From contig WFQM01000270.1 of assembly GCA_015487095.1 (NCBI GenBank), forward strand, positions 1-35,252: a stretch of 35,252 nucleotides of DNA, written 5' to 3'. A model generated the notes under the pieces. It saw nothing but the letters and a program-made list of their open reading frames with translations, was not told the origin of the DNA and did not search any database. The position numbers and the translations under genes were made by a program. Source of the DNA: Gammaproteobacteria bacterium. Lineage in GTDB: Bacteria; Pseudomonadota; Gammaproteobacteria; SZUA-152. How positions within the stretch are numbered: position 1 is the stretch's first letter; each line of letters opens with the position of its first letter. Positions 1-35,252 of the stretch are shown here, piece after piece.

Positions 1-1374
1 AACGCAATTTTGCTGAAATACTCTTTTTGTGAATCACAGTCGCGCCTTCACGGGCGCGTGGATTGAAACCGCTTGAGGCTATAAATGCTACGTGTGAAAT
101 AATGTCGCGCCTTCACGGGCGCGTGGATTGAAACTGCCACCGTGCGCTCAAAAACAATAAAATTATCAGTCGCGCCTTCACGGGCGCGTGGATTGAAACT
201 AAAGTACTGGACGTATAAACAGTATCGCCATTGGGTCGCGCCTTCACGGGCGCGTGGATTGAAACAGCATAACGTTCCTGATAACCAAATATTTCCTCGG
301 TCGCGCCTTCACGGGCGCGTGGATTGAAACCTGATACGTTTGTACGTCCGAGAAGTCGCCATAATGTCGCGCCTTCACGGGCGCGTGGATTGAAACCGGT
401 GCTGGTGCTAGTACTGGTACCGAGGTCGCGCCTTCACGGGCGCGTGGATTGAAACCCGCGAATTTCCCGGACGCTTCCATTGAAAATAACGTCGCGCCTT
501 CACGGGCGCGTGGATTGAAACCACCCAGTCCATCACCTAATATTCAATGGGATATGTCGCGCCTTCACGGGCGCGTGGATTGAAACATATAATTGTGTAT
601 GATTAAATCACACAAATAAACGTCGCGCCTTCACGGGCGCGTGGATTGAAACACGATAAATATTACGAGGTTGAAAACCCTACATGGTCGCGCCTTCACG
701 GGCGCGTGGATTGAAACATCTAATACTAGCTGGCAATCTAATTCTGCGTCGCGTCGCGCCTTCACGGGCGCGTGGATTGAAACTCTGAATCTGCCGATGG
801 TGTACCTATACAGGTTGTCGCGCCTTCACGGGCGCGTGGATTGAAACCAAATCATAATGCCTCTTTTTCGGTCAGATTCCATGTCGCGCCTTCACGGGCG
901 CGTGGATTGAAACTTTTTGCTTACGCACAGGCGCACACCCGCACACCCGCATTGTGTCGCGCCTTCACGGGCGCGTGGATTGAAACTGACAATCTAGATT
1001 GTGTTTTTGGCATTGTAAAGTCGCGCCTTCACGGGCGCGTGGATTGAAACAGTATATCCGCTGAGGTTAAGCCAGTGCGGTTACGTCGCGCCTTCACGGG
1101 CGCGTGGATTGAAACAGTCGGTGCAAGGAAAGTAAAAAAGAAAACAAAAGGTCGCGCCTTCACGGGCGCGTGGATTGAAACAACGAACCTAAATTGTATA
1201 TCCAAACCAGTACTGTCGCGCCTTCACGGGCGCGTGGATTGAAACTGGCAACGAAGTTTGTTACGACGCTCAGGCACCGTCGCGCCTTCACGGGCGCGTG
1301 GATTGAAACATGGTGCGCGTAATTCCGGTTAACGACGCTTACGGTCGCGCCTTCACGGGCGCACGGATTGAACC
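1..1374 (+). CRISPR. CRISPR array, type I-C-like repeat, leader-distal part
   Basis: Twenty-one 31-base repeats are visible, beginning GTCGCGCCTTCACGGG and ending GTGGATTGAAAC, separated by 20 spacers. Most spacers are 33-35 bases; one is 28 (397-424) and one is 42 (914-955). The first three bases (AAC) match a repeat end, followed by a 35-base spacer at 4-38, so the window opens inside a further repeat. The last repeat is degenerate, which marks the old, leader-distal end. The array is therefore read on the plus strand and its leader and cas genes should lie to the left. The repeat has a 6-bp stem (CGCGCC/GGCGCG) and the ATTGAAAC end seen in type I-C arrays. No cas gene is in the window, so the subtype rests on repeat resemblance. 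ORF-track entries here are artefacts of the repeat. Confidence 0.97.
1344..1374 (+). repeat. Degenerate terminal CRISPR repeat
   Basis: This last repeat keeps the 5' two thirds of the consensus but reads GCACGGATTGAACC where the others read GCGTGGATTGAAAC. A decayed terminal repeat is the usual sign of the leader-distal end and fixes the array orientation as plus. Confidence 0.9.
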
Positions 1375-1433
1375 CAAAGCTGTACAAGCAAACCTTGAAC
1401 TTGGTTTCGTCTTCACCGATGCTCCACACTATA

Positions 1434-1585
1434 CCCGTGGCGTTTGAGATTTAGGTTTACGTTTGCGTCATATTTGTTTCATAGCAAGACGAAATGTCGC
1501 GTAATAGCCGGTCTATTACAAGGACAACAGCGCAGCCATGGAGAAAATAGGGCGTACACACGACCTAAATCTCAATCGCTACGGG
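1434..1585. mobile_element. MITE-like element with 23-bp imperfect terminal inverted repeats
   Basis: A 152-bp stretch is bounded by inverted repeats at 1434-1456 and 1563-1585 that match at 21 of 23 positions, including a perfect 13-bp core (TTGAGATTTAGGT and its complement). The interior has no convincing gene but contains a hairpin, GTAATAG-CCGGT-CTATTAC. It lies exactly between the CRISPR end and a broken acetyltransferase whose stop codon is 3 bases past the right repeat. No clear target-site duplication is seen. It could be a non-autonomous transposon, an IS remnant or a large intergenic palindromic element. Confidence 0.55.
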
Positions 1586-1587
1586 CG

Positions 1588-1975
1588 CTATATCAATAGC
1601 GCCATGTAATGTTCGTTGACGTAGTGACCATTAATTTTAAGCGAGTCTCGCTTTATGCCTTCGGTTTCAAATCCTGTTTTTTTATAGAGTGCAAAGGCTC
1701 TGGTGTTGTGTTCCATAACCGTAAGTTCAATTCTATGCAATTGATTTTTTGTTGCCTGCGCCTCTATGGCCACCAAGAAAGCCGACAATGACACCTCTTT
1801 TGCTGGCGATAAGCAAAATTCGGGATTTGGAGTCTGATGACTCATTTATAATTTCCACTTGCTTTTCAATGGACAGTTTTCTTTCGCCTGGCTCCATTAA
1901 CATAAATTCGGTTTCTTGATCCAGTGCGCTAAACTTAGCTCCGTCATTGGGTAGTGCTTTTCTGACTGTTGCCAT
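1588..1975 (-). pseudogene. GNAT-family N-acetyltransferase, internally deleted and frameshifted
   Basis: Two overlapping minus-strand frames encode the two halves of one GNAT protein. The upstream frame (1733-1975) gives the N-terminal half through the beta-strand reading VIVGFLGG. The downstream frame gives the C-terminal half, with HRIELTVMEHNTRAFALYKK and a GFETEG ending typical of ribosomal-protein or small-molecule acetyltransferases. The central acetyl-CoA loop (motif A, R/Q-x-x-G-x-G/A) is absent. Joined, the halves give about 130 residues instead of about 170. A deletion of roughly 30-40 codons with a frame change explains this. It is likely inactive. It sits next to a terminal-inverted-repeat element and the end of the CRISPR array, a patch that looks prone to rearrangement. 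Confidence 0.8.
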
Positions 1976-2035
1976 GTTGTTGAATGTTTATTGGGTGCAG
2001 CAGTGACAAAAGTGAAACGTCACTGCCTTCTAATG

Positions 2036-2713
2036 CTAATGGATAAAATAAAACTCAACTTCAAAGCCGGAAATACTGATGACATCTTCCGGCTTGAGGG
2101 CGATGGCTGCCGGGCCGAGTTTTTCGCCATTGAGCAGAACCAGGTCTGATGAGCGGCGGCTTTTTGTGGCAGGCACCGGACTGATGGTGTAGTTGTCCAG
2201 GCCTCGACTGATCAGTGCCATTTTATGGCCTTGAAAACCAATAGTGTTGAATGGTTTGCGTAGTTCCATTACGGTGCGTGCCAGTGGGCCGTTGAGTGTT
2301 CGCAGGCCGGCCAGCGGTTGTCCTTTGATGCTTTCTGCGCGGGATTCCCAGTCCGGTAATACCATTTGGGTTTCATCCAGTTCGGCTTTGATGAACATGG
2401 TGGGTTCATATTGGGTGCTGCCTTCGGTGAGGAAGGTGAATTGGTGGTGTCCCATCTGGATAATGTCGCCGTGCCTGAGTGCCACTTTTTTGATGTGGTT
2501 GCCGTTGACCAGGGTGCCGTTGGTGCTGCCAAGGTCTTCAACAAAGATCTGGTCAGGTTGTGTTTGGCTGATCATGGCGTGGCGGCCGCTGACGGTCAGG
2601 TCGTTTAGCTGGATGTCGTTGGTGTGTTTGCGACCAACACTGAGTGTTTCAGTTTCCAGCGAATGCTCATTGATGATTTCACCGTCCAGTGTGAGGATGA
2701 GTTTACTGTTCAT
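2036..2713 (-). CDS. FHA-domain protein (tandem FHA-like folds), downstream paralogue
   Basis: This 225-residue cytosolic protein starts with a canonical forkhead-associated domain, a phosphothreonine-peptide binding module. The hallmark residues are present: GR at 27-28, SGRH at 42-45, LGSTNGT at 61-67 and NG at 70-71. The second half (about 135-225) looks like another FHA fold that has lost the GR/S-x-x-H binding residues but keeps LNGEKLG and a PEDVISISG strand. It is paralogous to the gene immediately upstream (2808-3611). It is last in an operon with a Ser/Thr kinase and two PilT-like ATPases, so a role reading the kinase's phosphorylation is likely but inferred. No signal peptide or membrane segment is seen. 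The partner is unknown. Confidence 0.88.
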   Translation of the reverse strand: MNSKLILTLDGEIINEHSLETETLSVGRKHTNDIQLNDLTVSGRHAMISQTQPDQIFVEDLGSTNGTLVNGNHIKKVALRHGDIIQMGHHQFTFLTEGSTQYEPTMFIKAELDETQMVLPDWESRAESIKGQPLAGLRTLNGPLARTVMELRKPFNTIGFQGHKMALISRGLDNYTISPVPATKSRRSSDLVLLNGEKLGPAAIALKPEDVISISGFEVEFYFIH

Positions 2714-2807
2714 GCAGGCAAAGTTCCTTGCGAGGTAGTTTTGGCGGGGGCAGAGTGGTTAATGAAATGTTGTTGTAGGGGATATTTAATCAACAATGCT
2801 TTAACCT

Positions 2808-3611
2808 TTAACTCAGATAATAAAATTGTATTTCAAATCCGGCGACATTGATAATGTCGCCTTCACTTAATAAAAACTGTTCGGTGCCCAGTTCTTTTCC
2901 ATTGATTCGTGGTATGTCACTGGCCCGGCGGCTGCGGGTGCCTATAACTGAGGTGATACTGTAGCCTTCCGAGCCGCGTGTGATCAGTGCCATGCGTTTG
3001 CCTTGAAAGCCGATGGTGTTGTAGGTTTTACGTAATTCCATGACGGGTTTCGGGACGAGCCCATCCACCGTGCGCAGGCCGCCCAGGGCGAGGCCGGTGA
3101 CCAGTGCCTGATTGATTTCGTCATCGTAAATAAATTGTGTGTCATCCAGTTCTGCTTTTACAAACATGGTGGGTTCATAGCGGGTTTCCGGTTCACACAT
3201 GTAGGTGATCTGGTGATGGCCAACCTGGATAACGTCGCCGTGCTCAAGTGCAATTTTTTTCACATGATTGCCATTGACCAGGGTGCCATTGGTGCTGCCA
3301 AGGTCTTCAATAAAGACATAGTCGGGAATGCTGGAAATCAGTGCGTGGCGTCCACTCAGGGTTAGGTCATTTAACTGAATGTCATTGCCGTGTTTGCGGC
3401 CAATACTCAAGTTGTGGTCGCTGATGGAAAATTCACGAAGAATTTTACCTTCCAGGGTGAGAATCAGTTTGCGTTCTGGTTCGATAATATCAGCAGGTAG
3501 CGTTTGTGAAGGCTGCTCATGCTCTGGTGCTACAGGATGTGTTTCATCCAGCCCGGGTAGGGTGGTGACGTTATCGGAGTTTGTCGGCTGATGCTGGGTT
3601 GGTTGAGTCAT
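2808..3611 (-). CDS. FHA-domain protein (tandem FHA-like folds), upstream paralogue
   Basis: This 267-residue protein has about 45 polar, probably disordered N-terminal residues, then a canonical FHA domain with SIGRKHGND, TLSGRHA and EDLGSTNGTLVNG, then a degenerate second FHA-like half with INGKELG and SEGDIINVAGFEI. It shares the whole architecture with the next gene, so the pair arose by duplication. Its start overlaps the 3' end of the PilT-like gene upstream by about 40 bases, which implies translational coupling. Known FHA domains bind phosphothreonine; the obvious source here is the kinase encoded at the head of the same operon. The N-terminal tail, rich in Thr, Ser and acidic residues, could itself be a kinase substrate; this is inference. 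Confidence 0.88.
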   Translation of the reverse strand: MTQPTQHQPTNSDNVTTLPGLDETHPVAPEHEQPSQTLPADIIEPERKLILTLEGKILREFSISDHNLSIGRKHGNDIQLNDLTLSGRHALISSIPDYVFIEDLGSTNGTLVNGNHVKKIALEHGDVIQVGHHQITYMCEPETRYEPTMFVKAELDDTQFIYDDEINQALVTGLALGGLRTVDGLVPKPVMELRKTYNTIGFQGKRMALITRGSEGYSITSVIGTRSRRASDIPRINGKELGTEQFLLSEGDIINVAGFEIQFYYLS

Positions 3612-4668
3612 CTTGTTCCCTATATTGTTCGAAGTTCGATTTCAGCCGGGCCTTTCGATAGGCTTCTTCACCGGTGATCAGTTTTTCGTCGAGCAAACGG
3701 CGCAATGCAGTGTCTATGTTTTGCATGCCTTGCAGGGCGCCACCCTGCATCACATTTTCTAATTGTTCGGTTTTACCCTCACGGATAATGTTGGAAGCAG
3801 CCGAATTATTGACCAGAGTTTCCACGGCTGCAAGTCGGCCACGATTATCGGCGGTTTTTACCAGCTGTTGGGAGATGACACCGCACAGGGAAGTTGAGAG
3901 CATGGCACGAATGTAGGGCTCTTCGCCAGGTGGGAATACGTTGATTATCCGGTCGATGGCGGCTGCGGCACCATTGGTGTGCAGGGTGGCCAGAATCAGG
4001 ATACCCATTTCTGCTGCGGTGACCGCGAGACTGATGGTGTCCAGGTCGCGCATTTCTCCGACGAGGATAACATCGGGGTCTTCACGCAGGGCGGAGCGCA
4101 GGGCGGAGGCAAAACTGTCAGTGTGATCGCCGACTTCACGTTGGCTGATCAGACAGCCTTTGGGCATGTGGACATGTTCCACGGGGTCTTCGATGGTGAT
4201 GATGTGGCCTTTGCGTTCGGTATTGATGAAATCAATCATTGCTGCAAGGGTGGTGGATTTGCCCGAGCCTGTGGGGCCGACTACCAGAATCAGTCCTTTA
4301 CGTTGCCGGGCCAGTGCTTTGAGTACGGCGGGCATGTTCAGGGTGTCCAGGTCGGTGACGGAGCTGGGGATGGCACGGAACACGGCGCCCATGCCGCCGA
4401 GGTGGCGAAAGACGTTGACGCGAAAGCGTGATATTCCGGGTATTTCATAGCCAAAGTCGGCACCACCCAGGCTTTCAAAGGTTTGTTTGACCCGTTCTGG
4501 CATGATCTCAAATAACAAGCTTTGGGTTTCATTTTCGGTTAACTCACGGTATTTAACCGGGTGAATTTCACCGCAAAGGCGGATGCGCGGTGGATTACCG
4601 GAGACCAGATGCAGGTCGGACCCGGACTGTTTAATCAGCAGTTCAAGAAAAGCGTTGACGCGACTCAT
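3571..4668 (-). CDS. PilT/PilU-like type IV pilus retraction ATPase (second copy)
   Basis: This 365-residue secretion-ATPase-family protein has the full set of PilT motifs: Walker A GPTGSGKS at 131-138, an Asp box around TIEDPVEHVH, a Walker B stretch DPDVILVGEMRD and a His box TLHTNGAAAAIDRI. PilT hexamers hydrolyse ATP at the inner membrane to depolymerise pilin. Where PilT proper has AIRNLIRE this protein has AASNIIRE. Together with the tandem neighbour it may correspond to a PilT-plus-PilU arrangement, but I cannot assign which is which. It starts 17 bases after the upstream copy and overlaps the downstream FHA gene. No pilin or other pil gene is in the window, so its target pilus is encoded elsewhere. 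Confidence 0.9.
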   Translation of the reverse strand: MSRVNAFLELLIKQSGSDLHLVSGNPPRIRLCGEIHPVKYRELTENETQSLLFEIMPERVKQTFESLGGADFGYEIPGISRFRVNVFRHLGGMGAVFRAIPSSVTDLDTLNMPAVLKALARQRKGLILVVGPTGSGKSTTLAAMIDFINTERKGHIITIEDPVEHVHMPKGCLISQREVGDHTDSFASALRSALREDPDVILVGEMRDLDTISLAVTAAEMGILILATLHTNGAAAAIDRIINVFPPGEEPYIRAMLSTSLCGVISQQLVKTADNRGRLAAVETLVNNSAASNIIREGKTEQLENVMQGGALQGMQNIDTALRRLLDEKLITGEEAYRKARLKSNFEQYREQDDSTNPASADKLR

Positions 4669-4685
4669 GAGTTAGCGCCCATTAT

Positions 4686-5780
4686 TCAGCTGACAGCCAG
4701 GTCAATCTGCGGCAGCAGATCCGGGTCTGTGACAAAGCGTTGGAATTGTTGTTTGTTGGTGGCGTGCAGGTAGGCGTCATCGGGATCGATTTCTTTGTTT
4801 TGCAGTGCTTCCAGCAGTGCTTGGTCCATGGTCTGCATGCCTTTGTCACGTCCGGTTTGCAAAATGGACGGAATCTGGAAAATTTTGCCGGTGCTGATGA
4901 GGTTGGCGATGGCAGGGGTGTTGATAAATACTTCGACAATGGCTTTGCGTCCGCGTCCGTCTACGGTTTTTACCAGTTTCTGGCTGATGACTCCTTGTAA
5001 ATGCTGGGCAAGAAAGTTGGTGGCCTGGGCTTTTTGCTCGGTGGGGGTGGCGTCGATAATGCGGTCCAGGGTTTTGGTTGCTGAGGTGGTGTGCAGGGTG
5101 CCTAGCACTAAATGTCCGGTTTCGGCGGCGGTCATGGCCATTATGATGGTTTCCGGGTCGCGCAGTTCGCCTACCAGAATCACGTCCGGGTCTTCGCGCA
5201 GGGCGGCGCGCAGACCATTGGCGAAGGTGTCAACGTGGGTGCCGATTTCGCGTTGTACCACCAGGGATTTTTGGCTGCGGTGGATGTATTCGATGGGGTC
5301 TTCGAGGGTGATGATATTCAGCCGACGGTTGCGGTTGAGCAGGTCCAGCATGGAGGCCAGGGTGGTGGACTTGCCGGTTCCCGTGGCTCCGGTGACTAAT
5401 ACCAGTCCTTGATGGGCATCGATAAACCTTTCGACGATGGGTGGCATGCCCAGTTCGTGCAGGGAGGGAACATCGGTATTCACTAGCCGGAAGGCAGCAC
5501 CGACACCACTCACTTTGCGAAACAGGCTAACGCGAAATCGTCCCACTTCGTCACTTTGATAGGCAAAGTCGATGTCCCGGCCATTGTCGAAGTCGGTTTT
5601 TTGTTGCGTGTCCAGTATTTCGAAAATCAGGCTTTCCAGTTCCTGATCGGTGAGATCCCGGTATTTAATGGGGATAAGGTCGCCCAAATTGCGTAACAGG
5701 GGGGGCATGCCAACGGCAAAGTGAATGTCGGTGCAGCCTTGCTCGCGGCCGAGTTTCAGGAAGGCGTCGATTCTGGCCAT
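4686..5780 (-). CDS. PilT/PilU-like type IV pilus retraction ATPase (first copy)
   Basis: This 364-residue paralogue of the next gene has Walker A GATGTGKS at 131-138, TLEDPIEYIH, Walker B DPDVILVGELRD and His box TLHTTSATKTLDRI. The N-terminal PAS-like region shows the PilT-type DIHF stretch. It lacks the AIRNLIRE motif, reading AIANLISTGK, as often found in PilU-like accessory ATPases. Its ATG directly abuts the kinase stop codon (TAA at 5781-5783), so the two are co-translated. The family powers pilus retraction and twitching. Placement between a kinase and two phosphopeptide readers suggests the ATPase pair is what the signalling genes control; this is inferred from synteny only. Confidence 0.9.
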   Translation of the reverse strand: MARIDAFLKLGREQGCTDIHFAVGMPPLLRNLGDLIPIKYRDLTDQELESLIFEILDTQQKTDFDNGRDIDFAYQSDEVGRFRVSLFRKVSGVGAAFRLVNTDVPSLHELGMPPIVERFIDAHQGLVLVTGATGTGKSTTLASMLDLLNRNRRLNIITLEDPIEYIHRSQKSLVVQREIGTHVDTFANGLRAALREDPDVILVGELRDPETIIMAMTAAETGHLVLGTLHTTSATKTLDRIIDATPTEQKAQATNFLAQHLQGVISQKLVKTVDGRGRKAIVEVFINTPAIANLISTGKIFQIPSILQTGRDKGMQTMDQALLEALQNKEIDPDDAYLHATNKQQFQRFVTDPDLLPQIDLAVS

Positions 5781-8312
5781 TTAGAGAGCCTCCACTACGG
5801 TTTCCAGTTTTTCGCGCAATTCGTCAAAAGTCTGAAACCGTAGTTCGGGATTGACGGCCATGGCTTTGATGATAACAGCCTCCAGTGATTCGGGCAGCTC
5901 CGGGTTGATCTTTCGCGGTGGAGTTGCCGAGCCTTCCACATGCTGAAACAGGATGGCCATGGATTCGTCACCGGTGTAGGGTGCTGCACCCACAAACATT
6001 TCATAGAGAATGATGCCCAATGTGTAGATGTCGGTACGTGAGTCAATGGTGCGACCACGTACTTGTTCGGGAGCCATGTAGGTGGGAGTGCCTACCAGAA
6101 TGCCACTTTTGGTGAGTCGCGAATCTGCCTTGCGTGCGGCGGCGGCGAGACCGAAGTCAACGATTTTCACCAGGTCGTTATCGTTAATCAGGATGTTCGC
6201 GGGTTTGAGATCGCGGTGTACTACACCCATGGTTTGTGCTTGAGCCATGCCGAGACAAATGCTGCACATCAGTTGGATGCCACGGCGAACTTCACAGGTC
6301 TGTTTTTGTTTTTTGCGTTTATTTAGCTCGTCGGCCAGGGAGTGGCTGGGAAAATATTCCATGGAAATGGCGTAGGACTGATCAATGGTGACCAGATCAT
6401 AAATACGAATAATATTTTCGTGGGTGATCTTGCGGGCATAGCGTAGCTCGTGCATGAAACGTTCGATCATGCTTTGGTCAGCGGCCACATGCGGGTTGAG
6501 GAATTTGAGGATAAACTGATCGCCCACCATGACGTCTTCCACCAGCCATACCACACCAAAGGCACCTTCGCCGATTTTACGAATAACATGGTAGCGATCA
6601 ATGAGCACGCTGTTGGGGGCCAGTCGTGAGGGGTCAAAAACATGCGTGAAGTGCTGGCCGTCATCACCCCGGGTGGTTGTGCTGCCGGATGATGTGAAAG
6701 AGCCACTGGTATGCATGGCTTGCGTTTGTCCGGAGGTGTTGGCGGCAGCCGGGGCGCTGCTGAAATTCAGTGTAGGCTGGTCCTGGACATTCGTTTCTAT
6801 GGGTGCGGATGAAGTGGGGTTGTCTATAACTGTAGCACCATGGGTGGCAGCACCATTGACGCGATCTCCAAAACGCATAATCAGGCTTTGTATGGTTTCG
6901 TTGGCTACAGTACGCACATCATCGGTGCGGGAGTTGATAAGTTGGGTAGCTGCTTCCTGCACCTGCTGAGCATTGCTGTCATCGGTGAGGGTTTCCAGGG
7001 CTCGCAATGCTTCTTTGCGCAGGGCGTTGTTGGTATTGTCGAGCTGTTTGAGCAGGGGGGTGACTGCTTGTTTGTCGCCCAAGGTGGCCAGGGCACGAAT
7101 CACTACCTGACCAGCTTCCGGGTTTTCTTCCATCATGGTCACGAGGTGTGGCACAGCGCGGGTGTCGCCGATGGCCGCCAGGGCATCCACGGCACGCTCT
7201 CGCACCCACCAGTCTTCATCGCGCAGTGCCTCAATGAGTCGATCCACCGCGCGCGGGTCTTTGCTGGTGTTGAGGATTTCCACGGCGGTACGGCGTAAAA
7301 ACTCGTCTTTGTCGGTAATCAAGGCCAGCACGGCATCAAACACTTTAGGGCCACCGATAGCACCCAGCGCATCGGCGGCGCGTACTTTCACCCACCAGTC
7401 CACATCACGCAGGGCATTCAGCAGGTCTTTTACCGCATTTTGATCGCCCACCTCGTTGAGCACTTCCACGGCAGCACGGCGCACATATTCGGATTCGTCC
7501 TGCAATACGGGAATCAGGTGTTTGACTGTGTGTGGTGAGCGGATTTTGACCAGGGTCTCGATGGCTGCTGATTGTACGGTGAGGTCATTGTCACTTAACA
7601 GGGCGCAGATATCGCCGACATTTTCTTTGGCACGAAGTTTGGCCAGGCCATTGAGTGCGGCCTGTCGCACGGCCTTGTTGGGGTCGCTCAGTGCCTTGAC
7701 CAGTCCCTCGCGGCTGGGTGCCGTGTCAAAGCGGGATAACAGTTGAAGAAGATGTGCGCGTACAAATGGTTGATTGCTATCGAGTCGTTGACTGATATCA
7801 GGTACCAGTGCTTCGCTGGCGATGCCGTCCAGCAGGCGATATAAAATGGGCCGTACCTTGCTGTCTACCTGGTCCAGCAGGCCCAGTAACACGTTGGGAT
7901 TGATGCGCTCGGCGTGAGCGGTGAGCACTTTTCCCAAAGCGGTTTTGGAGACTTCCTCACCATCTATAGGCTGGCTGAAGTAGGGGAATAATTCGTTGGG
8001 GTTAAAATCCTGGGCACGTTTGAGCACACGGGTCACACCATCGACGATGCGCTGGTCGCCATGGGCGAGGCTCACCAGAAACAGTGGCAGGCTGCTGTTG
8101 CGCACAAAACCCACTAATAATTGTTCCAGGGTGGCGGTGTGCTGGGGGTTTTCCAATGCTTCGATGAGCTTGGGGATTGCGGGCTCACCAATCTGTTTCA
8201 GTTTATACAGGGCGCGTTTGCCTTCTGCCGTGGCTCCGGCATCCTCAGCGAGGAGGGTGGAAATGGCGCGACTGGTTTTGAAATCGGACAGCAGGCTCAC
8301 GGACAACTCCAT
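5781..8312 (-). CDS. HEAT-repeat Ser/Thr protein kinase (Hanks type)
   Basis: The first half (about residues 40-480 from the ATG) is a long solenoid of HEAT/PBS-lyase-like repeats with recurring blocks such as DVDWWVKVRAADALGAIG and DEDWWVRERAVDALAAIG. A Ser/Gly/Thr-rich linker follows, then a C-terminal eukaryotic-type kinase (about 572-843). The kinase has a glycine loop GEGAFG, a lysine in FILKF, the catalytic HRDLKPAN and DFG, so it should be active. There is no transmembrane segment, unlike PASTA-type PknB kinases, so it is cytosolic and the repeats are probably the sensor or docking surface. Two starts are possible: GTG at 8372 adds 20 atypical residues; I prefer ATG at 8312. It heads the operon with two PilT-like ATPases and two FHA proteins. 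Confidence 0.92.
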   Translation of the reverse strand: MELSVSLLSDFKTSRAISTLLAEDAGATAEGKRALYKLKQIGEPAIPKLIEALENPQHTATLEQLLVGFVRNSSLPLFLVSLAHGDQRIVDGVTRVLKRAQDFNPNELFPYFSQPIDGEEVSKTALGKVLTAHAERINPNVLLGLLDQVDSKVRPILYRLLDGIASEALVPDISQRLDSNQPFVRAHLLQLLSRFDTAPSREGLVKALSDPNKAVRQAALNGLAKLRAKENVGDICALLSDNDLTVQSAAIETLVKIRSPHTVKHLIPVLQDESEYVRRAAVEVLNEVGDQNAVKDLLNALRDVDWWVKVRAADALGAIGGPKVFDAVLALITDKDEFLRRTAVEILNTSKDPRAVDRLIEALRDEDWWVRERAVDALAAIGDTRAVPHLVTMMEENPEAGQVVIRALATLGDKQAVTPLLKQLDNTNNALRKEALRALETLTDDSNAQQVQEAATQLINSRTDDVRTVANETIQSLIMRFGDRVNGAATHGATVIDNPTSSAPIETNVQDQPTLNFSSAPAAANTSGQTQAMHTSGSFTSSGSTTTRGDDGQHFTHVFDPSRLAPNSVLIDRYHVIRKIGEGAFGVVWLVEDVMVGDQFILKFLNPHVAADQSMIERFMHELRYARKITHENIIRIYDLVTIDQSYAISMEYFPSHSLADELNKRKKQKQTCEVRRGIQLMCSICLGMAQAQTMGVVHRDLKPANILINDNDLVKIVDFGLAAAARKADSRLTKSGILVGTPTYMAPEQVRGRTIDSRTDIYTLGIILYEMFVGAAPYTGDESMAILFQHVEGSATPPRKINPELPESLEAVIIKAMAVNPELRFQTFDELREKLETVVEAL

Positions 8313-8393
8313 GAGCGATGGGTGAGTGAGGCAGTGAAAGGCAAGATGAAAACCACGGGAAAGACCTAGCACTCTGTCCAGGTTATATGGACG

Positions 8394-8582
8394 GGCTTAG
8401 GAATGGAACACAATAACTTAACATAAGTGGCGCTCTGATTTAGTTCGTATTCGTTCGTTCTGATTGAACAAAAGTGCAGGAATAGTCGTTCTATTCCGAG
8501 CTTTTGTGATTGAAGAACGGGCGAAGACGGGCTGAAGCAGAGGTGCCAATTGTATGAGTTATTTAATTTCCATTCCTAAGCC
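8394..8582. mobile_element. MITE-like element with perfect 15-bp terminal inverted repeats
   Basis: The 337-base gap between the kinase gene and csoS1D is mostly this 189-bp stretch, bounded by perfect inverted repeats GGCTTAGGAATGGAA (8394-8408) and its complement (8568-8582). The interior holds an interrupted hairpin, CAAAAG / GGAATAG-TCGTT-CTATTCC / CTTTTG, and no plausible gene. The hairpin core resembles that of the element at 1434-1585 (AATAG and CTATT arms), so both may belong to one broad repeat class. No target duplication was recognised. It could also carry the terminator of the csoS1D operon or the kinase promoter. Confidence 0.5.
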
Positions 8583-8649
8583 AAGAAGTGTAAATGAACA
8601 CGTTTAACGCATAAACATCGAATAAATCAAAGACGTCGATCGAGCAAAG

Positions 8650-9264
8650 TTACACGCCGCTTAAGCTTTGCACCGCATGTATTGCAGCATGCGCGGCCAC
8701 ATCGATATCCGCTTCTTTTCCTGCCAGCGTCAAACGTCCATAAGCGCCCACCGCACGGGCATCGACCAGCGTTATATTGGAGGCTTTCTCAGCTTCATTG
8801 GCCGCATAAACGATATAACCAGCAGGCTCTGTTTCGAGAATAAACATACTTTGTCCGGGCAAGATCATCGACCCCCGACGATCCTGGCGATTAATCAGCA
8901 CGGCATGATCCGGGGTAATCGCCCGCACCGTTTCACTCCAGGCAACACGACATTTTTGCCGTTCATCCTCCGTAGTGCGCAGCGAATACAATATAGCTCG
9001 ACCCGCTTCAATAACATCACTCTGATCACGGTGGTGAAACACCATGGAACCAAACGCTCTCTCGACAACCTGCTGTCCAAGATGAACACGAGTCGCCTTT
9101 AGCGCTACATCGGTCAAACGATGTATCGCCATACCCGGGGCCACTTCCATCCACAAACAGGCATCACCGGGCACAGGCAGAAAACCCTGTGACACAGTCG
9201 CCATATACGCTGCTAACTGTGGCTGCAACGAGTCAATGAAAACATAGGTTCGCAGTTTAATCAT
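8650..9264 (-). CDS. csoS1D: Carboxysome tandem-BMC shell protein CsoS1D
   Basis: This 204-residue protein matches CsoS1D, a carboxysome shell component made of two fused BMC domains that forms trimeric pseudohexamers with a large gated pore, thought to pass RuBP and other metabolites. Recognisable stretches are [38 protein letters not shown] and [20 protein letters not shown]; the C-terminal BMC domain contains [21 protein letters not shown]. It is at the short end of the family because the N-terminal extension of the cyanobacterial forms is missing. It begins 9 bases after the LysR gene and ends the sbtA-sbtB-cbbR-csoS1D unit rather than the main cso operon. Confidence 0.88.
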
Positions 9265-9273
9265 TATATTACT

Positions 9274-10293
9274 TCATAATTTGGCAACGCGATTACGATG
9301 CCGTGTGGAAAATTCTTCATACAAATCGCGCATACGCTGGCGGATTGATGGCTCACTTGTTTTTGCAAACTCAAGAAATGTCCGGGCAATCAGTGACAGT
9401 TCCTTCCCTTTCAAATGTACAAGATACCAATTACGCTCTATGGGAAATCCTTCAACATCCAACAAATCAACAGGCCCATTGGTACCTTCTAAGGAAAGCG
9501 TGTGCAAAGACAATATAGCAACACCCAGACCACCAACAACAGCGTGTTTTATTGCCTCGTTACTGCCAAGCTCCATGCGCACATTAGGCACAAGTCCATG
9601 TTCTGCAAACAGCTTCATTGCAGTATCACGAATCCCCGAACCCACTTCTCTGGAAATAAAAGGCTCTTCAGCCAGTCTTTCAATACTGATGTTTGATTCT
9701 CTGCATAACGGATGCTCATGGGAAGCCATAACGACCAGGGGATTAGGCGCAAATGGCAAGGTTTCGAGATCCAAACCAGTGCCGGGCGGCCGACCAAGAA
9801 TATATAAGTCATCTTCATTATTATAAATACGCTCAAATATCCGCTCTCTGTTCGTCACTTTTAAAGAGACATCAACACCGGGGTACAATCTGCAAAATGC
9901 GCCAAGGATCTCAGGTGTAAAATATTTTGCTGTACTGACCACTGCCAGACGTAACCGGCCACTGCGCAAACCTTTAATTTCTGCAATACGGCTATCCAGA
10001 TCAGAAAGACTGTCAAAAATATCTCTCACTGCCTGATATAGTTTTTCACCGGCCTCAGTCGCTTTGATCTGGCGGCCTGCCTGATCAATCAATGGCAGCT
10101 CCATCACATCAGTCAATTTCTTTAACTGTATGGATACAGTGGGTTGGGTGATATGCAGCTCTTCCGCAGCACGGGTAAAATTGCCCAGTCTGACAATGGC
10201 TTCAAATATTTGCATCTGCCTGAATGTGGTATGACGAATCAGGTAATCTGGCAAACCACCTTTGAATCTCGACATACTATGAGTAGACATCAT
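9274..10293 (-). CDS. cbbR: LysR-family regulator of carbon fixation (CbbR/CmpR-like)
   Basis: This 339-residue protein has an N-terminal winged helix-turn-helix (FTRAAEELHITQPTVSIQLK, about residues 38-57) followed by a LysR effector-binding domain (about 110-315). The recognition helix TQPTVSIQLKKL and the YLIRHTTFRQMQIFEAI opening are those of the CbbR/CmpR branch, which activates Calvin-cycle or bicarbonate-uptake genes in response to metabolites such as RuBP or 2-phosphoglycolate. It is about 50 bases downstream of sbtB and immediately upstream of csoS1D. Likely targets are the sbtA promoter (about 11772-11811) and the cbbL promoter (19500-19700). The exact effector cannot be told from sequence. 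CmpR-like is the alternative name. Confidence 0.85.
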   Translation of the reverse strand: MMSTHSMSRFKGGLPDYLIRHTTFRQMQIFEAIVRLGNFTRAAEELHITQPTVSIQLKKLTDVMELPLIDQAGRQIKATEAGEKLYQAVRDIFDSLSDLDSRIAEIKGLRSGRLRLAVVSTAKYFTPEILGAFCRLYPGVDVSLKVTNRERIFERIYNNEDDLYILGRPPGTGLDLETLPFAPNPLVVMASHEHPLCRESNISIERLAEEPFISREVGSGIRDTAMKLFAEHGLVPNVRMELGSNEAIKHAVVGGLGVAILSLHTLSLEGTNGPVDLLDVEGFPIERNWYLVHLKGKELSLIARTFLEFAKTSEPSIRQRMRDLYEEFSTRHRNRVAKL

Positions 10294-10342
10294 GCATTTC
10301 CGATTTTGAATATTACGAAAATCGTACTTTCAGGCGTAGGAT

Positions 10343-10651
10343 TCAATTAAATTTATCAGGTGCAATCACCTGAACATCACTGATATAAACGGTAAGGTGG
10401 TAGCCCTTCTTGAGCTTACGCTCAATGCTCTCCAATATAGGCTCCATCCGTTCCTTTGATACAATAACCTTCACCAGAATATTGGAGTCAAAACCACTGA
10501 TATCAGCCTCATAACCAGACGACCCTTCGCCCCGCGCACGTAGAATGGTGAAACCACTCACACCATATTTCTTGAACATGGATACAAGCCTGTCTTCCAT
10601 AGAGGATATGGTAATGATGCTTAAAAGCTTTTCTGGATATAACGTGATCAT
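10343..10651 (-). CDS. sbtB: PII-like protein SbtB, regulator of bicarbonate transporter
   Basis: This small PII-superfamily protein of about 102 residues follows sbtA. PII-like features include the start KLLSIITISSMEDRLVSMFK, a GVSGFTILRARGEG segment where the T-loop begins, and the closing strand YHLTVYISDVQVI. In cyanobacteria SbtB binds adenine nucleotides, including cAMP, and docks on trimeric SbtA to regulate bicarbonate uptake. The ORF track starts at 10678, but the internal ATG at 10651 has a good AGGAG ribosome site 9 bases upstream and is preferred. Pairing with sbtA makes the assignment firm at family level; which ligand it binds is not visible. Confidence 0.85.
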   Translation of the reverse strand: MITLYPEKLLSIITISSMEDRLVSMFKKYGVSGFTILRARGEGSSGYEADISGFDSNILVKVIVSKERMEPILESIERKLKKGYHLTVYISDVQVIAPDKFN

Positions 10652-10683
10652 ACTTATTTGCTCCTGAGCGGTTTGCATCGAAC

Positions 10684-11706
10684 CTATGCAGCAGCCATCA
10701 TCTTAACGAGGCTGTGATACAAAGGGATTCCAATAAGTACATTGAAAGGAAAGGTAATACCAAGAGACAAGGTAAGATAATACGAGGGATTGGCTTCTGG
10801 CACGGCCAATCGCATAGCCGGCGGCACAGCAATATAGGAGGCACTAGCAGCCAGAACAGCAACCAATGTTGCGCCACCAACACTGAAACCAAGCATTGAA
10901 TGACCAATAAACGCCCCTGCTACCCCCCCTACTAATGGCATAACAACACCAAACACCGCCAGAACAAGTCCAACCTTCTTGAAATCACCAATACGACGGG
11001 CAGCGACCATCCCCATCTCGAACAAAAATAAACACAGCACCCCCATGAAAATATCATCGATAAATGGGAAAAGTTTGCTCATTCCCGAAGGTGTCGATAT
11101 TGCGCCGATAATCATCGAACCAATCAGAATAACAACACTGCCGTTCGTGAATGCATCACGCAACAAGGATCCGAAACCATTTTCCGGGGCATTATCATTC
11201 GGCATACCGGATCCTGCACCCGAGGAAGAGACATTACTCAAGGCTTGGGAGCGTCTTGCTTTCGCGGCAAGCAACAAGCCGACAACGATGGCTGGCGACT
11301 CCATAACGGCAAGCATAATCAAAGGGTAAGTTTCATAAGTCACCCCGATATTATCCAGGTACGCAATGGCCGTCAGAAAAGTGCCTGCGCTCACTGAACC
11401 ATAATGAGCCGAAATCGCAGCCGCATCCATCGGATTAACCTTGCGGGTTGCGACAAGACATAAATACCCGATAATCGGTAGCACAAAACCAAGAACCAGA
11501 GCCCACACTATCGAGGTGAGCGCTGTCACCATGTCGGACTTCGCTAATTCATAACCACCATGCAAACCAATGGCCATGAGCAAATAGATCGACAGAACTT
11601 TTGCTAAATCTGGGGGGAAACGTAAATCCGATTTTATGACACGCGCGATAAAACCTAGCGCAAAAAATAGGACAGCGGGCAATAATAAACTTTCCAGGCT
11701 CGGCAT
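10684..11706 (-). CDS. sbtA: SbtA-type sodium-dependent bicarbonate transporter
   Basis: This 340-residue polytopic inner-membrane protein has about ten hydrophobic helices and matches SbtA, a high-affinity bicarbonate importer that raises the cytosolic inorganic carbon pool for carboxysomes. Characteristic stretches are AIGLHGGYELAKSD, ISAHYGSVSAGTFLTAIAYL and AVMESPAIVVGLLLA in the first half and an inverted-topology second half with LFEMGMVAARRIGDF and ASASYIAVPPAMRLAVPEAN. A cytosolic Ser/Gly/Asn-rich loop separates the halves. A ribosome site AAGGG lies just before the ATG. It opens the sbtA-sbtB-cbbR-csoS1D operon; a promoter with an overlapping palindrome is seen upstream. Confidence 0.92.
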   Translation of the reverse strand: MPSLESLLLPAVLFFALGFIARVIKSDLRFPPDLAKVLSIYLLMAIGLHGGYELAKSDMVTALTSIVWALVLGFVLPIIGYLCLVATRKVNPMDAAAISAHYGSVSAGTFLTAIAYLDNIGVTYETYPLIMLAVMESPAIVVGLLLAAKARRSQALSNVSSSGAGSGMPNDNAPENGFGSLLRDAFTNGSVVILIGSMIIGAISTPSGMSKLFPFIDDIFMGVLCLFLFEMGMVAARRIGDFKKVGLVLAVFGVVMPLVGGVAGAFIGHSMLGFSVGGATLVAVLAASASYIAVPPAMRLAVPEANPSYYLTLSLGITFPFNVLIGIPLYHSLVKMMAAA

Positions 11707-11771
11707 GTTATCCCTTCGCAGGTTTCCATCGTAATAAAAACAAGCAGTTGCTCATTAATCACGGTGCAATC

Positions 11772-11811
11772 TAAATCTACAGATTTAATGAATATTTTGA
11801 TTGTTTGTCAT
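11772..11811 (-). promoter_or_regulatory. Candidate sbtA operon promoter with overlapping palindrome
   Basis: On the minus strand a -35-like ATGACA (11806-11811) is followed after 17 bases by a -10-like TTAAAT (11783-11788). A perfect 7-2-7 palindrome, TAAATCTACAGATTTA (11772-11787), covers the -10 and the likely start site about 70 bases before sbtA. An AT-rich dyad there is a plausible binding site for the LysR protein encoded in the same operon. Function is inferred. Confidence 0.45.
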
Positions 11812-11858
11812 CGAGCCAATTCATTGAAAAACCCGATTTAAAATGAAGCTTCGAACGA

Positions 11859-12038
11859 TCAATCAGGCCAAACTCTGCGCGACACAAACGCTCGTGGCTT
11901 TCCTTCCATTTTCTTCGTATCGTTCGTTGTTACCTTTTTTACACTAGTGGCCGCCGCACCCTCATATTTTGCTTCAGCCACTGCATTTTTATCTTCAGGT
12001 TTATTCGCAGTGGAACCCCGTTTTTTACTTATAGCCAT
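11859..12038 (-). CDS. Small disordered basic protein, candidate orphan McdB
   Basis: This 59-residue ORF is just under the ORF-track cutoff. It starts MAISKKRG, is rich in Lys, Ala, Thr and charged residues with almost no hydrophobic core, and ends SRRVWPD with a single tryptophan three residues from the end. An AGGGTG ribosome site precedes the ATG and it follows the acRAF-like gene by 28 bases, so it is the last gene of the carboxysome operon. Alpha-carboxysome McdB proteins, partners of the McdA ParA-type ATPase that spaces carboxysomes, are described as small, disordered and carrying an invariant tryptophan at the C-terminus; size, composition, W and position fit. No mcdA-like gene is in the window. 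The McdB assignment is an inference. Confidence 0.6.
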   Translation of the reverse strand: MAISKKRGSTANKPEDKNAVAEAKYEGAAATSVKKVTTNDTKKMEGKPRAFVSRRVWPD

Positions 12039-12066
12039 AATTCACCCTTAACAGTAACACTTTCAC

Positions 12067-12339
12067 TTAATGATCAGTTTTTGCATCAGGAGCAGGTATG
12101 AGTTGATCCACCTGACGTGCATAGCGCAACATATCTTCATTAACTTCGTCCACATCATCCTCAGAACGAAGCGTAATAGAGACATGGGTTCGACCAAAAC
12201 TCATATCAGGATAATAGCCTTCACTTTCGGACAACTCAGCGACCCGCTCCAAAAAATCACGGGTCTGTTGATAATCAGAAAACTCGATACGCCGCTCAAG
12301 CTGAGCCGGTTTTTTACGTGTAAACCAGTCCGAACTCAT
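12067..12339 (-). CDS. acRAF-like RuBisCO assembly factor (pterin carbinolamine dehydratase-like)
   Basis: This protein of about 90 residues is related to pterin-4a-carbinolamine dehydratase (PCD), as in FSDYQQTRDFLERVAELSE, YYPDMSFGRTHVSITL and the acidic end. In alpha-carboxysome operons this PCD-like protein is known as acRAF, a RuBisCO assembly chaperone rather than a pterin enzyme. Canonical PCDs carry a paired catalytic histidine motif (EHHP); here the equivalent region reads EGYYPDM, so catalysis is unlikely. The ORF-track start (12393) overlaps the ferritin-like gene; ATG at 12339 has a GGGAGG site 5 bases upstream and is preferred. Confidence 0.82.
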   Translation of the reverse strand: MSSDWFTRKKPAQLERRIEFSDYQQTRDFLERVAELSESEGYYPDMSFGRTHVSITLRSEDDVDEVNEDMLRYARQVDQLIPAPDAKTDH

Positions 12340-12368
12340 AACAACCTCCCTAGGTAAAAGGTCAACAT

Positions 12369-12827
12369 TTATGTCGTCACCATTTTTTGCCACCAGTCAT
12401 TCACATGACTGGCATGCTGCCTTTCTTCACTGAGTAAGGCATCAAAAAAAATCCGGTTTTCGCAGTCACCCGCCTGGATACAATACTGAACAGCGCTCTC
12501 GTAAAATTCTACAATTTCATGTTCAAGTTCGATCACATGCTCTACCAACTGTGACAATGACCCATTTAGTTTGGGAGGTCGCAAACAACTTGCGTTGGGC
12601 GCAAACCCTAGTGCAACCATTCGACCAATAATTCGCTCAGCATGCTGTAGCTCATCCTGCGCTTCGTTACGAAACCGTTCACTTGCCTCATGCACTCCCC
12701 TCATTGTCAGGAGACTGGATAATGACAAATACTGCTGTACAGCAGAAAGTTCATAACTCAACGCGCGCCCAAGATAACCAGGAATGACTGCATCCTGACT
12801 CATGACTGAGGGTTCACTACTCATCAT
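12369..12827 (-). CDS. Ferritin-like/bacterioferritin-type protein of the carboxysome operon
   Basis: This 152-residue four-helix-bundle protein has ferritin-like ligand positions: Glu in LSYELSAVQQYLSL, E-x-x-H in AQDELQHAERI, an EHEIVEFYE helix and a final E-x-x-H in LLSEERQHASHV. A bacterioferritin-like gene is a regular member of proteobacterial cso operons between csoS1 and the PCD-like gene, with unproven function; iron storage or redox protection of carboxysomes are possibilities. It starts 47 bases after the second csoS1 gene. Two adjacent ATGs exist and neither has a clear ribosome site. Confidence 0.82.
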   Translation of the reverse strand: MMSSEPSVMSQDAVIPGYLGRALSYELSAVQQYLSLSSLLTMRGVHEASERFRNEAQDELQHAERIIGRMVALGFAPNASCLRPPKLNGSLSQLVEHVIELEHEIVEFYESAVQYCIQAGDCENRIFFDALLSEERQHASHVNDWWQKMVTT

Positions 12828-12874
12828 TCAAAGAAGGGCAAGGCAGGATAACTCCGCACTCGCCCATCCCGAAA

Positions 12875-13171
12875 TCAAGCTTTCTTGCCGTCAAGAATGG
12901 GCTCAACTTCCTTGTGCGGACGCGCAATAATGTGTGCAGCCACCAAACCATCGCCAACCCGCTCACACGCATCAGCACCCGCACGTACAGCAGCGTTAAC
13001 CGCACCCGTTTCGCCGCGCACCAGTATGCTGACATAACCACCGCCGACAAATTCACGACCGATCAAGCGTACTTCTGCAGCTTTGGTCATCGCATCAGCA
13101 GCCTCGATAGCAGGAACCAGACCGCGGGTTTCAATCATGCCTAAGGCAATACCATAAGTATCATTTGCCAT
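12875..13171 (-). CDS. csoS1: Carboxysome hexameric shell protein CsoS1 (second copy)
   Basis: This 98-residue single-BMC protein forms the hexagonal tiles of the alpha-carboxysome facets. Signature stretches are GIALGMIETRGLVPAIEAAD, EVRLIGREFVGGGYVSILVR and the nearly invariant AHIIARPHKEVEP. It differs from the preceding copy only at the extreme N-terminus, one T-to-S change in the core and the C-terminal tail (ILDGKKA). A GAGGAG ribosome site precedes the ATG. Which of CsoS1A, B or C it represents cannot be decided. Confidence 0.96.
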   Translation of the reverse strand: MANDTYGIALGMIETRGLVPAIEAADAMTKAAEVRLIGREFVGGGYVSILVRGETGAVNAAVRAGADACERVGDGLVAAHIIARPHKEVEPILDGKKA

Positions 13172-13224
13172 GGTGTTATTCTCCTCTAGGGTGTTTATAG
13201 ATTACAAAGTGCCTTTTGGGCTGC

Positions 13225-13527
13225 TTATGCTTTTGGGCCACTCATGCTGAGCACAGGCTCAACTTCTTTGTGAGGACGCGCAATAATGTGTGCAGCCACT
13301 AAACCATCGCCAACACGTTCACAGGCATCAGCACCCGCACGTACAGCAGCATTAACAGCACCTGTTTCGCCACGCACCAGTATGGTGACATAACCGCCGC
13401 CGACAAATTCACGACCGATTAAACGTACTTCAGCGGCTTTAGTCATTGCATCGGCTGCTTCAATAGCGGGAACCAGACCGCGGGTTTCTATCATTCCAAG
13501 CGCAATACCATAGTTGTTTTCGCTCAT
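13225..13527 (-). CDS. csoS1: Carboxysome hexameric shell protein CsoS1 (first copy)
   Basis: This 100-residue BMC-domain shell hexamer is almost identical to the next gene over the core, with the central pore region GREFVGGGYV conserved. The C-terminal tail is VLSMSGPKA. The two genes are also very similar at DNA level, suggesting recent duplication or gene conversion. It follows csoS4B by about 50 bases in the usual cso gene order. The pore is thought to pass bicarbonate and RuBP. Confidence 0.96.
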   Translation of the reverse strand: MSENNYGIALGMIETRGLVPAIEAADAMTKAAEVRLIGREFVGGGYVTILVRGETGAVNAAVRAGADACERVGDGLVAAHIIARPHKEVEPVLSMSGPKA

Positions 13528-13578
13528 TACCTTTTCTCCGTCTTGATGAATTAAAAATTTTCTCGCACTTCATTACAA

Positions 13579-13848
13579 TTACACTGTTTCCAATTGACCA
13601 TTGTCGACATCCCAATAATCAATAATTCCACCTACCGTCAGATCCGTTAATACTGTCGGGTCTTCACAGGCATAACGTGCCGCCGACCCGCTGATCACAA
13701 AAACCCAGTTACCTTCCCGGGAACCACAAGGGTCTACCGCCACCTGAAGTTTACCGCTGGTGTTTCGCAGCACACGCAAACTGTACTGCTGCAAGCCAGG
13801 ATGGCGCTGGGTACATACCAAAGTATCCACCACCTGCAATATCTCCAC
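13579..13848 (-). CDS. csoS4B: Carboxysome vertex protein CsoS4B (pentamer)
   Basis: This 89-residue bacterial-microcompartment vertex protein (EutN/CcmL family) forms pentamers that cap the corners of the icosahedral shell. Family features are the start MEILQVVDTLVCTQRHPG, the core VAVDPCGSREGNWVFVISGS and the end GIIDYWDVD. It starts 5 bases after the csoS4A stop, and the two share the GIIDYWD ending, so they are paralogues. CsoS4A and CsoS4B are minor components but are needed for a sealed shell in studied species. Confidence 0.95.
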   Translation of the reverse strand: MEILQVVDTLVCTQRHPGLQQYSLRVLRNTSGKLQVAVDPCGSREGNWVFVISGSAARYACEDPTVLTDLTVGGIIDYWDVDNGQLETV

Positions 13849-13853
13849 TGGCT

Positions 13854-14099
13854 CTATTCCTCATCCCAGTAGTCAATGATGCCCACAATCGTCAAATCAC
13901 TGGGATATTCTTTGCTACCCGCAGCCTCACGAGCAGCCGAACTTCCTACACATAACACCCAGTCCCCCGGCGAACATCCTACAGAATCCACAGCGACCAA
14001 CCGGCTACTGCCGTCAAGCACGACCTGTAAATGTTTATGTTCCATGCCGGGTATGCGATTAGTGGCAACCAGAGGTTTTTCCACCTTACATATTTTCAT
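13854..14099 (-). CDS. csoS4A: Carboxysome vertex protein CsoS4A (pentamer)
   Basis: This 81-residue EutN/CcmL-family pentamer reads MKICKVEKPLVATNRIPG at the start, VAVDSVGCSPGDWVLCVGSS in the core and GIIDYWDEE at the end. The ORF track begins at 14168, inside csoSCA; the true start is ATG at 14099, which overlaps the csoSCA stop in a TAATG junction and has a GGAGA ribosome site. That overlap implies translational coupling. Confidence 0.95.
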   Translation of the reverse strand: MKICKVEKPLVATNRIPGMEHKHLQVVLDGSSRLVAVDSVGCSPGDWVLCVGSSAAREAAGSKEYPSDLTIVGIIDYWDEE

Positions 14100-15586
14100 T
14101 AATGTTTCTCCTGCCCGTTCAGTGCCAGAGAACATCCTACTGTTTCTACACAAGCATCCGCATGGCAATCTCGCACCATCAACAGGGTATGCAACATACC
14201 CTTGTCATGTAATGCCGCGAAACGGTGTTTCAATGCAGCATCAAGCTGATGACAACGGTCAACTGCACGTTCACGCGCACCTGGAACCTGACCGTGATAA
14301 TCATTTCGAATTACCACTGGAACCGGCAGCCCACGTGACACATTCAATTGACTAAATATTTTTATGCCTACATCCAGATCTCTGGCACCTTCTTCGACTG
14401 TTTTCAAATAAGCAAAGTACGTCAAATTGCGTAACTGTATTTCTTCAAAACCAATGCCCATGCCAATAAAGCGTTCTTGATGACCTATGTCTTCGTATCG
14501 CCCGTTGTAATACTCACGAACATAATCCACTTGCAACATATTGCTGTGAAACAATTTGGCAACAAACCGCAACATGCCTTCGGCAGGTGCAATCCCCTGA
14601 GTCTGTGCCAAACCTGCAACAACGTTATATATTTCCTCACTCGTATCACCAGCATTTGCGACAGCATAAACATCACTGCAATCAACATAACGCACTGCAT
14701 CAATGCCGCCATCAGCATCTGACAAGTGAATACGAATCGCGTCGTTATCGGTATCAATGCCAATTAACAACAGGTCAATGGACGCACCACAACAAAAACT
14801 GTTTTCAACACCCTGCTGAAATGCCTGCAAACGTGACAGCGCACCCTCAGCAGCTTTTACGGCATCACTACCATGCGCTGCACAACCTTCTACATCAGGC
14901 GCGCTTGTACTGTAGTGATAAACAGCAGCTTTCAAATAACGTGTCGCCGCATCAACGCTATTGGGCCTTGATTCCCGATAGCGCAACATTTCTGTCTCGA
15001 CCCATTTCTGCAAACTGTCATCAATGTCAAACATTGCACCAGCGTAAGACTTACGGCGCACCGATTTATACGGCAGACGCAGTACATACCGAATAACGTG
15101 TGCCAAACGCCCATCTGCACAAGGCGATACATCCACCGTGTGAAAACCACACTTTTCAATAAATGCCTGAAAATTCTCATCGTCCAAACCCACCAAGGGT
15201 TTGTCGGTAAAAAACTCATCCGACATGCGACGAAACGTTTCAAAAACACACCACACATACAACTGGCCAACATCCACAGACTTTATCCATGCGTCTGCTA
15301 ACAAAACATCGGGCAATTCAAAGCCCAGATACTCTCGGGCAACAGCTTGCGCACGACGTGAAAAATCTGCCTCATGTTGAAAACCGGAAATCCCTTTCAA
15401 ACACAATTCAATGTTCGCAAAAGCCTGTTTTACTTTTTGCTCGTAGCGATAGAGATGTAAATTTTCACCCCCTCTATCCGACCTATAACCAACCTTATAA
15501 GCAGCACCAGCCTGCGGTGCAGAAGGGCGCATTACAGTCCGCGCACGCTGCAAAGGTCTCCTGCTTTTGGCTCTGGCATTAAACAT
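14099..15586 (-). CDS. csoSCA: Carboxysomal carbonic anhydrase CsoSCA (CsoS3)
   Basis: This 495-residue carbonic anhydrase converts bicarbonate to CO2 inside the shell. The catalytic domain carries the expected zinc and proton-transfer residues: CADGR (C156, D158, R160) and H224 with C235 in HYSTSAPDVEGC. The third domain is the symmetry-related, inactive copy, with NSFCCGASIDLLLIGIDTD. The N-terminal tail is basic and disordered (ARAKSRRPLQRARTVMRPS); in Halothiobacillus this region tethers the enzyme to RuBisCO. Length is close to the usual 510-520 residues. It follows csoS2 by 129 bases and overlaps csoS4A. Confidence 0.95.
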   Translation of the reverse strand: MFNARAKSRRPLQRARTVMRPSAPQAGAAYKVGYRSDRGGENLHLYRYEQKVKQAFANIELCLKGISGFQHEADFSRRAQAVAREYLGFELPDVLLADAWIKSVDVGQLYVWCVFETFRRMSDEFFTDKPLVGLDDENFQAFIEKCGFHTVDVSPCADGRLAHVIRYVLRLPYKSVRRKSYAGAMFDIDDSLQKWVETEMLRYRESRPNSVDAATRYLKAAVYHYSTSAPDVEGCAAHGSDAVKAAEGALSRLQAFQQGVENSFCCGASIDLLLIGIDTDNDAIRIHLSDADGGIDAVRYVDCSDVYAVANAGDTSEEIYNVVAGLAQTQGIAPAEGMLRFVAKLFHSNMLQVDYVREYYNGRYEDIGHQERFIGMGIGFEEIQLRNLTYFAYLKTVEEGARDLDVGIKIFSQLNVSRGLPVPVVIRNDYHGQVPGARERAVDRCHQLDAALKHRFAALHDKGMLHTLLMVRDCHADACVETVGCSLALNGQEKH

Positions 15587-15715
15587 TTTATTTACTTGTG
15601 CCCTACTTCATCATTCCAGGATTTGGCGTCAAGGCCCAGTGAGCTACTGCCCACTGGCCGCTTGGTTATTACAACAAGTCATACAAACAGGAAAACCCTA
15701 TCAACGACTCTCAGG

Positions 15716-17608
15716 CTACCCTCTGGCACCACCTGATACGGTTATCATTGCACCTTTTTCAGTGTTTCCACTTCCGCCTGTCACTTTCGAGTCACTGGGT
15801 GGCACTTCTTCGTTACGCTTTGGCGCTACACCTGGCATCGCGTTCATGGGTCCCCGTATCGTCACATTACGGCGGGTTGCAGAGCGCCCCTCAGTACCGG
15901 TGACATGTTCACCCCGGTCCCAATCATTACCTGTGACAGTCAAACCCGTTGAGAGACCTTCACCCGTCACGCGGGAAACCTTGGCTTCTTTTGCTTTTTC
16001 AACCGGCGCTCTCGGTACAGCAACGGGAGACTCATTGCGGCGGCCACTGGATCTGAACTGTTCCGTCCCGGTCACTTTCCCCTCACCGAGTGAAAAAGTG
16101 CCACTAACACGCCCCTGTTCATAGCTCGTACCCGTCACCGCCGATGCAACCACGGGTGCTTCGCTCGCATGAACGAGTGCTTCGCTGGCATGATTCGGTG
16201 TCGCAATACTGAAAGTTCCCCATGGAGCCCCTTCCAATGGCTGTGGAAAATCACTATCACCTACCTGAGCAGGTGTTGTGCCGCAGACATTGATTTGCTC
16301 ACTGTCGCCCAAATAAGCCGTTCCGCTTACCGACTGACAACTGCCTTTTTCTGTTCCTGTCAATCCGGACAAACCGGGTTGCACACCACTGATATCGCGG
16401 CCGGTATTACTTTTCATTGGCAAAGAAGTCCTGGCCTGTATGGCTTTAACTTCTTGCGGCATACAATAATCCAGCGTTTGCTCAACACCCGCATAGGGTG
16501 TCCCGGTAACTGCCTTGCAGGTGCCCAACTCATCCCCGGTGACTGAACGGGATCGCGCAGGCTTTGATCCTGAGACAATCAGCCCTCGTGTTGTTTGCGA
16601 ATGGCTGACTTTCGCGCTTCCCGGCTCTGGCTTCGACTGACAGAAATTGTCGTACTGCTCACGGCCAACATACTCATTACCCGTCACATTCCGGCAACTC
16701 CCCCGCTCATCACCCGTGACACGCTCGCTGCGCCCCACTTTTCCACCACCTGTCACTGTTGATCCACTCAGTGTTTCTGTGGTTTGCACTTTTGCAGGCA
16801 CGATTGGCAAAACCTTAGGCGAATCCGCCTGGCAAAAATCAGTAAAAACTTCACTCGACATGTAGTCTGTACCGGTTACTGAGCGACACAAACCTATCTC
16901 GTCACCTGTTGTTTTTTCGCTATGCGCAACCTTTGTACCTGTCACTCCGGTTTCGGGTCGCGGACGCTTTCGACCAACCGGCGCAGGCGCTGCGGCACCC
17001 TGAGCACCCGTGGCACTCCGTTGTGCGCGAATACTACGGGCCAGTTGCCGACCTGATATATCAGGGTTCTGGTGCTTTACCATCTGCGCAGAACTCAGAC
17101 CTTTACGGAACACATCGTGTCCGCTTTTGCCATGTTTCGCTAACATCTCACGACGCAATCGGGAATTAATCCGCCCTGCATTGCTCGGTGTTACCTTCTT
17201 TGGCTCCTGGCTGCGGCGACGGCTCCCCGACTTGGGTGACACTCGCGACAACGCGGAAGTAGATGGTACGTTTTTCGCGCAATCCCCTTCACCGTTGCAA
17301 CCACAGCCACAGTCTTTTTTCTCTTGAGCCTGATTACGTGCACTGCGCATCGTATCCGCCATGCGCTGACGATCCGTAGAAGCAACACCCGACTTGCCTT
17401 GTTTAGACATGGCCCGTCTTCGTGCCTGAGACGCAGCACGCCCCGTGCTCGTCACCGTAGCTGGACGTCTTGCTACCGCAGCCGCCACGGGAGGCGTGCT
17501 CGACACCGCTGGAGCACTTGTGTTGCTTCTGGCAGACGAGACATTTTTGCCACTCACTTGTGCTTCGCGACGCGCCATTGAGGCAGCACGACCTGACAGC
17601 TTTTGCAT
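15716..17608 (-). CDS. csoS2: Carboxysome scaffold protein CsoS2
   Basis: This 630-residue intrinsically disordered scaffold links RuBisCO to the shell. The N-terminal region has four basic helical repeats of the GRAASMARREAQVSGK type, which bind RuBisCO in known CsoS2 proteins. The middle region has about four M repeats built on VTGDE...C...VTGT-x-Y...C (for example ERVTGDERGSCRNVTGNEYV), which contact the shell. The C-terminal region has VTGNDWDRGEHVTGT and ends in ITVSGGARG, the conserved shell-anchoring peptide. It is shorter than the roughly 870-residue Halothiobacillus protein and has fewer M repeats. A cysteine-rich insert, CGCGCNGEGDC, sits near residue 100. I saw no convincing slippery site for the two-form frameshift known elsewhere. 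Confidence 0.95.
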   Translation of the reverse strand: MQKLSGRAASMARREAQVSGKNVSSARSNTSAPAVSSTPPVAAAVARRPATVTSTGRAASQARRRAMSKQGKSGVASTDRQRMADTMRSARNQAQEKKDCGCGCNGEGDCAKNVPSTSALSRVSPKSGSRRRSQEPKKVTPSNAGRINSRLRREMLAKHGKSGHDVFRKGLSSAQMVKHQNPDISGRQLARSIRAQRSATGAQGAAAPAPVGRKRPRPETGVTGTKVAHSEKTTGDEIGLCRSVTGTDYMSSEVFTDFCQADSPKVLPIVPAKVQTTETLSGSTVTGGGKVGRSERVTGDERGSCRNVTGNEYVGREQYDNFCQSKPEPGSAKVSHSQTTRGLIVSGSKPARSRSVTGDELGTCKAVTGTPYAGVEQTLDYCMPQEVKAIQARTSLPMKSNTGRDISGVQPGLSGLTGTEKGSCQSVSGTAYLGDSEQINVCGTTPAQVGDSDFPQPLEGAPWGTFSIATPNHASEALVHASEAPVVASAVTGTSYEQGRVSGTFSLGEGKVTGTEQFRSSGRRNESPVAVPRAPVEKAKEAKVSRVTGEGLSTGLTVTGNDWDRGEHVTGTEGRSATRRNVTIRGPMNAMPGVAPKRNEEVPPSDSKVTGGSGNTEKGAMITVSGGARG

Positions 17609-17644
17609 GGCTTTTACTCCTTACTTGAACTCTCTAACCTTGTA

Positions 17645-17674
17645 GCTGGCCATGGAGATTTCTCCGTAGCCAGC
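17645..17674 (-). terminator. Stem-loop between cbbS and csoS2 (attenuator or mRNA-processing hairpin)
   Basis: A 30-base hairpin lies between cbbS and csoS2: outer arms GCTGGC/GCCAGC and an inner stem GGAGA/TCTCC, separated by short 3-base bulges, with no U-tract. Such a structure can reduce read-through or protect the upstream mRNA, which would give more RuBisCO than shell protein. The structure is seen; the role is inferred. Confidence 0.6.
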
Positions 17675-17696
17675 CTCCCCTGCTCATTTATCAGGA

Positions 17697-18035
17697 CTAG
17701 GCACGATAAACGACGAAACAAACACCTTGGCTTTGTGTGTAGCTGTCGTAACCAATCAGTCTGACATGATGACCCGGGTAGGCCCGGTGACAGGCTTCAA
17801 GCTCATTAACGACATTGCTTAACTCGGTTTCACCAAAGAAAGGAAGTTTCCACATAGGCCAATAGTGATCGGCTGCCTGGGCGGGTACTTCGTGCTCGAT
17901 TGCCGGCGTCAAACCCTGAGCAAGCATGTAGTTTATCTGTTCATAAACTTCTTCTTGCGTCAATGCTGGCAAAAACGAGAAAGTTTCGAGTGTTTGCTGG
18001 GTGCGATAATCACCGATTTGTGAATCTACATTCAT
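17697..18035 (-). CDS. cbbS: RuBisCO small subunit, form I
   Basis: This 112-residue small subunit caps the L8 core. Family motifs are ETFSFLPALTQEEVYEQINY, YWPMWKLPFFGE and the C-terminal RLIGYDSYTQSQGVCFVVYR. Its place directly after cbbL and before csoS2 identifies it as the carboxysomal form IA (IAc) type. It begins 34 bases after cbbL. In known carboxysomes, N-terminal CsoS2 repeats bind at the large/small-subunit interface. Confidence 0.97.
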   Translation of the reverse strand: MNVDSQIGDYRTQQTLETFSFLPALTQEEVYEQINYMLAQGLTPAIEHEVPAQAADHYWPMWKLPFFGETELSNVVNELEACHRAYPGHHVRLIGYDSYTQSQGVCFVVYRA

Positions 18036-18069
18036 AATTTTCTCCTGATTTTCTTGGGCAAACAGGGCG

Positions 18070-19482
18070 TTAAGCCACGTCTAACTTGTCAACGGTATCG
18101 AATTCAAACTTGATTTCTTTCCAGGTTTCCATTGCGATAGCCAACTCAGGACTATGACTCGCAGCACCTTCCATGATTTCACGCGCTTCACGCTCCAAGT
18201 CACGACCTTCGTTACGTGCTTTCACGCAAGCTTCCAGTGCGACACGATTAGCGGCTGCGCCTGCTGCATTACCCCATGGATGTCCCTGTGTACCACCACC
18301 AAACTGAAGAATGGAGTCATCACCAAAGATGCTCACCAGCGCAGGCATGTGCCATACATGAATTCCGCCCGATGCCACCGCAAATACGCCCGGCATAGAA
18401 CCCCAATCCTGATCAAAGAAAATACCGCGAGAGCGATCTTCAGGAATGAACGACTCACGCAGCAAATCGACAAAACCCAAAGTAGAAGCGCGATCACCTT
18501 CCAGCTTGCCGACGACCGTACCGGTATGCAGATGATCACCACCTGACAAACGAAGACACTTGGCTAATACGCGGAAGTGGATACCGTGTTTTGGGTTACG
18601 ATCAATAACCGCATGCATCGCACGATGGATGTGCAACAGGATGCCATTCTTGCGACACCATTTTGCCAGACCGGTATTCGCTGTAAAACCACCCGTCAGG
18701 AAGTCATGCATGATCACAGGCTGACCCAATTCTTTGGCGAACTCAGCACGCTCATACATATCTTCAGGCGTATTGGCTGTCACGTTCAAATAGTGACCTT
18801 TCGTCTCACCCGTTTCTGCCTGTGCCTTATTGACCGCTTCAGCCACAAATTCGAAACGATTCTGCCAGCGCATGAAGGGCTGTGAGTTTACGTTTTCATC
18901 GTCTTTGGTTAAATCCAGACCACCACGCAGACACTCATAGACAGCACGACCATAGTTTTTCGCTGAAAGGCCCAGTTTTGGCTTGATGGTACAACCCAGC
19001 AGTGGGCGACCATATTTATTTAACTTGTCACGTTCAACCTGAATACCACTGGGAGGTCCCATGCAGGTTTTCACGAAAGCAATCGGGAAGCGAATATCTT
19101 CAAGACGCAGGTATCTCAACGCTTTAAAGCCGAAGACATTACCCACCAATGACGTTAATACATTGACAATCGAACCTTCTTCAAAAAGATCCAGTGGGTA
19201 AGCGATAAAGGTGTAGAAGCTCTCTTTATCCCCTGGCACATCTTCGATACGGTACGCACGACCCTTGTAGAATTCCATATCGGTCAACAATTCAGACCAT
19301 ACTGTACTCCACGTTCCCGTTGAAGATTCCGCAGCAACAGCGGCGGCGGCTTCTTCACGTGGCACACCTTCCTGCTGTGTTACCTTGAAACACGCCAACA
19401 AATCCGTATCCAACGGTACATAGTCCGGCGCCCAATACAGGTCACGATACTCTTTTACACCAGCATCAAATTTTTTAGCCAT
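18070..19482 (-). CDS. cbbL: RuBisCO large subunit, form I, carboxysomal
   Basis: This 470-residue large subunit carboxylates RuBP. Active-site landmarks are [11 protein letters not shown] with K167, the carbamylated-lysine motif [10 protein letters not shown] with K193, and [29 protein letters not shown] (loop 6) and [10 protein letters not shown]. The ORF track opens at 19527, but ATG at 19482 ([17 protein letters not shown]) with an upstream AGGAG site is the usual form IA start. It is the first gene of the cso operon. The upstream 560 bases hold dyads suited to CbbR binding and a structured RNA candidate. Confidence 0.98.
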
Positions 19483-19565
19483 AGTCAGTTCACTCCTGCT
19501 GTGCTTGTTTAAATTCTTCAAGGGCAAGACTAACGACGTATAAACATTAAGACCAATTGATAGTT

Positions 19566-19684
19566 TGAATCCTATTCATTTACGAACGTCAATGGTGTCA
19601 GCCGTTATCAAACGCACTATATCGATTTCAATCGGTATGTGCATCATTTACATGCCCGGTAAGACTTACGGCCGACGACCGTAA
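19566..19684 (-). promoter_or_regulatory. cbbL upstream region with candidate CbbR operator dyads
   Basis: Upstream of cbbL three dyads stand out: TGAAT-CCT-ATTCA (19566-19578), CGATT-TC-AATCG near 19624-19635, and TTACGG-N7-CCGTAA (19666-19684), the last followed by a second CCGTAA. On the minus strand a TTGACG hexamer in the same region may be a -35, but the -10 is unclear. LysR proteins such as CbbR bind interrupted dyads in promoters like this; the sites are candidates only. Confidence 0.4.
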
Positions 19685-19884
19685 CATACCGTAATAAAAA
19701 GGAAAATACGCCTCACTACCTAATCGCCGACTCAGACTGACTTTTTATGACTTAAACGGCCCAGATTTCGGCAAAGCTGGATATCCCTTGTTTTATTCGC
19801 GGGAACTACTAGATATCCTATATGCGAGAGGCAATTATTAGACTGGGTACCAGGACTCTTTCAATGTGATATTGCTAGGCTTAG

Positions 19885-19978
19885 TTAGCCTGTCAGCCTT
19901 CAGGGCAAAGCGCACCTCGCGGTGAATGGCTGCTCCCTTTGCAAGAGACGAACGTAGCCCTGGAAGCTGACAAACCAA
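19885..19978 (-). ncRNA. Candidate structured RNA: 22-bp rod with GNRA-capped inner hairpin
   Basis: On the minus strand, 19978-19957 and 19906-19885 form a stem of 21 pairs out of 22, including several G-U wobbles. The 50-base loop contains CACC-GCGA-GGTG, a hairpin with a GNRA tetraloop in this orientation only, and AAAG/CTTT that could stack on the main stem. It lies about 75 bases past the hypothetical gene at 20051 and about 400 bases before cbbL. No poly-U terminator follows. It could be a small regulatory RNA, a long-leader element or a processing structure. I do not recognise the family. Confidence 0.4.
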
Positions 19979-20050
19979 GAACGGATCAAACTATCTGATG
20001 ATTTTGATACTCACCGAGTTTGTTTTTGATTCGGGTCGCGTGATGCAAAA
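19979..20050. other. Gap after hypothetical gene; weak inverted repeat only
   Basis: This short stretch lies downstream of the minus-strand gene at 20051 and upstream of the structured RNA candidate. It contains ATCAAA-N12-TTTGAT and no GC-rich terminator. The remaining cbbL-side sequence (19685-19884) contains GGATATC/GATATCC arms 26 bases apart (19779-19818) and nothing I can name. Confidence 0.3.
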
Positions 20051-20644
20051 TCAGCCGCTTTTAAGGCTGAATATATCGTTCACTACTGGCTGGATACGCT
20101 GCACCAGTTCTGGTGCTTCGATATCCATCACCTGCTCCAATACCCACCGATCATCACTGAGCGACATAATGTCCGCCACATTTTTCGCCAGATAACGTAA
20201 GAAATCATAGGCCGGACCGTCTCCATCAAAGCCGCATTCGGCATAATTGGCCAACCGCCCGTTAAGTTTGTCGATAAACTCCGCTTTGTAATCACCGGCT
20301 CCCAACAGGTCAATTTGATTACTTTCAATTGTTAACGCAATTTCTTTTGCGATACCATTAATCAAAGACCCACGTTCTTCTTCGCTCAGTTTGCCATAAA
20401 TCATTCTGTCGGTGATGTGCAGCATAAAAATACAAAACTCAGCAATCACATCAATGGCCTGGGAGTCTTCACGAAAACGGAAATTTTTCTTCTCCATGCG
20501 CATGAAGGCCTCCTTTGCCAACTTCCAGATATTAATGGCTGCCACGCTGCACAGGTTTTCCAGTGTCTTGGCTCGTTGTGAACCTTCACGGTTTCTCTCT
20601 GAGCGTGTCGAACGATGCCAACGGGTTTTAAGACGAACAGCCAT
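20051..20644 (-). CDS. Hypothetical protein upstream of the cbb/cso operon
   Basis: This 197-residue soluble, probably all-alpha protein has a basic N-terminus (RLKTRWHRSTRSERNR) and no signal peptide or membrane helix. I do not recognise a family. Internal features are an acidic helical body (SEEERGSLINGIAKEIALTI) and a conserved-looking GAGDYKAEFIDKLNGRLANY block. It reads toward cbbL but is separated by about 570 bases, so it is probably its own unit. The divergent neighbour is a Sel1-repeat gene. Confidence 0.7.
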   Translation of the reverse strand: MAVRLKTRWHRSTRSERNREGSQRAKTLENLCSVAAINIWKLAKEAFMRMEKKNFRFREDSQAIDVIAEFCIFMLHITDRMIYGKLSEEERGSLINGIAKEIALTIESNQIDLLGAGDYKAEFIDKLNGRLANYAECGFDGDGPAYDFLRYLAKNVADIMSLSDDRWVLEQVMDIEAPELVQRIQPVVNDIFSLKSG

Positions 20645-20666
20645 ATTTTTCTCCCATCAAACGTAC

Positions 20667-20745
20667 ACACAGTGTAATTCCGGGAACCCATTTCAGGCAT
20701 ACCCAATATGAGCTTAGCAGCACATTTAATCTGCATACACAGTGT
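20667..20745. promoter_or_regulatory. Two identical ACACAGTGT palindromes in a divergent intergenic region
   Basis: The 271-base gap between the minus-strand hypothetical gene and the plus-strand Sel1 gene contains the palindrome ACACAGTGT twice, at 20667-20675 and 20737-20745, 70 bases apart; the first extends to TACACACAGTGTA. Paired dyads between divergent genes are typical operator sites. No regulator can be assigned. Confidence 0.3.
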
Positions 20746-20915
20746 CTTTATTGTCGCAAAACACCTTATTATTGAGTGGTTTTCAGCATCCCACAGACTC
20801 GTTAGACTGCCCTTGAGCTGGCCCATGTTTGATTTGAAAACATTCACTGAATCTGCACAGAAAAACTGCCATATTTCTGAAATCCCAGCCATACTGACCA
20901 TCTTGGAGCACACTT

Positions 20916-21344
20916 ATGAATGACACAGATTTTGACTTACAAAGCGGTATAGCGGCATTCGAAGCCAAAGATTTTACCAGTGCCCTCCGCCTGCTTTCAC
21001 CACTGGCTGATGACGGCATCGCCGAAGCACAATACCGCATGGGCATGATGTTTCAAAATGGTCTGGGACGTGTAAAAAATGGTGAACAAGGCGTTCGATG
21101 GATGCGCGCTGCCGCAAACCAGGGGCACGCCTACGCACAGCACGGGTTGGGAGTAATGTACCTATACGGCGAGGGAGTGGAAAAAAATGAAGCCTCCGCA
21201 CTGGAATGGTTCCACCGTGCTGCCGGACAAGGGCTGCCCGGCGCACAGATGACTCTTGGTATGATGTACGAAAACGGTCAGGGCGTGGAAAAAAATGAGG
21301 TCGAGGCACGTCGCTGGTATAACCTAGCCGATGAAAACAGTTAA
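20916..21344 (+). CDS. Sel1-repeat (TPR-like) protein
   Basis: This 142-residue protein is made of about three Sel1-like repeats of roughly 36 residues, visible as AQYRMGMMFQNGLGRVKN, AQHGLGVMYLYGEGVEKNE and AQMTLGMMYENGQGVEKNE, each followed by A-x-x-W-x-x-x-A-A. There is no signal peptide, so it is cytosolic. Such alpha-solenoids act as adaptors; a specific partner cannot be inferred. It ends shortly before a convergent small gene. Confidence 0.88.
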   Translation: MNDTDFDLQSGIAAFEAKDFTSALRLLSPLADDGIAEAQYRMGMMFQNGLGRVKNGEQGVRWMRAAANQGHAYAQHGLGVMYLYGEGVEKNEASALEWFHRAAGQGLPGAQMTLGMMYENGQGVEKNEVEARRWYNLADENS

Positions 21345-21367
21345 CCTAAATTAATCAGCGGATCACG

Positions 21368-21565
21368 CTACTTACTTTCCCACGTAGAAAAATTACTATC
21401 GTTCCTGGCCTCACCATCCGCGTAACCCGCTTCATAGGCATCGTTCACGCGCTGCTCTTCCACCTTCGGGTTTTGCAAAAAGCCACTGGCCCAACCGACA
21501 ATATATTCACGGGAAACGTTGGCTTTTTCCATTTTTTCAATAGCGGCATAATAATCTTCATTCAT
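21368..21565 (-). CDS. Small acidic hypothetical protein
   Basis: This protein of about 65 residues (MNEDYYAAIEKMEKANVS...) is acidic and helical, with a VGWASGFLQNPKVEEQR stretch and a YEAGYADGEA segment that look conserved, but I do not recognise it. The ORF track starts at 21592; the ATG at 21565 is preferred because a GGGGGAG site lies upstream of it and inside the longer version. It converges on the Sel1 gene with a 23-base gap. Confidence 0.6.
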   Translation of the reverse strand: MNEDYYAAIEKMEKANVSREYIVGWASGFLQNPKVEEQRVNDAYEAGYADGEARNDSNFSTWESK

Positions 21566-21887
21566 CGTATCTTTATCTCCCCCATCAATCAATCTCAGAA
21601 TTACAGAAAATTAGACTATACTAATAATACTTCAATGAGGCAGTATTGCAATTTATTTTTACGCTCAGCAGGACAAGCCTGCACCGCCCACACCGACTTA
21701 CAAAAATTACACTTTACCCCGACCTACGCGCATATTCGGCACATAATATCTGAGATAACTGTACCGACACAGTTTAGGCATAAAATTCAGCTTCCACAGA
21801 ACACATCGATAACACCTTGTTAATCAATGAGATAAATATCCACGCACTGTTACACCTCATAACCATTCTCGACACTGTTAAAGAACG

Positions 21888-23521
<1,634 letters not shown>

Positions 23522-23541
23522 ATTCATGCGACAATCGCCAT

Positions 23542-24033
23542 ATGCCTGCTTCTATAGCAAATAAGGCCATCTATCCCGGCACCTTCGACCCCATCACCCA
23601 TGGCCATTCCGATCTGGTCAAACGCGCTACCCGCTTGTTTGACCGAGTCATCGTGGCCTTGGCTGCCAACCCCGGCAAACAGCCTACATTCACTCTGGAG
23701 GAGCGCCTGGAACTGGCACGCATAGCATTGGCGGAATACGACAATGTGGAAATCTGTTCCTTTGATGGTCTGTTAGTGGAATTCGCCCGAACAAAACAGG
23801 CGCGGATCATTCTGCGCGGCCTGCGCGCTGTGTCTGATTTTGATCATGAATTCCAGCTGGCAGGCATGAACCGAAAGCTCGCACCTGATATAGAAACGCT
23901 GTTTCTGACACCTGCCGAGCAATATTCCCATATTTCTTCAAGCCTGGTACGGGAAATTGCCACTTTAGGCGGTGATGTTACTCCCTTCGTCCATGAAAAA
24001 ATCAGGGATGAACTCACGCGTAAATTGCGGTAA
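23542..24033 (+). CDS. coaD: Phosphopantetheine adenylyltransferase
   Basis: This 163-residue enzyme catalyses the penultimate step of coenzyme A synthesis, transferring AMP to 4'-phosphopantetheine. The nucleotidyltransferase signature is complete: [20 protein letters not shown] (T/HxGH type), the [20 protein letters not shown] block and the [15 protein letters not shown] (ISSS-x-x-R) motif. It lies 20 bases after rsmD; the rsmD-coaD-ferredoxin order is common in gammaproteobacteria and supports both assignments. Confidence 0.97.
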
Positions 24034-24057
24034 AATCCTTAGACTAAATACTTCTAA

Positions 24058-24342
<285 letters not shown>

Positions 24343-24423
24343 CACAACCAGCTCGTTATGCCGCATGCCCCCCTTTTGTTCCTGGCAATAGACCCGATCT
24401 TTCCACTATTATCGGAACTTGCG

Positions 24424-24460
24424 CAGCCCCAGCCAATTGGGTAGACTCGGGGCTGATTTT
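24424..24460 (+). terminator. Probable terminator after the ferredoxin gene
   Basis: CAGCCCC (24424-24430) pairs with GGGGCTG (24449-24455), followed by ATTTTT. The loop is long (18 bases), so strength is uncertain. Confidence 0.5.
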
Positions 24461-24507
24461 TACACTAAACCTCCTGTGTGGGGGAGGGGTTCTGAGGAGA
24501 ATTTTTG

Positions 24508-24612
24508 ATGGATATCATCGTACCGATTGCTGTGTTTTTGCTCATTCTCGTCTCTACCACCATGCTGGGTGGTATGGGGTGTGATGCGGCAGCTAAAGCC
24601 CGCAAGCAATAA
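24508..24612 (+). CDS. 34-residue single-span membrane peptide
   Basis: This ORF is too short for the track. It begins MDIIVPIAVFLLILVSTT, has one hydrophobic helix, then a GGMGCDAAA segment and a short basic tail ending KARKQ. A GAGGAGA ribosome site stands 7 bases before the ATG, and two GC-rich hairpins, one followed by T residues, come directly after the stop, so it looks like a real stand-alone transcription unit. Similar tiny membrane peptides serve as oxidase accessory subunits. The nearby oxidase-like gene makes that attractive but it is unproven. Confidence 0.55.
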   Translation: MDIIVPIAVFLLILVSTTMLGGMGCDAAAKARKQ

Positions 24613-24620
24613 AATAAATA

Positions 24621-24671
24621 CGGGGCTCTTAGCCCCGAATGCAAAAAAGCCCGGATTCCCCGGGCTTTTTT
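24621..24671. terminator. Double hairpin, bidirectional rho-independent terminator
   Basis: Two stems follow the small peptide gene: CGGGGCT-CTT-AGCCCCG (24621-24637) and GCCCGG-ATTCC-CCGGGC (24649-24665), the second flanked by A6 and T6. The flanking tracts allow termination on both strands. Confidence 0.85.
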
Positions 24672-24789
24672 GTGTGGTTTCTGCTGTGAGCTCATAAAAA
24701 ATGTCGGCGCTCAGCATTAACAAAAAGTCACTGCCTTACTTAAGCACGTTACGTGTATCCTGCTCCTCTACATAACACAGTTGTATTCT

Positions 24790-25347
24790 ATGCAAACGTC
24801 ACATCAACCCGAAAAACTGTCTATCCCTACAGAGGATGACACCTATCTTGTTAAATACCTGATGGTATCCGCACTCTGCCTGTTCATCGGTACGGTACAT
24901 GGCGTACTACAGGTTATCCGCCCGATACGCGCATGGCTGGACAGCATCGGCAGCCCTTACGGCGGCCCTGGTCACCTCATCGACCCTCTAGCTCATGCTC
25001 ACATCAACGTCATCGGTGGTGTTGTCATTTTTCTCATGGGTGCCTCGTATTATCTGTTACCCAGAATGGGAGGAGTCCGCCTCTATTCTCAGCGACTGGT
25101 GCAACATACCCTTTGGTGGACCGGCCTCGGCATTGCCGGTTTTTACACCACCCTGATGACCTTTGGCATTCTTGAGGGCATCGCCCTGCTGGAAGACCCT
25201 GATTCAGTAGACGACATCCACCGCTTTTACGGCCCCACTATTGCCTCCGTCTCCACCATTATGGGCATTGGTTTCTGGCTCTACTTTGCCAATGTCTTTT
25301 TGACTTTCCGCAAAATTCGCAAGTTGAGTTCCGTGAAACCATCATGA
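24790..25347 (+). CDS. Small heme-copper-oxidase subunit I-like (CcoN/NorB-related) membrane protein
   Basis: This protein of about 185 residues has four predicted membrane helices. The second contains HAHINVIGGVVIFLMGASYY next to YLLPRMGG, which resembles the heme-ligating helix of CcoN/NorB-type oxidases. A full subunit I has at least 12 helices and further histidines, so this is a single-module relative. The ORF-track start is TTG; ATG at 24790 is preferred, though no strong ribosome site is seen. It overlaps the next gene by 4 bases (ATGA). Next to an opposing cytochrome cluster, a role in heme or copper binding or as an oxidase accessory is plausible. Confidence 0.7.
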   Translation: MQTSHQPEKLSIPTEDDTYLVKYLMVSALCLFIGTVHGVLQVIRPIRAWLDSIGSPYGGPGHLIDPLAHAHINVIGGVVIFLMGASYYLLPRMGGVRLYSQRLVQHTLWWTGLGIAGFYTTLMTFGILEGIALLEDPDSVDDIHRFYGPTIASVSTIMGIGFWLYFANVFLTFRKIRKLSSVKPS

Positions 25348-25853
25348 TCCTGGAATGCGGCTGCCCTGGCGAATATCCCGATTGGCACAAACAGGACATT
25401 AACCTGGCTCACCACGCCGCACACGCCCTACCCATCGCCAGCTTCCTACACATGCCGTTGTCGTATGAAACTTACAAGCAACGCCAGCAAAACGAGATTG
25501 AGCAACTGGAATTACGCGAACGCTGGCCGGGTTTTGCATTAACGCGCACTGGCTGGCTGCGCGGAAAAATGATTCGATTGCTAGAGAAGGGCGAGTCGCC
25601 TTCACGCCATTTTTTACACCTACCTGCTGATTTTCAATTGCAGGGGCTTTTACACGAGGGCGGCATTGGTACCCTGCGCACAAGCGTACGTGAACAACAA
25701 ATGCGGTTATTGGACAGCGGCCGCATGCCCAAAGAAATGTATTTGGCATATCTCACCTGCCCAACCTGCTGTGATAGCCGTGGCGGAGAACGCATTTTAT
25801 TATTGCGACGCTGGCGCAGCAGCCGTCGCTTGGCAGAAAAGACCCGTCAATAA
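25344..25853 (+). CDS. Hypothetical protein with paired cysteine motifs
   Basis: This 169-residue protein is translationally coupled (ATGA overlap) to the oxidase-I-like gene. It starts MILECGCPGEYPDWH, contains a HHAAHA stretch, and has CPTCCDSRGG near the C-terminus, so it could bind a metal through Cys and His. It has no membrane segment or signal peptide and is rich in Arg and Leu at the end. I do not recognise the family. Coupling suggests it helps the product of the preceding gene. Confidence 0.7.
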   Translation: MILECGCPGEYPDWHKQDINLAHHAAHALPIASFLHMPLSYETYKQRQQNEIEQLELRERWPGFALTRTGWLRGKMIRLLEKGESPSRHFLHLPADFQLQGLLHEGGIGTLRTSVREQQMRLLDSGRMPKEMYLAYLTCPTCCDSRGGERILLLRRWRSSRRLAEKTRQ

Positions 25854-25874
25854 ATTTTTTAAGGGTCACCAGCG

Positions 25875-26312
25875 CTATTGCACCGCCCGCTTTTGATTCA
25901 ACGGAAAAAGCAACACCGTTTCGTCACCTTCATTATCGCCTTTCACTCGCCGCACATGGACTGACAGAGATTGTGTTGCAGGGTCATCCACTTTCACAGC
26001 ACGGCGATACACGCCGGTATAGCCATCCTGGATTGCCTGTCGCCATTCTTCATTCTCGCCCACCCTCAACATCACCACAAGCCCCACACCGGGCTTGTAT
26101 TTCCCAAGGCTGGCAACAACAATAAATTCATTCATGCCCACCCGCAAAGGACTAGGACGCGCTTCCACCCGAAAACCCAGATCCTGCCATTGTTGTGGGC
26201 CTAAAATGCCCGACTGCTCAGTGGAGCAGGCGGATAATAACCCCACAAATACGGTAATAAAAAACAGCTTCTTAAAACGGGGAATAAAAAAAACGGGCAG
26301 GCTTCGTTTCAT
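25875..26312 (-). CDS. Predicted lipoprotein, Ig-like fold
   Basis: This 145-residue protein has a basic N-terminus, a hydrophobic segment and a lipobox reading LLSAC, so it is likely a lipoprotein on the outer face of the inner membrane. The mature part looks like a beta-sandwich: FRVEARPSPLRVGMNEFIVV and SLSVHVRRVKGDNEG, similar to YtkA/FixH-type accessory domains. It overlaps the upstream cytochrome gene by 4 bases (ATGA). A FixH-like role in copper delivery or oxidase assembly is a guess. Confidence 0.72.
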   Translation of the reverse strand: MKRSLPVFFIPRFKKLFFITVFVGLLSACSTEQSGILGPQQWQDLGFRVEARPSPLRVGMNEFIVVASLGKYKPGVGLVVMLRVGENEEWRQAIQDGYTGVYRRAVKVDDPATQSLSVHVRRVKGDNEGDETVLLFPLNQKRAVQ

Positions 26313-26632
26313 TTTGAGTCCGCCAGTGCAGCATGACGCTGAAGATAGTCCAGCACTTCGCTCAATTCATCTTTATTCAATGGTGTCGCCCCTTTGGTTA
26401 TCATACGCATTTGCATTCGCTGCAAAATGGCAGGCCAGGCCTGTGCAGTGTGCGCATGAGGCTGCGGCGCATTATGACACCGAGCACATTTTGCCTGATA
26501 AAGCTTCGCTGATGCCGAGTCGGCATCAGGATACACCAATGGTTCGTTAGGGATCTCGCAGGCCGACAGCAACAAAGCCATTAAACCGAAGCAACTATTT
26601 GTCTGTAGATTTGGAGATCGGCTGTGCTGCAT
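26309..26632 (-). CDS. Monoheme c-type cytochrome lipoprotein
   Basis: This protein of about 107 residues has a lipobox LLLSAC, then CARCH for covalent heme c attachment and a downstream Met-rich RMQMRM segment for the sixth ligand. The ORF track runs from 26722; I prefer ATG at 26632, because the extra residues do not look like a signal sequence. It is membrane-anchored and faces the periplasm, where it would carry electrons. It overlaps both neighbours, which points to one operon. Confidence 0.82.
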   Translation of the reverse strand: MQHSRSPNLQTNSCFGLMALLLSACEIPNEPLVYPDADSASAKLYQAKCARCHNAPQPHAHTAQAWPAILQRMQMRMITKGATPLNKDELSEVLDYLQRHAALADSK

Positions 26633-27104
26633 CTTTTTCACTGCTGACTTGATGACTGTCTGCGGGAGACTCTGCATTTTTTTCTTTGTCCGTATCCAAG
26701 CGGCCCGCCACTTTGGAGCCATAAAAATTCACCATAAAATAAACGAAAGTACCAAACACAGCAGTGTACAACAGCGCCGCACCAAATCCCCAATTTATCC
26801 ATTCACGCTCATAACCCGGGCGATCTCCCCAAAAAGGAAAACTCAGACCCACTGCCACCAACATCACGGCAACAATGATACCGATAAACCAGCGTGGCAC
26901 TGGTTGCTGTGACTCGGGAATTTTTTCCACCAATTCCCAATCCTCCAGGCCACGTTTGGCCCTGCGCTCTTCATCAGAGGCATAACCAAAATTATCTTCA
27001 GGCAATTCACCCCACTGGGTGTCTTTCAGGTCACCCGGGGGGGGCTTTTTTTCCACATCGTCAACTTTAGATGTACTTTCAGTCTTGTTCATTGGCAGCC
27101 CCAC
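26595..27104 (-). CDS. Two-span membrane protein of the cytochrome cluster
   Basis: This 169-residue protein has a long polar N-terminus containing DNFGYASDEERRAKRG, two hydrophobic helices (IGIIVAVMLVAVGLSFPFWG and FGAALLYTAVFGTFVYFMVN) and a polar, Lys/Ser/Asp-rich tail. No family is recognised. The start may be either ATG at 27104 or ATG at 27092. It sits between the CcoG-like gene and a cytochrome c lipoprotein and is probably a small subunit of the same complex. Confidence 0.72.
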   Translation of the reverse strand: MGLPMNKTESTSKVDDVEKKPPPGDLKDTQWGELPEDNFGYASDEERRAKRGLEDWELVEKIPESQQPVPRWFIGIIVAVMLVAVGLSFPFWGDRPGYEREWINWGFGAALLYTAVFGTFVYFMVNFYGSKVAGRLDTDKEKNAESPADSHQVSSEKDAAQPISKSTDK

Positions 27105-27156
27105 ATCTGATACTCACATAAATATAACGTTTCCAGTCGTTTCAAAAAGCATTTTT

Positions 27157-28488
27157 CTACTTGGACAATGTATCTGGCACAACATTTTTTGCAACAAAAT
27201 GTTGTACGCGAAAAACAGTATGCCAGCCATCCACTGTATTCACATGCACTAAAAACGTATGTAACCCAGGCGGCACATTAGGCTCGATACGCAGATTCAC
27301 ATCAATCCGCCCGGCACTGTCAAAACGCAGCACTTTTTCCGGTATCGAATAGTTGTTTTCTGACAGACCTTCAATGCGTAACGTTGCCTCAGTAGCACGA
27401 TACAGCTTATTGGAAACCGCAATACGATAATCGCGAATCATTGAGCCGAATTGTTGATCGGCACGATACACCGCCAAATGATACCCGTCATACGACAGCA
27501 ACCCCCAAATAAACATGCCTAGACCCAGTACGGAAAATGGCAAGGTCCAACGCATACGCAAAGAAATCGAAGCCAGGTTCCGTAAAGCAGAGGATTTTCC
27601 CGATGCGCCGCGCTCGAAAGACAACAAACCCGTTTCACCTTTTTTACCTTGCAGCTGATCACAGGCGTCAATACATTCACCGCAATTAATGCAACTGTCG
27701 TACATATCCGTATTACGCGGATCAAGCCCGATAAAACAGGCGGTACCACAATAGTTACATTTTTCACACTGGGAAGCGCGTGTATCATCATAGGCAATTT
27801 TCAGTGTCTGCTTGGTTTTGAAGCCATGCTGCCACACACGGTAAACGCACATAAAACGACACCAGAAATGACGAATGACACTCACATCAACCAGAATGAG
27901 TATCACAAAAATGGCATAAATATAATGTAATGAACTCGCCAGACGCTCATCGTCCCGGAAAGTCATAAAAGACCAGATGACCTCTGGCGGATAAAAATAG
28001 AGCAGTGGAATCAGAGCCAGCAACATGGACATCGCCAGCAGGATAAGTCCCAGCACAGTCCAGTTAAGCAAACGGTTTTTGCTGCCCGCCACCTTCATTT
28101 TTTCACCGGAGACGCTCATATCGGCACGTTTGCCAAGCAACCGGTAAGTCCATTCGTTGGCTATTTCTGACAGGGTATTTTGTGGGCAGGCCCAGCCACA
28201 AAAAGCGGTGCCCACGGTGGAATACAACATTACCATACCGCTAGCAAGCAACATCCACAAACCAAAAACCAGAAAAAAATCGGCCCACCAGACCTGATAA
28301 CCCAGCACCACAAAAGCGCCTGCTATCAGATCAATACGCAACAACCCGCTCACCGGAATAATAATGGCAATGGCAATAAACAGAAATTGTGTCAATCGCC
28401 GCCGCCAGTGAAAACTGAAACCGGTATTGGCAGTTTCCACTCTAATGGGAATTTTACTCAGGGCATCGTCGTTGCTACTCATGGTCAT
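27157..28488 (-). CDS. CcoG-like polyferredoxin membrane protein
   Basis: This 443-residue protein has several N-terminal membrane helices, with FCGWACPQNTLSEI matching the C-G-x-x-C-P-Q segment of CcoG. A ferredoxin region follows with C-x2-C-x2-C-x3-C (CEKCNYCGTAC) and CINCGECIDAC, then another helix and a C-terminal Ig-like domain. CcoG is an iron-sulfur protein that helps reduce copper for assembly of the cbb3 oxidase, which supports the oxidase interpretation of this cluster. It is not typical: the first ferredoxin motif reads GLDPRNTD where CcoG has a GIDIRDG type sequence. I call it CcoG-like rather than ccoG. Confidence 0.82.
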   Translation of the reverse strand: MTMSSNDDALSKIPIRVETANTGFSFHWRRRLTQFLFIAIAIIIPVSGLLRIDLIAGAFVVLGYQVWWADFFLVFGLWMLLASGMVMLYSTVGTAFCGWACPQNTLSEIANEWTYRLLGKRADMSVSGEKMKVAGSKNRLLNWTVLGLILLAMSMLLALIPLLYFYPPEVIWSFMTFRDDERLASSLHYIYAIFVILILVDVSVIRHFWCRFMCVYRVWQHGFKTKQTLKIAYDDTRASQCEKCNYCGTACFIGLDPRNTDMYDSCINCGECIDACDQLQGKKGETGLLSFERGASGKSSALRNLASISLRMRWTLPFSVLGLGMFIWGLLSYDGYHLAVYRADQQFGSMIRDYRIAVSNKLYRATEATLRIEGLSENNYSIPEKVLRFDSAGRIDVNLRIEPNVPPGLHTFLVHVNTVDGWHTVFRVQHFVAKNVVPDTLSK

Positions 28489-28525
28489 ATACTACCATTA
28501 TGGGGCTGTTTATTCATTGAGCATG

Positions 28526-31177
28526 TTACTCGGAACTGACAATATTGTTGACTAAATTATCAAGATTTTGCACTGAGGAATCCAACGGGCTCAACGCCGC
28601 AAAGCGTTGCCGATAAGCTGTGGCCTGTTCAGCATTTCCGGCCTGTTCCGCCAATTCCCACAAGCGGCGCAATACCTCGACATGATCCGGCCGTATACGC
28701 AACACCGACTCCAGTAACTGTTGCTCATTCAGCCCACGCGCCTCTGCCGCGGCACGATCCTGCAAAACCGCATCAGCCAATGCAAAACCCACCCAGCGAT
28801 CCTTTGGGTTAGCTTGATAGGCCAGCGGCAACAACTGCTGGGCTTCTACAACGCTCTCAGACAACAAGGCCAACCAACTGCGATGCGCCAATTCTGTGGC
28901 AATATAAGCACGCTCGAATTGCGGGAAATTACTCTCACTGACACTGAGATGGCTGGCCGCCGCATCCAGTGGGAAACGAATGGATAATAACCACGACAGC
29001 ATCTTGGAAAGATCCAGACTGCCATCGTAACGCGCCTCTGGCAGTTGATATTCAATCACAGGTGCCCACTCATCCTGCCGAGGCACGTCAAACTCAGGAA
29101 TTTCTCCCCAATAACGCCCTAACCATGTCCACGGTCCTTCCCCCCCCGTTGCCGCCTCAACTTTCTCACCCGTCAGTCGTTGTACATTATTTAACAATTG
29201 CGCACTGCTGACACCGCCTTCATATACGCCGACCATCGCCAGTCGAAAAGCATCCACAAAAATAACCGCATCCGGGAATACGTCTTTGAAGGTCGCTAAA
29301 ACCACTTGCAGGCTATTGATATCAAATTGATTCAGCGCCAGCCACTGCACAAAGATACCACCCGATGATAAACGTTTTTGTGCGCGTATAAATTGTTGGC
29401 GGGACAGTAACGCACTACGCCCCACCAAATCAGGATGAAACAGGTCGCCAACAATCACGTCATAATATTCAGCATCACTCAACAAAAAATGTCGGGCATC
29501 ATCACGCACAATTTTTAGATGATCAGTAACGCCTCCATTAACCGGCCGAAATTCCTCTCGCGCAGCATTAATTGCGCCCAACGACAACTCAACGGCGGTG
29601 CGCTGCAACCCGGGAAATGCCAAAGAAGCCGATGCAGAGATCCCCGTCCCCAACCCCAAAAACAAAACCTGCCGTGGCTCAGGATGCAATAACAAGGGCA
29701 AACGTACCTGATTCTTTTGCACCTCGACAGCAGTGGGTTCGGACGAGGCATCCATACGTCGCATGTCAGCCAATAATTGTCGCTGACCATCCGGGCTGGC
29801 AACAACATGGGTGATAGAAATAGCATCTTCGTGCAGAGAAAGTGTTTTTGTCAGTGCGTAAGCTTGCGGCAATAAACGAGATACCGGCGGCATGTCCATC
29901 ACTGTTATGCTCAGTAACCCCATCACAATGACCAACGCCCAGGCAGGCCGGGAAGCCCACCCCTGCGCCAGCACCAACCCTAAAACCAATAACAGCATTG
30001 CCCCCAGAACAATCGTGCTGCTGCTGCCAATGCTCGGAATAAAAACAAAACCGGCCAACAGCGTACCTAATGCGGCCCCCAACGAATTCGCACCATACAA
30101 CCATACTCCGCTTTGATAACGGTTGCCCACACGCTCAGCCAGCAACGGCAACCAGGCACCCAGCACCAATGTAACAGGCAAGGTCAACACGACAATCGCC
30201 GAACCTTGCAGCCATAGCGCAGCAAGCAGAGAAGAAAAATGCTCTCGTTCAACCCAGGATGAGAGCACGGGCAACCACCACAAACTCAGCAAAGAAAAGC
30301 CACAGGCCACAACCGGCAACACACTGAACCAAAAATTTTTCGTCAGCAACCGAGCTAACAAACTACCAAAACCAATACCCAATAAAAACACAGCCAGAAT
30401 AATCGCCAACACATATTCAGTGCGTAACATCACCATACCGAATAAACGCGCCCAGCCTATTTGCAGCAAGAGTGCGCCAGCTCCAATGCCCGCATAAACT
30501 AACAGCCATTTTGTGGGGGGGCGAATCACTGGGCTTGACGTTTCTTTTTTCTGTGCTGATTCAAATCGCCAGGACAATAAAAATAAAATTCCCGCGACCA
30601 CAAAACTGACTAATGCGACAGTGCGTAGCGATGACAACCAGCCCAACATAGGCAACAGCCATAATGGCAACAATGCACCAAAGGCACCCCCAAGCGCATT
30701 GATCCCATAGATACTCCCCAGAGAAACCTTTGCGCCTTGTACCGCAGATAAAATTAATGGGAAACCAGCCCCCATAGCTATGGCGGGAATCATCAACACC
30801 AGTGTGACAATGAAAATTTGCAACGCAATCCAGCCAGAGTAGCTGGTATTACCTGCAATAATCGCAAATTGCGCGTCCACAATCTGGAATAGCGCAGGAA
30901 GCGCTAACGCTGTAACCGCCACAAACAATTCAATAAAGGCAAATAACCGTAAAGGACGGCTCGTTGAACGACTCCAATGGACACCTAAAAAACTGCCCGC
31001 GCCCAAACCAGCCATATAAGCGCTTACAGTAACAACGACACCGAATATGCTGACCCCGAATTGCAAGGACAACATGCGCGTCCAGAGAATTTCATAGGCT
31101 AGACTGGCAGCACCAGAGACCAAGTATAAACAAACAAGAATCAGGCCCAGCTTTCGTAATGCGGATACATTTTGCAT
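28526..31177 (-). CDS. Polytopic membrane protein fused to spermidine-synthase-like and TPR-like domains
   Basis: This 883-residue protein has about 12 membrane helices in its first half (from LILVCLYLVSGAASLAYEI), in the transporter-like style of fused spermidine synthases. A Rossmann-fold domain follows (about 440-690), with VLFLGLGTGISASASLAFPG, AVELSLGAINAAREEF and YDVIVGDLFHPDLVG, resembling aminopropyltransferases. The last part is TPR-like (LLESVLRIRPDHVEVLRRLW). Canonical polyamine synthases use a D-x-x-D-P pocket; here GDLFHPD differs, so the substrate may not be putrescine. Location in a cytochrome cluster is unusual. Confidence 0.8.
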   Translation of the reverse strand: MQNVSALRKLGLILVCLYLVSGAASLAYEILWTRMLSLQFGVSIFGVVVTVSAYMAGLGAGSFLGVHWSRSTSRPLRLFAFIELFVAVTALALPALFQIVDAQFAIIAGNTSYSGWIALQIFIVTLVLMIPAIAMGAGFPLILSAVQGAKVSLGSIYGINALGGAFGALLPLWLLPMLGWLSSLRTVALVSFVVAGILFLLSWRFESAQKKETSSPVIRPPTKWLLVYAGIGAGALLLQIGWARLFGMVMLRTEYVLAIILAVFLLGIGFGSLLARLLTKNFWFSVLPVVACGFSLLSLWWLPVLSSWVEREHFSSLLAALWLQGSAIVVLTLPVTLVLGAWLPLLAERVGNRYQSGVWLYGANSLGAALGTLLAGFVFIPSIGSSSTIVLGAMLLLVLGLVLAQGWASRPAWALVIVMGLLSITVMDMPPVSRLLPQAYALTKTLSLHEDAISITHVVASPDGQRQLLADMRRMDASSEPTAVEVQKNQVRLPLLLHPEPRQVLFLGLGTGISASASLAFPGLQRTAVELSLGAINAAREEFRPVNGGVTDHLKIVRDDARHFLLSDAEYYDVIVGDLFHPDLVGRSALLSRQQFIRAQKRLSSGGIFVQWLALNQFDINSLQVVLATFKDVFPDAVIFVDAFRLAMVGVYEGGVSSAQLLNNVQRLTGEKVEAATGGEGPWTWLGRYWGEIPEFDVPRQDEWAPVIEYQLPEARYDGSLDLSKMLSWLLSIRFPLDAAASHLSVSESNFPQFERAYIATELAHRSWLALLSESVVEAQQLLPLAYQANPKDRWVGFALADAVLQDRAAAEARGLNEQQLLESVLRIRPDHVEVLRRLWELAEQAGNAEQATAYRQRFAALSPLDSSVQNLDNLVNNIVSSE

Positions 31178-31234
31178 TGAATGGCGGGCCTTGCGAGGGA
31201 ATTGACGAGTAAAAACAGTTGCTGATGATAACGC

Positions 31235-31606
31235 CTAAAAAGGATAAAACCAGACGATGCCCACCACAGCATGCCCCAGCGCCAACGTCAAACTCAAACC
31301 AGCACACACCATGTGTGGGACAAATACACGTTTTCCATATACAACCATAGCAACACCAAGTGCCACCGTGGCAATAATCAGCAGCAACAACGGAATACCC
31401 ATTAAAAACATAATCAGATGTTTGGTTTTCAACTCAATGGCAACCAGCTCACTTTTTGCTGACCTGTCATTTTCGAAAGCCTGCAACACCCCTGAGCTTT
31501 GTTGCTCGACTTTTTGTTCCACAGACTCATCCGCATAACCCGGCGCGGCCACACTCAACACCACCACTACAAACAAACAGAAAAATACTCTACTCATGCC
31601 CTGCAT
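31235..31606 (-). CDS. Small exported membrane protein (two helices)
   Basis: This protein of about 123 residues has a signal-like start (MQGMSRVFFCLFVVVVLS), a hydrophilic segment and two C-terminal helices (HLIMFLMGIPLLLLIIATVA and MVCAGLSLTLALGHAVVGIV). The ORF-track start (31753) is in the wrong part of the frame; ATG at 31606 has an AGAGG site 6 bases upstream. It overlaps the previous gene's stop. The family is unknown. Confidence 0.65.
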   Translation of the reverse strand: MQGMSRVFFCLFVVVVLSVAAPGYADESVEQKVEQQSSGVLQAFENDRSAKSELVAIELKTKHLIMFLMGIPLLLLIIATVALGVAMVVYGKRVFVPHMVCAGLSLTLALGHAVVGIVWFYPF

Positions 31607-31814
31607 CTTTAACCTCTGACTTTTTAACCGCAAAATACCAATACAGTGCCGCCATGAGGACAAATGGGAAAAGAATGATAAGTAACAAAAAAATAAAAAT
31701 TGCCCAGGGTGTATCAATAGTAACGTGTGCATACCGATAACTATCCACAGCATACACAGAGCACGTTGTTGCCAACAACATCAAAAATACGAACGAACTG
31801 AATACTTTACTCAC
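31590..31814 (-). CDS. Small membrane protein with signal peptide and one helix
   Basis: This 74-residue protein has an N-terminal signal-like segment (SSFVFLMLLATTCSVYA) and a second hydrophobic helix (FIFLLLIILFPFVLMAAL), then a charged tail. The start codon is GTG. It lies just after the SUMF1 gene and overlaps the next small gene. Tiny helices like this are common in oxidase complexes, but no family is recognised. Confidence 0.65.
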   Translation of the reverse strand: MSKVFSSFVFLMLLATTCSVYAVDSYRYAHVTIDTPWAIFIFLLLIILFPFVLMAALYWYFAVKKSEVKDAGHE

Positions 31815-31839
31815 TGCGCAATTCTCGCTGGTTTATGAC

Positions 31840-32901
31840 TTAATTTATGTCTGCTACCGTGGCTGCGCAACGGAAGCCAAAAAAATCTGATGCGTAATAG
31901 GGCATTGAAAAATTCCGGTGATATACCGCTGTTGAAAACGGATCACTTTTCCACGAACCACCACGGCGCACTTTGTATACACCTTCCACAGCAACCAGAT
32001 CTGCCACTTTCAGGGCACGGTCTTCCGCCGTCATCGCTTGTACTTTTTTTGGCTGGAATGCATCCACAGCAGCCACTGAGCCATCATAGGGTAGAAAATC
32101 ACTTGCCGTCCATTCACTGACATTTCCCGCCATATCATAAACCCCGTATGGGCTCACACCGGTTTTATACGTCGTCACCTCGTTACTCGAACCAACGTGA
32201 TAATAAGTATTCAGGCGGCTCGCATCCATTTGATTACCCCAAGGCCAGCGGCGTCCGTCCGTACCACGCGCCGCTTTTTCCCACTCGGCCTCAGTGGGCA
32301 AACGCTTTTCTTTAAACCGGCAATAACTCACTGCGTCATACCATGTCACCATAGTAACAGGGTATTGCGTTTTCCCATCCGGGATGCTCCCGTCTTTCCA
32401 ATCCAACGGTGGACGATACTTCGTGGCAACGACGAATTTCGCAAATTCTGCGTGTGTCACAGGATACTTGTCGATTTTATATTCTGGCAAAAATACCGTG
32501 TGTTGCGGGCGATTAAACTTATCGGAACGCTCTGAATCTGTACCCATCAAAAAATCACCCGCCGGAATAGTCACCATAGCATCCAGTTCCTGCCATTGCT
32601 CCGCAGTTAATAAGGCCTCTAGTTCATTCCATTGGTAAACTTTTTGGGCTCTCTTTTGTGACTCATGAATACGATGCCGGGTAATATCTTCTCCTGCTGC
32701 GCGTATATGGTCTTTCATATCCGCCAGATCATAGGTTGCCCGATCCCTCATGTCAGCCATACGGTTTGCCCCCAGATCAACCACATGCAGCACACCAAAT
32801 ATCACCGCTGCCGAAATACAGGTAATCAGAGTTGCCGCCAAATAACGTTTACGTTTTTCGCGCTCACCGGCACTCATATTTGATTGATACTGCGGCACCA
32901 T
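31840..32901 (-). CDS. Membrane-anchored SUMF1/formylglycine-generating-like domain protein
   Basis: This protein of about 353 residues has an N-terminal membrane anchor (LAATLITCISAAVIFGVLHV), a coiled region and a C-terminal SUMF1 (FGE-sulfatase) domain. Landmarks are IPAGDFLMGTDSE, YPVTHAEFAKFV, RLPTEAEWEKAARG, GVYDMAGNVSEWTASDF and RRGGSWKSDPF...FFGFRCAA. The two catalytic cysteines of true formylglycine-generating enzymes are not recognisable beyond the common FRCAA. No sulfatase is near. It sits among respiratory genes, so I read it as a structural or cofactor-binding relative. ATG at 32901 is preferred over the TTG of the ORF track. Confidence 0.85.
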   Translation of the reverse strand: MVPQYQSNMSAGEREKRKRYLAATLITCISAAVIFGVLHVVDLGANRMADMRDRATYDLADMKDHIRAAGEDITRHRIHESQKRAQKVYQWNELEALLTAEQWQELDAMVTIPAGDFLMGTDSERSDKFNRPQHTVFLPEYKIDKYPVTHAEFAKFVVATKYRPPLDWKDGSIPDGKTQYPVTMVTWYDAVSYCRFKEKRLPTEAEWEKAARGTDGRRWPWGNQMDASRLNTYYHVGSSNEVTTYKTGVSPYGVYDMAGNVSEWTASDFLPYDGSVAAVDAFQPKKVQAMTAEDRALKVADLVAVEGVYKVRRGGSWKSDPFSTAVYHRNFSMPYYASDFFGFRCAATVADIN

Positions 32902-32910
32902 ACCCAAATC

Positions 32911-33405
32911 TCATTTAGCCTTGGTGGCCGCCTTCTCAGCAAGCTTTGCCTGATCCTTCATTGTTTCAGATGATGCTTCACCATCAGAAACATGTACCGC
33001 CTTTTTCCACCCATAGACTCGCTTGTTCATAATTTCACCAAGGACACCACCAATCATCGAGGCCTCCATGGCCAGTATGACAAAAAAACCCCACCAGCCC
33101 AGCGGCATTAATGCCGCGCCCTGTGGCACACCAGAATATTCAACGGTTTGATAATACGCCGCGAAGCGCACAATAAGTGGCGGAAATATGGAAATCCATT
33201 TGCCACCCAGTCCGTAGACATATGACACTGAGATACCTACCAACACGGGCAAAATAAACAACTGCAAGAACCAGAAAAAATTAAAGGTATCCAGTCCCCA
33301 AAATAACTCGATGCGAACACCCAGCGCCCAATCGCCCAAAAAATTCACTAGGCAACCGACAAATATCGCCAACCACAAAGAAAGCCAGCGTATCCGAAAT
33401 ATCAT
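32911..33405 (-). CDS. Four-helix integral membrane protein of the cytochrome cluster
   Basis: This 164-residue protein has four hydrophobic helices, beginning LWLAIFVGCLVNFLGDWALG and ending GFFVILAMEASMIGGVLGEI, then a charged cytosolic tail. Its start overlaps the cytochrome c stop (ATGA). No recognised family. Co-translation with a cytochrome c suggests it is a subunit of the same membrane complex. Confidence 0.72.
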   Translation of the reverse strand: MIFRIRWLSLWLAIFVGCLVNFLGDWALGVRIELFWGLDTFNFFWFLQLFILPVLVGISVSYVYGLGGKWISIFPPLIVRFAAYYQTVEYSGVPQGAALMPLGWWGFFVILAMEASMIGGVLGEIMNKRVYGWKKAVHVSDGEASSETMKDQAKLAEKAATKAK

Positions 33406-33890
33406 TGCTGATATTCCTTGCCTGTCAGTTTTTCGTAGGCTGCTTTTTTTGTTTCTTCCAGATACCAGTCTTCCACTTTTAAACTGGCAATATAACCGGC
33501 CAACATTCTGCGATCAGCTTCCGGAATGCCTGCAAACGATGGCATCTGAAAACGCTGTTTCAATCGTGAAGGCACTATAGACTGCGGGTCTTCCGCAGAA
33601 AAATAGTGGTACAACCATTCTTCATCACGTAATGAGCCCATGCCATCCAGCGAAGGCGCAGGAACAGCCTGCATGATATTGCGCAAGCCTCCCAACAAAT
33701 GGCAATCACGGCACTTATATTTACGATAAAGCACCGAAGCTTTGGCGGCAAACTCTGGCGGTGCAGTACTGTAAAACGGAATGCCCGGGTCTTTTTCTTC
33801 ATCCTGAGAAACCATCCAGCCCTTCACCGTCATCACCACCACGACGAAACCAATTATGCCAACCAGGATACCTTTTTCACCTTTCTTCAT
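33402..33890 (-). CDS. Membrane-anchored class I c-type cytochrome
   Basis: This 162-residue protein has an uncleaved N-terminal membrane anchor (ILVGIIGFVVVVMTVKGW) and a single-heme cytochrome c domain. The attachment motif is KCRDCHLLGG and a Met in RFQMPSFAGIPEADRRMLAGYI is the sixth ligand. The fold resembles the CcoO/NorC-type monoheme domains of oxidases and reductases. It starts in a TAATG overlap with the preceding gene. Expected to pass electrons in the periplasm to a terminal oxidase or reductase. Confidence 0.9.
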   Translation of the reverse strand: MKKGEKGILVGIIGFVVVVMTVKGWMVSQDEEKDPGIPFYSTAPPEFAAKASVLYRKYKCRDCHLLGGLRNIMQAVPAPSLDGMGSLRDEEWLYHYFSAEDPQSIVPSRLKQRFQMPSFAGIPEADRRMLAGYIASLKVEDWYLEETKKAAYEKLTGKEYQQ

Positions 33891-34171
33891 TATGAGGCAC
33901 GCTGTTTGCGCTCGGCAGCCTCTTTTTCCAGATACACCTTACGCAATGCTTCCTGCTCCTTGTTCACCTTCATTGCCTTTTCAAATTCCTCAGGAGCCAT
34001 TTTGTCTTTGTCATTTTCATCAAAAACGACATACTTTATATCTTCGTCAAATTGATCGTTATGCGCAGCCCAACGCACCCAATAAATTGCCGTTAACACG
34101 ATAGCTGCACCTGCAACCAACCAAAAATAAATGGTCCAACCATCTTCAAATGAATTAAAAAAATCTGCCAT
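33890..34171 (-). CDS. Single-span membrane protein with charged C-terminal tail
   Basis: This protein of about 93 residues has one N-terminal helix (IYFWLVAGAAIVLTAIYWV) and a long, very charged, helical tail (ENDKDKMAPEEFEKAMKVNK). ATG at 34171 is preferred, because AGGAGG lies 7 bases before it whereas the track start has no proper spacing. It resembles the N-terminal anchor part of CcoP-like subunits but has no heme motif. It is coupled to the next cytochrome gene. Confidence 0.68.
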   Translation of the reverse strand: MADFFNSFEDGWTIYFWLVAGAAIVLTAIYWVRWAAHNDQFDEDIKYVVFDENDKDKMAPEEFEKAMKVNKEQEALRKVYLEKEAAERKQRAS

Positions 34172-34182
34172 CACCATTCCTC

Positions 34183-34524
34183 CTAAAACAAATACCCATG
34201 AAGCATTTGTGTCGCACCGAAAACCACAGCGGCCACAATACCCAACAGAATCCAGACAAACATAATTTTTTCGCCTGTTTTAAGGTTCTCTTTTTTCCCC
34301 ATTGTCATAAACATAAAAACAAAAATGGTAAATACAACGATAGAAGCTATCAGAAAATAAAAAATCCCAACACTAAATTCTTGCGACTTCATCCCTTCGA
34401 TGCTGGTGTCGATTCCAAATGGGCCAGAAGCTTCTTCTACTGACAAATTCAGATACGGAAGATTCAATGAATATACAGCGGCAATCATACTGCCAATGAC
34501 ATGCTGCACCACTTCAGAAACCAT
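34183..34524 (-). CDS. Small membrane protein, two helices
   Basis: This protein of about 113 residues has two hydrophobic helices (VGIFYFLIASIVVFTIFVFM and MFVWILLGIVAAVVFGATQM) and a polar N-terminus ending NLPYLNLSVEEAS. The ORF-track start is too early; ATG at 34524 with a weak AGG site is preferred. It appears to begin the downstream operon, since a terminator lies just upstream. The family is unknown. Confidence 0.65.
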   Translation of the reverse strand: MVSEVVQHVIGSMIAAVYSLNLPYLNLSVEEASGPFGIDTSIEGMKSQEFSVGIFYFLIASIVVFTIFVFMFMTMGKKENLKTGEKIMFVWILLGIVAAVVFGATQMLHGYLF

Positions 34525-34685
34525 CACTATTAACCTGCACAAGACCGCAAAGAAACATGAAGAAATGCTCACCGTGAAAACAGCCACTTTACCATGAGTG
34601 CACACTTCACAGCCAATAAAACCTGGGGCTAACGCTGAAACAACAAGTCAAAATATCAAAAAAAACATACTGTTAAAAACACTAT

Positions 34686-34723
34686 AAAAAAAGGCCACAC
34701 CGGATAAGGATGTGGCCTTTTTT
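34686..34723. terminator. Bidirectional rho-independent terminator
   Basis: GGCCACA (34693-34699) pairs with TGTGGCC (34711-34717) around an 11-base loop, with A tracts before and T tracts after. On the minus strand it ends the small-peptide gene to the right and separates it from the next operon. Confidence 0.85.
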
Positions 34724-34755
34724 ATCATTTCAAAACAAATCAGATGAGCATTAAA

Positions 34756-34887
34756 TCAACCGTAGTCGCCAATACCGGGTTTGTCCTGATCCGTCTTATC
34801 AACATAAAAGCTGTAAATGAATGGTGCGGTATAAACCAGCAGAATCCAAATAAGCATCGCCAATGGGCCATTATCTAAATCAATCAT
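34756..34887 (-). CDS. 43-residue single-helix membrane peptide
   Basis: This peptide (MIDLDNGPLAMLIWILLVY...) has one hydrophobic helix and a polar tail ending KTDQDKPGIGDYG, comparable in size and form to CcoQ-type accessory subunits. ATG at 34887 has an AGGAG site 8 bases upstream; the longer ORF overlaps the gene before it. It precedes a clean terminator and follows the partial gene by 23 bases, so it probably belongs to the same operon. Assignment to a cbb3 complex is inference. Confidence 0.55.
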   Translation of the reverse strand: MIDLDNGPLAMLIWILLVYTAPFIYSFYVDKTDQDKPGIGDYG

Positions 34888-34910
34888 AACAAAGTCTCCT
34901 GTTGTCTCTT

Positions 34911-35252
34911 TTAGTGGCCGTGATGACTGGGTTCCCAATCGTAATCAGGCAAGCGTTTTACAACAATCATCACGCCAACACAGAAAAACACGATAAAGAA
35001 AATATCGATGGTATAACCCTTATCCCACCAAGGCTGAATGCGCTCTACAGTACCATCGGGTTTCAAATTACCCTCAAAATTAGCCAGCACAAGATGATTG
35101 CCCAATACCGTATACTCGCGTAAATCCGATCCGTTACGCTGCAACTCAATGACTGCATCTTTAATCAGGCGCAAATCATCCATTTCCAGCGGATGACGTT
35201 CCTGCGCAGCCGACCATTTGGAACCACTTGCCTTCACCTGGTTGACAATGTA
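34911..35252 (-). CDS. Membrane protein of the cytochrome cluster, 5' end off the window
   Basis: The minus-strand frame stays open to the window edge, so the track start (GTG at 35237) may not be the true one and the gene is probably cut. The visible part is a polar domain (HPLEMDDLRLIKDAVIELQR and LGNHLVLANFEGN) followed by one C-terminal helix (DIFFIVFFCVGVMIVVKRL) and a tail ending SHHGH. The family is not recognised. It probably belongs to the oxidase-like complex whose main subunits should lie to the right. Confidence 0.7.
   Translation of the reverse strand, partial: YIVNQVKASGSKWSAAQERHPLEMDDLRLIKDAVIELQRNGSDLREYTVLGNHLVLANFEGNLKPDGTVERIQPWWDKGYTIDIFFIVFFCVGVMIVVKRLPDYDWEPSHHGH

Follow-up and report, generated by a model that had tools for sequence, protein, structure and literature searches.

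On balance, the five-gene operon described here and its partner genes appear to encode a conserved cytosolic phosphothreonine module centred on two specialised PilT-family ATPases; its target would be a machine of the type IV pilus family whose genes lie elsewhere. All five ORFs are located on the minus strand of the analyzed stretch of DNA (35,252 nt, hereafter the window) and encode one Ser/Thr kinase with HEAT repeats, two ATPases of the PilT family and a pair of FHA proteins:

5781-8312, minus strand: HEAT-kinase, 843 aa (Pfam HEAT_2, 2e-53; Pkinase, 1e-49)
4686-5780, minus strand: PilT-A, PilT/PilU-family ATPase (Pfam T2SSE, 3e-48; TIGR01420, 429.6 bits)
3571-4668, minus strand: PilT-B, PilT/PilU-family ATPase (Pfam T2SSE, 5e-45; TIGR01420, 436.9 bits)
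2808-3611, minus strand: FHA-1 (Pfam FHA, 2e-20)
2036-2713, minus strand: FHA-2 (Pfam FHA, 3e-23)

The kinase start was placed at the ATG at position 8312, with an alternative in-frame GTG possible at 8372. The genes had been described in a first-pass annotation as abutting or overlapping. This holds for the kinase and PilT-A genes, which abut, and for PilT-B, which overlaps FHA-1 by 41 bp, but not for FHA-1 and FHA-2, which are 94 bp apart; the gap between PilT-A and PilT-B is 17 bp. By a crude Kyte-Doolittle scan, none of the five proteins has a clear membrane span; the highest 19-residue hydropathy mean (1.85) was found within the ATPase domain of PilT-B. The ORFs and the Pfam and NCBIfam assignments thus bear out the initial reading of the locus as a soluble kinase with a HEAT solenoid, two PilT-like ATPases and two FHA proteins. 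Neither a pilin nor PilC nor any further pilus gene was recognized within the operon; the first-pass annotation had also noted the lack of a pilin nearby.

Conservation of gene order and linked genes

The order kinase-PilT-A-PilT-B-FHA(-FHA), on one strand, was found in all 26 distinct intact loci (i.e. those not cut by a contig end), which represent at least nine families of Gammaproteobacteria. The sample includes 25 larger fetched regions and GTDB relatives, and tblastn was used to recover locus genes masked by long antisense ORFs in the ORF table. In most loci the spacing between the kinase and PilT-A genes ranges from -4 to +7 bp. Within the order to which the source genome belongs, a search with an FHA profile identified the FHA family in 22 of 24 genomes. 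Among 369 genomes of the class, members of the operon FHA family, from nine families, scored 294-416 bits, while a second FHA group did not exceed 189 bits. At every fetched locus of the operon FHA family, PilT-B lies beside the FHA gene, accompanied by PilT-A wherever the contig reaches that far. Random gene order in relatives, the outcome named in the first-pass annotation as evidence against the grouping, was not found; conservation in 26/26 loci indicates that the order is not due to chance and is under selection.

Further genes are associated with the operon. A gene encoding a DUF6812-like protein precedes the kinase gene in most loci that have enough upstream sequence. The Pfam DUF6812 assignment is direct for loci L015 and L016 and was made via BLAST for the gammaproteobacterial members. 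A fold search gave no significant match for this protein, and a phylum-wide search for the DUF in 399 drawn genomes yielded a match in the source genome only. Genes for a PP2C phosphatase and/or a divergently oriented FHA-GAF-HD-GYP protein are located nearby in 18 of 24 loci; six have neither, and the HD-GYP gene is not nearby in about half of the loci. All 12 FHA-GAF-HD-GYP relatives checked retain an intact HHExxDGxGYP motif. In the source genome, the DUF6812-like, FHA-GAF-HD-GYP and PP2C genes are grouped on contig C276, outside the stretch on which the first-pass annotation was based.

The kinase and the FHA proteins

The kinase is composed of a HEAT solenoid of approximately 480 aa, a Thr/Gln-rich linker (residues ~485-565) and a C-terminal Pkinase domain (574-827), with all Hanks-type catalytic motifs intact (GEGAFG, ILKF, HRDLKPAN, DFG and APE). 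Its orthologues, with identities down to ~46%, occupy the same locus position in relatives. TQ is abundant in the linker (18 versus 8 expected) and T-x-x-hydrophobic is also enriched, in both cases according to a shuffle test that ignores relatedness. An alignment of 25 sequences revealed no positional conservation of the linker Thr sites, and an invariant Thr that was apparent in the first seven sequences was lost once all 25 were aligned. Assignment of the kinase to an anti-phage system (PD-T4-6, MADS or BREX PglW) was rejected: the matches are confined to generic kinase or HEAT regions, those to kinase families do not extend beyond the kinase domain and its margin (residues 553-842), and those to NCBIfam MAD6 and PglW are far under the cut-off. 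No anti-phage system matches were obtained for the PilT and FHA proteins.

FHA-2 comprises a canonical FHA domain, a linker containing YEPTMFI and DETQMV (T105 and T115, respectively) and a degenerate C-terminal FHA domain. In FHA-1, an N-terminal extension of ~45 aa is followed by a canonical FHA domain, a linker with YEPTMFV and DDTQ, and again a degenerate C-terminal FHA domain. The phosphothreonine-contact residues of the first domain (GR, SGxH and [ST][ST]NGT) are conserved across 36 sequences. The C-terminal half is without the binding residues and was missed by Pfam; its relationship to FHA was revealed by profile comparison (hhalign of the N- versus the C-terminal half; 84%, E 7.5e-6).

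T105 and T115 (FHA-2 numbering) are each invariant in 36/36 sequences. T105 is situated in YEPTMF[IVL], with I, V or L at position +3 in all 36, while T115 belongs to a [DE][DE]TQ-type site with I, V, L or M at +3 in 35. At pThr+3, FHA domains often favour aliphatic or acidic side chains, and by their sequence the T105 and T115 sites look like FHA-binding phospho-sites. The linker between the FHA halves, which carries both residues, has a pLDDT below 50 in the predicted model and is probably disordered; the confidence of the whole FHA-2 model is modest (pTM 0.47). In a fold search, the FHA half of the model best matched GarA and OdhI, with the FHA domain of DgcB among the matches.

GarA/OdhI with the kinase PknG of Actinobacteria are among the closest known systems (PMC8546545), and intramolecular switching through its FHA domain is known for GarA (Nott 2009, cited in PMC8546545). 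As in these proteins and in DgcB of Bdellovibrio, candidate Thr sites are located near the FHA domain of the operon proteins, possibly permitting a switch through their own FHA, and the kinase shares with PknG the presence of a repeat scaffold (TPR in PknG, HEAT in the operon kinase). However, the acceptor Thr of GarA and OdhI precedes a single FHA domain, whereas the sites described here follow the FHA domain and a second, degenerate one is present. The genetic context also differs, as the neighbours are PilT ATPases rather than metabolic enzymes or, as in DgcB, a GGDEF domain.

A separate operon, widespread in Gammaproteobacteria (L170-L184), encodes a kinase (~850 aa), a PP2C phosphatase and an FHA protein in which a T-[MLIV]-x-[ILM] site (FEKTMII type) is found after the FHA domain. 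This trio resembles the operon in its kinase, PP2C and FHA components and in the T-M-x-I site following the FHA domain, but its kinase is a different one (matching in the kinase domain only), it lacks PilT genes, and its FHA proteins reach at most 189 bits, compared with 294-416 bits for the operon family. On contig C336 of the source genome (L188:6503-8631), an FHA gene, whose product carries a T-M-x-I site (ATMMI) after the FHA domain, is followed 0.3 kb downstream by the gene for a divergent PilT-like ATPase.

The PilT-A/PilT-B pair and its possible control

Both ATPases exceed the 319-bit cut-off of the NCBIfam PilT/PilU model TIGR01420 (430 and 437 bits). Their Walker A, Walker B and His boxes are intact and conserved over 24 (PilT-A) and 27 (PilT-B) orthologues. 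The AIRNLIRE motif of PilT, present as AIRNLIREAK in the PilT of the source genome, is degenerate in PilT-A ('aianListgK') and is not retained in PilT-B either ('AasNiiReGk'). In a 97-row tree, PilT-A and PilT-B form two separate clades, each with 100/100 support. The PilT of the source genome (C322, adjoining yggS- and proC-like genes) falls apart from them in an 11-row PilT clade, and its PilU-like protein (C42, adjoining PilM-PilQ genes) is placed in yet another clade. Since PilT-A and PilT-B lie outside the PilT and PilU clades, they are not orthologues of these proteins, and their identification as ordinary PilT or PilU is ruled out. They resemble PilT/PilU in that they belong to TIGR01420, keep the Walker A/B, Asp and His boxes intact, are of comparable length and occur in tandem, but constitute two clades outside the canonical ones, with AIRNLIRE degenerate in PilT-A, and are tied to kinase and FHA genes instead of the yggS-proC-pilT-pilU context. 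Their earlier description as retraction ATPases is in keeping with the PilT family, the intact Walker and His boxes and coexistence with canonical PilT/PilU and T4P genes, but not with orthology, and powering of pilus retraction by them is putative.

Near relatives in the tree include tandem PilT pairs adjoining a DUF6812 gene (L015 and L016), a pair from Auribacterota (L022) and, in CSSED10-310 (L017), a pair adjoining HEAT-protein and TPR-kinase genes. The branch uniting PilT-A/B with the distant tandem pairs has 97/94 support, with inner forks open and some rows long, so the deep history of these proteins can be sketched only tentatively. In the CSSED10-310 bacterium (L017:436-6207), genes for the HEAT protein, two PilT-like proteins and the TPR-kinase are consecutive, and this row is possibly a distant version of the module.

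The source genome also encodes canonical PilT, PilU-like, PilM and PilQ proteins, T4aP and MSHA genes. PilM was found in 16 of 17 operon-bearing genomes versus 265 of 352 other genomes of the class, a co-occurrence that is only suggestive (Fisher p = 0.085). The five operon-bearing genomes tested for further ATPases all have ones of PilB and PilT/PilU size, and full-score PilQ is present in five of six tested. The exception, G058, carries the operon with neither PilM nor full-score PilQ found. Such co-occurrence is compatible with a type IV pilus role but is not proof of one, and we judge the case for and against a type IV pilus as the target machine to be evenly balanced. The first-pass annotation had proposed pilus retraction under phosphorylation control. 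The conserved FHA contact residues, the invariant Thr residues and the PP2C gene linked in many relatives strengthen the phosphorylation part of this idea, while control of retraction by the operon is circumstantial.

Writer, readers, eraser, second-messenger branch and motors very probably make up one functional unit. The HEAT-kinase would be the writer, with its solenoid probably docking partners, and is fairly likely to mark T105 and T115. Phosphorylation would most likely fall on the TMF[IV] and TQx[IV] sites in the linkers of the FHA proteins, and perhaps also on the linker of the kinase. FHA-1 and FHA-2 would serve as readers, in each of which the phosphate-binding FHA domain and the degenerate one are joined by a linker bearing two candidate kinase sites. 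The role of eraser would fall to the linked PP2C, and the FHA-GAF-HD-GYP protein would tie the phospho-state to c-di-GMP turnover. The FHA domains may then bind the phospho-sites in cis, as in a GarA/OdhI/DgcB-type switch, or in trans; by docking to the kinase or to the PilT-A/PilT-B motors, they would switch motor activity on a machine of the type IV pilus family encoded at another site. Control may run onto the motor, or from a motor serving as a sensor with c-di-GMP output. With more reservation, we propose a dedicated writer-reader-eraser circuit in which FHA docking links c-di-GMP turnover to a pair of retraction-type motors, with an older core of PilT pair, HEAT, kinase and DUF6812 in distant bacteria.

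That unrelated signalling and motor genes have become neighbours by chance or neutrally is highly improbable. Kinases and FHA proteins are indeed common and often linked, as in the second operon type, but here a strict order with near-zero gaps extends over at least nine families, and in distant genomes, too, related PilT pairs are accompanied by genes for HEAT, kinase or DUF6812 proteins. Information might instead flow in reverse, with PilT-A/B hexamers sensing pilus load or ATP state and signalling via the HEAT-kinase to c-di-GMP through the FHA-GAF-HD-GYP protein (surface sensing). The divergent linkage of an intact FHA-GAF-HD-GYP gene in about a dozen relatives, its position next to the DUF6812-like gene in the source genome, and the presence of canonical PilT/PilU that could perform retraction all fit this scheme; we nevertheless regard it as unlikely, because about half of the loci have no HD-GYP gene nearby and contact of PilT-A/B with pili is putative.

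It is likewise doubtful that the kinase module regulates a PilT-A/B pair driving a process other than T4aP, i.e. MSHA, a T2SS-like machine or a cytoplasmic task. The clades of both ATPases lie outside PilT and PilU, pilus genes are absent nearby, one operon-bearing genome has no PilM matches, and further PilB/GspE-type ATPases and secretins are encoded in the genomes (in the source genome, of MSHA type). Against this stand TIGR01420 scores well over the PilT/PilU cut-off and the further PilT/PilU-size and PilB-size ATPases of all operon-bearing genomes tested.

Among systems that act on related machines, the ArnA/ArnB network of Sulfolobus with the kinases ArnC/ArnD acts on the archaellum (PMC4307647, PMC4858521). 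It similarly employs an FHA protein, Ser/Thr kinases and a phosphatase to control a type IV pilus-family filament, but its control is exerted on archaellum operon expression, its ArnB belongs to the vWA proteins and PilT-like ATPases are not part of it. FHA-bearing CpaF of class III, a Tad pilus ATPase with an FHA domain (PMC12019362), also couples FHA to a pilus ATPase, but the two are fused in a single Tad-family protein and no HEAT-kinase operon is described there. No description of an FHA/PilT/kinase/HEAT operon was found in the open literature searched. Known control of type IV pilus motors runs mainly via c-di-GMP, chemosensory systems and gene expression. If the preferred reading is true, a phosphothreonine module on a specialised PilT pair adds a direct route of motor control and gives an undescribed PilT clade and the DUF6812-like proteins a likely role; its predictions are testable residue by residue at T105 and T115 of the FHA proteins.

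The upstream repeat and the window neighbours

The region directly upstream of the kinase gene contains a repeated element:

8397-8579, minus strand: MITE-like repeat of 183 bp with terminal inverted repeats (~40 genomic copies, of which many lie at contig ends)

Contig C276 ends 148 bp into this repeat, and its copy is 100% identical to that of the window, most of the ~40 genomic copies being less identical. Moreover, the flank of the C276 repeat and the kinase-side flank in the window jointly match an uninterrupted site of loci L008 and L167. The shared repeat and the matching flanks make the join of the kinase to carboxysome genes in the window suspect: either insertion of the repeat separated the DUF6812-like gene from the kinase gene and the carboxysome join is an assembly chimera, or copies of the repeat recombined. 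The repeat is a likely cause of assembly breaks. The five-gene operon itself is unaffected by the suspect upstream join.

Beyond the repeat, the translations at 8650-19527 indicate a carboxysome cluster encoding shell-type proteins, a bacterioferritin-like protein, a CbbR-like LysR regulator, an SbtA/P-II-like pair and the large and small subunits of RuBisCO. At the opposite end, positions 32-1383 contain a CRISPR array of 21 repeats (GTCGCGCCTTCACGGGCGCGTGGATTGAAAC) with a period of ~65 bp and a degenerate last copy; no cas genes were recognized within the window. Between this array and the operon, an N-acetyltransferase-like gene (1588-1975) is split across two overlapping frames, and an intact 166-aa version occupies the same place in the relative L167.
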